Below, in pieces: positions 1 to 64,000 of a stretch of DNA of 64,000 nucleotides (position 1 is its first letter; the number at the start of each line of letters is the position of its first letter). The stretch is from Alteromonas naphthalenivorans (GTDB lineage Bacteria > Pseudomonadota > Gammaproteobacteria > Enterobacterales > Alteromonadaceae): assembly GCF_000213655.1 (NCBI RefSeq), contig NC_015554.1, positions 4,712,001 through 4,776,000 of the forward strand, written 5' to 3'. The notes beneath the pieces were generated by a model. The model was not told where the DNA came from. It saw nothing but the letters and a program-made list of their open reading frames with translations, and did no database searches. A program made the translations under genes and the position numbers.

Positions 1-1127
1 ATTGAGCGATTATAAGCCCTTGAAGTAGCTGTACCTGTAAGGTGGGCTAGCTGGGTTTCAATCACATCATGGTGCCACCCCTGCTCATGTAAAATCGTCG
101 ATGCCGTGCTCCTGAAGCCGTGTGCGGACATTACATCAGCACCATAACCAAGATCCCGCAAACGATTGGTCATCACATTCTTACTTATAGGCTGATCACT
201 ATTACGCTGACTGGGGAATACATACGGCGAATAGCTGGTTACTTCATAAACATTTTTAAGCTGAGTCACTACTTGTTCGGCAAGCGGTACAAGGTGTTCT
301 CGGCCACGCTTCATTTCTTCACCAGGTATTGTCAGCAGCATATTGTCAAAATCGATGTATTCCCATTTAAGGCATCTAATTTCCCCAGGTCTCAAGAATA
401 ACCGGGGAATAAGCCTTAACGCTTCTACAGTACAAAAGCTGCCAGATTCAGTTGTATCAATATCCCGAATAAGCTGCCCTAAGGCCAAAGGCTTTGTGAT
501 AGCCGCTCTGTGCTTAACTTTTGGCATAGGCTTGAGAATATCACTCATAGGTAAGCCCTGAGCAGGATTGATACGGGTATATCTGTGTGCCAAGGCATAA
601 CCAAAGATACGATTGATCACTGAAAGGATTGTGGGGGCTACACGGCGCTTACCCGCCGCCTCGATAGACAGCATTAGCTCTGTGATATGCCCTTGATCAA
701 TCATATCTATCTGTAGCTTTGATAATGGAGCCATATCAACCGTTATCCAGCGCTTAACCTTATTGGTGTGGTCTTCCGACCAGCTAGACTTCTGCTGCTT
801 CCACCAAGTCAACGCAAGCTCGCCAAATTGGCGGCCATCAGCTTTAGATTCCCTCTTTTTAGCCCGTCTTTCATCAGCAGGGTTAATCCCCTGAACCAGC
901 TGGGCTCGTGCTTGGGCAGCCATTGATCTCGCCTCAACTAGGGGTATCGTAGGGTACTGCCCCAGAGCCAACTCTTGATGCTTATTATTAAACCGATAAC
1001 GCATACGCCAAAGCTTGGAACCATTGCTTTTTATCAATAAAAACAAACCATTACCATCACTTTTCTTTGTCTGTTTCTTGCCTTCAGGACAGATAGAGTT
1101 CTTAACTTCCAACGCTGTTAAAGCCAT
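1..1127 (-). CDS. P4-type tyrosine integrase, C-terminus cut by window edge
   Basis: An open frame begins with ATG at 1127, preceded by a GAGGTGAG ribosome-binding site, and stays open for 375 codons to base 1. The N-terminus (MALTALEVKNSICPEGKK, then a DGNGLFLLIKSNGSKLW block) is the arm-binding DUF4102-type domain of P4/CP4 integrases. The C-terminal half has the catalytic set: Arg in FLRPGEIRCLKW, HGFR, AHLTG, and AYNR, whose Tyr lies ten residues after the His and is the likely nucleophile. It would catalyse integration and excision of an island extending left of the window. The gene reads away from groEL, so the attachment site would be expected between 1128 and the groEL terminator. Family call is firm; the element's identity is unknown. 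Confidence 0.88.
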   Translation of the reverse strand, partial: MALTALEVKNSICPEGKKQTKKSDGNGLFLLIKSNGSKLWRMRYRFNNKHQELALGQYPTIPLVEARSMAAQARAQLVQGINPADERRAKKRESKADGRQFGELALTWWKQQKSSWSEDHTNKVKRWITVDMAPLSKLQIDMIDQGHITELMLSIEAAGKRRVAPTILSVINRIFGYALAHRYTRINPAQGLPMSDILKPMPKVKHRAAITKPLALGQLIRDIDTTESGSFCTVEALRLIPRLFLRPGEIRCLKWEYIDFDNMLLTIPGEEMKRGREHLVPLAEQVVTQLKNVYEVTSYSPYVFPSQRNSDQPISKNVMTNRLRDLGYGADVMSAHGFRSTASTILHEQGWHHDVIETQLAHLTGTATSRAYNRS

Positions 1128-1153
1128 ATCTCACCTCAATGTGGGTGCAAGTA

Positions 1154-1235
1154 GGGGTATGATGCAGGGTATCAGCTACGATAATACCCTAAATTTCAGA
1201 CAATTACATATGACGATACCCCTCATAATACCCCT
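1154..1235. repeat. Five copies of a GGGGTAT-like heptamer upstream of the integrase
   Basis: Copies lie at 1154-1160 (GGGGTAT), 1166-1172 (AGGGTAT), and inverted at 1184-1190 (ATACCCT), 1216-1222 (ATACCCC) and 1228-1234 (ATACCCC). The position, directly between the integrase start and the groEL terminator, is where arm-type integrase sites or an autoregulatory operator would lie. The function is inferred. Confidence 0.5.
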
Positions 1236-1290
1236 AAAATCTTCAGGATTGTGTGCGATACCAGTAGACCTTATGAGACAAGAAGGCATA

Positions 1291-1324
1291 AAAAAAGCCC
1301 GTAAACCAAAGGTTTACGGGCTTT
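1291..1324 (-). terminator. Rho-independent terminator of groES-groEL
   Basis: On the minus strand a perfect 14-bp stem (arms 1294-1307 and 1311-1324, 3-nt loop) is followed by a T-run encoded by the A-run at 1291-1296. It lies 30 bp beyond the groEL stop codon. Confidence 0.9.
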
Positions 1325-1354
1325 ATAGGACTTAATGAGACTAAGTCATGACGT

Positions 1355-3010
<1,656 letters not shown>

Positions 3011-3035
3011 TTAATTCGTTTAACGTTAGTTGTCA

Positions 3036-3326
3036 TTACTCAACAATCGCAAGAATGTCGCTTTCGCTTAGGATCAGAACTTCTTCACCATCCAGCTTTT
3101 CAGTTTTAACGCCGTAGCCTTCGCTAAAAATAACGGTGTCGCCAACTTTAACGTCTAGCGCTTTAACATCGCCATTTTCTAGGATGCGGCCGTTACCTAC
3201 AGCGATAATCTCGCCACGTGTAGATTTTTCTGCTGCTGAACCAGTCAGAACGATACCGCCTGCAGATTTGCTTTCTTGCTCTGCGCGTTTAAGGATTACG
3301 CGGTCGTGTAAAGGACGAATTGCCAT
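3036..3326 (-). CDS. groES: Co-chaperonin GroES (10 kDa)
   Basis: Lid of the GroEL cavity, with the mobile loop segment [12 protein letters not shown] and the family start [15 protein letters not shown] start it at 3326 (96 residues, the family length) because CAGGAGAC lies just before this ATG. A longer in-frame ATG at 3350 would add eight non-conserved residues. It is the first gene of the groES-groEL operon, with a sigma-32 promoter about 120 bp upstream. Confidence 0.97.
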
Positions 3327-3442
3327 TTTCAAGTCTCCTGAAAATTTCACTATTCAAGTTAATGATTGTCGACACACAATTATTTGTATGTCGTATGCTT
3401 GGGTTGCTCGTTGCCGAGCAGTTAAAATCGTGTCTGCGAGGA

Positions 3443-3472
3443 TAAATGGGGGAGTAGCCATGCAAGTTCAAG
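3443..3472 (-). promoter_or_regulatory. Sigma-32 heat-shock promoter for groES-groEL
   Basis: Reading on the minus strand, CTTGAA (3472-3467) is followed after 15 nt by CCCCATTTA (3451-3443). These match the heat-shock sigma consensus (CTTGAA and CCCCATnT, spacing 13-15). I see no CIRCE operator, consistent with gammaproteobacterial control by RpoH. Confidence 0.88.
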
Positions 3473-3545
3473 GGTTTTTGAGCAAAAAAATGTAAAAAAA
3501 TTGATTTTAATGCTCAAAGCTTGCACTTAAGGCCAAAAGTACACA

Positions 3546-4076
3546 TTACTTAAGGCGTTTGTCTGGGTCATTTTGGGTTTTGTCTGAAAATTCACCTTCA
3601 AACACATCGCCATTATCTGAGCTGCCCGGTTGACCAGACTGTTGCTGATTAAATGGGTTTTCAAACGGGTTATACTGGGCACCGCCAGCTTGTTGATTAA
3701 AGCCGCCCGCTTGAGTCACTACCCGCAGTTTCATATGTTTACTTAGCTGCGAAGCAATAAGGTGGCGAGAACCTGGCAAGGCAAACATAAAGCCAAGAAC
3801 GTCAGTGATTAGGCCTGGGGTAACCAATAAAATACCTGCAACTACCAGCATTAGGCCTTCTACCATCTCTTTACCTGGCAGTTCGTTGCGCTGCATTTTG
3901 GCCTGTGCGGTTTGTAATGTTGCTATACCTTCGCGCTTAACAAAATAAGCACCAATGAATGCGGTTAATATCACTAGCCCAATAGTATTCCAGCCACCAA
4001 TTATCCCGCCCACCTGAACTAATAGGGCAATCTCTACTATGGGTAATATGGCAAACAATAAAAATAAAAACCGCAC
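3546..4076 (-). CDS. fxsA: FxsA family inner-membrane protein
   Basis: A 176-residue protein of the FxsA family, named for E. coli FxsA, whose overproduction relieves exclusion of phage T7 by the F plasmid. Hydrophobic helices cover about residues 3-27, 28-46 and 75-103, with the conserved VGGIIGGWNTIGLVILTAFIG stretch spread over helices 1 and 2. The C-terminal 50 residues are hydrophilic and rich in Gln, Asn and Gly. It is often found beside groESL, as here. The physiological role is not established. Confidence 0.9.
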   Translation of the reverse strand: MRFLFLLFAILPIVEIALLVQVGGIIGGWNTIGLVILTAFIGAYFVKREGIATLQTAQAKMQRNELPGKEMVEGLMLVVAGILLVTPGLITDVLGFMFALPGSRHLIASQLSKHMKLRVVTQAGGFNQQAGGAQYNPFENPFNQQQSGQPGSSDNGDVFEGEFSDKTQNDPDKRLK

Positions 4077-4277
4077 AACATTTCCTCTTTCATCTAGTCA
4101 TAGAATAGTATTGGGGTAAAGACCATAATAACAAGCGAAGGTGCAACGCTTTGGGTTAAGTGGCAAACTCAAGCGACCGACGGTAGCTGTGTTAAACTGG
4201 GTTTGTGAAAGAATAGCGTATACATCTCGGTCTTACTTTTTATAGGCCAATAGCTTTAGGATAAAGAAAGTCGTTAT

Positions 4278-6176
4278 ATGAAGTACATCACCCGTTTATT
4301 TTCTTTTGTCGCATGTTGTCTATTTTTAGCATCGCTTGCGCTGCCTGGCTATTCGCAAACTAATACACAAATTACGGCACAAACTTCGCCTCAAACCTCC
4401 GCTCCGCCTTCAAATCAGAGCCTGGGTGGGTTCGACGATGTGTTCAGCAACCAAGAAGAATTCTTAAAAGTAGACCAAGCCTTTGTATTCGACTTCAATC
4501 AGGCAGACGACACCTTAAGCCTTTCCTTTACCATTGCCGATGGCTATTACCTTTATAAAAAGCAATTCAAGTTAGTGGCTAAGCAAGCCGCCATTGGGGA
4601 ACCTCATTATCCCAAAGGCGTGATCATTGAAGATGAATACTTTGGCGAATCGGAAGTATTTTATGATGAAGTCACGATAACGGTTCCTATTACACAAGCC
4701 ACCAACGACGGTATAGTAAAAATACGCTACCAAGGCTGCGCCGATGCGGGCCTTTGTTACGCACCGAATATTAAAACCGTCTATTTGAATGCCCTTGCCA
4801 GCAACGCTAACGCCAGCGTCTTGAGCAACAGCGCTGATCCCATGTCGACAGATGAACAGAGTCTCTCGCAAACGAACCCGAGTAGCTCTCAAGCGTCTCA
4901 ATATTCTCTGGCCGATAAGCTCATTAACAAAGAAAACCTAGCCCTCACCTTGGTGCTATTCTTTGCATTAGGCATAGGCCTTGCTTTTACCCCCTGCGTG
5001 TTCCCTATGTACCCCATTGTGTCGGGTATTGTGATTGGCCAAGGTAAACAGGCAAAAGCCAGCAACGCATTTTGGCTCACGTTTACCTACGTACAAGGCA
5101 TGGCCATTACCTATTCTATATTAGGCTTAATTGTGGCGTCGGCGGGTATGCAGTTTCAGGCTGCACTTCAACATCCGCTCATTCTAGGCATTTTTATTGG
5201 CATTTTTGTTCTGCTGGCGTTAGCCATGTTTGGCCGATACGAGCTTCAACTTCCTGCAAAATGGCAAACCCGCTTAACTAATTTAAGTAACAACCAAACG
5301 CCTGGCAGCATGGCGGGTGTATTCGCTATGGGTGCGTTATCGGGGCTAATTGCCTCGCCATGCACTACGGCGCCATTAACCGGCATTTTATTGTTTATTG
5401 CACAAAGCGGCGACTTAACCCTTGGCTTCATTTCGCTTTATATGTTGAGTATTGGCATGGGTGTTCCTCTTGTTATATTTGGGATCACAGGTTCTAAATT
5501 GCTACCAAGAGCGGGTCAATGGATGAACGTGGTAAAAGTATCATTTGGATTTATGATGCTGTCGGTGGCCATCGTATTTGTAGAGCGTTTGTGGCCCAAA
5601 GCATGGTCTAGCGAATACATTAACTTGCTGTGGGCAGCCCTAGGTTTAGGGGCATTTGGTTATTATTTTGTGGTAAACGAAGCGAGCCAAAAAGGCATTT
5701 TGAAGTACGTGCGAACGTTGGTTATTGCGGCAGGTTTGTTCGCCAGTGCGCTGCTAGCCTATAACACCCTTACTTCATCTGAAGACACTGCCACGCAGCA
5801 CAGCCAGCTGGCTCATCCAACATTTATTGTCGTTGAGAATTTAGATGATTTACGCCAACAAATTGCGACAGCCAATTCACAAGGCAAAACGGTGATGGTG
5901 GACTTGTACGCCGATTGGTGTGTGGCCTGTAAAGAGTTTGAAATATACACCTTCCCTGATCCTAATGTTATTAATGCGCTTAATAATACCGTGTGGATGC
6001 AAATAGATTTAACCGATACCTCTGCCAATAATACGGCCTTTCAGGATGAATTTTCTATTCTTGGGCTGCCAACTATTTTATTTTTCGATGAGAGCGGTAA
6101 TGAGCTAACGCAGTCTCGGGTAACCGGATTTATGAAAGCGCCAGCCTTTGCTGAACATGTTGAAAATACGTTTTAA
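4278..6176 (+). CDS. dsbD: Thiol:disulfide interchange protein DsbD
   Basis: Inner-membrane reductant shuttle that passes electrons from cytosolic thioredoxin to periplasmic DsbC, DsbG and CcmG. Three domains are visible in its 632 residues: signal peptide 1-26; periplasmic alpha domain with Cys154 and Cys160; an eight-helix membrane domain with Cys240 (FTPCVFPMYP) and Cys362 (SPCTTAP); and a C-terminal thioredoxin-like gamma domain with Cys548 and Cys551 (WCVAC). All six redox cysteines are present. A Thr/Gln/Ser/Pro-rich linker of about 25 residues after the signal peptide makes it slightly long. It is divergent from fxsA. Confidence 0.97.
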   Translation: MKYITRLFSFVACCLFLASLALPGYSQTNTQITAQTSPQTSAPPSNQSLGGFDDVFSNQEEFLKVDQAFVFDFNQADDTLSLSFTIADGYYLYKKQFKLVAKQAAIGEPHYPKGVIIEDEYFGESEVFYDEVTITVPITQATNDGIVKIRYQGCADAGLCYAPNIKTVYLNALASNANASVLSNSADPMSTDEQSLSQTNPSSSQASQYSLADKLINKENLALTLVLFFALGIGLAFTPCVFPMYPIVSGIVIGQGKQAKASNAFWLTFTYVQGMAITYSILGLIVASAGMQFQAALQHPLILGIFIGIFVLLALAMFGRYELQLPAKWQTRLTNLSNNQTPGSMAGVFAMGALSGLIASPCTTAPLTGILLFIAQSGDLTLGFISLYMLSIGMGVPLVIFGITGSKLLPRAGQWMNVVKVSFGFMMLSVAIVFVERLWPKAWSSEYINLLWAALGLGAFGYYFVVNEASQKGILKYVRTLVIAAGLFASALLAYNTLTSSEDTATQHSQLAHPTFIVVENLDDLRQQIATANSQGKTVMVDLYADWCVACKEFEIYTFPDPNVINALNNTVWMQIDLTDTSANNTAFQDEFSILGLPTILFFDESGNELTQSRVTGFMKAPAFAEHVENTF

Positions 6177-6225
6177 CATTATGATTGGTGAGTGATTACT
6201 CTTCGCCGTAATTCAAGGGTGAGCT

Positions 6226-7056
6226 ATGCCCCAAATGCCTCAGTTTTCACTCGCGCTTTTGTTCATTCTTACCTTGTGCGTGCCATCTAAAACGCTATTG
6301 GCGCAAGAGACCGTGAAGCAAAACCTGACAACCCAGGCGCTTGGTTGCTACGATGCTAATCGATTTTGTATTAGTATTTCGCCGCCCACAAATGGCAACT
6401 ATGAAGTTTATGCCCAGCGAAAGATACCGCTGCCTCTTGTGCTTACGTTATCAGCCAGTGGGCTTGCGTCTACTTTACCAACCAGTGGGCTTACGCCCGG
6501 GTCGACATCCAACGTGTTTTTAGACAATGACGCTCCTGTTTTAATGGGAGTAATAAAAAGCCCTCGACGGTTTTGGCACTCTATGAAAGTAAGCTGGACT
6601 TCAGGAGTGCTGAATGCTGTGCACAATGATGAAGTGATTTATTTGCCGCCGCTGCGCCCAGCTAGTAATTACCCCGTAGTACAAGGTTTTGGTGGGGGCT
6701 GTTATGCATTAGATTTTGCGGCGCCGGTTGGCACTCCCGTGTTCGCCGCTCGCGATGGTGTGGTAATAGATACGAAAGATGATGGCCAATTAGGCGGCGC
6801 TTCTAAACGGTTTGCTAAGCACGCGAATTTTGTCGCTATTTTGCATGACGATGGCACCACAGGCGAATATTATCATTTGAAATATAAAGGTGTGGTGGTA
6901 ACAAGAGAGCAAAAGGTGAAAGCTGGAGAGCTCATTGGTTATTCTGGTAATACAGGGTTTTCATCACTACCCCATTTGCACTTCGCCGTGTACACAGCCA
7001 AGTACGAAGGAAAGTACATGTCGGTGCCATTTGCGTTAAAAAATGAGCCGAATTGA
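6226..7056 (+). CDS. Exported M23 (LytM-like) peptidase-family protein lacking the first zinc ligand
   Basis: A 276-residue protein with an N-terminal signal peptide (about 1-26) and a C-terminal LytM/M23 fold. Visible motifs are YALDFAAPVGTPVFAARDGVV (zinc Asp163), GEYYHLKYKG, VKAGELIGYSGNTG and PHLHFAVY (His250 and His252). In active M23 enzymes the first ligand is the His of HxxxD; here position 159 is Cys, and the loop that usually carries His before YAIDF seems shortened. It may be a pseudoenzyme or activator of cell-wall hydrolases, or may use another ligand. It starts 49 bp after dsbD and may be co-transcribed. Confidence 0.8.
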   Translation: MPQMPQFSLALLFILTLCVPSKTLLAQETVKQNLTTQALGCYDANRFCISISPPTNGNYEVYAQRKIPLPLVLTLSASGLASTLPTSGLTPGSTSNVFLDNDAPVLMGVIKSPRRFWHSMKVSWTSGVLNAVHNDEVIYLPPLRPASNYPVVQGFGGGCYALDFAAPVGTPVFAARDGVVIDTKDDGQLGGASKRFAKHANFVAILHDDGTTGEYYHLKYKGVVVTREQKVKAGELIGYSGNTGFSSLPHLHFAVYTAKYEGKYMSVPFALKNEPN

Positions 7057-7342
7057 ACTCCACTAGTTACATAAGCAGCACATAAAAGTCACATTAGCAT
7101 TACATGGTCACATTCTTATACACCGCCACGCACCTGTGATAACGCATAGACCGGGAAGAGAACTTTGCGTCGAAAACACCTGATTAGACCAGTATTTTGC
7201 TGCGAAATCTTTCACTACCTCTATAATCAACGTCTAAATGAATAAACAACCGGATTAATTGTCTTTTTTTCGTGCAACTGTCATAAAATTTTGCTGAAAT
7301 AGCAAATACACTGACTTTTTACCGAAGATAGCAGCAAATTTA

Positions 7343-7783
7343 ATGAATATTTTGTTACTGAACGGCCCTAACCTAAATATGTTAGGACAACGTGAACCCG
7401 ATAAGTATGGCACACAAACGTTACAGGACATCGTTGATGATCTGAGCGCGCAGGCAAAATCGTCTGATGCCACCCTTACCCATTTTCAGTCGAACGCAGA
7501 ACATGCGCTTATCGACCGTATTCATCAGTCTATGGGCAATATCGACGCAATCATCATTAACCCCGCTGCTTTCACACATACAAGCGTTGCACTTCGCGAT
7601 GCATTGTTAAGTGTCAATATCCCGTTTATTGAAGTACACCTGTCGAATGTTCATGCCCGTGAATCATTTCGACATCACTCATATTTCTCAGATGTTGCGG
7701 CAGGCGTCATTGTTGGCCTTGGTGCCATTGGTTATTCACTAGCCCTGACCGCCGCCATCAATTTACCGCAATCAAAAAATTAA
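7343..7783 (+). CDS. aroQ: 3-dehydroquinate dehydratase, type II
   Basis: Catalyses 3-dehydroquinate to 3-dehydroshikimate in the shikimate pathway; cytosolic dodecamer. The length of 146 residues is typical. It shows [17 protein letters not shown] with Arg17 and Tyr22 on the active-site lid, the NPAAFTHTS segment, and [17 protein letters not shown] containing the catalytic His. It is the first gene of aroQ-accB-accC, 14 bp before accB, the usual gammaproteobacterial arrangement. Confidence 0.97.
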
Positions 7784-7797
7784 CGTAGAGACTGAAC

Positions 7798-8262
7798 ATG
7801 GATATTAGAAAAATCAAAAAACTCATCGAATTAGTGGAAGAGTCTGGCATTGCCGAACTTGAGATCACTGAAGGCGAAGAGTCTGTTCGAATTCATCGCG
7901 GGCCAACTGGCGTTCAAGCGCCAATGAACTATAGCTTTGCTGCACCGGCTCATGCGGCACCAGCTCCGGCTCCAGCACCTGTTGCGGCAGCTGAACCTGC
8001 GCAAGCAGCGGCACCTGCAGCGCCAGAAGGCCATGTGGTTAAATCACCAATGGTAGGAACCTTCTATCGCGCATCTTCACCAACAGCAAAACCGTTTGCT
8101 GAAGTAGGTCAAACCGTAAATGCTGGCGACACACTTTGTATTATTGAAGCAATGAAGATGATGAACCAAATTGAATCAGACAAATCTGGTGTGGTTAAAG
8201 CAATACTGGTAGATAACCAAGACCCAGTAGAGTTTGATCAACCCATGTTCATCATTGAATAA
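7798..8262 (+). CDS. accB: Biotin carboxyl carrier protein of acetyl-CoA carboxylase
   Basis: Carries biotin between biotin carboxylase and carboxyltransferase in the first step of fatty-acid synthesis. Its 154 residues comprise an N-terminal [18 protein letters not shown] helix, an Ala/Pro-rich linker (about 45-80), and a biotinyl domain with EAMKMMNQ in which Lys120 is biotinylated. It sits 14 bp before accC in the same operon. Confidence 0.97.
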
Positions 8263-8276
8263 GCAGGCTTCGTACT

Positions 8277-9620
8277 ATGCTAGATAAAGTACTCATTGCA
8301 AACCGTGGTGAAATTGCCCTTCGTATTTTGCGTGCCTGTAAAGAACTTGGCATCAAAACCGTTGCGGTACACTCCACGGCAGACAAAAACTTAAAGCACG
8401 TGTTGCTGGCAGACGAGTCGATTTGTATCGGTAAAGCCTCAGCAACCGAAAGCTACTTGAATATTCCTCGCATTATAGCGGCGGCAGAAGTCACAAATTC
8501 TATTGCTATTCACCCAGGGTACGGCTTTTTAGCAGAAAACGCCGACTTTGCTGAAGCAGTTGAGAAGAGTGGCTTTATCTTCATTGGCCCAACGGCAGAC
8601 ACCATTAACCTGATGGGCGATAAAGTGTCAGCAATTAGTGCTATGAAGAAAGCTGGCGTTCCATGTGTACCTGGTTCAGATGGCCCACTTACTGGCGACA
8701 ATGATAAGAATAAAACCATTGCTAAACGCATTGGTTACCCAATTATTGTTAAAGCAGCAGGCGGCGGCGGTGGTCGTGGTATGCGTGTGGTTCGCAGTGA
8801 AGCAGAACTCATTAGTGCTATTGAAACCACGCAAGCTGAAGCGGGCGCGGCATTTGGCAACGCTACTGTGTACATGGAGAAATTCTTAGAAAATCCACGT
8901 CACGTAGAAATTCAGATTTTAGCCGATGGTCAAGGCAATGCTATTCACTTAGGTGAGCGTGACTGTTCTATGCAGCGTCGCCACCAAAAAGTGGTAGAAG
9001 AAGCACCAGCACCTGGTATTTCTGAGCTAATGCGTAACAAGATTGGCGATCGTTGTCGTCGTGCTTGTGTCGAAATTGGTTATCGCGGCGCAGGTACGTT
9101 CGAGTTCTTATATGAGAACGGTGAGTTCTATTTCATAGAAATGAATACCCGTATTCAAGTTGAACACCCAGTATCTGAAATGATTACCGGCGTTGACCTA
9201 ATTAAAGAACAACTGCGTATTGCAGCCGGTCAACCTCTGTCTATCGACCAATCGCAAATTCAAATTCGTGGCCATGCTATTGAATGTCGAATTAACGCAG
9301 AAGATCCGAAAACTTTTATCCCAAGCCCAGGTACGATTGATATTTTCCATTCGCCAGGCGGTTTAGGTATTCGTTGGGAATCTCATATTTATGCTGGCTA
9401 TACGGTGCCGCCTTTCTACGACTCCATGATTGGTAAGTTGATTACCTTTGGTGAAAGTCGTGACGAAGCTATTGCCAGAATGCGCCATGCATTAGATGAG
9501 CTAGTTATCGAGGGAATTAAAACTAACATTCCTTTACAGCGCGCTATTATGGCTGACGAAAACTTCTTTGCCGGTGGTACCAATATTCACTACCTTGAGA
9601 AGAAACTAGGCATAGCCTAA
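8277..9620 (+). CDS. accC: Acetyl-CoA carboxylase, biotin carboxylase subunit
   Basis: ATP-dependent carboxylation of the biotin on AccB; ATP-grasp enzyme of 447 residues, family length 445-450. It begins [17 protein letters not shown], has the Gly-rich ATP loop [14 protein letters not shown], and the active-site run [19 protein letters not shown] and [14 protein letters not shown]. It is the last gene of aroQ-accBC, followed by a hairpin terminator. In many gammaproteobacteria prmA-dusB-fis lies close to accC; here prmA is 25 kb away, beyond an accessory block. Confidence 0.98.
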
Positions 9621-9634
9621 CAGCTTCAAAATTC

Positions 9635-9664
9635 AGTGCCGTGTTTTCCACGGCACTGCTTTTA
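9635..9664 (+). terminator. Terminator after accC
   Basis: A 9-bp perfect stem (AGTGCCGTG at 9635-9643 with CACGGCACT at 9649-9657) is followed by GCTTTT. It lies 15 bp after the accC stop. Confidence 0.8.
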
Positions 9665-10068
9665 TCACCCTGCTTTTACTTCTATTACATCCCTTCTTTT
9701 TCTAAAGACATATTCCCAAACGACTTAAATTGTTCGCGACTACCGGTACCGTTTTGCTATGCGCTCTACTGCCCATGCTCAAACAATTACTAGCTCATAT
9801 AGTTCATTCTGTTTTTACGATTAGGACAATCAAGTTTTAAGGTTTTTCAAATGAGGAATGCGGGCATATACTTAACTTAGTTTCCTAGCCCTCCCTGCTA
9901 TTGAAACTTTAGTTGTGTTTTATGTGTTTACCCTCATTGGAGTCCACCTCCAGTTTTTAGCCGGTGTCTTTCACCGGCTTTTTTTTCAGTTTTTTCCACC
10001 AGAAATAGTTACCCTAGTCGCACTTTGTTCCGTATAAGCTGGTTAGGCTTAATTAACTTATTGATGAA
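9665..10068 (+). other. 404-bp gene-free stretch ending in a second strong terminator; possible small RNA
   Basis: No credible ORF is seen. Near its end, GCCGGTG (9960-9966), a 5-nt loop and CACCGGC (9972-9978) run into eight T residues (9979-9986), a textbook plus-strand terminator about 300 bp after the accC terminator. This suggests a short transcript starting somewhere in 9780-9900, but no convincing promoter could be fixed by eye. Confidence 0.35.
9960..9986 (+). terminator. Orphan Rho-independent terminator
   Basis: Perfect 7-bp GC-rich stem, 5-nt loop and T8 tail. No gene ends immediately upstream on this strand. Confidence 0.8.
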
Positions 10069-10083
10069 TTGGACTCGACTGAA

Positions 10084-11022
10084 ATGAAAAGGGTAGATAA
10101 CGCAGCTGTATTTGTTGTTCTCTTATTTTCCGTATGCGCCAATGCCTTTGCCGAGCGCTTAAGCTTTTCACAGAAGCTTGACATGCAATTTCGTTTTGAC
10201 GAACGCTCAGACCGAGATCATAGAAATCAGTATAGAGTGCGATATTACCCTTCAGTTTCCCTGTCCTCTGACGATGCGTGGTCGTTAAATAGCTTTGTGG
10301 TTTCCGGAGAATCTTTTGCATCAAGCCATAATACCTTTGGTAGTGATACGTCAGATTACCTTTACGCTAGGCGTTTATATTTACGCTATGAATTTTCTGA
10401 TGGAAAAATGGAGGCGGGGGTCATCCCCACCTATAAGGGCCGAGTTTCTTCGTCAGGGCTATCTAAAGATGGCTGGATTAAAGGCATGCGCAGTGTTTAT
10501 GCCTTGCAAGAGGACAGCGAAATAGAATTGGTTATTGGCGAACTTGACGATACCAACGCCAACAGCGCATTTGATAGTTTCCACCAACTCAATTATGTTG
10601 AATTAGAATACTCGGCAAAAATGGGGCAAACCCATAGCTACGAAGTGAGTATCGAGCGTATGACTGACAACAACTTTATTCGGGGTGAATATCGCTTTCA
10701 ATACACGCCATCCCAAACGTTGTTCATTGAAACTATTCAGCAACTTTCATCTTCAAGTTCAAAGTTTGTTATTGGCTTGAGCGGAAAAACGAGCATGCGA
10801 AATTATCCCTTATCCTACTTTTCTCACTATTCTTATGTAAGCGAAGGCTTCGGTCCTAGGGCTGAGCTGACTGAAGATTTTTTGGGAACGGGTCATGGCG
10901 CTTCAGCTGAAATAAGCGGTGATATTACTCTTATTGATGACACAGAGTGGTTTATACGTGCCGATGTGGTAGATAGCGTTAGTCGGTTGCTGGCAGGTAT
11001 AAAGGTGTCATTTGAGCAATAA
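10084..11022 (+). CDS. Putative exported outer-membrane beta-barrel protein
   Basis: The likely product is 312 residues from ATG 10084; an in-frame ATG at 10069 adds five residues before the charged MKR start. A signal peptide (hydrophobic VFVVLLFSVCANAFA) ends at AFA|ER. The mature part has many alternating, aromatic-rich amphipathic segments (RNQYRVRYYPSVSLS, YLYARRLYLRYEF, NFIRGEYRFQYTPS, YPLSYFSHYSYVSEG), typical of outer-membrane beta strands. I do not recognise a named family, and the C-terminus (KVSFEQ) is not the usual terminal Phe signal. Function unknown; a porin-like role is only suggested by composition. Confidence 0.6.
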   Translation: MKRVDNAAVFVVLLFSVCANAFAERLSFSQKLDMQFRFDERSDRDHRNQYRVRYYPSVSLSSDDAWSLNSFVVSGESFASSHNTFGSDTSDYLYARRLYLRYEFSDGKMEAGVIPTYKGRVSSSGLSKDGWIKGMRSVYALQEDSEIELVIGELDDTNANSAFDSFHQLNYVELEYSAKMGQTHSYEVSIERMTDNNFIRGEYRFQYTPSQTLFIETIQQLSSSSSKFVIGLSGKTSMRNYPLSYFSHYSYVSEGFGPRAELTEDFLGTGHGASAEISGDITLIDDTEWFIRADVVDSVSRLLAGIKVSFEQ

Positions 11023-11047
11023 AAAAGGCCCATCAAAATGATGGGCC
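11021..11047 (-). terminator. Terminator facing left, in the 11.0-11.3 kb intergenic region
   Basis: Perfect 9-bp stem GGCCCATCA/TGATGGGCC (11027-11035 and 11039-11047). Only the minus-strand reading ends in a T-run (A6 at 11021-11026). No minus-strand gene lies immediately to the right, so it either blocks antisense reading into the beta-barrel gene or ends a small RNA from 11050-11270. Confidence 0.7.
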
Positions 11048-11272
11048 AAACAGCAAGAACGCGTACGCACTTTGACAGTGCACTTGTTAATACGTTAGCT
11101 TCCTATGCAAAAGTTCAGCGTTAAATGGTTACGTTTATTTAATGATTACAACTACTTGTGCGTGCTGCCATTTACTAAAAATACTGAGTGAAGTATGGTA
11201 GTGTTTACTAACTCAAACGCTAAGAAATCAAAGTTTTTCAATATTTACCGCTAAGGTAAAAAGGTTTACAAG

Positions 11273-11665
11273 GTGCCCAAACGTTACGAAGAACTAAAAT
11301 CTCAAATCCCTGTTTCACGCCTGTCTATCGACGTATTGCTTGCCTTGCGTGTGCTTTACGACAAGCCTGAAAACGACGTGGAGTTACACCAACAAATCAC
11401 TGAGCTTTCTCGCGAGCCCAGCAAGCTAGAACGAGAATACCGCTCTGAGTGGGAAGCCTATGTGTTACGTGAACTAGTATTAGATTTAAAGCAGAACACC
11501 CAACGTAGCCCTGCTATTTTTATCGACTCGGTGTTAAGTCGCATTGAAAGCCTTAAAGAAAGCTGCCCTTACTATAAAGCCTATAAACAACAAATTCACA
11601 AGCTACGCCTGCAGATGACAGCACTACCCAGTTATTCCCCACGCCTTGGCGCCAGCAACTTATGA
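11273..11665 (+). CDS. Uncharacterised small helical protein
   Basis: 130 residues from a GTG start, with an AAGG-type ribosome-binding site nearby. The sequence is soluble, charged and predicted mostly helical (RLSIDVLLALRVLYDKPENDVELHQQITELSREPS). No signal peptide, cysteines or known motif was recognised. It lies alone between the beta-barrel gene and the convergent DUF2805-like gene. I do not assign a function. Confidence 0.65.
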   Translation: MPKRYEELKSQIPVSRLSIDVLLALRVLYDKPENDVELHQQITELSREPSKLEREYRSEWEAYVLRELVLDLKQNTQRSPAIFIDSVLSRIESLKESCPYYKAYKQQIHKLRLQMTALPSYSPRLGASNL

Positions 11666-11731
11666 TGCTGCTACTGCCTGTCACTACCGTGAAGCCATTG
11701 AAACCTACAGAATAGCCAGCACAATAGAAGG

Positions 11732-12160
11732 TTACTTATTCGCACTCTGAGGTTTATATTGAGACGGGCAGTACCCTCTTTCTACGCCTGCTGGGCGTAA
11801 CGTTTTGTGTTTGGTTTTACGCCCTGACACCCTTGCACGCCAATTTTTGAAAGTTTTGTGCTTTAAATTCTGGCGCATCAGATTAATAACCTCTTTCTCA
11901 GGTAAGCCATACAAGTCTTCGATTGCCTCAAAAGGAGTTCTATCTTCCCACGCCATTTCAATGACGCGAGATTGTTCAACCTCAGTGAGATGCCCTTCAG
12001 TATGGCGCTCTAAGGGATAGAGCTCTGATGGATAATCTTTTGACGAGGGCTCTTTTGAGACATGCTCTTTTGAAGAATGCTCTTTTGAAATACGGCCTTT
12101 TTCAAAGTGACGCTCTTTTGTGTACTGCTCTTGTGTAAGTTGCTCTTCGGTATCTCGCAT
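11732..12160 (-). CDS. TIGR03643/DUF2805-like protein with an N-terminal pentapeptide-repeat extension
   Basis: The C-terminal 80 residues (VIEMAWEDRTPFEAIEDLYGL, then EKEVINLMRQNLKHKTFKNWRAR) match the small DUF2805/TIGR03643 family, of unknown function and usually about 80-90 residues long. Here residues 3-62 form an extension of twelve five-residue units of the type x-x-(S/T)-K/E-E (YTKER, RISKE, HSSKE, HVSKE, PSSKD and so on). In DNA these are 15-bp units visible as repeated CTCTTTTGA on the plus strand. The extension is strongly charged and probably disordered. Confidence 0.75.
   Translation of the reverse strand: MRDTEEQLTQEQYTKERHFEKGRISKEHSSKEHVSKEPSSKDYPSELYPLERHTEGHLTEVEQSRVIEMAWEDRTPFEAIEDLYGLPEKEVINLMRQNLKHKTFKNWRARVSGRKTKHKTLRPAGVERGYCPSQYKPQSANK
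11975..12154 (-). repeat. 15-bp tandem repeat, about 12 degenerate units, inside the DUF2805-like gene
   Basis: The best conserved units are CTCTTTTGA plus 6 variable bases at roughly 12045-12125 on the plus strand, fading on either side. The 15-bp period keeps the reading frame, so unit gain or loss would only change protein length. Confidence 0.75.
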
Positions 12161-12244
12161 AGTTCCGGCTCTTGTTATTTAACACTACTATTACGCCAAT
12201 TTAGAAAAAATGTTCACCTTCTCTAGCCTTACCTAACCTTACAT

Positions 12245-14377
12245 TTATTTAATTGTTTCAGCCGACATCGTTAGAATGATATCAAGTAGTGCAGCGGCCG
12301 CTTTTGCATCAGAGAGCGCACGGTGATGCTGCTCCATTTTAATGTCGAAATGCCGAGTGAGGTTAGCCAATGAATATGAGGGTAACCCAGGATTCACCTT
12401 GCGCATTTCTCTCACCGTACAAAGCTTAGGGCGTTTAAAAGGAAGTTCTAATCGTGCAAATTCCTGTTTAATGAAGCCATAATCGAAGTTAACGTTATGG
12501 GCCACAAATACCGCCTCGTCGGTGAAGCTAGCAATACGTTCAGCCACCTCAACAAATAATGGAGCATCAGCCACCATATCATCAGAAATACCAGTAAGAC
12601 GTGTGATGGTAGCCGGAATTCGTCGCTGGGGGTTAATTAGAGTTTGATAGGTATCGACCACCTCACCCGCAACAATTTTCACCATGCCAATTTCAGTGAT
12701 CCGGTTGTAGCTGTTGTTGCCCCCAGTGGTTTCAATATCAACCACAACATACGGCTGATTAGGGTCGCGATGCCAATTTACCGAAGTAACGGCAACCTCA
12801 AACCCTGCACGTTGCAACCTCTGAATAGACACCAACTGATTGCGTCTTAACTGATCGCCTGGCGCTTTCACTTCTTCAAAGCGCAACTTTTCATCAAAGA
12901 TCATGATGTCAGGGAAGCCGTCGCTTAAAGAGGCAAAATCTTCGCTCATCATTCGAAGCAGGTTAACAATGGCGCTAAGCTCGCCGTGCTTGATTAGGGC
13001 ATCGATAGGTTCAAGCAAATGGCTGCTCCACATGAATAAGCTATTCACCTTGCCATAGTGGGCGGTCGCCATTTTATGCACGTGGTGGCGAAACTTATCT
13101 TCGCTATTTAACCTTTCAAATAAGGCTTCAATACTGCTGCCAAAACGCGCGTAGAAGTTGTTTTGCTTAAGCGATAGAGGCCGTCTATCAAACTCAGTGA
13201 CCAGCGTATCTTCTTCATATAGCTGTGCCCAAAAGGTTAGCCCAAACAAGCTACGCCATAACCGATTCTCGGTGCGCCAACCGGCAATACCTAAGCGTTT
13301 ATAATGAGCTAACACGCCACGCTCTACCTGTTGATTTTGGCTAACATCAATATCAATAGTACGGCTTGCATTTCTTAACATATCCGTCACCGCACTGGTG
13401 CGCTTTTTGTGGTATTTCCTCGCATAGAAATCTTCAGCAAAGGCCAGCAGCGTATCGGAAGGTGGTGAGTCGATAATGTGTTCTAGTACTTCTTTTACAC
13501 TATCAATGTTGCCATCTTTATAGCTTTCTCTTATCCATTTCTCTTTCGCTTTATCGCTTTGGGCTTGGTATAGCAAAAGAAGGGCCTGCTCTCGGTGCTC
13601 GTCTAATAATTTTAACGCTAATGCATAAAGAAACTGATCGCGATAAAACATGGCTGATACGCCATCGCTGTTGGGGAAGGTTTCTTTGGCTAATGTATTA
13701 GCTTGCGCTGAAGAGAGGAAAGGAAGCTTTTCTAATTGGCTGGCATAAAACCAAGCTGCTTCAGCATCTGCTTTACTGTCGAAACGGGTAATATCTGATA
13801 CTGAATCGCCGCGTGTACGCATAACGCCTAAGTCGCGCATAGAAAATTGATTTAGCCTACCTTTGGTATTGCCAAAATAAAGGAATAGTAGGTATTTTAG
13901 CGGTGCATCAAACAAACACACTAAGTAGGTATGCTCATTTAGCCCTTCAGGCCACCCATGCTGATTAATGCAGGCTTCTAAGCGCGATACAAGCACGGGC
14001 TTGGTTAATGATGCCAAACCTTGGGTTGCACCATATTCACTTAACAGCCTTAAAATAGCGTCTTTAGTCAGTACGCCTGCAATATCTTGCAGCGAAGCAT
14101 GGTGCAAATCGCCGAACCACTTAGCTTCAATCAGCTCGTCAATTTGCTGTTGAGGGTTAGCTATTTCTGCATAAGAAAACTGCGACCTGTCAATTACCGC
14201 ATATTTACGATTAGCCGCACGCACAATGATGCATTGTTTGTCAGCATCTAGCTGGTTAAAGCTTTCTATAAAACCATGAGCGTCATCACTTAACAACGCA
14301 GCATTCGCCCCTTTAAAGAACGCTAAGAACTCAAAAAAGTGGGCTAAGTAATATCGTGGTGGCAAATCTTTTCGCAT
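12245..14377 (-). CDS. FAN1-like VRR-NUC nuclease fused to a DEDDh 3'-5' exonuclease
   Basis: A 710-residue two-part DNA repair nuclease. Residues 1-535 resemble bacterial FAN1: N-terminal PPRYYLAHFFEFL, a SAP-like helical segment (TKDAILRLLSEYGATQGLASLTKPVLVSRLE), helical repeats, and a VRR-NUC PD-(D/E)XK site GFPDIMIFD ... FEEVKAPGDQL (Glu502, Lys504). FAN1 enzymes are structure-specific 5' flap nucleases in interstrand-crosslink repair. Residues 540-705 are a DnaQ-like exonuclease with VVVDIETTGG (Asp547, Glu549), an AHNVNFDYGF motif, and HHRALSDAKAA (His685, Asp690), all DEDDh residues present. The two activities may process the same flap or gap. The gene stands alone. Confidence 0.88.
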   Translation of the reverse strand: MRKDLPPRYYLAHFFEFLAFFKGANAALLSDDAHGFIESFNQLDADKQCIIVRAANRKYAVIDRSQFSYAEIANPQQQIDELIEAKWFGDLHHASLQDIAGVLTKDAILRLLSEYGATQGLASLTKPVLVSRLEACINQHGWPEGLNEHTYLVCLFDAPLKYLLFLYFGNTKGRLNQFSMRDLGVMRTRGDSVSDITRFDSKADAEAAWFYASQLEKLPFLSSAQANTLAKETFPNSDGVSAMFYRDQFLYALALKLLDEHREQALLLLYQAQSDKAKEKWIRESYKDGNIDSVKEVLEHIIDSPPSDTLLAFAEDFYARKYHKKRTSAVTDMLRNASRTIDIDVSQNQQVERGVLAHYKRLGIAGWRTENRLWRSLFGLTFWAQLYEEDTLVTEFDRRPLSLKQNNFYARFGSSIEALFERLNSEDKFRHHVHKMATAHYGKVNSLFMWSSHLLEPIDALIKHGELSAIVNLLRMMSEDFASLSDGFPDIMIFDEKLRFEEVKAPGDQLRRNQLVSIQRLQRAGFEVAVTSVNWHRDPNQPYVVVDIETTGGNNSYNRITEIGMVKIVAGEVVDTYQTLINPQRRIPATITRLTGISDDMVADAPLFVEVAERIASFTDEAVFVAHNVNFDYGFIKQEFARLELPFKRPKLCTVREMRKVNPGLPSYSLANLTRHFDIKMEQHHRALSDAKAAAALLDIILTMSAETIK

Positions 14378-14580
14378 TATAAAACCAAACTATTGCATAC
14401 ACTAATTAGTGTATATTTATACAGCCCTATTATTCAACCTTTTCCCTTTTTATTTCATGCGTAGGTGCACAGGCGCTTGCGTAGTAGCTTGTAAAGTCAT
14501 TCTGGCTTAATTGGCAGTCAATCCAGTTTTCTACTTTACTCGTAATAACTATCACAACGTAATTCACATACGAGGAAATC

Positions 14581-14772
14581 ATGAGCTTAACGAGATCGAT
14601 GGAATTCTCTTGCCCATATTGCATGGCAGCCAATGATGTAGAAATTGACGAGGTTAATGATGTGGGTCAGGTGCAGGTACTTGATTGCCAAGTATGTTGC
14701 CAACCTATTGAACTTGGCGTCTATCAGCAAGGCGAAGACTTAAATATTATTGCGGAGCAGGAAAATGGCTGA
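14581..14772 (+). CDS. CPXCG-motif cysteine-rich small protein
   Basis: A 63-residue protein with two cysteine pairs, CPYC (after MSLTRSMEFS) and CQVC, spaced as in a one-zinc ribbon. It matches the small CPXCG family of unknown function in proteobacteria. It overlaps the next gene by 8 bp (ATGGCTGA), suggesting translational coupling with the flavin reductase. Confidence 0.85.
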   Translation: MSLTRSMEFSCPYCMAANDVEIDEVNDVGQVQVLDCQVCCQPIELGVYQQGEDLNIIAEQENG

Positions 14773-15448
14773 TAGTGGTACCCATTTTTCGTTGCAGGAT
14801 ATCAATGCTTTGCCGCAACGATATCGCGCCAACTTTGTGAATAGTCTATCTGGCTTTAAATCTTCCTCACTGTTAGGCACCACCGATGGCCGAGTTAACA
14901 ACTTAGCTATTATTAGTTCTGTGGTTCATGTAGGGGCTAACCCACCATTGCTGGGTATTATTATGCGCCCACACACTGCACAGCGAGATTCTCTGACTAA
15001 TATTAAGCAGCAAGGTATGTTCACTTTAAATCATGTTCATACAAGTTGGACTGACAAAGCACATCAAACATCTGCGCGGTATGATAATGGTGTGAGTGAG
15101 TTCGATGAGGTTGGACTAACGCCTTGGTTTAGCCAGAACTTCAGCGCGCCTTATGTTAAAGAAAGCGCGATAAAGATGGGGCTTAAAGTAGAACAGCATT
15201 TTACGTTGTGTAATCAAACGGAAATGATTATAGGTGAAATCCAAGAGGTCTTTATTGCGGGCAGCAGCACTACAGGAGATGACATTGCAAAAAGTGCTAT
15301 TGCCGAAGATGGGTATATAGATCTTGAATCACTACAAACCTCATGTATCTCGGGTCTGGACACTTATCATAGTACGCAAAAGATAGCCCAATATGCTTAC
15401 GCAAAACCCGATGTGCCTTTAACACAGGCGAGCGTAACTAAAAAATAA
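14765..15448 (+). CDS. Flavin reductase-like FMN-binding protein
   Basis: 227 residues from ATG 14765, chosen for its GGAGCAGG ribosome-binding site over an in-frame TTG at 14750. The sequence has the split-barrel flavin-reductase pattern: NSLSGFKSSSLLGTTDGRVNNLAIISSVVHVGANPPLLGIIMRP near the start and FTLNHVHTSW later. The family reduces FMN/FAD with NAD(P)H or binds FMN; the substrate is not predictable. A terminator follows at 15612. Confidence 0.85.
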   Translation: MADSGTHFSLQDINALPQRYRANFVNSLSGFKSSSLLGTTDGRVNNLAIISSVVHVGANPPLLGIIMRPHTAQRDSLTNIKQQGMFTLNHVHTSWTDKAHQTSARYDNGVSEFDEVGLTPWFSQNFSAPYVKESAIKMGLKVEQHFTLCNQTEMIIGEIQEVFIAGSSTTGDDIAKSAIAEDGYIDLESLQTSCISGLDTYHSTQKIAQYAYAKPDVPLTQASVTKK

Positions 15449-15611
15449 TTCATGTTTTGCCAGTGGCGCGCAAACTAATGTTGCGTTGATGCTATAGGAC
15501 ATTGATTTTGCTAGCTGTTCAGGTGAAACTCGTTAATCTAGATCAACAAATATTTATTGCTTTGTGTTAGATCCAAACGCCACGGGTTATAGTATAATTA
15601 TTAACATTCAA

Positions 15612-15634
15612 AACCTGCCTTGCGGCAGGTTTTT
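15612..15634 (+). terminator. Terminator after the flavin reductase gene
   Basis: AACCTGCC, loop TTGC, GGCAGGTT, then TTTGCGTTTT; 160 bp after the stop codon and before the HiPIP gene. Confidence 0.75.
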
Positions 15635-15694
15635 GCGTTTTAGGCGCTGAGTAAAAAAGAATCATTATCGTTATTATCTCAATTGGAGAGAATT

Positions 15695-15988
15695 ATGAAG
15701 TCTGTAAACCGTCGTGACTTTCTGAAATTGTCAGGTACATCTTTGATAGGCCTAACGTTAGGAAGCGTTGCGTTACGTGCGAATGCGCAAGAACAACTAC
15801 AAGCAGATGATCCAAGCGCGAAAGCATTAAACTACACTGCGGCGTCTACTGTAGACGGTGCTAAATGTAACAACTGCATGTACATTCAAGGTGCCGACGG
15901 CGAACAACACCGCCCTTGCGCCATCTTCCCTAACAAATTGGTTAACGCCAATGGTTGGTGTAGTGCATGGGTTAAACGCCCAGGCTAG
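15695..15988 (+). CDS. High-potential iron-sulfur protein (HiPIP), Tat-exported
   Basis: 97 residues from ATG 15695 (GGAGAGAATT before it); an upstream in-frame start at 15683 would add four residues ahead of the Tat motif. The N-terminus carries NRRDFLKLSG and a hydrophobic stretch ending ANA|Q, a twin-arginine signal for export of a folded metalloprotein. The mature part has four Cys (KCNNCMY, HRPCAIF, GWCSAW) in HiPIP spacing to hold one 4Fe-4S cluster that cycles 3+/2+. It is a periplasmic one-electron carrier; its partner is not visible nearby. Confidence 0.93.
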   Translation: MKSVNRRDFLKLSGTSLIGLTLGSVALRANAQEQLQADDPSAKALNYTAASTVDGAKCNNCMYIQGADGEQHRPCAIFPNKLVNANGWCSAWVKRPG

Positions 15989-16002
15989 TAACTCGAATTA
16001 TC

Positions 16003-16043
16003 AAAAAAGCCCCAGTCTCGCTCACGTGTGCTGGGGCTTTTTT
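16003..16043. terminator. Bidirectional terminator between HiPIP and amidase genes
   Basis: Arms AAAAAAGCCCCAG (16003-16015) and CTGGGGCTTTTTT (16031-16043) give a GC stem with T-runs in both directions, fitting the two convergent genes. Confidence 0.9.
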
Positions 16044-16072
16044 ATGCATTTGAGATAAGGGTCTATAACGAG

Positions 16073-17722
16073 TTACAGCCCCTTCACAGCGTCTAACAAT
16101 GCGGGGTTATGTAGTCGGCTCGGTAACAAACCAGGCTTTATATAGGCCCCATGCTTTGCTTGAAATATACTGCCAATGCGTAGCACTTTTTCATCGTCCC
16201 ATTGCTTGCCAATAAAGCTAATTCCCACCGGAAGGTTTTTCACTTCTCCTGCCGGTACAGTAAGATGCGGATAACCTGCAATGGCCGCTAAATACCCAAT
16301 TCCAATAAACCCCATTGGGGAATGATCGCCATACACGCCATCAATCAGAAAAGCCGGGCTATTTGAGGGTGCCACAAGTACATCAACTTTATGTTGTGCC
16401 ATTAGGGCATCAATACCCTTGTCTCTCGCAGTTTCTCTTACCAAGGCTAGAGCCGAAGCGTATTCTGGGCTATTAATGTCATCTGTATTCACTGCTTTTT
16501 CGAATATATCTTGATTAAAGAGCGCAAGTTCTCGAGAGCTTGCTTGATTGTAAGTAATAAGTTCCGACAAACTGCGCACAGGAATGTCCGCTGGACTGCC
16601 TTCTAAGTATTCGTTTAATGTGTAATGAAACTCGCTAAGTAACACTTGATAAGAGTCGGCCCAAAAACTTTCAGGTTGTTTGAAGTCGCTAATTTCCACC
16701 AGCTCAGCGCCTGCGGCAGTTAGGCTATTTAAGGCTTTTTCATAAGTAGAAAGCACATGAGGGTTATCCCCTTGACGGTAACGCACAACGCCTACGCGCA
16801 CGCCTTTTAAATCGGTCGCCAACATACTTTGCTGCGGTGCATTAAGCATGTGTTTGCTAGCCTCTAGCGTTGCGCTATCTTTTGTATCTACACCTGCCAT
16901 GATTGATGCCATTAACCATGCATCGTTAACGTTTGCGGTCATAGGACCTGCGGTATCTTGGGTATATGAGATAGGGACAATGTGCGTACGAGATAACAGC
17001 CCAACTGTGGGTTTAAATCCTACAATACCGTTCATTGAAGAAGGACAAATAATAGAACCATTGGTTTCAGTGCCCACGGCTAACGACGCTAAACGCAATG
17101 CCATAGCAGCACCTGAACCCGACGAAGAACCACAAGCACTACGAGATAACATATGCGGGTTTCGGGTTAACCCACCTACGGCGCTCCAACCACTAATAGA
17201 AGATTCAGACCGAAAGTTAGCCCATTCAGAGAGGTTAGTTTTACCTAACACAATGGCGCCCGCGGCTTTAAGGCGAGCTACAATGGGGGCATCTCGCTTT
17301 GTGTCATTATCAACAAGTGCCATCGCGCCTGCGGTAGTAGGTAGCTCACTGGTTTCAATATTGTCTTTCAGTAACACTGGAATACCAAACAGCGGCCCTT
17401 TACGCATTCTATTTTTACGTGCTAAATCAGCCGCTCTGGCTTCTTCAATGGCATTGGGGTTAAGTGCCAAAATACTATTTACATCACCATCAAGCTTTTC
17501 GATTCTAGCGAGATAGCCTTTTACTAACGCCTCGGATGACAACTCACCTGCTGCTATAGCCTGCGCTTGTTCTAGTGCAGATTTATCTAACCAAGCCTCA
17601 ACAGCTACTGAAAAAGCCCTGTCGTCTGAACGCTCAACAGATGCATTTTTTGTGTTCGGCTTAGATGGTGCACACGCGGTGCAAAGTAAAATAACGGCAG
17701 CGTAAAGTAGCGTAGCCTTCAT
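16073..17722 (-). CDS. Amidase-signature family lipoprotein
   Basis: Serine hydrolase of the amidase-signature family (Ser-cisSer-Lys triad), hydrolysing an unknown amide. It shows LLKDNIET (Lys), SRSACGSSSGSGAAMALR with the Gly/Ser-rich core, and GTETNGSIICPSSMNGIVGFKPT (nucleophilic Ser region). I start it at 17722 (549 residues) because this gives MKATLLYAAVILLCTAC, a clean lipoprotein signal with lipobox CTA|C; an upstream in-frame start at 17827 would add 35 unlikely residues. It is probably a periplasmic membrane-anchored enzyme. It is the last host-like gene before the island. Confidence 0.88.
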   Translation of the reverse strand: MKATLLYAAVILLCTACAPSKPNTKNASVERSDDRAFSVAVEAWLDKSALEQAQAIAAGELSSEALVKGYLARIEKLDGDVNSILALNPNAIEEARAADLARKNRMRKGPLFGIPVLLKDNIETSELPTTAGAMALVDNDTKRDAPIVARLKAAGAIVLGKTNLSEWANFRSESSISGWSAVGGLTRNPHMLSRSACGSSSGSGAAMALRLASLAVGTETNGSIICPSSMNGIVGFKPTVGLLSRTHIVPISYTQDTAGPMTANVNDAWLMASIMAGVDTKDSATLEASKHMLNAPQQSMLATDLKGVRVGVVRYRQGDNPHVLSTYEKALNSLTAAGAELVEISDFKQPESFWADSYQVLLSEFHYTLNEYLEGSPADIPVRSLSELITYNQASSRELALFNQDIFEKAVNTDDINSPEYASALALVRETARDKGIDALMAQHKVDVLVAPSNSPAFLIDGVYGDHSPMGFIGIGYLAAIAGYPHLTVPAGEVKNLPVGISFIGKQWDDEKVLRIGSIFQAKHGAYIKPGLLPSRLHNPALLDAVKGL

Positions 17723-17904
17723 GTGGTTTGTCCCCAAGTTTCTAAGATATCTACATTTTAGTTTTAAATATCTTAGTAGTGGATTGAAACGATTATACAT
17801 ACGAATGCTAGCATATGACGAATACAAAATACTGTGGTAACTATTGACATTGGAATGAGCCTACCCTAAGTTTCTTTCCAGAAATAGACAAGGAAGTGGG
17901 CTAG

Positions 17905-18238
17905 CCGCTCACGGCCAGAGGGCCCTCAGGCCCGCCCCTGGTAGGAAGAATTTCCGCTCTGATTACCAATGAAAGAGGGCAAAGAGAGTGGCTGTACCTT
18001 TTACAGCGATTCGGTGAGTCACGGCTTATAAAAGCTATCAAAGATCTGCCAGGTAACAGGAAACCCTATCCCTTAAAGTAGCCCGAGTTCTTGGGGTTCA
18101 GCTCCCAAAGCCCTGTGATCTCCCCAACCTTAAGGCAAACCTCAGAGCCGATAGAGAGGTGCGATTAGGTCTTCGATCTATTCGGGGCCTGTTGGCGTCT
18201 CTTGGGAATATTCAAAACCAGAAAAGTGATGAGGCGAA
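17905..18238 (+). pseudogene. Frameshifted small gene upstream of ginA, unknown function
   Basis: Two overlapping frames read as one protein. The first gives RISALITNERGQREWLYLL and FGESRLIKAIKDLPGNRKPY up to TAG at about 18080. The -1 frame continues KVARVLGVQLPKP and DREVRLGLRSIRGLLASLGN to TAG at 18236-18238. No good start codon is present, only in-frame codons after a TAG at 17902. The protein-like character on both sides of the shift suggests decay of a gene of about 100 residues. Family not identified. Confidence 0.45.
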
Positions 18239-18247
18239 ATAGGGAAA

Positions 18248-18450
18248 ATGCAAGAGGCGGACATTCGGTTGCTGTTTGATTGCGGAAATCTGAAGTCAGT
18301 AATGATCACCAGAGCGCCCCTGGTTGAAGGCTGGTGCTGCAATTTTCGCGAAAGGGTGGCGGCTGTGAGGTGCTCGACTTTCAAAGAGTAAGTCTGCGAA
18401 CTTTTAAGACTCTGGATGCGACATTTCTGGCTGCAAGCCGGATTGGGTAG
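18248..18450 (+). pseudogene. Frameshifted second small gene upstream of ginA
   Basis: From ATG 18248 the frame reads MQEADIRLLFDCGNLKSVMI and continues to TAA at 18391. The other frame then gives GGCEVLDFQRVSLRTFKTLD and ATFLAASRIG to TAG 18448-18450. Together this is an 80-residue-type protein broken by one shift near 18355. It resembles small plasmid/ICE-borne proteins I have seen annotated loosely as replication-associated, but I cannot confirm the family. It lies immediately before ginA. Confidence 0.45.
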
Positions 18451-18476
18451 GCAATCGATCAACCAAGGACTTCATT

Positions 18477-19769
18477 ATGGCGATGCTCGAAAGAGTCAGT
18501 ATTACGCCTATGGCTCTCGATACCGACAAGGGTTCTCAGGAGGTTTCTTGGGTTCCGGTCAGTCGCTCAAAGCCAGTGCCAAAGGTGCCACACATATTCT
18601 TCGATGACGGAGAGCCTTGGCTCGCGGCCAATGCTTATGCACTCCACAAGTTAGACTCCGTTGTAGGAAACGATATCAAAACAGTGGCCTCAAACATGAG
18701 TCACCTAAAAGCCTACGCTTGCTGGCTAGAAGATCATGGGGTGGATTGGCGACACTTTCCGAAGAGAAAGAAAGATCGTTGTCTTTTCCAGTACCGAGGA
18801 TTTCTCATTGAACAGCGGAAGGCCGGATTGGTTAGCTCCAGCACCGCCACATCGAGAATGGGCGCGATCATTCAATTCTACCGCTGGGCCCAGGTTTATG
18901 GCTGGGTTGACCGTAAGTCCATGTGGGAGGATCAGTCTAAAACGATCCAGTTCTATACCTCTGTCGGCTTCTCTCGGACGATGTCTGTGACTTCAAGCGA
19001 GTTGGCCATTCCGAATCGAAGGCGGGTTGGTGCGGCATTGGAGGATGGGCTGACCCCTCTAACGGATGAGAATCGAGCGGCGCTACTTACTTTTCTTTTC
19101 GAGCGTGGGAAAGTAGAGCTTTACCTGATGACCATGATTGGCTTCTTTACTGGGGCTCGGAGTGAGACCATTCGCACCCTGCGTCTATCAAGCATCGATA
19201 ACGCCCTGGATGATCCGACAATTCCCTCAATGAAGCGCATTGCGGTGGGGCCTGGAACAGGTGTTGAAACCAAGTACGATGTGAGTGGTGCGCTGCTCTT
19301 TCCTGCCGAGCTTGTTCGTCAGCTTGAGCGATATGCTTATTCAGCGCGACGCCTTGGTCGACAGGCGAGGGCCTCCGAAGAAGATCGAACCTTGCTGTTT
19401 CTGTCTGAGCGAGGAAACGCCTACTCCGAGACGTCCTTTACAAAACTAATCAGCTACCTGCGTGAAAAGCTGGCTGAGGCAGGGCTTGATCAATTTAGGG
19501 ATTTTAAATTTCACCAAACACGAGCCACTTTTGGCACCCAGTTAATGCGACTCGCAATGAGCGCCCTTCCGAGCCAGGTCGATGCCATCGTTTTTGTTAG
19601 GGATGCCATGCTCCACAAGGATGAGGCGACAACTTGGAAATATGTGAAGTTCATCGAAAAAGAGCCTGTAAAGGAGGCGCTGTCGGACGAATTTTTCAAT
19701 TTGTATGTCGGCAAAGTTGGCAACGTCGAAACATTAATCGATAAGGTTACATTCAATGACGACGCCTGA
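18477..19769 (+). CDS. ginA: Tyrosine recombinase, first of three (GinA-like)
   Basis: 430 residues with an N-terminal SAM-like core-binding domain (about 50-170) and a C-terminal catalytic domain. The catalytic set is intact: Arg228 in FTGARSETIR, His346 and Arg349 in HQTR, His380 (MLHKDEA) and nucleophile Tyr389 (WKYVKF). It overlaps ginB by 14 bp, and the whole operon overlaps, so the products are probably translated together. In GInt islands all four gin genes are needed for excision and integration. A RIT-type recombinase trio is the alternative, but those proteins are shorter and lack the fourth gene. Confidence 0.8.
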   Translation: MAMLERVSITPMALDTDKGSQEVSWVPVSRSKPVPKVPHIFFDDGEPWLAANAYALHKLDSVVGNDIKTVASNMSHLKAYACWLEDHGVDWRHFPKRKKDRCLFQYRGFLIEQRKAGLVSSSTATSRMGAIIQFYRWAQVYGWVDRKSMWEDQSKTIQFYTSVGFSRTMSVTSSELAIPNRRRVGAALEDGLTPLTDENRAALLTFLFERGKVELYLMTMIGFFTGARSETIRTLRLSSIDNALDDPTIPSMKRIAVGPGTGVETKYDVSGALLFPAELVRQLERYAYSARRLGRQARASEEDRTLLFLSERGNAYSETSFTKLISYLREKLAEAGLDQFRDFKFHQTRATFGTQLMRLAMSALPSQVDAIVFVRDAMLHKDEATTWKYVKFIEKEPVKEALSDEFFNLYVGKVGNVETLIDKVTFNDDA

Positions 19770-21507
19770 TTTGTTGATCCAGTATCTAGATAAGGAGAAT
19801 GCGCCCCGATATGGTTCAAGGTCAGATTTAACACGGTTCCTTTATCGGGGCGGCGCGAGCTTGAGAGCGGATTTGGCGTTCAAAAAAATTGCCGTGGGAG
19901 CGCTAGGGGCGATTCGAACAGAGAGGTTGGAGCTTTTACAAGCTGTTAAAGAAGAGCTTGAGAATAGACTTTACGCTGGCCGATCGGAGAAGTCGGTGCC
20001 TCATTACCTTGCTACGTTCGTGGGATTTATGAGATTCCTGGATGAGGGCCAGCACTCGTTCAGTCTTGCAAAGCTGGAATTCAACTTCCTGGAGTACGCC
20101 GAGTATTTGTTCATTAAGTCTAGGAAGAAGGGTTCGAAGTTGAGCCCGAAGTCAGCCTACATAAAGGCTGCGACGCTGTCGTCGATTTTTGGTTCCATTC
20201 TTTCCATACCGGAAACCGTCCGCCTCATTAATAGGACTCGCCTTCGTGCCGTCAAGGAAGCGCCAAAAGCGGTCAGTCGGATTGCTGAGAAGAAAAACTT
20301 GGAGGCTACCTTCAAGCAGGGGAATTTCCTGGTCGATATCGCGGAAGGATTGTCTAAGGAAGCTGTTTATGGGCCCCTGCCCCTAGAGATCCCAATCCGA
20401 GCCGGTCTGGTTGAGGGCAATGAGGTGTTGCTCCATGCGGGATTGCAAGAGCTTGAGTTGGCAGCTACTCCCAAGCCTGGCTGGGCATATCAGAAAAAGG
20501 TCCTCTATCGGGAAGCGTTAAAGCGACGAGAGGCGGTCAGTGATATTTCTCCCCGGAGGGGCGGAGCGAAAAGGTGGCACCTGGTGAACCTGCGAGTCCA
20601 GGCAGAGTTTCTGATTTTCCTTGCTCAGACAGGCATGAATTTGACTCAGGCTAGAGAGTTGGGGCGCGGAGCCTTGAAGTATAAGCCGCTCGGCGATAGC
20701 TGGCAGGTAAGGTGTTACAAGAACAGGAGAGGAGGTGAGGTAAGCTTTCGAATTTACAAGTCTTACAAGCCCTTTCTTGAGCGATTTCGAGCCTTTGTGA
20801 ACCATTTCTTTCCTGATTCTCCAAACTTTTTCCCTCAGTTTGATAATTATGGCAAGGGAGAGAGTGTGTCGAGAACGGGGCTTACTCACTTTGTGGCGTT
20901 TCGGCAGTTATTTGAAGCACATGGACTTGCTTGGGTTACACCACGAGAACTGAGAAACACCAGGGTGAATTGGCTTTTGCGCCGCTCAGGAGACCCTGAA
21001 TTAACGGCAGATATGGCTCAGCATACTCGGGAGGTGTTAAAGGACCAATACGAGCGACCTAGTCAGCAGCGAGCTATGGTTGAGGTTGCCCGGTTTTGGA
21101 GCAAGCACGACCCTATCAAGCAAAAGGATCTCAAGGCGTCGGTGATTTCCAGCAGTTGCAATGGTGACCCAGAATCGGTGGCCGATAGACCTGGGGGGAT
21201 AGTTGAACCTAACTGTGTCAATCCATCTGGTTGCCTGTGGTGCAAGCATCATCGCGATGTAGATAGTGAAGACTATATCTGGTCCATTTCCTCCTTTCGG
21301 CATCTCAAGACGATTGAGGCAAGCATGACGCTGAGTCGTGAAGAGGTGCCCTCTGACGTCGTAGTTGATCGGTTATCCGAAAAATTGTCGTGGTTTAAGA
21401 ACTCTAGTTCCAGGCGTGCTGGCTGGGTGTCAGAAGCGCAGGAGCGGATTGAAGAGGGTGATTACCACCCTAATTGGGCCCCAATTATTGAGCTTCTGGA
21501 GCAGTAA
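19756..21507 (+). CDS. ginB: Tyrosine recombinase, second of three (GinB-like)
   Basis: 583 residues. The catalytic half has TGMNLTQARELGRG, then WVTPRELRNTRVNWLLRRSG, where the usual His of HxxR is replaced by Arg397 (R-x-x-R400), and AQHTREVLKDQYERP with His423 and Tyr432. About 140 residues follow the Tyr and include a Cys-rich motif NCVNPSGCLWCKHH, perhaps metal-binding. Its length and C-terminal extension recall TnpB of Tn554-type transposons. It starts inside ginA and ends TAATG with ginC. Confidence 0.78.
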   Translation: MTTPDLLIQYLDKENAPRYGSRSDLTRFLYRGGASLRADLAFKKIAVGALGAIRTERLELLQAVKEELENRLYAGRSEKSVPHYLATFVGFMRFLDEGQHSFSLAKLEFNFLEYAEYLFIKSRKKGSKLSPKSAYIKAATLSSIFGSILSIPETVRLINRTRLRAVKEAPKAVSRIAEKKNLEATFKQGNFLVDIAEGLSKEAVYGPLPLEIPIRAGLVEGNEVLLHAGLQELELAATPKPGWAYQKKVLYREALKRREAVSDISPRRGGAKRWHLVNLRVQAEFLIFLAQTGMNLTQARELGRGALKYKPLGDSWQVRCYKNRRGGEVSFRIYKSYKPFLERFRAFVNHFFPDSPNFFPQFDNYGKGESVSRTGLTHFVAFRQLFEAHGLAWVTPRELRNTRVNWLLRRSGDPELTADMAQHTREVLKDQYERPSQQRAMVEVARFWSKHDPIKQKDLKASVISSSCNGDPESVADRPGGIVEPNCVNPSGCLWCKHHRDVDSEDYIWSISSFRHLKTIEASMTLSREEVPSDVVVDRLSEKLSWFKNSSSRRAGWVSEAQERIEEGDYHPNWAPIIELLEQ

Positions 21508-23501
21508 TGAACGCTGACACTTTGCGCTTTATGTCGCCATCCACGTTGGTTACGGTCGACTCGCCGTTGTATCGACCGCCATGCTTTCCGCCACCCAGAG
21601 ATTGGGCGGTATCGGTCGACAGCGAAGGTGCCCCGCTGTCCCTATATGGTGATGATTTCTGGGACTTTCGGGCGTTCGAGCGCTCTGCGACCTTCAATTT
21701 TAAAAAGGACGGGATTTCTGATGAGAATGTCTTTCTTGTCAAGCAGGTTGTGCTCTTGGTGCTTTATCATCCGCGACTTTTTCCTGGGCGAATTAGGAGT
21801 TGTGTTTACTCGTTTGGAGCCCTGACAAAGATTGCAAGCGTCTGCGATAGTAAGGGAGTGCTGATCTCGGACGTTGAGAGGTTTCCGGCGATTCATCAGG
21901 AGATTGCTGATGCTCTTCAGTGCGCCAGTTTTAAGGTTTACGTCAACTTTCTACATAGATTGAGATTGCAATCAGATGTTCTTGGCTTTGAGGTATTCGG
22001 AGGGAGAGGTTTGGCGCTCCTGGCGTCGCAGATAAAAGGTCATGAGAAGGTTCAAACTCCATATATTCCACCCAGAATATGGGCGTACCAGGTTAAGAGG
22101 TTGAATGAGTGCCTGGACGATTTTTTCGAGCATGAGCAAGCGCTGGGAAGCGCATTCAGCTGGTTATCAGAAGCGTATACGTATAACGCCTCTTGCGTAA
22201 AGGATGTTAAATACCATTCACCCTTTTATGAGCCGCACGTTTACAAAAAAAGAGTGCTGTTTGCAGGAGGGTTTGAAGGATTTTCTGTGGAGTATGGACT
22301 TTCAGGGCTTTTCGAGAAATGGCTGGGCGTACCGCCTCTCATCTACAGGAGTACCCGCTTTACGGCCTATCTCAATATGGTTAAAGAGGCGGCTCTATTT
22401 TACATCATGAGCTTCTCCCTTCAGCGCCTGAATGAGGTGAACTCGCTCAGGTCTGATTGCTTTCTCATCGAGCGTGACGAGAGGTTGGGGGATATCGCAA
22501 TGTTGGTTGGGGAAACCACGAAAACTGATCCTGATGATGATGCTCGATGGGTTGTGCCCAGCACCGTTAAGAAGGCTGTTGATGCGGCGAGCACCATTGC
22601 TAAATGGAGGCTGAAGTATTTCCCAGGGGGTGAGTCTGCGCCTGAATGGGATAGTTCTTCTGTGCCGCTCGCGTTGGCCGGAACGGAGCCGTGGCTTCCA
22701 GTAAAGGGTAACAACCGAAACTCCAAGAACGAACTTATAGGGCAATTAAGGCTGGGTCCCTTCATTGATCGCTATCCGCTTTTTTTCGATCCAGAAGAGA
22801 TGGCAGTGACAGAAGAGGATTGGAAAATTGCGGTGTCTATGACCCCGAATATTGGCAATAGAGAAGGATTTGGCATCGGGCTTCAATGGCCTTTAGCGGC
22901 GCATCAGTTGCGACGCACCACCAACGTCAATATGTTCGCCTCCAACATGGTTTCTGATCAAAGCTTACAGTGGCTCATGAAGCATGTGAGTCAAAAAATG
23001 ACGCTTTACTATGGCCGCAATTTCACTAATTTGAGACTCAACTCGGATGCTGAAACTTCCGTCATAGTCGAGTCCTACAAGGCAATTTACCGGCAGATTG
23101 CAAGTGTGGTGGAAGATAGCTTTGAGAATGTGCGCCCTCATTCTAAGCAGATGATCCCGATTAAGGTTGTCAATCTTGTAGAAGCTGGGGAGGAAAAACA
23201 GCTTACGAAGTTAATAGCCAAAGGCGATATTGGTTGTCGGCGCACACTGGCCGGATTCTGCATGAAGGCTGGGGTCTGTGAGTATGGTGGTATTGAGTCA
23301 ATGGCGCAGTGTGCTGGGGCTGATGGCGGAGGCATCTGCACAGATGCGATTTTTAAGCGTGAAAATGGGCCAGCCTTGAGACGACTAAAGGCTGCTCACG
23401 AAAAGAAAATCGAGTCGCTGACCTCCGAGAGTCCACGTTTCAACGCTTTGAAAAAAGAAATCTATGCGATAGAGGTGTATCTCAGTGTCGTCAACGGTTA
23501 A
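21507..23501 (+). CDS. ginC: Tyrosine recombinase, third of three (GinC-like)
   Basis: 664 residues, beginning at the A of the ginB stop (TAATG). It shows FSLQRLNEVNSLRSD (first Arg), AAHQLRRTTNVNMF (His466, Arg469) and KHVSQKMTLYYGRNF (His493, Tyr502). A C-terminal tail of about 150 residues contains several Cys (GCRRTLAGFCMKAGVCEYGG, CAGADGGGIC), a possible zinc-binding region. It probably works in one synaptic complex with GinA and GinB. It overlaps ginD by 17 bp. Confidence 0.78.
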   Translation: MNADTLRFMSPSTLVTVDSPLYRPPCFPPPRDWAVSVDSEGAPLSLYGDDFWDFRAFERSATFNFKKDGISDENVFLVKQVVLLVLYHPRLFPGRIRSCVYSFGALTKIASVCDSKGVLISDVERFPAIHQEIADALQCASFKVYVNFLHRLRLQSDVLGFEVFGGRGLALLASQIKGHEKVQTPYIPPRIWAYQVKRLNECLDDFFEHEQALGSAFSWLSEAYTYNASCVKDVKYHSPFYEPHVYKKRVLFAGGFEGFSVEYGLSGLFEKWLGVPPLIYRSTRFTAYLNMVKEAALFYIMSFSLQRLNEVNSLRSDCFLIERDERLGDIAMLVGETTKTDPDDDARWVVPSTVKKAVDAASTIAKWRLKYFPGGESAPEWDSSSVPLALAGTEPWLPVKGNNRNSKNELIGQLRLGPFIDRYPLFFDPEEMAVTEEDWKIAVSMTPNIGNREGFGIGLQWPLAAHQLRRTTNVNMFASNMVSDQSLQWLMKHVSQKMTLYYGRNFTNLRLNSDAETSVIVESYKAIYRQIASVVEDSFENVRPHSKQMIPIKVVNLVEAGEEKQLTKLIAKGDIGCRRTLAGFCMKAGVCEYGGIESMAQCAGADGGGICTDAIFKRENGPALRRLKAAHEKKIESLTSESPRFNALKKEIYAIEVYLSVVNG

Positions 23502-23877
23502 GAAATCGGCAGAGCAAGAGTTCAGGGATGCATTTGATCGGCTGAAAAAAGGTAAGACAATCCGCCTTCCTTTGGGGGCAGCTGTTACCCAAAACAACGT
23601 TGCGAGAGAAGCGGGACGAGATCCCTCAGCTTTGAAAAAGGACAGGTACCCTTTGCTGATACTTGAGGTTCAAGCCTACATAACTTCTAAGTCGGAGCAA
23701 AAGAGGAGCAGCAAGCGTACTACAGACAACAGGGCAAGAACCGATAAGCAGAAGATCGCAGACTATCGCAAGCAGATTGATCGCCTGAGTTCTATTGTGG
23801 CGGCGCAGAATTCGACTATCGAAGAGCTTCTGGATGAGATTGAGCGGTTGAAGGCCGGGAGGGTGTCACGCTTTTAG
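23485..23877 (+). CDS. ginD: Small HTH/coiled-coil protein (GinD-like)
   Basis: 130 residues from a GTG start inside the end of ginC. Residues 30-60 (AAVTQNNVAREAGRDPSALKK) look like a helix-turn-helix; residues 60-85 are very basic; residues 90-125 form a coiled coil (YRKQIDRLSSIVAAQNSTIEELLDEIERLK). It resembles the fourth gin gene and TnpC of Tn554-type elements, both short accessory proteins. It is probably a DNA-binding partner of the recombinases. Confidence 0.72.
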   Translation: MSSTVKKSAEQEFRDAFDRLKKGKTIRLPLGAAVTQNNVAREAGRDPSALKKDRYPLLILEVQAYITSKSEQKRSSKRTTDNRARTDKQKIADYRKQIDRLSSIVAAQNSTIEELLDEIERLKAGRVSRF

Positions 23878-24106
23878 CCCTCCGGTTACACGTAATATTC
23901 CGGTAAGCTCATGATATTCAATGACGCATAGCAGGTTACGCTTTTCCGATTTGCTACCCAAATGATGCTACCACAATTTGGCCGCTCGGGTCGCAAAGCG
24001 AACATTCAGGGCCGAGTCCGAGGGGTTCAATTTGAGGCTACGGTGTGTCACACGCATCGGGGTAAGTCCATTGAGGCTGAGGGGCATGTCGTGCTTAAAG
24101 GGGTAA

Positions 24107-24501
24107 TTCTCGGATTCAGTCGGGGTTGTGAACATGTCAGAACCGATAGAGCGCCCTTTGGACGCGCTATCCGGAGGCCCGAAGCAAAGGGTCTGGATTA
24201 CCATGACCGTTGTCGAGGAAACGCAATTGGTCCTTCCCGATGAACCGACCTTAGCCCTGGATCTTGGCCGCTAGGTCGAGGGGTTCGATCTTATCCGGGA
24301 ACTGAGTCGCCGGGGGCAAAACCATTGCCATAGCTATCGACGATCTCGCCAACGCCTGTCGCTGTGCCAACCACATTGTAGTGATGAGGGAAGGTTGTAT
24401 TTATGCTGAGATCAGCCCCAAGATGTGGTGACAAGGGAGCTTATTGAATCGGTCAACTGAAGCCGCCGTGATCTCTTTCCCGATCCAGTAACTGGCACTC
24501 C
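24107..24501 (+). pseudogene. Remnant of a siderophore ABC transporter ATPase (FecE/FepC/FhuC-like)
   Basis: Three frames together read as the C-terminal half of an iron-siderophore ABC ATPase. One has ERPLDALSGGPKQRVWITMT (ABC signature LSGG) and LVLPDEPTLALDLGR (Walker B with D-loop), interrupted by TAG at 24272. Frame two reads GKTIAIAIDDLANACRCANH and IVVMREGCIYAEISPK from about 24317. Frame three reads DVVTRELIESV, with a stop at 24458, then FPDPVTGTP. The Walker A half is missing. It is clearly dead, with at least two frameshifts and two stops. Confidence 0.75.
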
Positions 24502-24675
24502 CGCTCGTATTCTTAAACCCACACTCGTATTGCGGTCTCTAATCCAAAACGCCGCGTCCGATTCATTCTCAGTGATACTCAGGGCCTATGAACTACCCAT
24601 AAACTGGCTCTCTTGCATCTGGGACAGACCAAGGTTTTGATAGGCGTTCGAGAACCAACAGCCCGTGACTGCAAC

Positions 24676-25782
24676 TTACCTTCCGCGATTTATGTGATGA
24701 GTTAGCAAATGAGCTCGGTCGTCCAGGGTCGAAAACAGAATCGCAAAACAGATCCCGACAGCGGTCCCTATGAGGGTATCTACTACCCGCTCCTGCACCA
24801 TCGCCATGCCAGCAAGGTCTGGTGCCGCCAGATAGCTCATAAACAGAGCCATGGGCGTAACCAGAACCTGGCCCAGTCCATAATTCGATCCGATGATGGT
24901 CTCGGTAGCGAACGACAGTAACGCCACCAGCCCAATAATGGTCCACACAGAGGGCTGGCTTAGCAGCACCAAAGCCACAAGGAGAGCGCCGAGTACGTTG
25001 CCTATGGTGCGCTGTAGGGCTCGGCTCATACTGATATGCAAATGGCTACCCTGTAACACGGCGACAGCGCCCATGGCCGCCCAACCGGCGTGCTGACCGC
25101 CAAACGCATAAGCAACATAAGCCGCCACGGCAGAGCCCAACACCATGCGCGCGACGGCGATCAACTTGTGACTGGCGGGCCGGCTTTTGAACCAATCCTG
25201 TGCCGCCGGTGTATCGTGGCGGAACACGTCGGTGATCATCACCACTAGCCAGGCAAGAGCAGCGGCCACTGCGGTCGCAGTCGTACGTTCGAGGACAGAG
25301 GCAAAGGTATCCACTTGGCCCATTGAAACGCTGGCGGCGAATATGAAGATCAATGCACCTGGCGGACCGAAATCACCAACGGTGACGATGTAAAACAGCG
25401 TACCGCACAACAGCGCCAGAATGGCCAGCTGACCAACCATGGGCAACTCCAGCCAGGCCACCAGGGACATCACAAAAACGGTTGCGGTTTGGCAGAGCAA
25501 ACAAAGGAAAACCGTAAAGCCCCGGCGTTCCGGGGCCGCAAAACGGCCAAACAAAGCCACCAATGTACCCAGCGAAGCAAATCCAATCAGGTGCGAAAAG
25601 TCGGATAGCTCGATCAGCGGAAGCACAACCAGCGCCGCGATAGCCACCTGTAGTCCGGCCAGTGCCGAGTTCCTGAAGCCAGGCTGATTAACTACGGCAA
25701 AGCACTCTTTGAACTGTGCCCGCGATAGCAGAAACCGGATTGCAGCTGATCGACTTTTTACTCTGGATAAGCGCTGATGCAC
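24676..25782 (-). CDS. FUSC family inner-membrane protein (fusaric-acid-resistance-like)
   Basis: 368 residues from a GTG start with GGAGG six bases upstream. It has two clusters of membrane helices (about 40-190 and 205-350) separated by a short charged linker, typical of the FUSC (PF13515-type) membrane domain. The second cluster has the family hallmark QHAGWAAMGAVAVLQGSHLHISMSRALQRTIGNVLGALLVALVLL in pieces. Related proteins (AaeB, fusaric acid resistance) export aromatic acids. It is separated from the cytochrome gene by 130 bp and is probably part of the aromatic/quinone detoxification cargo. Confidence 0.82.
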   Translation of the reverse strand: MHQRLSRVKSRSAAIRFLLSRAQFKECFAVVNQPGFRNSALAGLQVAIAALVVLPLIELSDFSHLIGFASLGTLVALFGRFAAPERRGFTVFLCLLCQTATVFVMSLVAWLELPMVGQLAILALLCGTLFYIVTVGDFGPPGALIFIFAASVSMGQVDTFASVLERTTATAVAAALAWLVVMITDVFRHDTPAAQDWFKSRPASHKLIAVARMVLGSAVAAYVAYAFGGQHAGWAAMGAVAVLQGSHLHISMSRALQRTIGNVLGALLVALVLLSQPSVWTIIGLVALLSFATETIIGSNYGLGQVLVTPMALFMSYLAAPDLAGMAMVQERVVDTLIGTAVGICFAILFSTLDDRAHLLTHHINRGR

Positions 25783-25912
25783 TTGACCTCCGACAAAATT
25801 GGATAGCTTAAGATATAGTTAGCCTAATAACCGTTTGCCTCATTGATCTATTCGGAGTTTCCGCAATCAAGTCGCGAAATAACGAGAATTTTTGGTTTTG
25901 GAGATTGCCTCA

Positions 25913-26434
25913 TCACACCATACGTTTAAGCGTATCGTCTCTTTTCACGAAGTGATGAATCAGTGCCATACCAATATGACCAACAATCAAAACGGTCAAA
26001 ATCCATGCGATTGGCGAATGGAGCTGTCCCAGGGCTTGGGCCCAGGCAATTTCCTCGCCTTCAGCAAAAAGCTCGATACCGAAAGCCGTAATCCCGTGGC
26101 CACCACCCAGCATGACCATTACCCCGGTTATCGGCATCAGCAACAGGCCAAGATACAACGCCCCATGACCGGCCTTGACCAGCAGAGCCTGCGCCGGATC
26201 TTGCTGCGGGCGCTGATGACGCTGGCCAGCGGCCCAGGCCAAGCGTACCAGAATCAGCAGCAACATCAGCGAACCTATAGAGACATGCCAGGGCACCAGC
26301 GTTTGTCCGACCCAGTGTTCTCCGTCGAAGATTCGATCACCAAACTTGAGCAGTTGCCAGAACACCAGTAGGGCCATCGACCAGTGCAGCAGTTTGGTGA
26401 GAGCGCCATACCGCTCACGAGAATCGTGGATCAT
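25913..26434 (-). CDS. Cytochrome b561 family protein
   Basis: 173 residues from ATG 26434, chosen because CGGAGAAC precedes it; an upstream in-frame start would add 26 non-conserved residues. It is a four-helix membrane cytochrome: YGALTKLLHWSMALLVFWQL (first haem His), WHVSIGSLMLLLILVRLAW, KAGHGALYLGLLLMPITGV and LHSPIAWILTVLIVGHIGMALIHH. These are the CybB-type haem-b ligands. It would move electrons between quinol and a periplasmic or oxidative-stress acceptor. It lies 18 bp before the stop side of the aldo/keto reductase region on the same strand. Confidence 0.88.
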   Translation of the reverse strand: MIHDSRERYGALTKLLHWSMALLVFWQLLKFGDRIFDGEHWVGQTLVPWHVSIGSLMLLLILVRLAWAAGQRHQRPQQDPAQALLVKAGHGALYLGLLLMPITGVMVMLGGGHGITAFGIELFAEGEEIAWAQALGQLHSPIAWILTVLIVGHIGMALIHHFVKRDDTLKRMV

Positions 26435-26530
26435 GATTGGGTTCTCCGTATTGCGGGTTTCATTACCATTGAAGGTGTTACCAAAGAGGATGAAGCCAGA
26501 ATGCACACTCATTCCAGCCTCATCTTCATA

Positions 26531-27481
26531 TCACTGCCTACTGGCGGCGTCCAGCCTGGAAAGCATCTCTTCCGGTAGTGACAATTTCACCGAAGCCAAT
26601 ATCTCATCCAGTTGAGACAGCGATGTTGCACTGACAATCGGTGCGGTCAGTTCTGGCTGGTGGAGCAGCCAGGCCAGTGCCACTTGGGATGGTTTTGCTG
26701 AAGCCTCCTGCGAAACGGCCATCAGGGTATCCAGAATGCGCTGACCACGATCGCTGAAATAACCGTTGAGAAAGTCAGCCCGAGGGTTGCCTTCCAGGTC
26801 TGAAAGCTGAGCGTATTTGCCAGTCAGGAATCCACTGGCCAGAGAAAAGTAGCTCACCACGCCAAGATTGTGCTCGCTGGCGACTTTCGCCAGCGACGAC
26901 TCGAAATCGGCCCGGTCATGCAGGTTGTAGAGGGGCTGGATCAGCTCATAGCGCGCGAACCCATGATCACGAGACACGGCCAGCGCCTGTTCCAATCGAT
27001 CGGACGAATAATTGGAGGCGCCGATGGCCCGCACCTTACCGGCCTTGATCAGCCGGTCAAACGCGCCCAATGTTTCCTCCAAGGGGACTTCCTGATCATC
27101 AATGTGGGCGAAGTATACATCGAGGTAATCGGTGCCCAGACGTGACAGGGAATCCTCAATTGCAGCTTCGATGTTGGCTGCAGATAGCCCTTTACGACGC
27201 TCCAGCATACCGACTTTGCTCATGAGAATGACGTCATCACGACGTCCCCGCTTTTTCAGCCATCGTCCGATAACTGCCTCCGACTCGCCACCTTCAAGGC
27301 CCGGTGCCCACGCAGAATATACGTCGGCCGTGTCAATGGCGCTGAAGCCCTGCTCCACAAACCGATCGAGTAGCTGAAAAGAGCGGTTATCATCGGCTGT
27401 CCAGCCAAACACGTTTCCGCCAAATACCAGTGGGGCTATCTCCAAACCGGACTTCCCAAGGGGTTTCTTCTGAAGACTCAT
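26531..27481 (-). CDS. Aldo/keto reductase
   Basis: 316 residues from ATG 27481 (GAGGGAGG just upstream). It is an NADPH-dependent (beta/alpha)8 reductase of the AKR superfamily, with the catalytic set visible: Asp and Tyr in FSAIDTADVYSAWAPGLEG, Lys in VILMSKVGML, and His in DVYFAHIDDQEVPLEETLGAFDRL. GASNYSSDRL and a C-terminal cofactor-binding region are also present. Substrate unknown; probably a reactive aldehyde or ketone. Operon order on this strand is dioxygenase, SDR, AKR, cytochrome b561, FUSC. Confidence 0.9.
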   Translation of the reverse strand: MSLQKKPLGKSGLEIAPLVFGGNVFGWTADDNRSFQLLDRFVEQGFSAIDTADVYSAWAPGLEGGESEAVIGRWLKKRGRRDDVILMSKVGMLERRKGLSAANIEAAIEDSLSRLGTDYLDVYFAHIDDQEVPLEETLGAFDRLIKAGKVRAIGASNYSSDRLEQALAVSRDHGFARYELIQPLYNLHDRADFESSLAKVASEHNLGVVSYFSLASGFLTGKYAQLSDLEGNPRADFLNGYFSDRGQRILDTLMAVSQEASAKPSQVALAWLLHQPELTAPIVSATSLSQLDEILASVKLSLPEEMLSRLDAASRQ

Positions 27482-27544
27482 GATGCCTCCCTCAAAAAAC
27501 AACTGTCAGTGGGTGAGTCGGCCGGGTGGTCCCGGCCGGCGATT

Positions 27545-28342
27545 TCAGGCAATGCTTTCCACAATGCCACCTTCAACACGCAGGGCGGCGCCTGTGGTGG
27601 CACTGGCCTGGGGAGACGCAGCGTAGACACAGAGGCTGGCGACCTCTTCCGGTTCGGCAAAACGTCGGAGCAGCGTGGAAGGCCGGTTTTCGTCCAGGAA
27701 CAGGGTTTCCATTGCTTCCGGGGAGACTCCCCGCTCAGCCGCCAGGTCAGCCATCATGGCTTTGGCTCCTTCAGTACGGGTCGGACCGGGAAGGATGCTG
27801 TTCACGGTCACACCGGTTCCGGCAAGAACCTTGGCGAGACCCCGGGATACACCTTGAAGCGCCGCCTTGCTCACCCCGTAGTGCACCATCTCCGATGGAA
27901 TATTCAACGCCGATTCACTAGAGATGAACTGGATACGCCCCCAGCCCCGAGCCTTCATGCCAGTTGCGTAATGCCGGGCAAGTCGAACACCGCTCATCAC
28001 ATTGACCTGGAAAATCTCTTCCCAGGCAGCATCGTCGATATCGAAGAATGGAACGCCGCCATAAATACCCAGGTTGTTGACCAGAACATCCACCTCGGGC
28101 AGCTGTTCGATGATGGTCCGGCAACCTTCCGCGGTACCCGGGTCCGCGATAATGCCTTTTGCATCGTCCCGACCGCTGGCATTGGCTATCTCGGCCAGCG
28201 CCTTATCCACTTTGGCCTGGTCACGACCCACGATAGTTACCGAGGCACCGGCCTCGGCCAGCCCCTGGGCAATGGCCAAACCGATGCCCGCGGTAGAGCC
28301 GGTGACCAACGACTGTTTGCCCGTGAGTTCAATTTTCATCAT
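27545..28342 (-). CDS. Short-chain dehydrogenase/reductase (SDR)
   Basis: 265 residues with a Rossmann fold: cofactor loop TGSTAGIGLAIAQ (TGxxxGxG), DVLVNNLGIYG (NNxG), catalytic Ser in FISSESALNI, YGVSKAA (Tyr-x-x-x-Lys), and PGPTRTEG. NAD(P)(H)-dependent; the arginine after the second strand (VGRDQAKVD) favours NADP. A second ATG three bases in is equally possible. It lies between the dioxygenase and AKR genes in the LysR-linked cluster. Confidence 0.9.
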   Translation of the reverse strand: MMKIELTGKQSLVTGSTAGIGLAIAQGLAEAGASVTIVGRDQAKVDKALAEIANASGRDDAKGIIADPGTAEGCRTIIEQLPEVDVLVNNLGIYGGVPFFDIDDAAWEEIFQVNVMSGVRLARHYATGMKARGWGRIQFISSESALNIPSEMVHYGVSKAALQGVSRGLAKVLAGTGVTVNSILPGPTRTEGAKAMMADLAAERGVSPEAMETLFLDENRPSTLLRRFAEPEEVASLCVYAASPQASATTGAALRVEGGIVESIA

Positions 28343-28384
28343 TTAATTCCTCTTGCCATTGATTTTTGAGGGGACGTCACCCAC

Positions 28385-29206
28385 TCAACCAAATTGAAAC
28401 GCTGATAACTGGGTTTCCATCACCCGTTCGGAATAAACCTTCTTGCCGGGCTCCTCGCCCGCTGCACCCGCTGCCACGAGCAATGGAATCAGGTGTTCCT
28501 CGTCTCCATGCGGATGACAATCGAGGGCGTGGGGTGCCTGAACCCATTTCCTCAATCGCTGATAACGAATTCCGGAGTCACCTTCGACAGTGTCCGTCAG
28601 CCAGTCATCGAACGCCTCGGAGAGCGGTGTAAACCGCTTGTCGCCGTAGCCACGCATGTTGTGGAAGCTCATGCCACTGCCGAGAATCAGCACACCTTCG
28701 TCACGCAGTGGCGCCAGAGCTCTGCCTGCCTGCAGGTGTGCTTCGGGGTCCAGGTCCTGCCGTAACGACAGCTGAACCACAGGAATGTCTGCCTCGGGGA
28801 ACATCACCTTGAGCGGAATAAACATACCGTGATCAAACCCACGCCCGGAATCCTCCAGGGTGTTCTGTTGTGCCCCAACCAGTAGACGACTCACGCGATG
28901 CGCCAATGCCGGCGCTCCTGGAGCCGGATAAGTCAATTTATAGGTGTGGTCCGGAAAACCGAAATAGTCATAAATGAGATCGGGCTGGCTGCCGGCGGTC
29001 ACACTAAACTCTTGAGTGCGCCAGTGGGCGGATACCAGGAGGATGGCCGTCGGCTTTTCTGGCAAACGCCCGATGACGCTTCGAAGAAAGTCGGCCATAC
29101 CGTCCCACGTATTGCGGGGACTCCAGTCCATAAAGAAACAAGGGCCAGCGCCGTGGGGAATAAAAAATACCGGTTGTCTGGTAGGCACTCTTGGCTGCGT
29201 GGACAT
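28385..29206 (-). CDS. DODA-type extradiol aromatic ring-opening dioxygenase (YgiD-like)
   Basis: 273 residues from ATG 29206, the second of two close ATGs; GGAGG sits too near the first (29212). It is a class III extradiol dioxygenase of the DODA/YgiD type with FFIPHGAG, LLVSAHWRTQEF, RGFDHGMFIPLKVMFPEA and ILGSGMSFHNMRG, carrying the His residues that bind the active-site metal, and a C-terminal HPHGDEEHLIPLLVAAGAA. It opens catechol-type rings. First gene of the cluster divergent from lysR, so probably the most directly regulated. Confidence 0.9.
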   Translation of the reverse strand: MSTQPRVPTRQPVFFIPHGAGPCFFMDWSPRNTWDGMADFLRSVIGRLPEKPTAILLVSAHWRTQEFSVTAGSQPDLIYDYFGFPDHTYKLTYPAPGAPALAHRVSRLLVGAQQNTLEDSGRGFDHGMFIPLKVMFPEADIPVVQLSLRQDLDPEAHLQAGRALAPLRDEGVLILGSGMSFHNMRGYGDKRFTPLSEAFDDWLTDTVEGDSGIRYQRLRKWVQAPHALDCHPHGDEEHLIPLLVAAGAAGEEPGKKVYSERVMETQLSAFQFG

Positions 29207-29225
29207 CGACATACCTCCATAGGTT

Positions 29226-29251
29226 TGAATAGTTCAGATATCACAATGAAC
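29226..29251. promoter_or_regulatory. Candidate LysR-regulator binding site
   Basis: In the 118-bp space between the divergent dioxygenase and lysR genes lies an 11-bp palindrome TGAATAGTTCA (29226-29236). It overlaps a second inverted pair, GTTCA (29232-29236) and TGAAC (29247-29251), 10 bp apart. This fits the T-N11-A symmetry used by LysR proteins, but binding is inferred. Confidence 0.5.
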
Positions 29252-29324
29252 AGGTTATACTGATACTCAGGAAAGGAGAACGGACTTAAAAAAGGAACTG
29301 TTTTAACTAAAGGTAGGAAATAAA

Positions 29325-30236
29325 ATGCTGGACCGATACACAAGCATGCAGGTATTCGTTCAGGCAGCGTCCAGAGGTAGTCTGTCTGCCGCCGGCCGGG
29401 AGCTGAACATGTCGCCGGCAATGGCCACAAAACATGTGGATTCACTGGAAACCAGGCTCGGCACGAAACTGCTTCATCGCACCACTCGACAGTTATCACT
29501 GACAGATGCCGGACGGGAATACCTGCAGGCCTGTCAGCGCATTCTTCAGGATCTTGAAGAAGCGGAGTCCGAAGTATCTTCCCAGCAGCATCAGGCCATG
29601 GGTCGATTACGTCTGAATGCACCGCTATCCTTTGGCACACGCTTCATTGCACCGTTAATACCGGAATTCACCCATCGTTACCCACTGGTGGAGGTGGATC
29701 TTGGCCTGAGCGACACTCAACAGGATCTGCTGAAAGAGAGCTGGGACCTGACTGTCCGCATCGGACACCTCGCTGACAGCGACCTCAGGGCCCGCCGTCT
29801 CGGCAATTGCCCGATGCGACTTTGTGCCTCGCCTGAGTATCTGAAAAAACATGGAACCCCTAACCGTGTTGCCGAGCTCTCAAACCACAATTGCCTGAGC
29901 TACAGCCTTTCCTCAGCGCAACGCGGCGGCACCTGGGCATTCGGCCAAGATGGTAAGATCCAGGTGCCCGTAACAGGCAACCTCATGTCCAACAATGGCG
30001 ACGCACTTCTTGCTGCCGCCGTTAAGGGCCAAGGGATCATATATCAGCCCAACTTTATCGTGTCCGAGGCATTGGCCAGTGGCGCTCTGGTTGCTTTCGA
30101 ATTGGATCACCCTCCACTGGATCTCGGCGGCCTGCATGTGCTGTTCGCGCCGGATCGTCGGTTACCCCTCAAAGTAAGAGCGATGATCGACTATTTGGTT
30201 GAGGTTTTTGAGAATTCGCCATGTAGACCGTCGTAA
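29325..30236 (+). CDS. LysR family transcriptional regulator
   Basis: 303 residues with AGGAAATAAA before ATG. The N-terminal winged HTH is MQVFVQAASRGSLSAAGREL, MSPAMATKHVDSLETRLGTKLLHRTTR; the C-terminal part is a periplasmic-binding-protein-like effector domain ending VRAMIDYLVEVFE. The 'SLSAAGRELNMSPA' type is the common subgroup controlling adjacent oxidoreductase genes. It is divergent from the dioxygenase operon, which it probably activates in response to an aromatic or quinone-like effector. Confidence 0.9.
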   Translation: MLDRYTSMQVFVQAASRGSLSAAGRELNMSPAMATKHVDSLETRLGTKLLHRTTRQLSLTDAGREYLQACQRILQDLEEAESEVSSQQHQAMGRLRLNAPLSFGTRFIAPLIPEFTHRYPLVEVDLGLSDTQQDLLKESWDLTVRIGHLADSDLRARRLGNCPMRLCASPEYLKKHGTPNRVAELSNHNCLSYSLSSAQRGGTWAFGQDGKIQVPVTGNLMSNNGDALLAAAVKGQGIIYQPNFIVSEALASGALVAFELDHPPLDLGGLHVLFAPDRRLPLKVRAMIDYLVEVFENSPCRPS

Positions 30237-30368
30237 ATTTTATCCTTTCTTACCAAGGCCCCCTCTCTACACCTGTAAACTGTTCCAACTGCGTAATACC
30301 ATGAAGCCGATCGGTCAATACTATTCAAGCCGATCACTTTTTTGTCTGCCAGTAGACCTTAGTAAAAT

Positions 30369-31133
30369 CTAACTTGAGTGATCGCCATCAGTCAAGGAAT
30401 TTAGTTTTTTTCGCATCGATTCGCCTTTTAATTCCAACTTTATTGCTCCGTGAACAAGCCGATCTAGGATCGCATCAGCATGTGTCGATTCTCCGATCAT
30501 TTCATACCAATTTTCTATCGGTAATTGGCTGGCAATTAAGGTCGATTTTGTGTCATATCTCGCATCAATTAATTCCAGTAAATCACTGCGTTGTTGAGCT
30601 GTTAATGGCTCTAATCCCCAATCATCTAGGATCAGTAAATTGGCAGAGCTAAGCTTGTTGATCAGTTTTCGATAACTACCATCGGCTTGCGCTAAGAACA
30701 TCTTTTCTAATAGCTCTTTAAGCCTAAAATAATAAACGCTACTCCCTTGTTGGCAGTGGTTTTGACCAAGCGCGCAAGCGAGGTAAGTTTTGCCACACCC
30801 CGTTGCGCCCGTGATCAAGATGTTTTGATGAAGGCGAAGCCATTCACCTTGTGCTAATGAACGGATCTGAGTTTTATCGAGTTGTCGTGCTGCGCCATAG
30901 TTTAGTTGAGCCAGTGTGCCGCCAACTCTGAACTTTGCTTGACGAGTTAAGCGATCAATTTTACGCTGGTCACGCTGTGTTATTTCATGCTCAAGCAATA
31001 AACTTAGCCGCTCTTCGAAACTTTGTTCTACGTATAGATTGGGTTGCTCATATTGCTGCAATAGTGCATCACGTATACCGCTTAGCTTTAAGTTACTTAA
31101 CTGGTTATTGACTTGTTGATTGATATTTTGCAT
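30369..31133 (-). CDS. istB: IS21 family helper ATPase IstB
   Basis: 254 residues, intact. It is an AAA+ ATPase related to DnaC/DnaA, with Walker A ITGATGCGKTYLACALG, Walker B LLILDDWGLEPL and sensor STLIASQLPIENWYEMIGE. It assists the IstA transposase in target selection. It has AAAGGAAATC before its ATG. Since istA is broken, it could act only if a functional IstA is supplied in trans. Confidence 0.92.
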   Translation of the reverse strand: MQNINQQVNNQLSNLKLSGIRDALLQQYEQPNLYVEQSFEERLSLLLEHEITQRDQRKIDRLTRQAKFRVGGTLAQLNYGAARQLDKTQIRSLAQGEWLRLHQNILITGATGCGKTYLACALGQNHCQQGSSVYYFRLKELLEKMFLAQADGSYRKLINKLSSANLLILDDWGLEPLTAQQRSDLLELIDARYDTKSTLIASQLPIENWYEMIGESTHADAILDRLVHGAIKLELKGESMRKKLNSLTDGDHSS

Positions 31134-31161
31134 AAGATTTCCTTTGGTTTGTTAGTTTTGA

Positions 31162-32707
31162 TTAATGGTAATAGTTGTTGCCGCGGATATTTTTATGATC
31201 AATATCTTGTAGTAAATCACCTTGAGCTTGTGGCAAGGGTTGCTTATCCAAGCCCTTTTCTAAAAATGTTTTTTACTTGTTTTACGCGAGTAACACCTGT
31301 GGCTAATGCGCGATGACAGGCTGCTTCAAGACGTTGGTCAGTAAACTTCTTACCTAGGCTTAATAACCCCATACAAGCACGGTAGCTTTGTTCTGGATGC
31401 TTTTTAGTCTTGCATCAATTGCATAACAAACTGCTCCGTTGAACCACCGAACTTAGCTGCCCAACGCTCGAACCGTTGTGGTGTCCATTGCTGCTGCTTT
31501 TGATGAGCTATTGGCATATGTAGATCAAGCGTAGTGTGTGCACCTTCTCGGTGTGATCTTGGATGAACGGCTACTTGAACACCCTGATGGTAAAGTGTCA
31601 CCAGTTGACCTGTGGCATGGGCTTCAAGCTTTTGTTTGATCAAGGTATGAGGTACTGAGTAGTAGTGTTTTTCAACTTCGACATGATAATCAATATGCAC
31701 GCTTACTTGTTTGACTAAGGTGTAACTGTAAGCCTGTGTGGGTAGTGGTTTGAGAGCAGGTTTATCAATGGATTCAAACTGACTGAGCCTTGAACCAGGG
31801 TGCTTCTTCATTTTCCGCTGGTTTAAGTCGACAAGCAGTTTTTGTATCTTTAGGTTTAATTGGCGCAAGCTAAAGAAGCTTTCATTGCGAAGCCGTGCCA
31901 TTATCCAGCGTTCGACAATTTGCACACCCACTTCTGCTTTGGCTTTATCCTTGGGCTTATAAGGTCTAGCAGGCACAATGACCGTATTGTAGTGTGTCGC
32001 CAATTGTTGGTAGGTTGGATTTAAATCAGGCTCATATCGACAAGGTTTAGTTACCGCACTTTTTAAGTTGTCAGGGATTACCAGCTCTGGCACACCACCA
32101 AGAAACTCAAAACAACGAGCATGACTCATCACCCAATCTTCTAGCTTTTGGCTATACGTTGCCTCCGCATACGTATAATTAGATGCGCCCATAACTGCGA
32201 CAAACACTTGAGCTGTACGGTATTCACCTGTACTAGCATCAACAATATTCATAGTTGGGCCGCAGTAATCAACAAACAGTTTTTCACCTGCTTTATGGTT
32301 TTGTCGCATGGACGGTTTTTGACATTTAAGCCATGCCTTGTACTGTCGGCAGAAGTGGGTGTAACTGTAAAATCCTTCCTCGTGTCGCTCTTTGTATTCT
32401 TGCCAAAGCAGCAATAGCGTCATGGTTTTGGGTCGCAGCTCCTGCTGAACTAACAACCAGTCAGGAATACTAAAGCCTTTTAGTCGGGGCTTTGTTTTGA
32501 AGAATGCTCGTTGCAGAGAATGATCATCCCATTTTCATCAAGTGGCCAGCAAGTGATACCTAACTCTGCTGATTTACAGGCATATTTAGAAACAATTGAA
32601 GGTGAAATAGATAAGCTGTTTGCTATCTTTCGATGACTGAGTTTACAGTCGTATTTTAGTCTTAAAATCTCTTTAAGTTTACGCATTGAAATAGGTGCCG
32701 TTGGCAT
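31162..32707 (-). pseudogene. istA: IstA transposase of the IS21 element, disrupted by three frameshifts
   Basis: The start at ATG 32707 gives an HTH region (MRKLKEILRLKYDCKLSHRK, IANSLSISPSIVSKYA). Within an A4 run at 32532-32535 the frame is lost and resumes one base out as WDDHSLQRAFFKTKPRLKGF, followed by the DDE core (FVDYCGPTMNIVDASTGEYR, ELVIPDNLKSAV, KAKAEVGVQIVERWI). A stop right after MQLMQD (31404) is followed in another frame by KHPEQSYRACMGLLSLGKKF, and a third shift near 31240 precedes the C-terminus NNYYH with stop 31162-31164. Almost certainly inactive. Confidence 0.85.
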
Positions 32708-32946
32708 GGTTATTCTCATCATCAAAAATGAAAAGGATAACGGTTAAAAACACCTACTGGATAGACAAAAATGAGTATAAATTGAACGATACCATTCAAG
32801 CCGATCACTCAATACCATTTTGACCAAAAAGTGATCTGCATCGATGGTATTGAGTGATCGCGATGGATAGTATTAGGTGATCGGCTTAGATGGTATTAGG
32901 TGATCGCGATGCATGAGAATATGCACCAACAGTCAGGCTTAGTTCG

Positions 32947-33152
32947 AAGTTAGCCCGCTCCAGGCCAAAAGCTTTATGTCGGCTTCTGGATCGCGGCCAC
33001 CTTCTCCTTTTCCATCTGCTTTTTTAAGATCCCGAAACCAATGGTTGTTCAAATATTGTCGTCAACAAGGAAAATCTCATTTGCGGAACCGAAATGGGAT
33101 CGAGGCCATAAGTCCATTGAGTGTTTCCTTTTGTTTAGGCCCGGACATTTTA
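32947..33152 (-). pseudogene. Possible decayed ORF near the right end of the island
   Basis: From ATG 33152 the frame gives MSGPKQKETLNGLMASIPFR, stops twice, then reads NNHWFRDLKKADGKGEGGRD and PEADIKLLAWSGLTSN to a TAA at 32947. Composition is protein-like but no family was recognised, and the stops mean it is not an intact gene. The rest of 32914-33570 shows no gene; 33463-33483 holds a weak hairpin (AAACGCT/AGCGTTT). Confidence 0.3.
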
Positions 33153-33570
33153 TTTTCCTCGTAGCTGTCAATTGATGGTTCTAACAGGCAGTGCCTTTAG
33201 ACCGCAATAGTGGGCTACGTTTTTGGGGTACGAAATACCAATCCATCAATGGCATGGACAAAAAAGTGTATGAAGAGGGCCTTATATCGACGTTCGCCAT
33301 GGACACGAGGCCATATAGTGAAAGCCCTGTTATGCTCAGTTTAAAGTCATGTCCATAATTGGGTCATTCGTAGTTACAGCTTCTACGCAACATGTGAGTA
33401 ACTAGGTTCAAAGTATCATTTTATTCGGCAAACACGACCCATGAAGACACAAAAAAAGCGATAAACGCTAGAAATAAGCGTTTCGGACAGAGACATTAGG
33501 TTAAAAATTTGAAGGAAAAGGGTAGTACGTTAGAAGTGGTAGGCCACAAGACTCAAAAACTCATCTTAGC

Positions 33571-34338
33571 TTAATTCAACTTTTTAGCCGGTTGCATGGG
33601 CTGATCTTCAATAAAATTAAATAGACCAAATTGATCAAGTAAAGACTGGTACCGGCCGTCTTTTATGAATAGCGCCAATACTTCATTAAACTGGTTTCTT
33701 AGTTTCTCGTCAGAAATAGCCGCACTGTAGGCGGAAACGGGAAACAGCTCGTGTATTGTTGTGTCGTGTTGCTTTTCGACAGGCAGCTGATGTTTAACGT
33801 ATTGAAAAATGTTTCTATCCATCACAGCCACATCTACGCTGCCAAGCAGTAGCAAACTAACCTGCCGGTCTTGTTGTGCAAGCTCCATATAGTTTTTTTG
33901 ATGGGCTAACGTGTCTTTAAACTCTTCACCCAATACCGATATTGCCGTTTGAAAAGCAATCACGCTATGCCCGACTAAGTCTTGTATTTCGTGAATTTCA
34001 AAGTTTCTGTCAGTGCGGCTTACTGCAACATTTTGATAATAAACGTATGCATCAGTCAGAATAGCGGGGTCAATATCGTGACCTGGATTTAAGGTTAGTC
34101 CAATATCCACCTCCCCCTTTTTCATTATGCTGGCGGTGCGTCCAAAAGGAACGTAAATCGGCGCCATGTCATGCCCCATTTCAAGCAATATTGCCCGCAC
34201 GAGTTCTAACTCAAAGCCGGAATCTTGCTCTGAGATAACATAGGGAGGTTTTGTCCAGCCCACGACCACCTCAATTTGCTTTGCAAATGCGGCGTTGGAA
34301 GAGAACAAAATAATAAAAAGTACGACAATATAGTGCAT
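33571..34338 (-). CDS. Periplasmic solute-binding protein, family 3 type
   Basis: 255 residues with a signal peptide (MHYIVVLFIILFSSNAAFA|K) and two-lobed SBP_bac_3 pattern: VVVGWTKPPYVISEQDSGFELELVRAILLEMGH at the start, MKKGEVDIGLTLNPG, VGHSVIAFQ in lobe two, VDVAVMDRNIFQYV and FIKDGRYQSLLDQFGL near the end. Such orphan proteins in Alteromonadales may bind amino acids or feed signalling rather than transport. No permease or ATPase gene is adjacent. It lies just beyond the island and before prmA. Confidence 0.85.
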   Translation of the reverse strand: MHYIVVLFIILFSSNAAFAKQIEVVVGWTKPPYVISEQDSGFELELVRAILLEMGHDMAPIYVPFGRTASIMKKGEVDIGLTLNPGHDIDPAILTDAYVYYQNVAVSRTDRNFEIHEIQDLVGHSVIAFQTAISVLGEEFKDTLAHQKNYMELAQQDRQVSLLLLGSVDVAVMDRNIFQYVKHQLPVEKQHDTTIHELFPVSAYSAAISDEKLRNQFNEVLALFIKDGRYQSLLDQFGLFNFIEDQPMQPAKKLN

Positions 34339-34614
34339 AAGGTGAAATAGTAATGGAACACCTATTAACTATAAACACTTGCCAATAAATAACCATTCTC
34401 CAAAAGACTTAACCATTATATAAACCCTTTAAAAACAATGGCTAATAAAAGTTAAATGTAGACTTAAGTTTGATGAAAAAAGGCACTTTTACATAAAATT
34501 ATTGTGTAAAGCGGGAAAACGAACGGGAAATTGACGGGTTGCTACCAGCATTATGATTTCGCTTTAACTAGCCAAGCGGTACAATATGGCCAAACCCTTT
34601 GAACATGTTTGAAT

Positions 34615-35496
34615 ATGGCCTGGCTACAGTTACGAATAAATACCTCCTCAGAATACGCTGAATCAATTGGCGATATGCTAAGCGCTAACGGTTCGCAAGC
34701 GGTAACCTATGTAGATGCGAAAGACACGCCTATGTACGAGCCTAAGCCTGGTGAAATTATGCTGTGGCCCGACACGCAAGTGGTGGGCTTGTTTGAAGCC
34801 ACCGATGACATGAAAGCCATCATTAAACGATTAGGCAAAGCGCGCATTCTAGGTTCAGATTTTAAATACAAACTAGAGCCACTTGAAGACAAAGACTGGG
34901 AACGTGAGTGGATGGATAATTTCCACCCTATGCAATTTGGTACCCGCTTATGGATTTGCCCGAGCTGGCGTGATGTGCCAGACCCTAATGCCGTTAACGT
35001 GATGCTAGACCCAGGCCTTGCCTTTGGAACGGGTACTCACCCTACAACTGCCCTGTGCTTACGTTGGTTAGACGGTATCGACGTTGCTAATAAAGTGGTT
35101 GTGGATTTTGGTTGTGGTTCAGGCATTTTAGCCCTAGCGGCACTTAAATTAGGCGCTAAGCGAGTCGTCGCCATTGATATCGACCCACAAGCGCTTCAAG
35201 CCACACAAGAAAATGCCCGCCGTAACGGCGTTGAAGACAGGCTTGATGTTTATCTGCCGGCTGACCAACCCACGCTAGAGGCCGATGTAGTAATGGCGAA
35301 TATATTATCTGGCCCACTTCTAGAGCTTCAAGATGTTATTTCATCTTACTGTAAACCGTCGGGCTTACTCGTCCTTTCCGGCATTCTTGCTGAACAAGTA
35401 ACCAAAATTGAAGCTGCCTACACCCGCGATTTTGCCCTTGATGAGAGCGCGATTGATGGAGAATGGGCGCGAGTGTCTGGTAAAAAACTCGCCTAA
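34615..35496 (+). CDS. prmA: Ribosomal protein L11 methyltransferase
   Basis: SAM-dependent trimethylation of L11. 293 residues from ATG 34615, the family length and the conserved start [10 protein letters not shown]; an in-frame TTG at 34609 is less likely. The N-terminal recognition domain ends near [21 protein letters not shown]; the catalytic domain has [18 protein letters not shown], the SAM loop [16 protein letters not shown], and [10 protein letters not shown]. In this lineage it usually lies beside accBC; here the 25-kb accessory block intervenes. Confidence 0.96.
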
Positions 35497-35731
35497 ATGT
35501 AAATTTTTTGTCTTTCAATGCCTTTCAATTCGCGGCCTTTGAGAGATTTGATTAAAATTCACTCTGCAAAACGGTGATAGATGGCTAATGTTACAGTTTT
35601 TTTTCACTGTCAAGCCCATAGAGTGAAATTTTGTGTGATTTTTAGCCTTTTCAAGTATTGCGAAAACACGTACACTTAGCGCCCCGTTTTAGCCGGGTGT
35701 ATAAATTCTGTGCAGTTCTAGATGGCGAAAT

Positions 35732-36730
35732 ATGCGAATTGGTTCCTATACGTTAGATAACAATTTGATGCTGGCTCCAATGGCTGGCGTGACTGACCGT
35801 CCATTTCGTCAACTATGTAAACGTATGGGTGCGGGGCTTGTGGTGTCGGAAATGCTTTCAAGCAATCCAAAGGTATGGAATACCGCAAAATCACAAGCAC
35901 GAATGAATCATGAGGGCGAAGAAGGTATTCGTTCTGTACAGATTGCAGGTGCTGATCCAGAGCTTATGGCCCAAGCGGCACAATTTAATGTTGAGAACGG
36001 TGCGCAAATCATCGATATCAACATGGGTTGTCCAGCCAAAAAGGTGAATAAGAAACTGGCAGGTTCCGCGTTGCTTCAGTACCCGAGCACGGTGGAATCA
36101 ATCATTAAAGCAGTGGTTAATGCTGTAGATGTTCCTGTAACACTTAAAATTCGTACCGGCTGGAATACCGATAACCGCAATGGGGTTGAGATAGCCCGCA
36201 TTGCTGAGCAAAACGGCATACAGTCACTGGCTGTTCACGGTAGAACGCGAGCTTGTATGTACAAAGGAGAGGCGGAGTTTGACACTATCCGTCGTATAAA
36301 GGAGGCAATTTCGATACCCGTAATTGCCAACGGAGATATTACCTCTCCTGAAAAAGCACAACAGGTACTGAATTGTACCGGTGCAGATGGTGTGATGATA
36401 GGTCGCGGTGCTCAAGGCAATCCTTGGATTTTTAAAGAGATCCTGCATTACCTAGAAACTGGCGAGAACCTAAAGCCACCACCATTGTCTGAACAGTATG
36501 AGATTTTGCACGAGCACGTCGCTAATGTACAAAGCTTCTACGGTGAAGTCGCCGGTGTAAGAATTGCCCGCAAGCATGTGGGCTGGTATCTCTCGGAACA
36601 CGATACGGATCGTCAATTTCGTAAATCGTTCAACGCTATCGAGGATGCGTCAGCGCAACTTGAAGCACTAAACGCTTATTTTGAAGCGCTGCAGAATCGA
36701 GAAACCCGACAGATTTCTCCTGCAGCATAG
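35732..36730 (+). CDS. dusB: tRNA-dihydrouridine synthase B
   Basis: FMN-dependent reduction of uridine in the tRNA D-loop. 332 residues: TIM barrel beginning MRIGSYTLDNNLMLAPMAGVTDRPFR, the Dus signature INMGCPAKKVNKKLAGSALL with catalytic Cys, VHGRTRACMYKGEA, and GADGVMIGRGAQGNPWIF. It is followed 30 bp later by fis, the conserved dusB-fis operon, so its promoter region (35497-35731) also drives growth-phase expression of fis. Confidence 0.97.
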   Translation: MRIGSYTLDNNLMLAPMAGVTDRPFRQLCKRMGAGLVVSEMLSSNPKVWNTAKSQARMNHEGEEGIRSVQIAGADPELMAQAAQFNVENGAQIIDINMGCPAKKVNKKLAGSALLQYPSTVESIIKAVVNAVDVPVTLKIRTGWNTDNRNGVEIARIAEQNGIQSLAVHGRTRACMYKGEAEFDTIRRIKEAISIPVIANGDITSPEKAQQVLNCTGADGVMIGRGAQGNPWIFKEILHYLETGENLKPPPLSEQYEILHEHVANVQSFYGEVAGVRIARKHVGWYLSEHDTDRQFRKSFNAIEDASAQLEALNAYFEALQNRETRQISPAA

Positions 36731-36760
36731 TAATGACTAACTTAAGAGCAAGACAGTATT

Positions 36761-37054
36761 ATGTTCGATCAAAACGTGACTTCACCTTTTACTACTACAG
36801 TAACTACGCCTTCTCAGACGCAAGCACAAAAGCCACTTCGTGACTCAGTAAAGCAAGCGGTTAATAAATACTTGAAGCAACTGGACAACGCCAACATCGA
36901 TAATTTATACGAAATGGTACTGGCCGAAGTTGAGGCCCCGCTGCTGGAAGAAGTTATGACTTACACCCGCGGCAACCAAACCCGCGCTGCCATTATGATG
37001 GGAATCAACCGTGGCACGCTTCGCAAAAAGCTGAAGCAGTACGGCATGAACTAA
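36761..37054 (+). CDS. fis: DNA-binding protein Fis
   Basis: Nucleoid-associated regulator of rRNA and many other genes, bending DNA as a dimer. 97 residues with an N-terminal beta-hairpin region, [16 protein letters not shown], and the C-terminal HTH ([27 protein letters not shown]). Second gene of dusB-fis; terminated by the hairpin at 37077-37100. Confidence 0.97.
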
Positions 37055-37076
37055 AATCACCGGGCCTAGCCCACCG

Positions 37077-37100
37077 AAGAGCACCTACAGGTGCTCTTTT
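37077..37100 (+). terminator. Terminator after fis
   Basis: AGAGCACCT (37078-37086) pairs with AGGTGCTCT (37089-37097) and is followed by a T-rich tail. Confidence 0.85.
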
Positions 37101-37135
37101 TGTTTCACCACTCTTAACTTTGAAGCTTATATTTT

Positions 37136-38734
37136 ATGCAAACACCAAAACCCATTAAACGTGCTCTATTAAGTGTCTCTGATAAAACCGGTATCCTCGA
37201 TTTCGCCACCGCGCTGCATAACGCTGGGGTGGAACTTCTGTCGACGGGCGGTACTGCTAAACTCATCGCTGAAGCTGGCTTGCCAGTAACAGAAGTGTCT
37301 GACCACACAGGTCACCCAGAAATTATGGCTGGCCGTGTAAAAACCCTTCACCCTAAAATTCATGGCGGCATTTTGGCTCGACGTGGTATTGATGAAGCGG
37401 TAATGGTCGAAAACAACATTGCTCCAATCGATTTGGTGGTAGTGAACCTTTACCCATTTGCTGCAACAGTGGCTAACGACGATTGCACGTTAGAAGACGC
37501 TATTGAAAATATCGATATTGGCGGCCCTACCATGGTTCGCGCTGCGGCTAAAAACCATAAAGATGTAACCATTGTTGTTAAAGCTGCCGACTACGGCCGC
37601 GTTCTAGCTGAAATGGAAACAAACGAAGGTTCACTGACTTACAAAACCCGCTTCGACCTAGCGATTAAAGCGTTTGAGCATACTGCTGAATACGACGGCA
37701 TGATTGCTAACTACTTTGGCGCACGTATTGATGCTACCGATTGCGAAGACGACTGCGGACATGAGCACAGCGAATTCCCACGTACATTCAACGTTCAGGT
37801 TAGCAAGAAACAAGATTTGCGTTACGGTGAAAACAGCCATCAAAGCGCTGCTTTCTACGTTGAAAACGATATTCAAGAAGCGTCAGTGTCTACGGCCACT
37901 CAGCTTCAAGGTAAAGAATTGTCGTTCAATAACATTGCCGACACCGACTCTGCCCTAGAATGCGTTAAAGAATTCGAAGAGCCAGCTTGCGTTATTGTTA
38001 AGCACGCTAACCCTTGTGGTGTAGCTATTGGCGAAGACATTTTGTCTGCCTACGACCGCGCGTTTAAAACCGACCCAACCTCTGCGTTTGGCGGCATTAT
38101 TGCGTTTAACCGCGAGTTAGATGCGAAAACGGCACAAGCGATTGTGGATCGTCAGTTCGTAGAAGTGATTATTGCACCTATCGTTAGCGACGAAGCAAAA
38201 GACATTGTCAGCACAAAGAAAAACGTACGCTTATTAGCGTGTGGTGATTGGGCTGGTCAACTAACAGACGGTTACGACTTCAAACGTGTTAACGGCGGGC
38301 TGCTAGTTCAAGAGCGCGACTTTGGCATGGTTGAAATGGAAGACCTTCAAGTAGTCACCAAACTTAAGCCTTCAGATGACGAACTTCGTGATTTGATGTT
38401 CTGCTGGAAAGTTGCCAAATACGTAAAATCTAACGCCATTGTATATTGTAAAGACGGTATGACAGTGGGTGTGGGCGCAGGTCAAATGAGCCGCGTATAT
38501 TCTGCAAAAATTGCAGGTATTAAGGCCGCTGATGAAAACCTAGAAGTAGCAGGCTCTGTAATGGCATCTGACGCTTTCTTCCCATTCCGCGATGGCATTG
38601 ATGCTGCCGCAGAAGCTGGCATTAAAGCCGTTATTCAGCCTGGTGGCTCAATGCGCGACCAAGAAGTGATTGATGCAGCCGACGAACACGGCATCGCCAT
38701 GGTGTTCACTGGCATGCGCCACTTCCGCCATTAA
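37136..38734 (+). CDS. purH: Bifunctional AICAR formyltransferase / IMP cyclohydrolase
   Basis: Last two steps of de novo IMP synthesis. 532 residues: the N-terminal cyclohydrolase domain (MGS-like fold; [40 protein letters not shown]) and the C-terminal transformylase ([29 protein letters not shown] with active Lys-His, [31 protein letters not shown] end). A roughly 15-residue Cys/His/Asp insertion [15 protein letters not shown] near 200 appears in marine relatives. It shares the region with purD, separated by repeats and a methyltransferase gene. Confidence 0.97.
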
Positions 38735-38769
38735 AATAGATGATGCAGTAAGCGAGTACGAGTTTGGAG

Positions 38770-38793
38770 CACGCCGTAAACCCGTCCATGGGG
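38770..38793 (-). repeat. Inverted fragment of the 39.0-39.4 kb intergenic repeat
   Basis: ACGCCGTAAACCCGTCCATG here is the near-complement of the CCCATGGATGGGTTTACCGC segment in the repeats 250 bp away, with about three mismatches over 23 bp. It indicates one repeat family in both orientations after purH. Confidence 0.65.
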
Positions 38794-39003
38794 GCTCCGC
38801 CCTCGTACTCACTACTACATCTTGCTAGCTTATTGCGTGCCGTGCTTTGGAAACAGATAGCTGGTTAGAGATGGGTGAAGGGTTACCTATGGCATCCTTG
38901 CCGCAGAGGGTTTAGTACTGGCATTCACTTCCCCTCTTTTGATAGCTAGGCTCTACAGTTGCCATTGAATAAAAGTGCGGAACACGCTAAAACTCACAAT
39001 CCA

Positions 39004-39387
39004 ATAGGCATGACGCCGGTTGATAGGAGTGAGAGCAGAAGGCATTCAAAACCTTCACAGCATGGATGCTTTAGCAGAGCGCCCATGGATGAGTCTGCCG
39101 CGTGTTTAAATGCAAACTGATCTCGTACTTAATAAGCATGACGCCGGTTGATAGGAGTGAGAGTAGAAGGCATTCAAAACCTTCCACAGCATGGATGCTG
39201 TGGCAGAGCGCCCATGGATGGGTTTACCGCGTGTTTAAATGCAAACTGATCTCGTACTTAATAAGCATGACGCCGGTTGATAGGAGTGAGAGTAGAAGGC
39301 ATTCAAAACCTTCCACAGCATGGATGCTGTGGCAGAGTGCCCATGGATGGGTTTACCGCGTGTTTTGAATGCCTTCTACTCTCACTC
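39004..39387 (+). repeat. Three tandem copies of a 128-129 bp palindromic intergenic repeat
   Basis: Copies begin at 39004, 39132 and 39261, each starting ATAgGCATGACGCCGGTTGA or its variant. Each contains small hairpins (CACAGCATGGATGCTGTG; CCCATGGATGGG). Only the last copy is closed by a right arm: 39284-39309 is perfectly complementary to 39362-39387 (26 bp). The first two copies end instead in AAATGCAAACTGATCTCGTA. Copies 2 and 3 are almost identical. The rest of 38735-39552 shows no gene. Confidence 0.9.
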
Positions 39388-39552
39388 TCAGCTCTGAAGC
39401 AAGAAAAAGCAAAACGGCAGAGTACAGATTTAGCATGTTGGGTGTCGGGTAGGTGTCATAGTTTGTTGTTAAGCTTAATCTGAAACTGGTGTTTATCAGT
39501 ATTAGCAGTTAACGTAATCGCCGTTACCCTCGATGATAATAAGGAAATAACA

Positions 39553-40368
39553 ATGAAGAAGTTAGCCAAATTAGTACTCGCAGCCACGCTTGGCATGTCA
39601 GCAACCTATGCTAGCGCCGATGCTATATCAGATGCAGCCATGAGCGAACACCGCTCAGCACAAGCCAAAGTACGTGATGAATTCCGTAATCCTCAGCAAA
39701 CATTACGATTCTTTGGCGTTAAGCCAGACATGACAGTAGTTGAAATTTCACCAGGTGGCGGCTGGTATGCCGACATTATTGCGCCTTTGGTTCAAAAAGA
39801 AGGTCAGTACATTGCTGCTCACTTCTTCGTTGACGAGTCGACCAACGATTATTACCGTAAGTCGCTAGAAAACTTCAATCAAAAAGTAAAAGACAGCGCG
39901 CCTTATCAAGGTGTAAAAGTCACTGCTTTTCACCCAACCAAAGCCCTTGATATTGCAGAGCCTGGTAGTGCCGATGTGGTACTTACTTTCCGTAATATTC
40001 ATAACTGGTACATGGGCCAAGGTGAAGAAGGCATCGACAACGCATTTGGTGCTTTCTTTAAAGCCCTTAAACCTGGTGGCGTGCTAGGTGTGGTAGAACA
40101 TGAACTCCCTGAATCTGCTGACGATGCAGCGATGAAGAAAAGTGGCTATATGAAGCGTTCTTTCGTTGTTGCTGCAGCCGAGAAAGCGGGCTTTGAGCTT
40201 GAAGAAGCTAGTGACATCAATGCAAACTCTAAAGATACAGCCGACCACCCGCGCGGTGTATGGACGCTTCCTCCTAGCCTCAAATTAAAAGATCAAGATC
40301 GTGAGAAGTACCTTGCCATTGGCGAGAGTAATCGCATGACGCTTAAGTTTAAAAAGCCTAGTTTATAA
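39553..40368 (+). CDS. Exported class I SAM-dependent methyltransferase-like protein
   Basis: 271 residues. A clear signal peptide (MKKLAKLVLAATLGMSATYASA|D) precedes a Rossmann methyltransferase fold: MTVVEISPGGGWYADIIAPLV as SAM motif I, AEPGSADVVLTFRNIHNWY, and FKALKPGGVLGVVEHEL. Similar signal-bearing methyltransferase-like proteins occur in other proteobacteria; how SAM would reach the periplasm is unclear, so the activity is uncertain. It lies 42 bp before purD, on the same strand, and may be co-transcribed with it. Confidence 0.82.
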   Translation: MKKLAKLVLAATLGMSATYASADAISDAAMSEHRSAQAKVRDEFRNPQQTLRFFGVKPDMTVVEISPGGGWYADIIAPLVQKEGQYIAAHFFVDESTNDYYRKSLENFNQKVKDSAPYQGVKVTAFHPTKALDIAEPGSADVVLTFRNIHNWYMGQGEEGIDNAFGAFFKALKPGGVLGVVEHELPESADDAAMKKSGYMKRSFVVAAAEKAGFELEEASDINANSKDTADHPRGVWTLPPSLKLKDQDREKYLAIGESNRMTLKFKKPSL

Positions 40369-40409
40369 AACCTAAGTCGTAAAACCAAAACCTTAAAACG
40401 GAATAGTTA

Positions 40410-41723
40410 ATGAACGTACTTGTAATTGGCGGCGGTGGCCGCGAGCATGCGCTAGCTTACAAAGCAGCGCAATCTTCTGATGTTTCAACAGTGTTTGTTG
40501 CCCCTGGTAATGCTGGAACCGCAATAGAACCTAAGCTAGAAAACGTAGCAATTGATGTAAACGATATTCTTGGTTTACTGTCTTTTGCTAAAGGTAACGA
40601 TGTTGAATTAACCATTGTTGGCCCAGAAGCGCCGTTGGTTGCAGGTGTGGTAGATGCGTTCACTAACGAAGGCTTAATGATATTTGGCCCTACACAAGCT
40701 GCCGCGCAGCTTGAAGGGTCTAAAGCCTTTACTAAAGATTTTCTAGCTCGCCATAATATTCCTACCGCTGAATATCAGAACTTTACTGAAATTGACCCAG
40801 CCATCGCTTACGTGCGTGAAAAAGGCGCGCCTATTGTAATTAAGGCAGACGGCCTAGCAGCAGGTAAAGGCGTAATTGTAGCGATGACGCTACAAGAAGC
40901 AGAAGATGCCATTCGCGACATGCTAGCAGGTAATGCCTTTGGTGAAGCTGGTAGCCGCGTTGTAGTAGAAGAATTCTTAGATGGTGAAGAAGCCTCGTTT
41001 ATCGTTATGGTAGACGGTAAAAGCGTGCTTCCTTTTGCCACAAGCCAAGACCATAAGCGCGCCGCAAATGGCGACAAAGGCCCTAATACAGGTGGTATGG
41101 GTGCATACTCTCCTGCCCCAGTGGTAACACAAGAAATTCACGATCGCGTGATGAAAGAAGTGATTATGCCAACGGTTGAAGGCATGGCGTCAGAAGGTAA
41201 TCCTTACATGGGTTTCTTGTACGCTGGTTTAATGATTATGGCCGATGGTACGCCCAAAGTGATTGAATATAACTGCCGCTTTGGCGACCCAGAAACCCAG
41301 CCTATTATGCTGCGTTTACAATCTGATATTGTCGCTTTGTGCCAAGCGGCCTGTAAGGGCGAGCTTGATAGCCAAACGATTGAGTTTGATGAACGTGCCG
41401 CCATCGGCGTGGTTCTTGCGGCAGGTGGTTACCCTGGTAGTTATGATAAAGGCGATGAAATTACTGGCTTTGAGCATGCAGCCGAATTAGACGGCAAAGT
41501 TTTTCACGCCGGTACGTCACTAGAAGACGGCAAAGTGGTGACTAACGGTGGCCGCGTATTGTGCGCCACTGCCATGGGTAATAACGTGACTGAAGCGCAG
41601 CAAAAAGCGTATGAGCTTGTAAATGCAATTCAGTTCAAAGACGCGTATTTTCGCACCGACATTGGCTACCGTGCCATTGCCCGTGAGTCTAGTGCCGACG
41701 AAGCGCTTATAGATGCCATGTAG
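40410..41723 (+). CDS. purD: Phosphoribosylamine-glycine ligase (GAR synthetase)
   Basis: Second step of de novo purine synthesis, joining glycine to phosphoribosylamine with ATP. 437 residues (family about 430): N-domain MNVLVIGGGGREHALAYKA, ATP-grasp VIKADGLAAGKGVIVA and VVVEEFLDGEEASFIVMVDG, active-site HKRAANGDKGPNTGGMGAYSP, and EYNCRFGDPETQ. It is followed by a terminator at 41786. Confidence 0.97.
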   Translation: MNVLVIGGGGREHALAYKAAQSSDVSTVFVAPGNAGTAIEPKLENVAIDVNDILGLLSFAKGNDVELTIVGPEAPLVAGVVDAFTNEGLMIFGPTQAAAQLEGSKAFTKDFLARHNIPTAEYQNFTEIDPAIAYVREKGAPIVIKADGLAAGKGVIVAMTLQEAEDAIRDMLAGNAFGEAGSRVVVEEFLDGEEASFIVMVDGKSVLPFATSQDHKRAANGDKGPNTGGMGAYSPAPVVTQEIHDRVMKEVIMPTVEGMASEGNPYMGFLYAGLMIMADGTPKVIEYNCRFGDPETQPIMLRLQSDIVALCQAACKGELDSQTIEFDERAAIGVVLAAGGYPGSYDKGDEITGFEHAAELDGKVFHAGTSLEDGKVVTNGGRVLCATAMGNNVTEAQQKAYELVNAIQFKDAYFRTDIGYRAIARESSADEALIDAM

Positions 41724-41785
41724 ATGTCTTATTGAGCCTCTTATTTAATCTCTTGTTAAGAGAAACGCTGAGTAAAAGCTCATGT

Positions 41786-41825
41786 AAACGCCGCCTAAGC
41801 TAATTATACTTCGGCGGCGTTTTTG
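41786..41825 (+). terminator. Terminator after purD
   Basis: AAACGCCGCC (41786-41795) pairs with GGCGGCGTTT (41813-41822), followed by TTTG; long 17-nt loop. The A-rich left arm also gives a short T-run on the minus strand, so it may serve the convergent gene too. Confidence 0.8.
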
Positions 41826-41842
41826 TTTGTATTAACCCGTGC

Positions 41843-42589
41843 TTACTTTAACTCAAGCACATCAAATACAGACGCATCTTTGTATCCTTGGTTTTTATCC
41901 CCGTCTATTGGGATTATAGGGTGAGACCCCATGAAGTGCTCTCTATCGCCTCCGTCGGCATCACAGTAAGCCAGCATAAAACCTAGCTTCATGCCCTTTT
42001 TAAGCGTTACAGGGGTGTTGGATTCACCGTGCACATAATCATCAGCATACACTTTTATTGCGGTTTCCCAATGCACCACAAACGGGGCGTCTGATTGGCG
42101 TTTCCACGCACTATCAACATGGTCGTTATAAAGCTGTGGCACAGCTTCACCCTTATTTTCTGTTGCCATGCTTGGGCCGATATCCGCCACTTGGTTGTCT
42201 AACGCTAAGTGGTATGCAAAAGCATTGTAGTTGTTGAAGTGGTCGCCACCTGAGCCGTCTGCATCAATGAATATCTCTAAACAATCGTCATCCCAATAAC
42301 GCTCTATGGGCGAGGCATAGGTGTCAGATAAATGGTCATCTCGAATTTCAGCCAACAAATACAGGGCATCTTCGTTCCAGCGAAGTTTATACTTTCCTGT
42401 AAAATCACTGGCAGAGGGTGTATCACCAATGATCACTTCATTCATAGGATACCAATCATCCCCTTGCCAAAGTGCCTCGTTCGCTATCCCATCAATAGTG
42501 GGTGCAGCTTCGGTATGCAGTGCTTCATCTGCATTTACACTTACCGTAGCTGTACACATTACCACTGCCAGCCAATGACATGCTTTCAT
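41843..42589 (-). CDS. Exported carbohydrate-binding (CBM9/DUF1083-like) protein
   Basis: 248 residues with signal peptide (MKACHWLAVVMCTATVSVNA|D) followed by a single beta-sandwich of the CBM9/DUF1083 type: PTIDGIANEALWQGDDWYPM, KYKLRWNEDALYLLAEIRDD, YWDDDCLEIFIDADGSGGDHFNNYNAFAYHLA, and LGFMLAYCDADGG. Acidic clusters could bind Ca2+. The family is a sugar- or xylan-binding domain in larger enzymes; stand-alone versions are probably periplasmic glycan binders. Convergent with purD. Confidence 0.82.
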   Translation of the reverse strand: MKACHWLAVVMCTATVSVNADEALHTEAAPTIDGIANEALWQGDDWYPMNEVIIGDTPSASDFTGKYKLRWNEDALYLLAEIRDDHLSDTYASPIERYWDDDCLEIFIDADGSGGDHFNNYNAFAYHLALDNQVADIGPSMATENKGEAVPQLYNDHVDSAWKRQSDAPFVVHWETAIKVYADDYVHGESNTPVTLKKGMKLGFMLAYCDADGGDREHFMGSHPIIPIDGDKNQGYKDASVFDVLELK

Positions 42590-42679
42590 AGTTAATCCTT
42601 ATTTTATTAACGGTGTATTTTTGCTTACCTGCCGATTCTTGGTAGAGTATTAAACTGCACCTGTAACGCAAAGGCATTT

Positions 42680-43636
42680 ATGTCACTTCAGACCACTTGC
42701 TACAATATTTTAGCTTCTTATAAAGATGCTCAATCACATCACAAAACAAGTAAGTACTTTGATGTGATACTCGTGACTGTCATTGTGATTAATATCGCTA
42801 CTATGATGCTATCTACCGTGCCGGGTACCTCTTCACAATGGGGTACAGAGTTACACATTATTGAAGTGATTTCTGTCTGCCTTTTTACCCTTGAGTACAT
42901 ACTTCGTATTTGGAGTAGTGGCGCAGCACCGCCTTCGGCACTAGCATCGTCAAAAGACGTTCAATTGCATACGCCTTGGCAAAAGCGCTGGTACTATCTT
43001 AAAAGTCCTATGGCGCTGATTGATTTGCTTGCCATATTACCTTTCTACCTAAGCATGTTTGTTACCCTAGATTTACGGATATTACGGGTATTCAGAGTGC
43101 TGCGAATATTAAAACTTGGGCGCTACTCGCGCTCGATGCAAACGCTGATTACTGCCATAAGAAACGAGTCTCATGCATTAATTGCCGCACTCAGCGTGCT
43201 GATGTTGTTTACCGTTATTGCTGCCACCTGCATTTATTACATTGAACACACTGCGCAGCCTGAGGCATTCAGCAGTATACCTGCTTCACTATGGTGGGCA
43301 GTGGTAACACTCACTACTGTGGGCTATGGTGACATTGTTCCCATCACGCCTGGGGGCAAACTTTTTGGTGGTTTAATCACCATTTTAGGCATCTGCTTTT
43401 ATGCCCTTCCAGCAGGTATTTTGTCGTCTAGTTTTACCGCTCAAATGCAGTTAAAAAGAGACCGCTTTAAAGAAACCGTTCGTACGGCATTGGAAGATGG
43501 GAAATTTAGCGACCACGATGCTAATCACTTGGAGCGAATGCGAGCACTACTTGATTTAGATGAAGAAGAAGCTCGACTAATCATTCGCTTACTGCAACAT
43601 CATCATAAAAACGACAGCCGTGAAAAAGATAGCTAA
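42680..43636 (+). CDS. Voltage-gated potassium channel-like ion transporter
   Basis: 318 residues with six helices: S1-S3 at about 30-130, S4 with repeating Arg (LRILRVFRVLRILKLGRYSRS), S5, the pore LWWAVVTLTTVGYGDIVPITPGGK with the TVGYGD K+ filter, and S6. A cytosolic C-terminal tail of about 60 residues follows (HDANHLERMRALLDLDEEEARLI). It resembles Kv-type channels of marine bacteria. Single gene. Confidence 0.92.
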   Translation: MSLQTTCYNILASYKDAQSHHKTSKYFDVILVTVIVINIATMMLSTVPGTSSQWGTELHIIEVISVCLFTLEYILRIWSSGAAPPSALASSKDVQLHTPWQKRWYYLKSPMALIDLLAILPFYLSMFVTLDLRILRVFRVLRILKLGRYSRSMQTLITAIRNESHALIAALSVLMLFTVIAATCIYYIEHTAQPEAFSSIPASLWWAVVTLTTVGYGDIVPITPGGKLFGGLITILGICFYALPAGILSSSFTAQMQLKRDRFKETVRTALEDGKFSDHDANHLERMRALLDLDEEEARLIIRLLQHHHKNDSREKDS

Positions 43637-43742
43637 AATATGCTGGGTAATTGCTCACTCGACCCCTTACTTAAGTCTAACTCTTGATTAATGGTGACAG
43701 TGGGCTTATAACTAGTACCCGTCATTTCTCAAACGAATTTCT

Positions 43743-44648
43743 ATGTCTGTAAAACATCCAATTATTGCCATTACCGGTTCGTCAGGGGCAGGAACAACCA
43801 CGACAACCAATGCTATACGCCACATTTTCAGAAACTTAAATGTGAACGCAGCAGTGGTTGGCGGCGACAGTTTCCACCGATTTACTCGCCCGGAAATGGA
43901 AGTGGAAATTCGCAAAGCCCAAGAACAGGGCCGACATATTAGTTACTTTGGCCCGAAGGCCAACGATTTCGAATTACTCGAAACCCTCTTTAGAGAATAC
44001 GGAAGCTCGGGTTCAGGCCAGTTCCGCCAGTACCTGCACACCTTTGATGAAGCCGTGCCTTTTAATCAAATGCCGGGCACCTTTACCCCATGGCAAGATT
44101 TACCACAAAATACCGACTTACTGTTTTATGAAGGCTTGCATGGCGGCGTAAAGACCGAAGAAAATGATGTAGCCAAGCATGTGGATTTATTGGTAGGCAT
44201 GGTGCCTATTGTAAACCTTGAGTGGATTCAAAAAATTGTGCGCGATACCACCGACCGAGGCCATTCACGTGAAGCGGTAATGAGTAGCATCGTGCGTGGG
44301 CTAGATGATTATTTCCAATACATCACGCCCCAGTTCTCTCAAACCCATGTTAACTTTCAACGTGTACCTACTGTAGACACCTCAAACCCTTTCAGTGCTC
44401 GTGAAATCCCTACGCAAGATGAAAGTTTTGTTGTGGTTCGCTTCAGGCGTGAAATGAAGCATGTTGACTATCCTTATTTACTGCAAATGATTGATGGCGC
44501 GTTTATGTCGCGTATTAATACACTCGTAGTACCTGGCGGTAAAATGGGGTTAGCCATGGAGCTTATTCTTACTCCACTATTGGAAGATATTCTAAATAGA
44601 AAGCGTCGTGCTGGCCACCAAATGGATTGGTTGAATTCTCAAGAATAA
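43743..44648 (+). CDS. prk: Phosphoribulokinase-type kinase
   Basis: 301 residues with P-loop AITGSSGAGTTTTTNA, then DSFHRFTRPEMEVEIRKA, YFGPKANDFELLETLF, and LLFYEGLHGGVKTEENDVAKHVDLLVGMVPIVNLEWIQKI as in the proteobacterial (PrkB-type) enzymes. No Rubisco gene is visible, so autotrophy is not implied; the role in heterotrophs such as this is unclear. It is the last host-like gene before the A+T-rich accessory region. Confidence 0.93.
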   Translation: MSVKHPIIAITGSSGAGTTTTTNAIRHIFRNLNVNAAVVGGDSFHRFTRPEMEVEIRKAQEQGRHISYFGPKANDFELLETLFREYGSSGSGQFRQYLHTFDEAVPFNQMPGTFTPWQDLPQNTDLLFYEGLHGGVKTEENDVAKHVDLLVGMVPIVNLEWIQKIVRDTTDRGHSREAVMSSIVRGLDDYFQYITPQFSQTHVNFQRVPTVDTSNPFSAREIPTQDESFVVVRFRREMKHVDYPYLLQMIDGAFMSRINTLVVPGGKMGLAMELILTPLLEDILNRKRRAGHQMDWLNSQE

Positions 44649-44964
44649 TTAGTTCTAACAGATTTTATATAACATTAAAAAATTTCAAAACAGGCTTTCT
44701 AGGAAGCCTTATTTAATTATTTTAGATAACACAAGAAATTAGACTAAAGTATTAATTCTTGAATTTTAAATGCTATTTTTCCTTATCAACATTGCACTAA
44801 AATGGTTACTTAGAACGTACCAAATTCTTTTTGATATTTATTCCTCAAACGCCATCTCTTGCCTGCTTTAATTTTATATTAAAGATATAAATGCTATTAA
44901 AACAATTAAATTCAAAGCGTTATTCATAACTTCACTTATTTATGTTGTTGCTCAAAATTAACAA
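44649..44964. other. Gene-free, very A+T-rich spacer with a weak terminator
   Basis: No ORF is supported. A stem AGGCTTTC/GGAAGCCT (44692-44710) with a T-rich tail may terminate prk. Beyond it, the sequence drops sharply in G+C and marks the start of the accessory region. Confidence 0.6.
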
Positions 44965-44992
44965 GTGAATCGACCAGACTTTACTAGACAGA

Positions 44993-45302
44993 TTTTCGTT
45001 TGAATTCTTCTAGCTTTTCATAAGCCAGTGAAGGCATATTATTCGCTTCACCATGCTTCCGTCTAGAGTTATAAAACATTTCGATGTAATCGAATCAATT
45101 TAGCTACGCGATGTTTGCTGCAAGCTTCGCCTAAATCCTTAAGGTCACTCGTGACTTTTCTATACCCATAGACACAGCCACTTTCTAGCCAAGAATGCTT
45201 AATTAACCCCATCAGGCGCTCATCTTCTAACTGTCGCTTTGATTTCGGTTTATCCACCCATGCGTAGAAGCCACTTCGTTGTATTAAAAGTGCTTCACAC
45301 AT
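44993..45302 (-). pseudogene. IS3-family orfB (DDE transposase), internal deletion
   Basis: The 5' part reads MCEALLIQRSGFYAWVDKPK, SWLESGCVYGYRKVTSDLKD and HRVAKLIR, then near 45085 joins, out of frame, the 3' end IEMFYNSRRKHGEANNMPSL, AYEKLEEFKRKSV. All DDE catalytic segments are lost. Normal orfB is about 270-290 residues; roughly 100 remain. Confidence 0.8.
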
Positions 45303-45334
45303 TAGTTTTATTGGGTAATTCTTGAGCCTAGCTT

Positions 45335-45622
45335 TTATGAACGCGTATTTTTCTTTGACTCGCCCGCGAAAAATATGGTTTCCTTTAGGATGTCGCGTTC
45401 CATTGTTACGCGTTTATGTTCTTTCTCTAGCTGCTTAATTCGGTCGGATTGTTCTTGAGACTGCCTATGTTCTTCACTCTCTGGGCCGTAGGCTTTTATC
45501 CAGTTATACAGCGAACTGCTAGTCACTCCCAGCCTCTCAGAAACGCTTGCCACCGAATAACCTTGGTCGGTAACTTGTTTGACGGCTTGTATTTTAAATT
45601 CTTCTGTAAATCGCTGAGACAT
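45335..45622 (-). CDS. IS3-family transposase OrfA
   Basis: 95 residues: HTH (FKIQAVKQVTDQGYSVASVS, ERLGVTSSSLYNWIKAYG) then a leucine-zipper-like coiled coil (QSDRIKQLEKEHKRVTMERDILKE). Intact DNA-binding and dimerisation subunit of the element. Without a complete orfB it cannot transpose the element; it might act as a repressor. Confidence 0.85.
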   Translation of the reverse strand: MSQRFTEEFKIQAVKQVTDQGYSVASVSERLGVTSSSLYNWIKAYGPESEEHRQSQEQSDRIKQLEKEHKRVTMERDILKETIFFAGESKKNTRS

Positions 45623-45767
45623 CTTTTCTCCTTAGTACACATAGTTATAAAGCAATTAAGTGTCTAGAGAAGTCTGGTCGATTCACAACCTGCAAACTCA
45701 ATTGATATTTCAGGTTATAAGCAACAAACCTCGATACTAGTACAGGAAGCCAAGCCCAACTAAGAAT

Positions 45768-48700
45768 TTAACTCGCCAACGTGTTATCTATGTTTCCTTT
45801 GGCTGCTTTGGTTAGCTTTAGTTTCTTACCTAATCCGAGTAAAACAGGAATTAAAATGAGTGTAATCGGCGTTGCAAATAATTCGCCAAAAACTAACGAA
45901 ATAGCCGCTGGCTTGAGATATTGAGCTGTTTCTGAGTTTTCCATCAGCAGCGGCAACAACCCGCACACCGTAGTTACTGTGGTCAGGAAAATGGCTTTCA
46001 TTCTACTCTTACCCGACTCAAAAAGTGATTCAGTTAAAGGCATACCACCGCGATGAAGTTGATTGAACCGTGTCATCAGTACTAAAGAGTCATTCACCAC
46101 AACCCCAGTCATCGCCATCATGCCAAACAACGACAATATGCTAACGCTCACGCCCATTAGCGCATGCCCTAACACCGCACCCGCAAAACCAAAAGGTATA
46201 ACTGACATAATGATCAACGGTTGAAAGTAAGATTTCAACGGAATAGCAAGCAATACATAAATAAGAAATAACGTCATCACTAACGCTTTTCTAAATCCCG
46301 ATTGCACTTCAGTAATCTCTGCAAACTCTCCAACAGGAGTAACTTTAACGCCTGGATATTGGAGCAGTAAATTTGGTAATACTCTAGTTTCCAACGCTTG
46401 CCAAACAGACTCTGGAGAACTAACATCCCTGTTATGACGCCACTGTATAGTAACCACTTCATCGCGGTTGCGACGGTAAAGCACCTCAGGGGTTCGACTG
46501 TATTTAATGTCACTTACCTGTCCAAGACTGGCGAACCCACCATTCGGCAAAGCTACCCTGGTACTTTTTAGCTGCGAAACAGATTTCCTCGCCTGCTCTG
46601 GCAATGCCACGATGACAGAAACTTCTTCACCGTCATCTAATAAACGATGCAATTCTATTTCGCCAAAAGCCCCTCCGACTAAAACAGCCAGATCGCGTTG
46701 AGTAAGTCCAAGTTGTTGGCCTCTCTCATTCAAGGTCACGGAGAGTTGCCGTCGACCCGCTTGACTGTCATCAAAGGGGTTTCCAACACCCGGTAATGAT
46801 TCGATGTGTCCTTTCAGTTGCTCGGCTACTTGTTTAGCAATTTCCCTTGTATTAGCAGATATAGCAATTGCAGTCCCACCCGCTGGCTCATCTGCTAAAC
46901 TAAAATCGATCGAATAATGGCCTTCAACATATCCGGTCTCTAGCTGCCAAGCTTCGAGTATTGACTGACTGGGAATACCCTGCAAAGCCGCCTTGGATAA
47001 TTCAATAGTTGCCTCGATTTTCTTGCCATTATCAACGGCCACCAAGCTTTTAGTTATTACTGGTTGATCAAATGAAAATTTGTTTTGCAACCGATAGTTG
47101 GTTGAGGCTATTGCTGATTCCATTTGTATTGCGTTCCGATTGGTCAACTCTGGTGAAGCATCTTGATCCATTATGACGGTTGCAGTTCCATACCGCCCTG
47201 GGATCTCGGGGAAAAACACCGCAGGAATAGTGCCTTTTACCAGTCCTCCCCAAGCGATTAGCATAACAGATCCGAATAACATTAGAGTCGTGGCTTGATG
47301 TCTAAGCGCGAACTTGAGCGAAGGTTCAAAGAGATTTTGAGAAAACAACTGCAGTCCACGCTGACAAACTTCACGCAACGCCATAAAAAAACGACCAAAC
47401 AAGTTCGGCACGTATTTTTTTTGTGACACAAAACTAAGGTGTGATGGTAGTATTAGCTTGCTTTCTATCAACGAGAAAATTAGAGCAAATATCACAACTG
47501 CGGAAAACCCAGCGAGAATCTCCGCGAGTTCATTTTCTATCCACAACATCGGCGAAAATGCTGCGATAGTCGTTAATACACCAAATGTAGTCGCCGTTGA
47601 GACAACATTAACGCCATGCCATGCTGCTTGTTTAGGATCGCTATGTTTTTTTCGCGCATCATGAATGCTCTCACCGACGACCACGGCATCATCAACAAGT
47701 ACACCCAATACTAAAATCATACCGAACAAAGTAATGTCGTTAATGCTGTAATTGAACTGTGGTAAATCCATTAACCACAATGCACCAGAGAGAGAAACGG
47801 GAATTCCCAACGCTACCCAACAAGCTAAGCGTAGTTCCAAGAAAATACCGAGTATAACCAATACGATGACTAAGCCTTGAATGGCGTTGTTACTGAGTAA
47901 ATCCAGTTGCTCTGTGATATAAGGTGCCATATCTGCCATCACGGTGGCTTCAATACTGGTCGGTAGCAGTGGTTGAACTTCGCTGAGCACGTGTTTAGTT
48001 GCTTCACTAACCTTGAGCAAATTGTCTTCACTACTGGTCTCTACCATTAGAGCAACAGCTTCTTTACCCGCAAAGCGAACAACACTGTCATCCTCTTGAT
48101 GAATACGCGCAACGTCCGCAATATCTCGTAGAGCTAATTTTCCTTGCGCTGAAGTGATAATAGGCAATTGCGTCAAACGTGTTAGGCTATCAGCGAAACC
48201 ATCGCCTCGCAAAGTGATCCGGCCATTTTCAGTTTTTAATTCTCCGCTTCGATACTCGAGTGACCATTCGGAGATTTGCTCTGCTAAAGACTCGGGAGTT
48301 AAACCGAAGTGTTGAAGTTTGTGTGGATCTGGACAAATCGACAATTTGCTCTTCTTTTTACCTAAATTAGTAATTTTGGAGATCGCGGGATGCTTTTTTA
48401 ACGCCTTTTGGATCTGGTTAGTCGCCTGTTGCAGGGTGCTCTCATCTACGTCACCGTGAACAACTATAAATGAAGCCAAATTGCCAAATTCATCGGGGAT
48501 GATCCTAGGACGTTCGGCTTTGTCAGGAAAGCCGACAATGGCTTCAACCTGATTTCGCACGTTCTCTATCAGCTTATCCAAGTCAGTTCCTGACGTTTTA
48601 CGCACAGTAATTTCAGCATACCCCGCGTGAGAAGCGCTCATTACGCTTTTAATCCCCGCCACGCCGCTAATGGCATTTTCAATTCGCTGTGTGATGCTAC

Positions 48701-48884
48701 TATCAATTTGCTCAGGAGTGGCTCCTGGGTAAACTACAGAAATATTGAGTCGCGACGGAGAAGTTTGAGGAAAACTCTCCACGCGAATATTACTAATGGT
48801 CAAGTATCCGGAAACAAGAATAAAAGCCATTAATAAATTGGCTGCTACCGGATTATCAAGGAACCAGCGAGTTAACCACTTCAC
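45768..48884 (-). CDS. RND efflux transporter permease (HAE-type)
   Basis: 1038 residues from GTG 48884 with GAGGAGGT upstream, overlapping the adaptor stop by 4 bp (GTGA). AcrB-like fold: MKWLTRWFLDNPVAANLLMAF opening helix, two large periplasmic loops, helices 2-6 with GMILVLGVLVDDAVVVGESIH (proton-relay Asp pair), and helices 7-12 with VYVLLAIPLKSYFQP-like and GIVVNDSLVLMTRFN segments. It exports drugs or lipophilic compounds by proton motive force, together with the adaptor; no TolC-type gene is seen here, so the host's would be used. Confidence 0.93.
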   Translation of the reverse strand: MKWLTRWFLDNPVAANLLMAFILVSGYLTISNIRVESFPQTSPSRLNISVVYPGATPEQIDSSITQRIENAISGVAGIKSVMSASHAGYAEITVRKTSGTDLDKLIENVRNQVEAIVGFPDKAERPRIIPDEFGNLASFIVVHGDVDESTLQQATNQIQKALKKHPAISKITNLGKKKSKLSICPDPHKLQHFGLTPESLAEQISEWSLEYRSGELKTENGRITLRGDGFADSLTRLTQLPIITSAQGKLALRDIADVARIHQEDDSVVRFAGKEAVALMVETSSEDNLLKVSEATKHVLSEVQPLLPTSIEATVMADMAPYITEQLDLLSNNAIQGLVIVLVILGIFLELRLACWVALGIPVSLSGALWLMDLPQFNYSINDITLFGMILVLGVLVDDAVVVGESIHDARKKHSDPKQAAWHGVNVVSTATTFGVLTTIAAFSPMLWIENELAEILAGFSAVVIFALIFSLIESKLILPSHLSFVSQKKYVPNLFGRFFMALREVCQRGLQLFSQNLFEPSLKFALRHQATTLMLFGSVMLIAWGGLVKGTIPAVFFPEIPGRYGTATVIMDQDASPELTNRNAIQMESAIASTNYRLQNKFSFDQPVITKSLVAVDNGKKIEATIELSKAALQGIPSQSILEAWQLETGYVEGHYSIDFSLADEPAGGTAIAISANTREIAKQVAEQLKGHIESLPGVGNPFDDSQAGRRQLSVTLNERGQQLGLTQRDLAVLVGGAFGEIELHRLLDDGEEVSVIVALPEQARKSVSQLKSTRVALPNGGFASLGQVSDIKYSRTPEVLYRRNRDEVVTIQWRHNRDVSSPESVWQALETRVLPNLLLQYPGVKVTPVGEFAEITEVQSGFRKALVMTLFLIYVLLAIPLKSYFQPLIIMSVIPFGFAGAVLGHALMGVSVSILSLFGMMAMTGVVVNDSLVLMTRFNQLHRGGMPLTESLFESGKSRMKAIFLTTVTTVCGLLPLLMENSETAQYLKPAAISLVFGELFATPITLILIPVLLGLGKKLKLTKAAKGNIDNTLAS

Positions 48885-50023
48885 AACGTACCTCCTCGAC
48901 TATCTTCCGTCACGGGCTCTACCTGCTGACCGATCAACATTGTACTAATCGGGTAACGCACTATCTCACGAGTTGCTTCAGGCTGTTTAAAAAATTGGAA
49001 GCAAACGCGGTCATCAAACTGCTCTTGAATCCGAATTTGCGATTTTTCCAGACGACCATTTTCTACTATCCAAACATAACCATCAGGTGTCAGCGCAGTT
49101 GCTGGAGCGCACACAACATGGTCAATTTCCTGTCCGATCAGGGTTACGCTAACCATACTATTAGGAAGAAGAGACTTGTCTTTTCCGTAAGGCTCTTCAA
49201 TAAATAACACCAATTGTGACTGCCGAGTAAGTTCAGAGTTAGAAGGCATCTCGTAGCGTAAGCGCGCTTCCCACTTTTGCTTTAATTGGTCGATGACAAA
49301 AACAACGGTTTGATCATCCAAAGTGCCCAACTTCTTCTTTTGACTAGGTGACAACTCAATGTGCACATCAATACTGTCACTAGCGATTAATGTGAAAAGC
49401 CTATCGCCAGAATTAACCCACTGACCAAGAACAACCCGACGCTCAAACACTATTGCTTCAAATGGAGGATATAAATGGGTTTCGGTCAAGCGATGTTGAG
49501 CTTGTTCACGTGCATTAATTGCTGCTTGCAAATTGGCTCTTGCAGCTTCGATGTGGGGCTCAAAGCGTCCGAAATCCGAGACCTTGTTTCCCACAGAAAC
49601 TTGCTCAACGACGGTTTGTTCATGTTTCAAGCGCGCCAATTCCAGCTGCGCTTGTTTTACTTGGGCATCAGTGTTGGCTAAGTGAGCTTTATAATTTGTG
49701 TCGTCGATTTCTACCAATAAAGTGTCAAGTGCAACCGAATCTCCTGGCTTAGTTCCTTGACTCAAGGTAGTTACGCGCCCTTCTACTGCAGAAATTAGAT
49801 CAATCTGCCATCTAGCCTGAGTAACACCTACCACGGATTCTTTCACACGATAAACCATCGGTGTTACTTCCAGTGTACTAACCTTAAGAATCGGTTGCTG
49901 ACTTGCTAAATCATTGGGTTCCACCGCATCTTCGGTGAGCATCCAGAGTACTGTCATTATAAACAACGCCGATGCGCCAATCTGAACCAATCTACGATTT
50001 ATAAACACACTATTCTCCAACAC
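48881..50023 (-). CDS. RND efflux periplasmic adaptor (HlyD/AcrA family)
   Basis: 380 residues: an N-terminal membrane anchor (IGASALFIMTVLWML, about 16-31), a lipoyl half-motif (VEGRVTTLSQGTKPGDSVALDTLLVEID), an alpha-hairpin coiled coil (YKAHLANTDAQVKQAQLELARLKHEQ ... AREQAQHRLTETHLYPPFEA), and beta-barrel domains. It bridges the pump and an outer-membrane channel. First gene of the pump operon, divergent from tetR across a long palindrome. Confidence 0.92.
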   Translation of the reverse strand: MLENSVFINRRLVQIGASALFIMTVLWMLTEDAVEPNDLASQQPILKVSTLEVTPMVYRVKESVVGVTQARWQIDLISAVEGRVTTLSQGTKPGDSVALDTLLVEIDDTNYKAHLANTDAQVKQAQLELARLKHEQTVVEQVSVGNKVSDFGRFEPHIEAARANLQAAINAREQAQHRLTETHLYPPFEAIVFERRVVLGQWVNSGDRLFTLIASDSIDVHIELSPSQKKKLGTLDDQTVVFVIDQLKQKWEARLRYEMPSNSELTRQSQLVLFIEEPYGKDKSLLPNSMVSVTLIGQEIDHVVCAPATALTPDGYVWIVENGRLEKSQIRIQEQFDDRVCFQFFKQPEATREIVRYPISTMLIGQQVEPVTEDSRGGTL

Positions 50024-50042
50024 ATAAATGCTTTACATAATA

Positions 50043-50095
50043 TGAGACACACTTGTATCATAAATACATACACTTTATGATACAAGTGTGTCTCA
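50043..50095. promoter_or_regulatory. Perfect 22-bp-arm inverted repeat: TetR operator
   Basis: Arms 50043-50064 and 50074-50095 are perfectly complementary (start TGAGACACACTTGTATCATA) around a 9-bp spacer. It occupies the middle of the 105-bp space between the divergent adaptor and tetR genes. It is the expected site for the TetR-family regulator, overlapping both promoters; the long arms could hold two dimers. Confidence 0.85.
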
Positions 50096-50128
50096 CGCTT
50101 TTTTTATCTTCATTGCAGAGGAGACTCT

Positions 50129-50701
50129 ATGACTTCAACAATTGATGCTCGCTCAGAACGCTCAAGAATAGCCCTGATCCAAGCGGGTATGGTTTTACTT
50201 GCCGAAAACAAAAATACTAGTTTGTCAGATGTTGCGCAGGCTGCTGGAGTAGGACGAGCAACACTCTACCGACACTTTGACACTCGCGAACAGCTTATAG
50301 AAGCAGTTGCAAGACAATGTATTGGAGCTTTCAATTCAGTGACAGCTTCAATAGAGAAGACTGCTTCGTCTTATCTCGATGCCATTCGTTTGATGTTTGA
50401 AAAGGTAATGCCAATGCACCAAGAGCTTACATTTATTATGAAGCTTGATGCATTGGTTGAGGATAATTTCAGTCTTGAAGATCTTTATCGCCAACAAGAC
50501 GAAGAGTTACGCGAGATGCTTAAGCAATGTCAAAAGGAAAACAGTATTCGAAAAGATTTTTCCATTGATTGGTTAATGGCGTTGTTAGACGGCTTATTTA
50601 TTGCCTCTTGGCAAATGGTAGCAAAGCATAATATACCGCATGCCGATGCCGCCAAGTTGGCATTTGAAAGTTTTTGCGCCGGCGTAGCTGATAATGATTG
50701 A
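50129..50701 (+). CDS. TetR family transcriptional regulator
   Basis: 190 residues, GAGGAGAC before ATG. N-terminal HTH: RIALIQAGMVLLAENKNTSL, SDVAQAAGVGRATLYRHFDTREQLIEAV; the rest is helical ligand-binding and dimerisation domain. It probably represses the divergent RND operon and its own transcript through the palindrome at 50043-50095. It overlaps the next gene by 8 bp, so that membrane protein is co-regulated. Confidence 0.93.
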   Translation: MTSTIDARSERSRIALIQAGMVLLAENKNTSLSDVAQAAGVGRATLYRHFDTREQLIEAVARQCIGAFNSVTASIEKTASSYLDAIRLMFEKVMPMHQELTFIMKLDALVEDNFSLEDLYRQQDEELREMLKQCQKENSIRKDFSIDWLMALLDGLFIASWQMVAKHNIPHADAAKLAFESFCAGVADND

Positions 50702-51545
50702 GGAACTGTTTTCATTAAAGGCTATATTTAAGCGCTATCCATTTCGTATAACACTTACACTTCTTCTGGTGGTGTCTGAATCTCTATTAGATCTTTTATT
50801 TCCATTAGTTATCGGTTGGGCAGTCAATGATTTGGTTAACAGTGAATTTAAAGGTTTAGTCATGTTGGGGGTTTTAGGTATAACCAGTTTATTTATTGGC
50901 TCAGCTAGACGCTTCTACGATACACGTCTTTACAGTGGGATATACAGTGAAACAGCGTCGAGAGTGGTATCTAGTGGAAGGAAACAAGGCTTGTCTGTCT
51001 CTAAAATCAGTGCACGAAGCAGTTTGCTAACTGAGCTTGTAGAGTTCTTTGAACATTCCATTTCAGGTATTTTCCTTAGTTTAATTGGTGTAGTTGGTGC
51101 CTTGGCGGTTATTGCGACACTAAATTTTGAGATATTCTTTGCTTGCCTAGGTCTGCTGCTTTTGATGACGACAATGTACTTTTTAACCGGAGGTAAACAA
51201 TATCAGTATCATAGTCACTACAATCAAATACTCGAGCAACGAGTAGACTTCCTGAGTGGGAGAACAAATGCAGCGGTGCGCAGCCATTTTCTTAACCTGA
51301 TGCGTTGGAATGTAAAGTTGTCAGATATAGAAACACTGAATTTTGGGATTATTTGGTTAGGTACCATTGCACTGTTGATAGCAACACCGTTGTTAGCCAT
51401 AGATGGAGCTAAGAGTGTACCTAAAGTTGGAACTATTTTAGCCCTGTTCATTTATGTGTTAGATTACAGTGAGAAAGTCGTTACCTTACCATTTTTCATT
51501 CAACAACTAATTCGGCTCAAAGAAATTTCTAATCGCATGAATTAG
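50694..51545 (+). CDS. ABC-transporter-type six-helix membrane domain without ATPase
   Basis: 283 residues starting ATGATTGAGG inside the tetR end. It has six hydrophobic helices resembling the ABC exporter type I membrane domain: ITLTLLLVVSESLLDLLFPLVIGWAVNDLV, LGVLGITSLFIGSARRFYDT, EFFEHSISGIFLSLIGVVGA, FACLGLLLLMTTMYFLTG, FGIIWLGTIALLIATPLLAI and ILALFIYVLDYSEKVVTLPF. No Walker or LSGGQ motif follows; the gene ends after the coupling helix. It could work with a separate ATPase, or be an accessory to the RND pump. Confidence 0.75.
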   Translation: MIEELFSLKAIFKRYPFRITLTLLLVVSESLLDLLFPLVIGWAVNDLVNSEFKGLVMLGVLGITSLFIGSARRFYDTRLYSGIYSETASRVVSSGRKQGLSVSKISARSSLLTELVEFFEHSISGIFLSLIGVVGALAVIATLNFEIFFACLGLLLLMTTMYFLTGGKQYQYHSHYNQILEQRVDFLSGRTNAAVRSHFLNLMRWNVKLSDIETLNFGIIWLGTIALLIATPLLAIDGAKSVPKVGTILALFIYVLDYSEKVVTLPFFIQQLIRLKEISNRMN

Positions 51546-52699
51546 TCGCCTTATATAACTCAGGAAATGACACTATCTATGTCAAATTTGTTAGCGTTAC
51601 AAAGATGTTTAAACTACTCTAAAATCGACTACTCACTTGACAAGGTGTTCATAGATGAAGCCAACAAACTCTATTACTGAGCTTCGGCTTTGGAGCACGA
51701 AAACTCTCCTAAGACTTAGTAGGGCAGTGGCATCTTTACTTATCGTGGGAAACAGCAGCGGTCCCCGCTGGGCTGCTGCCTAGTTGAAGGCATTGGACGA
51801 GTGAAGATATTTGTTAAATTTGCCGACATTCGTCTATACATGGATACCGTCGACTTCAGCAAATCGATAGTTTAATTGTCGTTGTTGAGCAGGATATGGA
51901 CCTTAATCCGGTTCGCAATGCATTGTTTGTCTACTGCAATAGAAAAACGCGATATAGTCAAAATGCAATATTGGGATAAGACGGACTTCGCACTTGGTAC
52001 AAGCGACTATAGGGGCATCGATTTCAGTGACCTGTCGAAACAGAATGTCAACCACTGCACATCAGTGAAAAACAGCTATAACGGCCGTTATTAGGGTACG
52101 ATGTCATTGGTCATCAACTCCTGCACCACAACGCATCCAGTTTATAACCTATGATCATATGTAACGGTTATCGAGCACGAAAAGGCCTTAATAACATTGC
52201 ATAGTTAGCGGCTTATTGCTAATAGTCTTTTTGATAGCGAAAAAGCTCATCCAAGACAGCTTGGGTTGCCAACCACTAAATAATAGACGCCTTATGTAGC
52301 CTTCAAATGTAAACAAGTAGACATAGGAAAATGTCAGCCAGTTCCACCCAGTATCATAGTCTAGGATCTCATGTAGTAGCAGGTAGTTAGCATCAAAAAC
52401 ATCGATAGTAATCAATAAATATCAGTAGATTTGGCATACCTAAGGCAAATAAAAAAGTGGCTTTCAAAAAGCAGTTTTCTAGCTACGACCTAGCCATAAT
52501 TTTGTATCAGCAAGCCTATGCCCAAGCTCGCTAACACAACAAAAGTAGTGACGGCTCAGCATCCATCGTCAGTTTGAAGTCTACAAAATCATCACCGAAA
52601 ATGCGAACTACCTGTTTCTTTCGAAAAGAACCAGCCAGAACAATAGTATTCGGAACAAATTAACATACTTAAGCGAAAGCTACGGCTGACACTTACCAA
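51546..52699. other. 1.15-kb stretch with no intact gene
   Basis: Apart from the IS66 tnpB remnant at 51801-52020, no family could be recognised in either strand. Short ORFs (such as 51876-52094 plus and 52188-52415 minus) show no motif, ribosome-binding site or conserved context. Confidence 0.6.
51801..52020 (+). pseudogene. IS66-family tnpB (Orf2) remnant
   Basis: Frame one reads FADIRLYMDTVDFSKSI, the frame shifted by one base continues IDSLIVVVEQDMDLNP and VRNALFVYCNRK, then a third reads KMQYWDKTDFAL. These match the IS66 TnpB pattern 'DMRKSIDGL ... [23 protein letters not shown]'. At least two frameshifts; dead. Confidence 0.75.
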
Positions 52700-53983
52700 T
52701 TAGGTATTGACTAAAAAGTCTATTTTAACTAATCGCCCTCCAGATATTTCTTGATTGGTGTAATGCCAGTGCATCAAAGAACAAATTCGCTCTACCAAGA
52801 TTAAACCAAGGCCAAAACCATAGTCAGAGCTTGATTTATCATAGCTTGAATCGAAACTGTCTTCATTTTTTATCGTCACTTTACCGTTTGTAAGCTCAAC
52901 TAAGACATATCCAGCTTGGGTGTATTGCATTGCATTGCGAATAACATTGCTAATCGCCATCTGACACGGTGTTATTGGCAAAGTCACCACACATGGAGTT
53001 AGGGATAAATTAATATCAACATCTTTGCCTTCAACTAAATGATAATTATCGGTTATAATATCCGTAATTATTGAATCTAAAGCAATCGGTTGCTCTGGAA
53101 ATGGCTCACTATTTTCATAGCCGAGCCAGAGTACGGTTTCCGTAAGCTTTTTCATATCTTTAATGGCACGTTCTATTCGGTGTACTGTCTCTTGACAATC
53201 ATCGGAAATAATCAATTGAGATAAATAACGCTTTAATAGTTCTACATTCATACCCGCCACGGCAATCGGGGTTCGCAATTCGTGACTAGTGGTTTTCAAT
53301 AGAAATTGCTCTTTTGAGACAATATTTTCCATATTTATAAACGATTGCTGGAAGGGGATGGCAACCGTGTTTAATTCTTTAAAAGAAAAATCTGGAATCG
53401 CATCATGCATGTTACTCGCTGACAAATTACGAACCCAAAGCTCTAGCTTGCCTAAAGGCCGTAGAAAGTGTAGTACCATCCATGTTATAAAGAAAAAAGC
53501 GAATATTAATGAAAGCGATAACACAAAAAGCAGCGGACTTGCAGTATCGAGTATATAGGTTGTAATCTCATGAGAAATTTCGCTAAGTTGTTCCCAATCT
53601 TCATCATTTTCAAATACGACATAAATAGGACTGTTATCATGTAAATATTTGAGACCAATAATATAGCTTATACCTTGAAGTTCTATATTTTGATAACCTG
53701 GCTCTTCTACATTTTTTTTAAAATAGTTTGATAACTCATTAGGCAAGTCAGCTGGGTTTTTAGTAAATATTACCCCTTCATCACGTGGTAACTTTGCATT
53801 GTTGCTTTTCTGATAAGCGATATTGTATCGTTCAATCTCATCATCGAGCATCCAAACAATTGTTATTTCAGTGCCTTCACCCAACATTAAAATAGCAACA
53901 CTGTTGTAAACAATAAATAACACGATCAATATTGTCGACTGAATTGACAAAATGAATTTACGGATACTCTTCTGGAATTTCAT
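52700..53983 (-). CDS. Sensor histidine kinase of the Alm-like locus
   Basis: 427 residues: TM1 at about 11-33, a periplasmic sensor of about 115 residues rich in acidic residues (VWMLDDEIERY, VVFENDEDWEQ), TM2 about 150-173, a HAMP-like linker, the phosphoacceptor His234 in TTSHELRTPIAVAG, and ATPase motifs NVIRNAMQYT and DYGFGLGLILVERI. The acidic periplasmic domain recalls PhoQ/PmrB sensors of cations or cationic peptides, an analogy only. It overlaps the response regulator gene by 26 bp. Confidence 0.9.
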   Translation of the reverse strand: MKFQKSIRKFILSIQSTILIVLFIVYNSVAILMLGEGTEITIVWMLDDEIERYNIAYQKSNNAKLPRDEGVIFTKNPADLPNELSNYFKKNVEEPGYQNIELQGISYIIGLKYLHDNSPIYVVFENDEDWEQLSEISHEITTYILDTASPLLFVLSLSLIFAFFFITWMVLHFLRPLGKLELWVRNLSASNMHDAIPDFSFKELNTVAIPFQQSFINMENIVSKEQFLLKTTSHELRTPIAVAGMNVELLKRYLSQLIISDDCQETVHRIERAIKDMKKLTETVLWLGYENSEPFPEQPIALDSIITDIITDNYHLVEGKDVDINLSLTPCVVTLPITPCQMAISNVIRNAMQYTQAGYVLVELTNGKVTIKNEDSFDSSYDKSSSDYGFGLGLILVERICSLMHWHYTNQEISGGRLVKIDFLVNT

Positions 53984-54656
53984 TGGGCTCCCTTATCGCA
54001 AATCCATGCCCTCTAACTGTTTCGACCAATGAGATTTTACTATCACCGTCAACAATTTTTCTCAGTTTATGTATTTGTACTTTTAAATTATTACTGCCAG
54101 GGGGCTCATCCCCCCATACTGTTTGTACTAAATCGTTACGATCAACTACATTTGGACTTTTTCTCAGGAGGAATTCTAATATAGTCCAACAAACTGGCGT
54201 CAGTATCAGTTCATTGTTAGCTCGAGTTACTTTTTTTCGCTCTATATCCATACAAAGATCCGCAACTTGAAGTTTTAAACTCTGGCCACTTTTTCTTTTT
54301 GCCAAAGCTCTTAAACGAGCTAACAATTCATCTAGTGCAAACGGCTTAATCAAATAGTCATCTGTGCCTGCATCAAATCCTGCTAATTTATCAAATAAAG
54401 TACCACGTGCAGTCAACATTAATATTGGCGCATCAATTCCCTGACTTCTTAATTTCTGACAAACGGATAGGCCATCTAAACCAGGTAGATTAATATCTAA
54501 GATAAACACATCATATTTATTCTTGACGGCAAAATTAAAGCCTGCGTGCCCATTACCGACATAGTCGGTATCAAACCCTTCTAAGGTTAGAAATTGAATA
54601 ATGGTTTTGGCCAAATCAACATTATCTTCTATTAATAAGACTCTGGTATTCATCAA
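53958..54656 (-). CDS. OmpR/PhoP-family response regulator
   Basis: 232 residues. Receiver domain with Asp11, phosphorylation Asp54 (FILDINLPGLDG) and Lys104 (DDYLIKPF); C-terminal winged HTH (CWTILEFLLRKSPNVVDRND, VWGDEPPGSNNLKVQIHKLRKIV). It overlaps its kinase and lies 20 bp after the decarboxylase gene, so it is probably in the same transcript. Regulators of this class bind direct repeats with 11-bp period, and one is present before the carrier-protein gene (61772-61789). Confidence 0.92.
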   Translation of the reverse strand: MMNTRVLLIEDNVDLAKTIIQFLTLEGFDTDYVGNGHAGFNFAVKNKYDVFILDINLPGLDGLSVCQKLRSQGIDAPILMLTARGTLFDKLAGFDAGTDDYLIKPFALDELLARLRALAKRKSGQSLKLQVADLCMDIERKKVTRANNELILTPVCWTILEFLLRKSPNVVDRNDLVQTVWGDEPPGSNNLKVQIHKLRKIVDGDSKISLVETVRGHGFAIREPNEIPEEYP

Positions 54657-54676
54657 ATTCCTTCACTTAAGCATGA

Positions 54677-55900
54677 CTACAGCAATAACTCAGTTACTTG
54701 TTCACGACTTAGAAACGATTGGGGACTTGCAGTTGCTCCGTAAGCACCTGACATTAATATAGCGATGTGATCTCCAACATTTGCACTTGGTATATTGATA
54801 TTGGTGGCAATGATATCCAAAGGTGTACACAAGGGCCCAACAATATTCACCTCTTCTTTGAATTTACTATCAACCTTATTAGCTATCAACACTGGGTAAT
54901 TCTTCCTGATCACCTGTCCAAAGTTTCCTGAGTTTGCTAGATGATGATGCATGCCGCCATCACATACGAGGAACTTCTTCTCCCTTGAAACTTTCTTGTC
55001 GATCACTTTGGTCAAATAAAGGCCCGCTTGCGCAACTAAATATCTTCCTAATTCCAAGTGAAATTCCGTTTTTGTAAACGCTGGCGGTAACTTATCAATA
55101 TATATAGCTAAGTTTGAGCAAACCCTGGCAATATCTAACGGCTTTTCGTGTTGAAAATAAGTAACACCAAAACCACCGCCAATATTGATTTGTTTTGGTA
55201 TAACTTTCGCGGCATTTGATAACTCAACAGCTAGCGAAATGGTACGCTGATAGACATCACTCAATAGTTCAGCAGATAATATTTGAGAGCCACAAAAAAT
55301 ATGAAAGCCAACAAAATGGCAATATTCACGATTTATTGATTGGATAAGTTTAGGAACTTTTTCACTATCTACGCCAAATGGCTTGGCACCACCGGTCATT
55401 TTCATGCCTGCACCTCTAATATGAAATGCAGGGTTCACACGTAAAGCGATATTAGCCTTCTTGCCTATTTCTTTGGCATGGACAGATACTCGAGCCAGCT
55501 CAGATTCTGACTCTACATTGATTACAACACCAGCGGTTAGAGCAGCGACTAACTCTTTATCAGACTTGCCAGGTCCTGCAAGGCTCACTTTATTTGCTGG
55601 CATACCAGAAGATAATGCAATCATTAGCTCTTTATGCGAAGCAACATCCAATCCATTGACTTGGCTGGCAATATGAGAAACTAACGCAGACATTGGATTT
55701 GCTTTAACTGCGTAATGTAAGTGAACTCGGTTTGGTAAAAGTCTTTTTACCTGCTCAATCGTTCGGCTAATCATGTGGCGGTCGTAAATATAGCAAGGGC
55801 TGTCACCAGCAATGTTAATAATTTCTGAAGCGGTTTTGCCTGCAAAAACTAGCTGATTGTTGACAATTAGCTCTTGAAAGTCGGTTTGATTGATATTCAT
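54677..55900 (-). CDS. PLP-dependent decarboxylase (LysA fold, exosortase-A-associated type)
   Basis: 407 residues, fold type III like diaminopimelate/ornithine decarboxylase. Lys66 (LHYAVKANPM) binds PLP; further motifs are GFHIFCGSQIL, INIGGGFGVTYF (phosphate binding), CDGGMHHHLANSGNFGQ and VGPLCTPLDIIA (active-site Cys). The CDGGMHHHLA...GNFGQ segment is typical of the exosortase-A-associated decarboxylases (TIGR03099), whose substrate is not known. BtrK, a related enzyme, decarboxylates an aminoacyl group held on a carrier protein; given the ligase and carrier here, the same is plausible. Confidence 0.88.
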   Translation of the reverse strand: MNINQTDFQELIVNNQLVFAGKTASEIINIAGDSPCYIYDRHMISRTIEQVKRLLPNRVHLHYAVKANPMSALVSHIASQVNGLDVASHKELMIALSSGMPANKVSLAGPGKSDKELVAALTAGVVINVESESELARVSVHAKEIGKKANIALRVNPAFHIRGAGMKMTGGAKPFGVDSEKVPKLIQSINREYCHFVGFHIFCGSQILSAELLSDVYQRTISLAVELSNAAKVIPKQINIGGGFGVTYFQHEKPLDIARVCSNLAIYIDKLPPAFTKTEFHLELGRYLVAQAGLYLTKVIDKKVSREKKFLVCDGGMHHHLANSGNFGQVIRKNYPVLIANKVDSKFKEEVNIVGPLCTPLDIIATNINIPSANVGDHIAILMSGAYGATASPQSFLSREQVTELLL

Positions 55901-55910
55901 TGCGAATCAA

Positions 55911-57545
55911 CTACTCAAAAAAGTGATTATATTTAGATTTAATTTTCGCCCTATCGAACTTCCCATTGGGGTTTTTAGGTAGTTCTGGCCAAAAGTCGAT
56001 AAATTTAGGCCTCATAAAGTTAGGCAGTTCGGTAGTAATGTGTCGACCAATAGCACGCCTTGTCGCAAATAAGTCGTAATCTTCTGAAACCGCGACGACA
56101 GCGACAATAGCTTGTCCTAATTCAGGGTGATCTGCAGGAACAACTACGGCTTCTTCAACTTGGGAGCAAGCATAAAGTACATCTTCAACCTCAGTTGCAC
56201 TGACTCTGTAGCCAGAAGTTTTGATCAAATCATCATTGCGAGATACAAAGTAAAGGTATCCGTCAGCGTCCTTCTTAACAATATCTCCTGACCAAACAGC
56301 TAACTCTTGTCGGTTCAATTCGGATCTAGAAAATGGTGCTGCTTTGAAACGTTGCGCTGTTTTTGCGGGAGAATTCCAATATCCCTGTGCGACAAGTGGT
56401 CCACAATGTACTAGCTCACCCTCTTCCCCTGGTTCGCACTCCTCTCCGAGACTATTTATGACGTATATTCTCGCATTGGGAATGGCTTTTCCAAATGAGT
56501 TAGGTCGAGACGTCGCCTCTTCTGGAGGGAGATAACAAGATCGAAACGCTTCTGTTAGACCATACATTAAAAATGGTTTGCTTGTAGGAAGTTTATCTAG
56601 CAATTTATCTAACGTAGTTCTCGGCATTGCGCCTCCAGAATTACAAAAATACCTAAGCTGCTTAGTAACACTTTCAGGCCAGTTCATCACTGATAATTTA
56701 TTCCATAGGGTAGGAATTAACGACAAACCAGTAATTGAGTGCTGTTCTAGTGAGTTAATAATATCTTGCGGAAATAAGTATTCCATCAGAAAACAACTGC
56801 CACCTGCAAAAAATGATGTCGTCAACTGACTAAAGCCATAGTCAAAGCTTAGCGGCAAAACAGCAAGCACTCTGTCAGACGGGGTTATAGCCAAATACTG
56901 TGAAACACTTGCAGCTCCTACCACTAGATTTTGGTGTGATAAGACAACACCTTTTGGTGCCCCTGTACTGCCTGATGTATAAAAAATAGCAGCAATATCT
57001 GTTGAAATCACAGTTGGTAACGCAACAGAATCATTAGCTAAAGTTAGAAATTGCTCCCAAAAACATACCTTAGGTTTATAGGCAGAAGTTTCATCTCGAA
57101 CATAACATGGGCTTAGAATGGATTGCGCAAACACCGCGCTGCAGCTATCAATCAAGATAATATGCTCTACTGAGTTAGGTAGTGATTCTGACAGTGTTTG
57201 ATACCGCTGCTGGGTTGTAATTAACACCTTTGCCTGACAATCATCAACGATATGATTCACTTGTTTCGCTTTTAACACAGGGTTAATTGGAACAAACACT
57301 CCCCCCGAGACAGATGTTGCGAACATACACATCACCGCTTGGTTAGACTTTGGCAAATAAATTACTACTCGCTCTCCTTTGCTTATGTCGATAGAACTGA
57401 ACGACATTGCTAGGTTTTTGATATGATTTTGCAGCGCTTGATAGCTCAGCCAGCCAGAACTATCACCAAGAGCTCTATCATTGGGGCGAATATTCGCCTG
57501 AGCAAATAGCAAGCTATGTAATGACTGAAGTATTGCTTGTTGCAT
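55911..57545 (-). CDS. AMP-forming acyl/aminoacyl ligase
   Basis: 544 residues of the ANL superfamily. Core A3 motif IAAIFYTSGSTGAPKGVVLSH, A5 region LMYGLTEAF, A7 AVWSGDIVKKDADGYLYFVSRNDDLIKTSGYRVSATEVED, and A10 Lys in NPNGKFDRAKIKSK. It resembles the exosortase-A-associated ligase (TIGR03098) and, in role, AlmE, which activates an amino acid and loads a carrier protein. It lies 10 bp before the decarboxylase. Upstream, an ISAs1 element separates it from the ABC exporter gene, so its original promoter may be lost. Confidence 0.88.
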   Translation of the reverse strand: MQQAILQSLHSLLFAQANIRPNDRALGDSSGWLSYQALQNHIKNLAMSFSSIDISKGERVVIYLPKSNQAVMCMFATSVSGGVFVPINPVLKAKQVNHIVDDCQAKVLITTQQRYQTLSESLPNSVEHIILIDSCSAVFAQSILSPCYVRDETSAYKPKVCFWEQFLTLANDSVALPTVISTDIAAIFYTSGSTGAPKGVVLSHQNLVVGAASVSQYLAITPSDRVLAVLPLSFDYGFSQLTTSFFAGGSCFLMEYLFPQDIINSLEQHSITGLSLIPTLWNKLSVMNWPESVTKQLRYFCNSGGAMPRTTLDKLLDKLPTSKPFLMYGLTEAFRSCYLPPEEATSRPNSFGKAIPNARIYVINSLGEECEPGEEGELVHCGPLVAQGYWNSPAKTAQRFKAAPFSRSELNRQELAVWSGDIVKKDADGYLYFVSRNDDLIKTSGYRVSATEVEDVLYACSQVEEAVVVPADHPELGQAIVAVVAVSEDYDLFATRRAIGRHITTELPNFMRPKFIDFWPELPKNPNGKFDRAKIKSKYNHFFE

Positions 57546-57611
57546 CCGTTATATTTTCCTGTTGTGAAGTAGTAATAGTTGCATGGCGTTCAGACAGTGC
57601 TTCTTCCCCCC

Positions 57612-58863
57612 CAGGGCAACCGCATGAGTGCTCACTAATTAATCATGCCACTAAAACCCGCAGTTAGCACAGCTTCCAGATAGCTGGCTTTCATCCAAGC
57701 CCGTTTTTGCTTGGCGGGTATGCTGCCTTTTGATGACTCTGCCCGCAACATGTTTAGCGCTAAATGGCGTAGCATCGACCAGTTTTCGGCACCGTGATTC
57801 TGGTGTATCTGGCAGTCGTCTTCACCCATGCTGACATCCAGTACCCAATGCAAGCTGTTCTCTACAGCCCAGTGAGAACGTACTGCTTCGGCTAGTTGCT
57901 TCTCACTTAATGGTGCGGAGCTGATATGGTAGCGATATGTCAGTTCAGGTGCTTTGCCTTGTTGTTGGCGGAAGCTCATGCTCATGCCAAGCGTCTTTAA
58001 CTCAGGCCATTGCGGGAACGCTTTGCTCACGTCATCAGCACTTAACACATGGTATGTCCGGGCTTCTATGCGACCCCGCTTTTGCTCGAAGGTTAAGCCA
58101 CCAAGTGGTGCTTCCCGTGTCTCAGTAAACGCATCCTCGACTGCTTTACAGAGCTTGCCCTGATTGCTTTTGAGTGTGAACAGGTAATCACCACCTTGCT
58201 CGACTATTTGCTCTGCGATGCTGGTCTGGCAGCCCATAGCATCAATTGATACCAAGGTGTCCTGAACATCAAGTAACTGAATAAGCTCAGGGATCGCTGT
58301 AATTTCGTTCGACTTCTCTGAGGTTTTAACCTGACCTAAAACGACTTTATTGGTGCAGGCAAACGCGTTGACCATGTGTATCGTTGATTGGCGGTCACCG
58401 CGCTGGTAGGAGCTTCGCAGCGTTTTACCGTCAATCGCAATCAATTGTCCTTCGGTGCTTTCATGTACAGCCTGCATCCAGTTGATAAAGCAAACTCTAA
58501 ACTGCTCTGGGTCGATACGCGAAATGGTACGGGCAATAGTGTCATCAACGGGGACGCCATCGCGCAAGTAACCATGTTGTTGGAACCAGCCAATATGACC
58601 GTCGGCATAGTCCCGGATATCGCTCCACCCTTCGGCTCCAGCGACGACACCACACAAGGTGATAAACAAAATATCCTCAAGTGGATAGGTCACTTTTGCT
58701 GATTGACGCGTGTCAGATAATTCCCCAAAGTGGGTGGTGAAGGCTTCGATATACATGGTTTTACTCCCCAAAAAGAGAGTATAAGATCACGACTAAACCG
58801 GATCGTCAAACTGATCGTTTAGTTTCCGCCAACTGGTCAATAAATATTCACGATCTCACCCTG
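57612..58863. mobile_element. ISAs1-family element, copy 1
   Basis: 1252 bp, from CAGGGCAACC at 57612 to GATCTCACCCTG at 58863. It is flanked by a C-rich direct repeat, CTTCCCCCC, at 57603-57611 and 58864-58872. It lies in the operon between the ABC exporter and ligase genes. The transposase is on the minus strand; the element matches copy 2 in length and transposase sequence but is inverted. Confidence 0.93.
57635..58756 (-). CDS. ISAs1-family transposase, copy 1
   Basis: 373 residues from ATG 58756 (GGGGAG before it). H repeat-associated DDE transposase: N-terminal YPLEDILFITLCGVVAGAEGW, catalytic LIAIDGKTLRSS, VSIDAMGCQTSIAEQIVEQG, and C-terminal SHWAVENSLHWVLDVSMGEDDCQI with Glu. Identical at protein level to copy 2, indicating recent transposition and probable activity. 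Confidence 0.95.
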   Translation of the reverse strand: MYIEAFTTHFGELSDTRQSAKVTYPLEDILFITLCGVVAGAEGWSDIRDYADGHIGWFQQHGYLRDGVPVDDTIARTISRIDPEQFRVCFINWMQAVHESTEGQLIAIDGKTLRSSYQRGDRQSTIHMVNAFACTNKVVLGQVKTSEKSNEITAIPELIQLLDVQDTLVSIDAMGCQTSIAEQIVEQGGDYLFTLKSNQGKLCKAVEDAFTETREAPLGGLTFEQKRGRIEARTYHVLSADDVSKAFPQWPELKTLGMSMSFRQQQGKAPELTYRYHISSAPLSEKQLAEAVRSHWAVENSLHWVLDVSMGEDDCQIHQNHGAENWSMLRHLALNMLRAESSKGSIPAKQKRAWMKASYLEAVLTAGFSGMIN

Positions 58864-60632
58864 CTTCCCCCCCCCGAATTATGCTGCTGATATAACAATG
58901 AGTAATGACGAGATCTATTGATTAATTGCTCATGTGTTCCTGAATCAATTAGCTCTCCGTTAGACATCACGAAGATTTGGTCTACCTGACTAACTAAACC
59001 CAGGTTGTGTGTCACCATAATAATGGTTTTATCTTCAGCTAGCGTATTAAGTGTTTTAAAAATTCTTTGTTCACTTGCGGCATCCAAAGCAGAAGTAGGT
59101 TCATCGAAAATTAGAATCGGCGCTTTACTTAATATTGCTCTGGCAATTGCAACTCTTTGCTTTTGTCCCCCTGACAGCAAGCAGCCATTTTCACCAACAG
59201 GTGTATCAATATTGTTTGGCTGTTTTTGTATAAAATCCCAAAGAGAAGCCTGCTTCACTGCTCTAAAAAGATCATCTTTGTTGACTTGCTCTGTGCAGCC
59301 ATAACAAATATTTTCAGCGATTGTTCCGTCTATCAATTGGACGTTTTGTGAAACAAGTGCAAACATTTTTCGATAACTTTTTAGCGTAAAGTCATTTATG
59401 GGTTGACCATCAATCAGAATACTGGGGTTATTTTCTGTATGTAAACGCAATAGAAGTGAAACTAATGTTGATTTTCCACTGCCGGATTGACCAACAATTG
59501 CAACAAAAGTGTTTTTGCGAATGCTTAGAGATACATTCCGCAAGGTCGGAGTTTTGCTATTTACATAATTGAAACTTAAATGCTCAAATGAAATCCCCTG
59601 CTTAAGCGATTTGATAACCTTGGCACCTGAGTCCACTTCTGGGTTTTCATCAAGCAACTGAAATAAGCTCTCTGCAGCAGCAATGCCCCGCTGTAATAGT
59701 AAATTAACCTTAGATAGCTGTTTTAATGGGCGTAGTAAAGAGCCCATCGCGACAAGTATGGTAGTAAAAGTCCCAGGGGTTAGAGTATTTAGCACTCCGG
59801 GGATGCTAGATGACAGTAAAACAAAAACAATAGCAAGTGAGGCAATAAGCTGAATAACTGGATTACTGAATGCTTCTGCGCTTGCCAACTTCATCATTTG
59901 GCGTCTGTTACTATTGTTAATATTATCAAAACGCTCCGCTTCAATTCCTAAAGTCCCCAAACACAAAACTTGTTGATGATTGTTAATTGCCTGTTCACAA
60001 CGTATTGTCATTTCCCCCATAGCTGTCTGAACACTTTTACTGACTACTTTAAAGCGCCCGCTAACTTGATGAATGACCCAAGCGATAACAGGCCCAATAA
60101 TCAAAAAAATCAGAGATAGTTGCCAACTGGTATAAAACATTACAGCCAATAAGATGCATACAATTAAGGACTCTCTTATTAAAATAACTAATGTCTCAGA
60201 AGTCGCCTTGGCTAATTGCTCAGCGTCATAGGTGATCTTTGAAATAAGTTTGCCTTTTGGATGTTGACTAAAATAGCTCAAGGGTAGACTCATCAAATGA
60301 ACAAAGGCTTGATTGCGAATTTTATAAGTTACGCTATTGCTTACATACGCCATACTGTAATTTGCGAGAAAGCTTGCAGCCCCTCGTAAAAGAAATATTG
60401 CAAAAATTAATGCCGCACCAACTTGCAACACATTACTATCAGTTTTAGCTAAACCGTCATCAATCAGTGGCTTTATGAAATAAATCATACCCGCATCAAC
60501 AGCGCTAAAAACTAACAAACTAGAAGCTATAATGAGTAAATGTTGTTTGTGTGGTACTAAGTATGCCAATAAGCGGAGCAAACTCCCGTCGCTTGTTGAC
60601 GTTAATAGCTTCAACATTTTGCTTTTCGCCAT
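58848..60632 (-). CDS. MsbA-like ABC exporter (fused membrane and ATPase domains)
   Basis: 594 residues: six helices (about 20-310) followed by an ATPase with Walker A GQSGSGKST, signature LSGGQKQRVAIARA, Walker B ILIFDEPTSALD and the His switch in MVTHNLG. MsbA-like proteins flip lipids or export lipophilic products. The final residues (SGGGSRVRS) come from a C9/G9 tract and the ISAs1 end, so the original C-terminus was changed by the insertion. It overlaps the acyltransferase gene by 22 bp. Confidence 0.9.
   Translation of the reverse strand: MAKSKMLKLLTSTSDGSLLRLLAYLVPHKQHLLIIASSLLVFSAVDAGMIYFIKPLIDDGLAKTDSNVLQVGAALIFAIFLLRGAASFLANYSMAYVSNSVTYKIRNQAFVHLMSLPLSYFSQHPKGKLISKITYDAEQLAKATSETLVILIRESLIVCILLAVMFYTSWQLSLIFLIIGPVIAWVIHQVSGRFKVVSKSVQTAMGEMTIRCEQAINNHQQVLCLGTLGIEAERFDNINNSNRRQMMKLASAEAFSNPVIQLIASLAIVFVLLSSSIPGVLNTLTPGTFTTILVAMGSLLRPLKQLSKVNLLLQRGIAAAESLFQLLDENPEVDSGAKVIKSLKQGISFEHLSFNYVNSKTPTLRNVSLSIRKNTFVAIVGQSGSGKSTLVSLLLRLHTENNPSILIDGQPINDFTLKSYRKMFALVSQNVQLIDGTIAENICYGCTEQVNKDDLFRAVKQASLWDFIQKQPNNIDTPVGENGCLLSGGQKQRVAIARAILSKAPILIFDEPTSALDAASEQRIFKTLNTLAEDKTIIMVTHNLGLVSQVDQIFVMSNGELIDSGTHEQLINRSRHYSLLYQQHNSGGGSRVRS
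58867..58875 (-). repeat. Nine-base C/G homopolymer at the 3' end of the ABC exporter gene
   Basis: The plus strand reads CTTCCCCCCCCCGAATT. It encodes the Gly run near the exporter C-terminus and overlaps the ISAs1 target duplication. Slippage here would alter the last codons. Confidence 0.8.
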
Positions 60633-61465
60633 CGATTATATGACCAGTACCATTGGTCTGGATGTTCAGTAATAATATCTTCAAATCGATGATAGACTTT
60701 CTGCATGATATTCTGTAAAGCTATTGGGGATTTTTCGACTGGTTGCATTGAAATAGTTTCAATACAAACACGGTACCTATTTGACCTTTCTGCAACAGCA
60801 TACGCCAATAGAACGGGAGTTCGACCAATAGCCGATAACATAGCGACACCTGTCGGCGCACCTGTCATTTGATTAAAAAACTCGACCTGAGTATCGTTTG
60901 AAAAATGGTCACTATGCAAGCTCACAACTTTATTACTACGAATAGCACCAAGTAACTGAATAAAACTCTTACCATTCTTTTTGTTAAAATAGCGTATGCC
61001 ATGCTTTGTATAGACTTCGTCTGCACATAGTAAAAACTCTGGTATATTGGATAGAGTGGTAGAGCGATCAGTAAGATTTTGAAGCGCAAAAGGCACCATT
61101 TCATAGCAATTCATATGCATCGTTGCGACGCTAAGGGGCTCACCTGATAACAACAACATCTTTGCGTCATCATCAATATCAAAGTGGGTTTCAATTTCAT
61201 CTAACCAAAACGACTCAAAAACACCATACACTATATTTTGATATGAACTAACTGCTAACGCTCTAGCCTCTTTATTACTAAGGTTAGAAAATGCGCGCTT
61301 TATATTTGCTATAGCTCTTGTACGAGTTTTAGAAGAAGTAGCTAAAATTAATGTCGCCAGCTTTTCCGTCAGCCACCGCCGCTGGTGGAGCTCTAACTTC
61401 TTAATGCCTTTGATGATAAGAGTGATAAGACTATTGATAGCCCTGTGCTTGAAACTAGGTTTCAT
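60611..61465 (-). CDS. LpxL/AlmG-like acyltransferase (lysophospholipid acyltransferase superfamily)
   Basis: 284 residues with an N-terminal amphipathic region, the catalytic HX4E motif (His117-MNCY-Glu122), GVAMLSAIGRTPVLLAYAV, and the family end DQWYWSYNRWRK. LpxL enzymes move acyl chains from ACP to lipid A; AlmG, in the same superfamily, moves glycine from a carrier protein to lipid A. Here it sits directly after its own carrier gene (TAATG overlap) and before the exporter, so it probably takes the group carried by that protein. Confidence 0.86.
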   Translation of the reverse strand: MKPSFKHRAINSLITLIIKGIKKLELHQRRWLTEKLATLILATSSKTRTRAIANIKRAFSNLSNKEARALAVSSYQNIVYGVFESFWLDEIETHFDIDDDAKMLLLSGEPLSVATMHMNCYEMVPFALQNLTDRSTTLSNIPEFLLCADEVYTKHGIRYFNKKNGKSFIQLLGAIRSNKVVSLHSDHFSNDTQVEFFNQMTGAPTGVAMLSAIGRTPVLLAYAVAERSNRYRVCIETISMQPVEKSPIALQNIMQKVYHRFEDIITEHPDQWYWSYNRWRKAKC

Positions 61466-61713
61466 TAAGCTGCAGCTCTACTCTGGATAATTAAGTTCTC
61501 TAATTGACCTAATGAAGAAAAACTATCTGCTGATAACTCAGCGTTATCGATATCAAATGAAAATATTCTTTCAAACTCTATGAGCAACAACATAACAGCC
61601 ATAGAATCAAACTCGGGAATTGCGCCAAATAATGGCGTATTAGCTTTGAATTGGCTTGTTTCAATTTCTAGAACATTTGATAAAATTTGCTTTAACTCTT
61701 CCCTTACCGACAT
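61465..61713 (-). CDS. Acyl/aminoacyl carrier protein
   Basis: 82 residues: MSVREELKQILSNVLEIETS, TPLFGAIPEFDSMAVMLLLIEFERIF. Ser37 in the DSM motif takes the phosphopantetheine arm, so it is a dedicated carrier protein, not the acidic housekeeping AcpP. GGGAT precedes ATG. First gene of the operon, under the direct-repeat promoter at 61756-61789; coupled by TAATG overlap to the acyltransferase. AlmF is the closest analogue in role. Confidence 0.88.
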   Translation of the reverse strand: MSVREELKQILSNVLEIETSQFKANTPLFGAIPEFDSMAVMLLLIEFERIFSFDIDNAELSADSFSSLGQLENLIIQSRAAA

Positions 61714-61755
61714 ATCTATCCCAACTAAATTGCAAGTACCTTAATAATTGGACGC

Positions 61756-61789
61756 ATTGTATACAAGATAAGGTTAATAAACGGTTAAT
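61756..61789 (-). promoter_or_regulatory. PmrA/PhoP-like direct-repeat box and -10 before the carrier-protein gene
   Basis: Minus strand ATTAACC repeats at 61789-61783 and 61778-61772, exactly 11 bp apart, the spacing of OmpR-family regulator sites (PmrA HTTAAK-N5-HTTAAK; PhoP KGTTTA-N5). Ten bases further lies TACAAT (61761-61756) as -10, so the box replaces the -35 as in class II activation. The likely regulator is the adjacent response regulator. Confidence 0.65.
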
Positions 61790-62113
61790 CAGATTGAAGT
61801 GACATAAGAAAATTAAGAATAAGCTGAAAGGCTAAGCTCACATTCAGTGAGTACGGCCATTGTTAACTCTTCTGAGTACGCACCTTTAGTACATCGCCGG
61901 AGCAAATAAGGAGCGTGTGCTTGCGGTTAGCTGAGCATAAATACATCAATAAAATAGCGAGCAATAAGCTTCTTGCTATTTCATTACTCAGTAGTCATAC
62001 GATGATAAACTCACTATTTTAATAGATGGATGACGTCGATTTTTTTAAGATTTATAGTAGTTCTATGTTTACGCCGTTGGCCAAGAACTACTCTATTCGG
62101 TTAAGTTTACGCC
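61790..62113. other. Gene-free region upstream of the carrier operon
   Basis: No supported ORF, repeat or RNA between the direct-repeat box and the ISAs1 copy 2 target site. A+T-rich sequence with short palindromes only. Confidence 0.55.
62104..62113 (+). repeat. Target-site duplication of ISAs1 copy 2
   Basis: AGTTTACGCC at 62104-62113 is repeated at 63366-63375, immediately outside the element ends. A perfect 10-bp duplication, showing simple transposition rather than recombination at this site. Confidence 0.95.
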
Positions 62114-63365
62114 CAGGGTGAGATCGTGAATATTTATTGACCAGTTGGCGGAAACTAAACGATCAGTTTGACGATCCGGTTTAGTCGTGATCTTATACTC
62201 TCTTTTTGGGGAGTAAAACCATGTATATCGAAGCCTTCACCACCCACTTTGGGGAATTATCTGACACGCGTCAATCAGCAAAAGTGACCTATCCACTTGA
62301 GGATATTTTGTTTATCACCTTGTGTGGTGTCGTCGCTGGAGCCGAAGGGTGGAGCGATATCCGGGACTATGCCGACGGTCATATTGGCTGGTTCCAACAA
62401 CATGGTTACTTGCGCGATGGCGTCCCCGTTGATGACACTATTGCCCGTACCATTTCGCGTATCGACCCAGAGCAGTTTAGAGTTTGCTTTATCAACTGGA
62501 TGCAGGCTGTACATGAAAGCACCGAAGGACAATTGATTGCGATTGACGGTAAAACGCTGCGAAGCTCCTACCAGCGCGGTGACCGCCAATCAACGATACA
62601 CATGGTCAACGCGTTTGCCTGCACCAATAAAGTCGTTTTAGGTCAGGTTAAAACCTCAGAGAAGTCGAACGAAATTACAGCGATCCCTGAGCTTATTCAG
62701 TTACTTGATGTTCAGGACACCTTGGTATCAATTGATGCTATGGGCTGCCAGACCAGCATCGCAGAGCAAATAGTCGAGCAAGGTGGTGATTACCTGTTCA
62801 CACTCAAAAGCAATCAGGGCAAGCTCTGTAAAGCAGTCGAGGATGCGTTTACTGAGACACGGGAAGCACCACTTGGTGGCTTAACCTTCGAGCAAAAGCG
62901 GGGTCGCATAGAAGCCCGGACATACCATGTGTTAAGTGCTGATGACGTGAGCAAAGCGTTCCCGCAATGGCCTGAGTTAAAGACGCTTGGCATGAGCATG
63001 AGCTTCCGCCAACAACAAGGCAAAGCACCTGAACTGACATATCGCTACCATATCAGCTCCGCACCATTAAGTGAGAAGCAACTAGCCGAAGCAGTACGTT
63101 CTCACTGGGCTGTAGAGAACAGCTTGCATTGGGTACTGGATGTCAGCATGGGTGAAGACGACTGCCAGATACACCAGAATCACGGTGCCGAAAACTGGTC
63201 GATGCTACGCCATTTAGCGCTAAACATGTTGCGGGCAGAGTCATCAAAAGGCAGCATACCCGCCAAGCAAAAACGGGCTTGGATGAAAGCCAGCTATCTG
63301 GAAGCTGTGCTAACTGCGGGTTTTAGTGGCATGATTAATTAGTGAGCACTCATGCGGTTGCCCTG
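62114..63365. mobile_element. ISAs1-family element, copy 2
   Basis: 1252 bp from CAGGGTGAGATCG to GTTGCCCTG with a 10-bp target duplication. In opposite orientation to copy 1; together they bracket the ABC exporter, acyltransferase and carrier genes as a possible composite unit. Confidence 0.95.
62221..63342 (+). CDS. ISAs1-family transposase, copy 2
   Basis: 373 residues from ATG 62221; same sequence as copy 1 throughout, on the other strand. H repeat-associated DDE transposase, intact. Confidence 0.95.
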   Translation: MYIEAFTTHFGELSDTRQSAKVTYPLEDILFITLCGVVAGAEGWSDIRDYADGHIGWFQQHGYLRDGVPVDDTIARTISRIDPEQFRVCFINWMQAVHESTEGQLIAIDGKTLRSSYQRGDRQSTIHMVNAFACTNKVVLGQVKTSEKSNEITAIPELIQLLDVQDTLVSIDAMGCQTSIAEQIVEQGGDYLFTLKSNQGKLCKAVEDAFTETREAPLGGLTFEQKRGRIEARTYHVLSADDVSKAFPQWPELKTLGMSMSFRQQQGKAPELTYRYHISSAPLSEKQLAEAVRSHWAVENSLHWVLDVSMGEDDCQIHQNHGAENWSMLRHLALNMLRAESSKGSIPAKQKRAWMKASYLEAVLTAGFSGMIN

Positions 63366-63375
63366 AGTTTACGCC

Positions 63376-64000
63376 CGCTTACATTTCCCCATCGCTTTAA
63401 CTTCAAAATGACTCCATTAGACACAAACTATAAACGCGAAAATGGTTCGCTGCGCAGACGAAGCCGGAAACCAGTTTAAAGGCATATAATTTTAATCTCG
63501 TAATAGTTGAATAACCTGCGACAAGTTGTTCGTTTAACGAAAGACGGTTTGCTAATAGCCCTTGCCATTTTTTAAAGAAATTTCGCTACCCAAAAAGTTA
63601 GTCAGATGTTCATTCAACGTTTACCGCTATTGCTGTTAATGCTGTCATTACCTAATATAAAAAATAATACTTAACTCTCCCGAAACTTCAAATACCGCTT
63701 CTTTTGCAAAAGCTATCGATATTCCCTAGACACTACAGTTAGCAAGAGAAAGCAAAGTAGCTTTATTTAACTTAAAAATGCGATTTCCTGGCCCCTTATT
63801 TCAAAGCTCTTAAAGTTGATAGAAGTAAGGCTTTAATCAACATACACATTATTTAAAATCCTATAGTTACTACATAAAACAATATTCAGAAGACCGTTGG
63901 AGCTTATTATTTACCGCACAACGATTGAATTATTGTAAACTTAATATATCTCTTCACTACTTCAATTTGAGACATTCATTTCATCTTTAAATCATTGACT
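63376..64000. other. No gene recognised; A+T-rich right edge
   Basis: Only a 22-codon plus-strand ORF at about 63606-63674 with a signal-peptide-like start (MFIQRLPLLLLMLSLPN), perhaps a gene remnant. Nothing else supported. Confidence 0.5.

Follow-up and report, generated by a model that had tools for sequence, protein, structure and literature searches.

A candidate operon of Alteromonas naphthalenivorans for aminoacylation of an envelope lipid, with predicted on-carrier decarboxylation of aspartate and a dedicated MsbA paralogue

A gene cluster of Alteromonas naphthalenivorans lying within a window of 64,000 nt (the whole stretch of DNA analysed: GCF_000213655.1, contig NC_015554.1, 4,712,001-4,776,000, forward) is, on balance, probably an inducible operon for envelope-lipid aminoacylation, in which aspartate bound to a carrier protein (ACP) is turned into a beta-alanyl group, the group is passed to lipid A or a similar lipid and the product is flipped by a devoted MsbA paralogue (MsbA2). 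Judging from its pocket, the AMP-forming ligase would adenylate the beta-carboxylate of L-aspartate and load it onto the carrier, where the decarboxylase would remove the free alpha-carboxylate and leave beta-alanyl-S-ACP, as suggested by its kinship with BtrK and by the precedents of FlvN-FlvL-FlvO and VinN-VinL-VinO. An LpxL-superfamily transferase (AT) would then attach the beta-alanyl group to lipid A or a comparable lipid of the inner membrane, at one of its hydroxyl or amino groups, and MsbA2 would flip the modified lipid, a positive group on the envelope and a reduced net negative charge being the likely benefit. What the sequence itself shows is the order of the genes, the families they belong to, the residues of the pocket, the separation of AT and MsbA2 into clades of their own and a repeat that two genomes have in the same position. 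If true, the scheme brings together, in one operon with its own flippase, the established principles of aminoacylating lipid A from a carrier and of decarboxylating aspartate while it is bound to one, adds an envelope decoration for which we found no earlier description, and suggests a job for the widespread enzyme pair TIGR03098/TIGR03099 of unknown function.

The genes for ACP, AT, MsbA2, ligase, PLP decarboxylase, regulator and kinase all lie on the minus strand (Table 1), and open reading frames and profile searches (TIGR03098, TIGR03099, PF00550, PF03279) agree in placing them where the original prediction had put them. Adjoining genes share 1, 22 or 26 bp or leave gaps of 10 or 20 bp, with the exception of the exporter and ligase genes, between which an ISAs1 copy sits where the MsbA2 gene ends; the stop codon of that gene falls inside the insertion end, altering the last few residues. 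The single insertion noted among the operon genes is indeed present, and an additional, identical copy was found upstream. Each copy has its own target duplication, and the difference between the two rules out a composite transposon carrying ACP-AT-MsbA2; no match to the ISAs1 copy was obtained in plasmids.

Table 1. Features of the predicted operon and its flank (positions in the window)
Feature	Position	Strand	Basis or remark
Predicted operator of the regulator, ATTAAC-CGTTT-ATTAAC direct repeat, 11-bp period	61773..61789	-	59 bp before ACP start
Carrier protein (ACP/PCP), 82 aa, FDSM with Ser37 as phosphopantetheine site	61465..61713	-	PF00550
AT, LpxL-superfamily transferase, 284 aa, H117-X4-E122; predicted beta-alanyl transferase	60611..61465	-	PF03279
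MsbA2, MsbA paralogue, ABC exporter, 594 aa; predicted lipid flippase	58848..60632	-	TIGR02203, tree
ISAs1-family insertion, copy A	57612..58863	-	9-bp target duplication
AMP-forming ligase; predicted aspartate(beta-carboxylate)--carrier ligase	55911..57545	-	TIGR03098, VinN-like pocket
PLP-dependent decarboxylase, BtrK-like; predicted aspartyl-carrier alpha-decarboxylase giving beta-alanyl-carrier	54677..55900	-	TIGR03099
OmpR-family response regulator	53958..54656	-	Profile matches
Sensor histidine kinase, acidic predicted periplasmic domain	52700..53983	-	PF00512 over cut-off
ISAs1 copy B, identical to copy A, upstream of operon, outside system	62114..63365	+	Own 10-bp duplication

The nature of the transferred group is suggested primarily by the ligase, which exceeds the TIGR03098 cut-off (671 bits against 592). 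A search of the PDB with a 146-residue stretch surrounding its pocket returned VinN first (E 2e-12) and the beta-amino-acid enzyme CmiS6 next (7e-7), nothing beyond these two reaching 1e-6. VinN residues D230, F231, S299 and R331, the roles of which are described in the accessible part of PMC11253843, align with D235, Y236, S303 and R335 of the ligase, the stretch from S303 to R335 without gaps. Among 171 aligned ligases the Arg is kept in all and the Asp in 169, the position of Y236 is occupied by Tyr in 162 and Ala in eight, and that of S303 by Ser or Thr in 170; those of the 171 that come from a survey of the class retain the Arg in 41/41 and the Asp in 40/41 (41 of 44 loci gave a ligase row, three being lost to overlapping frames). 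CmiS6, the substrate of which has no such carboxylate, bears Ala at the Arg position. The beta13-beta14 loop is one residue shorter than in A domains for alpha-amino acids, as is characteristic of VinN and FlvN, and alignments show it to be shorter than in the second A domain of LgrA and in those of Colwellia. Since VinN K330 is replaced by F334 here and by Phe in 170 of the 171 ligases, the enzyme is better described as probably working like the VinN/FlvN type than as belonging to it. A Foldseek search with the ligase model did not decide the matter, VinN being outside its top 50 but near-tied at the top in VIA-align. Such a pocket, similar to the one with which VinN loads (methyl)aspartate as a beta-amino acid, suggests that aspartate is held in the same way, so that the group is most likely beta-alanyl.

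The decarboxylase scores 540 bits with TIGR03099 (cut-off 478), and its closest solved relative is BtrK (2j66/7ru7; E 4e-67, 230 bits) rather than a DAP decarboxylase (best E 4e-42, 148 bits). According to the accessible part of PMC10951976, FlvN charges FlvL with L-Asp, which is then decarboxylated by FlvO to give beta-alanyl-FlvL; the available text of PMC11284099 likewise gives Asp as the FlvN substrate. The original prediction of an amino acid decarboxylated on the carrier appears probable and has support from the sequence. Glutamate mutase E subunit (PF06368) gave no match in any of the five genomes having the set, in a search of unproven sensitivity that yielded one weak match in control genomes; its absence suggests Asp rather than 3-methylaspartate as the substrate and makes the latter less likely, within the limits of five genomes and that sensitivity.

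The carrier scores 27.4 bits with PF00550 (cut-off 20.8), the NCBIfam models nearest to it, with scores below cut-off, describe specialised carriers (AmcB of cispentacin), and carriers 39-57% identical by BLAST occur in nine other AT loci. For AT, the score with PF03279 is 66.7 bits (cut-off 22.3) and the HX4E/D dyad is present, while the best score with LpxL/LpxM equivalog models is 66.9 bits against a cut-off of 273. An AlphaFold2 model (pLDDT 94) has its best PDB match in LpxM (5kn7, E 7e-14), the fold and HX4E dyad of which AT shares. Clustering with ordinary LpxL, named at the outset as an outcome that would speak against the proposal, is not observed, as AT falls into a clade of its own (35 rows, SH-aLRT 98) separate from seven LpxL proteins; the 11 NCBIfam matches include no AlmG model. 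MsbA2 (594.6 bits) lies just under the TIGR02203 cut-off of 602, which is exceeded by AT-linked MsbA paralogues of six other genomes. The tree assigns it to an AT-linked clade (20 rows, SH-aLRT 99) that is sister to canonical MsbA rather than inside it and not sister to the other 12 host exporters compared. Canonical MsbA is also present in the genome (G000:C1:1679074), and all seven AT-bearing genomes checked keep their own LpxL and MsbA. That the AT and MsbA2 proteins each make up a single clade, distinct from canonical LpxL or MsbA, speaks for the proposed reading. Of the two fates originally considered for the product, flipping of a modified lipid is favoured by the dedicated MsbA paralogue over soluble release through the exporter, and an envelope lipid as the likely acceptor is supported by the sequence.

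Altogether 24 AT loci were compared (that of the window, L045 and 22 others). In 20 of them MsbA2 is no more than 4 kb from AT, and the TIGR03098 ligase together with the decarboxylase is found in five, each from a different genome. The decarboxylase accompanies the VinN-type ligase in all five of these loci and is found in none of 12 whose A domain is of the alpha type, with a longer loop and lacking the Arg. An unbroken ACP-AT-MsbA2-ligase-decarboxylase series occurs in Algicola, Pseudoalteromonas denitrificans and an uncultured Colwellia; a genome of the same family has ACP-AT-ligase-decarboxylase-regulator-kinase with MsbA2 near by. Chance neighbourhood is ruled out by recurrence of the set without the insertion in other genera. 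Neither of the outcomes named beforehand as refuting was observed: the set is conserved elsewhere, and the neighbourhoods read did not tie ligase and decarboxylase to one other known pathway. With a Colwellia alpha-type ligase as query, none of 394 genomes of the order had a match at the E 1e-90 level used, a result that carries no weight. Relatives of AT were not found on viral contigs.

The ligase and decarboxylase resemble the exosortase A-associated pair in that both exceed the curated cut-offs and the pocket residues are the same; they differ in that no exosortase accompanies them at the locus, their partners being the PF03279 transferase and MsbA2. The window is devoid of exosortase, as had been noted, and the sole TIGR02602 match of the genome is at 827073, which on a circular contig would be some 1 Mb distant. 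Among the five genomes with the full set two exceed the TIGR02602 cut-off, one is just under it (104.1 against 105.55) and two have no match. Of 369 genomes sampled across the class, 44 have a TIGR03098 ligase over cut-off, that of the window among them, and 15 of the 44 loci have a carrier gene in the vicinity; an exosortase profile of eight sequences found none beside these 44 ligase loci, a result to be read with the reservation that exosortase A may escape it or lie further off. NCBIfam files TIGR03098 and TIGR03099 solely as hypothetical equivalogs, and the pocket common to exosortase A-associated ligases makes their role testable. A tentative extension, to which we give somewhat less than even credence, is that, besides beta-alanylation of lipid A or a dedicated lipid with its own MsbA, the same group may be produced by the exosortase A-associated pair, as a general chemistry served by several unrelated transferases (LpxL-like, GNAT, perhaps PlsB-like).

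Several other explanations have to be weighed against this scheme. The operon might produce a small molecule, soluble or resembling a lipid (an N-acyl amine, a lipoamino acid or a signal), for export by the ABC protein, with no structural lipid modified. A carrier, an A domain and a BtrK-like decarboxylase are indeed typical of natural-product pathways, and in the exosortase-type locus L043 the pair stands, unlike here, with a GNAT/FeeM-like acyltransferase and hydrolases; since, however, the exporter is nearest to MsbA, the transferase belongs to the lipid A family and the scanned locus genes include no condensation, ketosynthase or thioesterase gene, we consider this possibility unlikely. 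Quite unlikely is also that AT transfers fatty acyl groups like any late acyltransferase of lipid A, with a carrier and an MsbA to spare, the ligase and decarboxylase belonging elsewhere, for example to the exosortase of the genome, and having become neighbours by accident or via the insertion sequence. The same gene order without the insertion in L049, L051 and L069, the separate AT clade, the differing ISAs1 duplications and the drafts of Algicola and P. denitrificans (completeness untold), which gave no exosortase match, outweigh the fold and dyad shared with LpxM, the presence of an exosortase in this genome and the separation of the two halves by ISAs1. Moreover, 12 Colwellia AT loci have in common an A domain bearing the Asp that is conserved among amino-acid-activating enzymes, and the one scanned gave its best scores with amino acid adenylation and DltA models.

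The same logic could also operate with glutamate, loaded through its gamma-carboxylate and converted to 4-aminobutyryl-carrier as by BtrK in butirosin. BtrK, by structure name (7ru7) an L-glutamyl-[BtrI acyl-carrier protein] decarboxylase, is after all the closest solved relative of the decarboxylase, but the pocket is of the kind that takes methylaspartate in VinN and aspartate in FlvN, in so far as the accessible parts of the sources tell, and glutamate is one carbon longer; this variant appears very unlikely. Inactivity of the pathway in this strain, the module being a remnant whose promoter is cut off by ISAs1 from the genes for ligase, decarboxylase and regulator, is highly improbable: the insertion does lie between the two halves with the MsbA2 stop codon within it, but reading frames are open, their lengths are as in relatives and the transposase runs in the orientation of the operon.

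Aspartate-derived beta-alanylation of an envelope lipid remains the preferred reading, and its closest parallel is the AlmEFG system of Vibrio cholerae, which puts glycine onto lipid A under CarSR (PMC4790380, PMC9178039, both available in part). As predicted, an Alm-like arrangement is supported: a ligase, a carrier and a transferase resembling late acyltransferases reside in one locus, with an envelope lipid as the likely acceptor and two-component control; the relation of AlmG to late acyltransferases is taken from a cited title, and AT is likened to it by description only. In contrast to Alm, where the accessible texts describe an alpha-amino acid (glycine) ligase and mention none of the following, the locus has a VinN-type ligase, a decarboxylase and a dedicated MsbA paralogue. 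Fluvirucin (FlvN-FlvL-FlvO) and vicenistatin (VinN-VinL-VinO) biosynthesis likewise place Asp or methyl-Asp on a stand-alone carrier and decarboxylate it there (PMC10951976, PMC11284099), and VinN shares with the ligase the Asp, Ser, Arg and aromatic residue of the pocket, K330 being Phe in the latter; in those pathways the group enters a polyketide synthase via a second ligase and a dipeptidyl transferase, whereas here a lipid A-type transferase and a flippase follow. The BtrI-BtrJ-BtrK set of butirosin shares the LysA-fold PLP decarboxylase acting on a carrier-bound amino acid and differs in its glutamate substrate; BtrJ is not known to be an AMP-forming A domain. The original prediction named no described precedent for the combination, and none was found in the literature searched, most subscription journals being outside its scope. 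By titles or abstract beginnings, no work on lipid A modification with beta-alanine was retrieved; exosortase combined with decarboxylase and ligase gave nothing, as did PmrA box, and beta-alanyl combined with lipopolysaccharide and carrier gave one Actinomadura metabolite study only.

The original reading holds in part, in its Alm-like logic; the two-component system, regarded as belonging to the locus, is present in two genomes (those of the window and L045) and in only two of the five ligase-decarboxylase-AT loci. The regulator and kinase are 57% and 34% identical to their L045 counterparts. Members of the wider regulator subfamily are present in 43 of the 394 genomes examined from the order; elsewhere, in the genomes inspected, they are encoded next to RND pumps. 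The kinase exceeds the cut-off of PF00512 and is below that of PF02518 (21.5 bits against 26.4); its residues 31-148 contain 22 D/E and 8 K/R, compared with 19 and 13 in the L045 kinase (domain limits set by eye). The direct repeat ATTAAC-N5-ATTAAC, which may resemble the PmrA box, is the predicted operator of this regulator; in this genome and G311 the two-component system encoded at the operon end would act on it before the carrier gene. A similar repeat is placed 43 bp before the L045 ACP gene, with a second copy further up, and none was found in the 700 bp before AT in the 22 other loci; thus, among 24 AT loci it precedes the carrier gene only in the two having this regulator. Exact sites number three in the 4.97 Mb genome and five in G311, and since the reversed-pattern control gave one and five, the pattern is not enriched genome-wide and the evidence is its position. 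The other two exact sites of the genome and the sites of three other genomes did not outline a regulon. One 19-bp match is common to two genomes, where it lies next to unrelated genes.

All seven genes that the original prediction had placed on one strand, with one ISAs1 element between them, are present in the order carrier protein (ACP), LpxL-superfamily transferase (AT), MsbA paralogue (MsbA2), ligase, decarboxylase, regulator and kinase. In profile scans of the window proteins, the ligase exceeds the curated cut-off of TIGR03098, the decarboxylase that of TIGR03099, AT that of PF03279 and the carrier that of PF00550, and the exporter is a relative of MsbA slightly under the cut-off of TIGR02203. 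By the tests made, the locus is not an exosortase locus, the system is not Alm, AT is not LpxL and MsbA2 is not MsbA; the operon is a new variation on carrier-based envelope aminoacylation, in which loading in the manner of FlvN-FlvO would be coupled with a transferase of Alm type and a flippase related to MsbA. Since the decarboxylase exceeds its cut-off in 1 of 36 genomes of the genus, the locus was probably acquired by this genome. Part of the operon is bracketed by two identical ISAs1 copies, 1252 bp long and inverted relative to each other; because one copy has a 9-bp target duplication and the other a separate one of 10 bp, they represent two separate insertions, and a composite transposon bounded by them is ruled out.

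Chemistry on the carrier, including the originally proposed decarboxylation of an amino acid bound there, is well supported at the level of sequence. BtrK entries are the best solved relatives of the decarboxylase (230 bits, versus 148 for the best DAP decarboxylase). In fluvirucin synthesis, as described in PMC10951976, L-Asp is loaded on FlvL by FlvN and the PLP enzyme FlvO takes off the alpha-carboxylate, yielding beta-alanyl-FlvL, and for vicenistatin PMC11284099 states that decarboxylation needs prior thioester formation. Glutamate mutase E subunit, the maker of 3-methylaspartate, had no match in any of the five genomes with the full set, control genomes giving one weak match only. This kinship, the two precedents and the lack of a mutase match make conversion of aspartate to a beta-alanyl-carrier the most economical reading.

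The AT family is rare. Within the order, 4 of 394 genomes contain it, counting that of the window; the protein search gave 29 members, among them the window protein itself, and genome contigs gave 22 loci, with none found in viral contigs. Altogether, 24 AT neighbourhoods were read (the window, L045 from another genus of the same family, and L048-L069; L046 and L047 duplicate L050 and L068 and were counted once); in 20 of these 24, MsbA2 lies no more than 4 kb from AT. The survey of gene neighbourhoods that the original prediction proposed revealed recurrence of the set, with TIGR03098-type ligase and decarboxylase, in 5/24 loci (the window and four listed in the table): uninterrupted as ACP-AT-MsbA2-ligase-decarboxylase in L049, L051 and L069, and as ACP-AT-ligase-decarboxylase-regulator-kinase with MsbA2 upstream of the carrier in L045. 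Four further pairs of AT and TIGR03098-type ligase on equal-sized metagenome contigs (71832, 22416, 8790 and 5988) suggest linkage of the two there as well. In twelve loci, all from Colwellia, AT and MsbA2 are preceded by another type of A domain and by a carrier-like protein that is small and divergent, and the decarboxylase is absent from all 12; the three carrier-like proteins scanned gave E of 0.0005-0.04 against PF00550, and those of L055 and L052 carry their Ser within KSF, not DSM. Neither ligase type adjoins AT in the remaining seven loci; in two of these, a FadD-like ligase is located some 4 kb away. In one Alteromonadaceae genome (L048), the gene after ACP-AT-MsbA2 encodes a YeiB/DUF418-like membrane protein, and no ligase adjoins.

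Phylogenetic placement was assessed with three quick trees built without bootstrap. AT-linked MsbA2 proteins form one clade (20 rows, SH-aLRT 99) sister to canonical MsbA (9 rows), 12 other exporters from the same genomes lying outside; proteins that were less than 43% identical or unusual in length were excluded, and the program issued a long-branch warning for the window's own position. AT proteins likewise form one clade (35 rows, support 98) apart from 7 LpxL rows, so that strict clustering of the acyltransferase with ordinary LpxL, which together with a set not conserved elsewhere would have spoken against the original prediction, is not seen; the deep branches of this tree are long, drawing the same warning, and their order is unsure. 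Canonical MsbA and LpxL are also kept in each of seven AT-bearing genomes checked. Ligases of AT loci (five seen, four assigned by equal contig size) fall within one 18-row clade (support 97) inside TIGR03098, in a tree using 17 of 120 listed proteins and with neighbourhood or contig-size information on nine of the 18 rows; within that clade they do not group separately, and linkage to AT requires 8 changes on the tree, a number as low in 195 of 500 shuffles.

Within the class, the ligase exceeds its cut-off in 44 of 369 genomes. Among 44 neighbourhoods read (43 over the cut-off and one below, the window's own excluded), decarboxylase was present in 33 and a carrier in 15, and AT in none, several contigs ending close by. 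In L043 the ligase/decarboxylase pair stands beside carrier, hydr2, hydr1, PrsT and GNAT/FeeM-like acyltransferase of an exosortase A system. A third kind of transferase context is the VanZ-like/PlsB-like setting in G041, a draft genome scored 100% complete where no exosortase exceeds the cut-off. Because the pair sits in differing transferase contexts, it seems to be a portable module that supplies different transferases with an aminoacyl group bound to a carrier.

The acceptor lipid, like the regulation and benefit of the operon, we infer. The AT model (pLDDT 94) has the LpxM fold (5kn7, E 7e-14), and the H117-X4-E122 dyad is invariant in 25/25 rows of the alignment, a 26th row (L047) not keeping the Glu. 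The association of AT with a dedicated sister clade of MsbA speaks for an inner-leaflet acceptor that resembles lipid A. The glycine acceptor of V. cholerae is an acyl-chain hydroxyl, according to PMC4790380, and in one locus, L045, a PF04116 hydroxylase could supply the hydroxyl for esterification.

Coordinates of features in the window and in loci of other genomes
Feature	Locus	Position	Strand	Remark
Seven-gene operon	window	61713 down to 52700	minus	
ISAs1 copy	window	57612-58863		between MsbA2 and ligase; contains stop codon of MsbA2 frame
Second ISAs1 copy	window	62114-63365		upstream of operon
RND pump and adaptor genes	window	45768-50701	minus	TetR-type gene close by
PF13748 protein	window	50694-51545		283 aa
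Ligase/decarboxylase pair	L042 (G041)	7122-13695		between VanZ-like and PlsB-like genes
Ligase and decarboxylase	L045			same family as window, other genus
Ligase and decarboxylase	L049			Algicola sagamiensis
Ligase and decarboxylase	L051			Pseudoalteromonas denitrificans
Ligase and decarboxylase	L069			uncultured Colwellia
PF04116 fatty acid hydroxylase	L045	12159-13037		between MsbA2 and carrier gene
YeiB/DUF418-like protein	L048	12582-13832		
Carrier-like protein	L055	9715-9945		76 aa, divergent, below PF00550 cut-off
Carrier-like protein	L052	9730-9960		76 aa, divergent, below PF00550 cut-off

Upstream of the carrier gene the repeat ATTAAC-CGTTT-ATTAAC is found in the window and ATTAAC-CAGTT-ATTAAC, plus a second copy, in L045; it is missing within 700 bp before AT in all 22 other AT loci. 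The pattern is not enriched: exact matches number 3 in the 4.97-Mb window genome and 5 in the genome of L045, where the reversed pattern used as a control gives 1 and 5, and shuffled window sequence contains a looser form at least as often as the window does. By our own arithmetic, however, the probability that a repeat falls by chance no further than 300 bp from the start of the carrier gene is roughly 2e-4 and 3e-4. Relatives of the regulator at E <= 1e-65 occur in 43/394 genomes, and an RND pump gene neighbours them in all ten loci inspected (three by BLAST to the window pump, seven by eye); no close relative lies near AT in the 22 other AT loci, the regulator of L065 being 32% identical. 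The regulator-kinase pair was probably recruited to the operon. By analogy with CarSR, which governs almEFG of V. cholerae with cationic peptides as the cue (PMC9178039), the window kinase may sense such peptides. Adjoining the TetR-type gene of the window is a stand-alone PF13748 ABC transmembrane protein, in which scans found no ATPase domain. In P. denitrificans (L051) an RND pump pair directly follows the decarboxylase, its pump being 35% identical.
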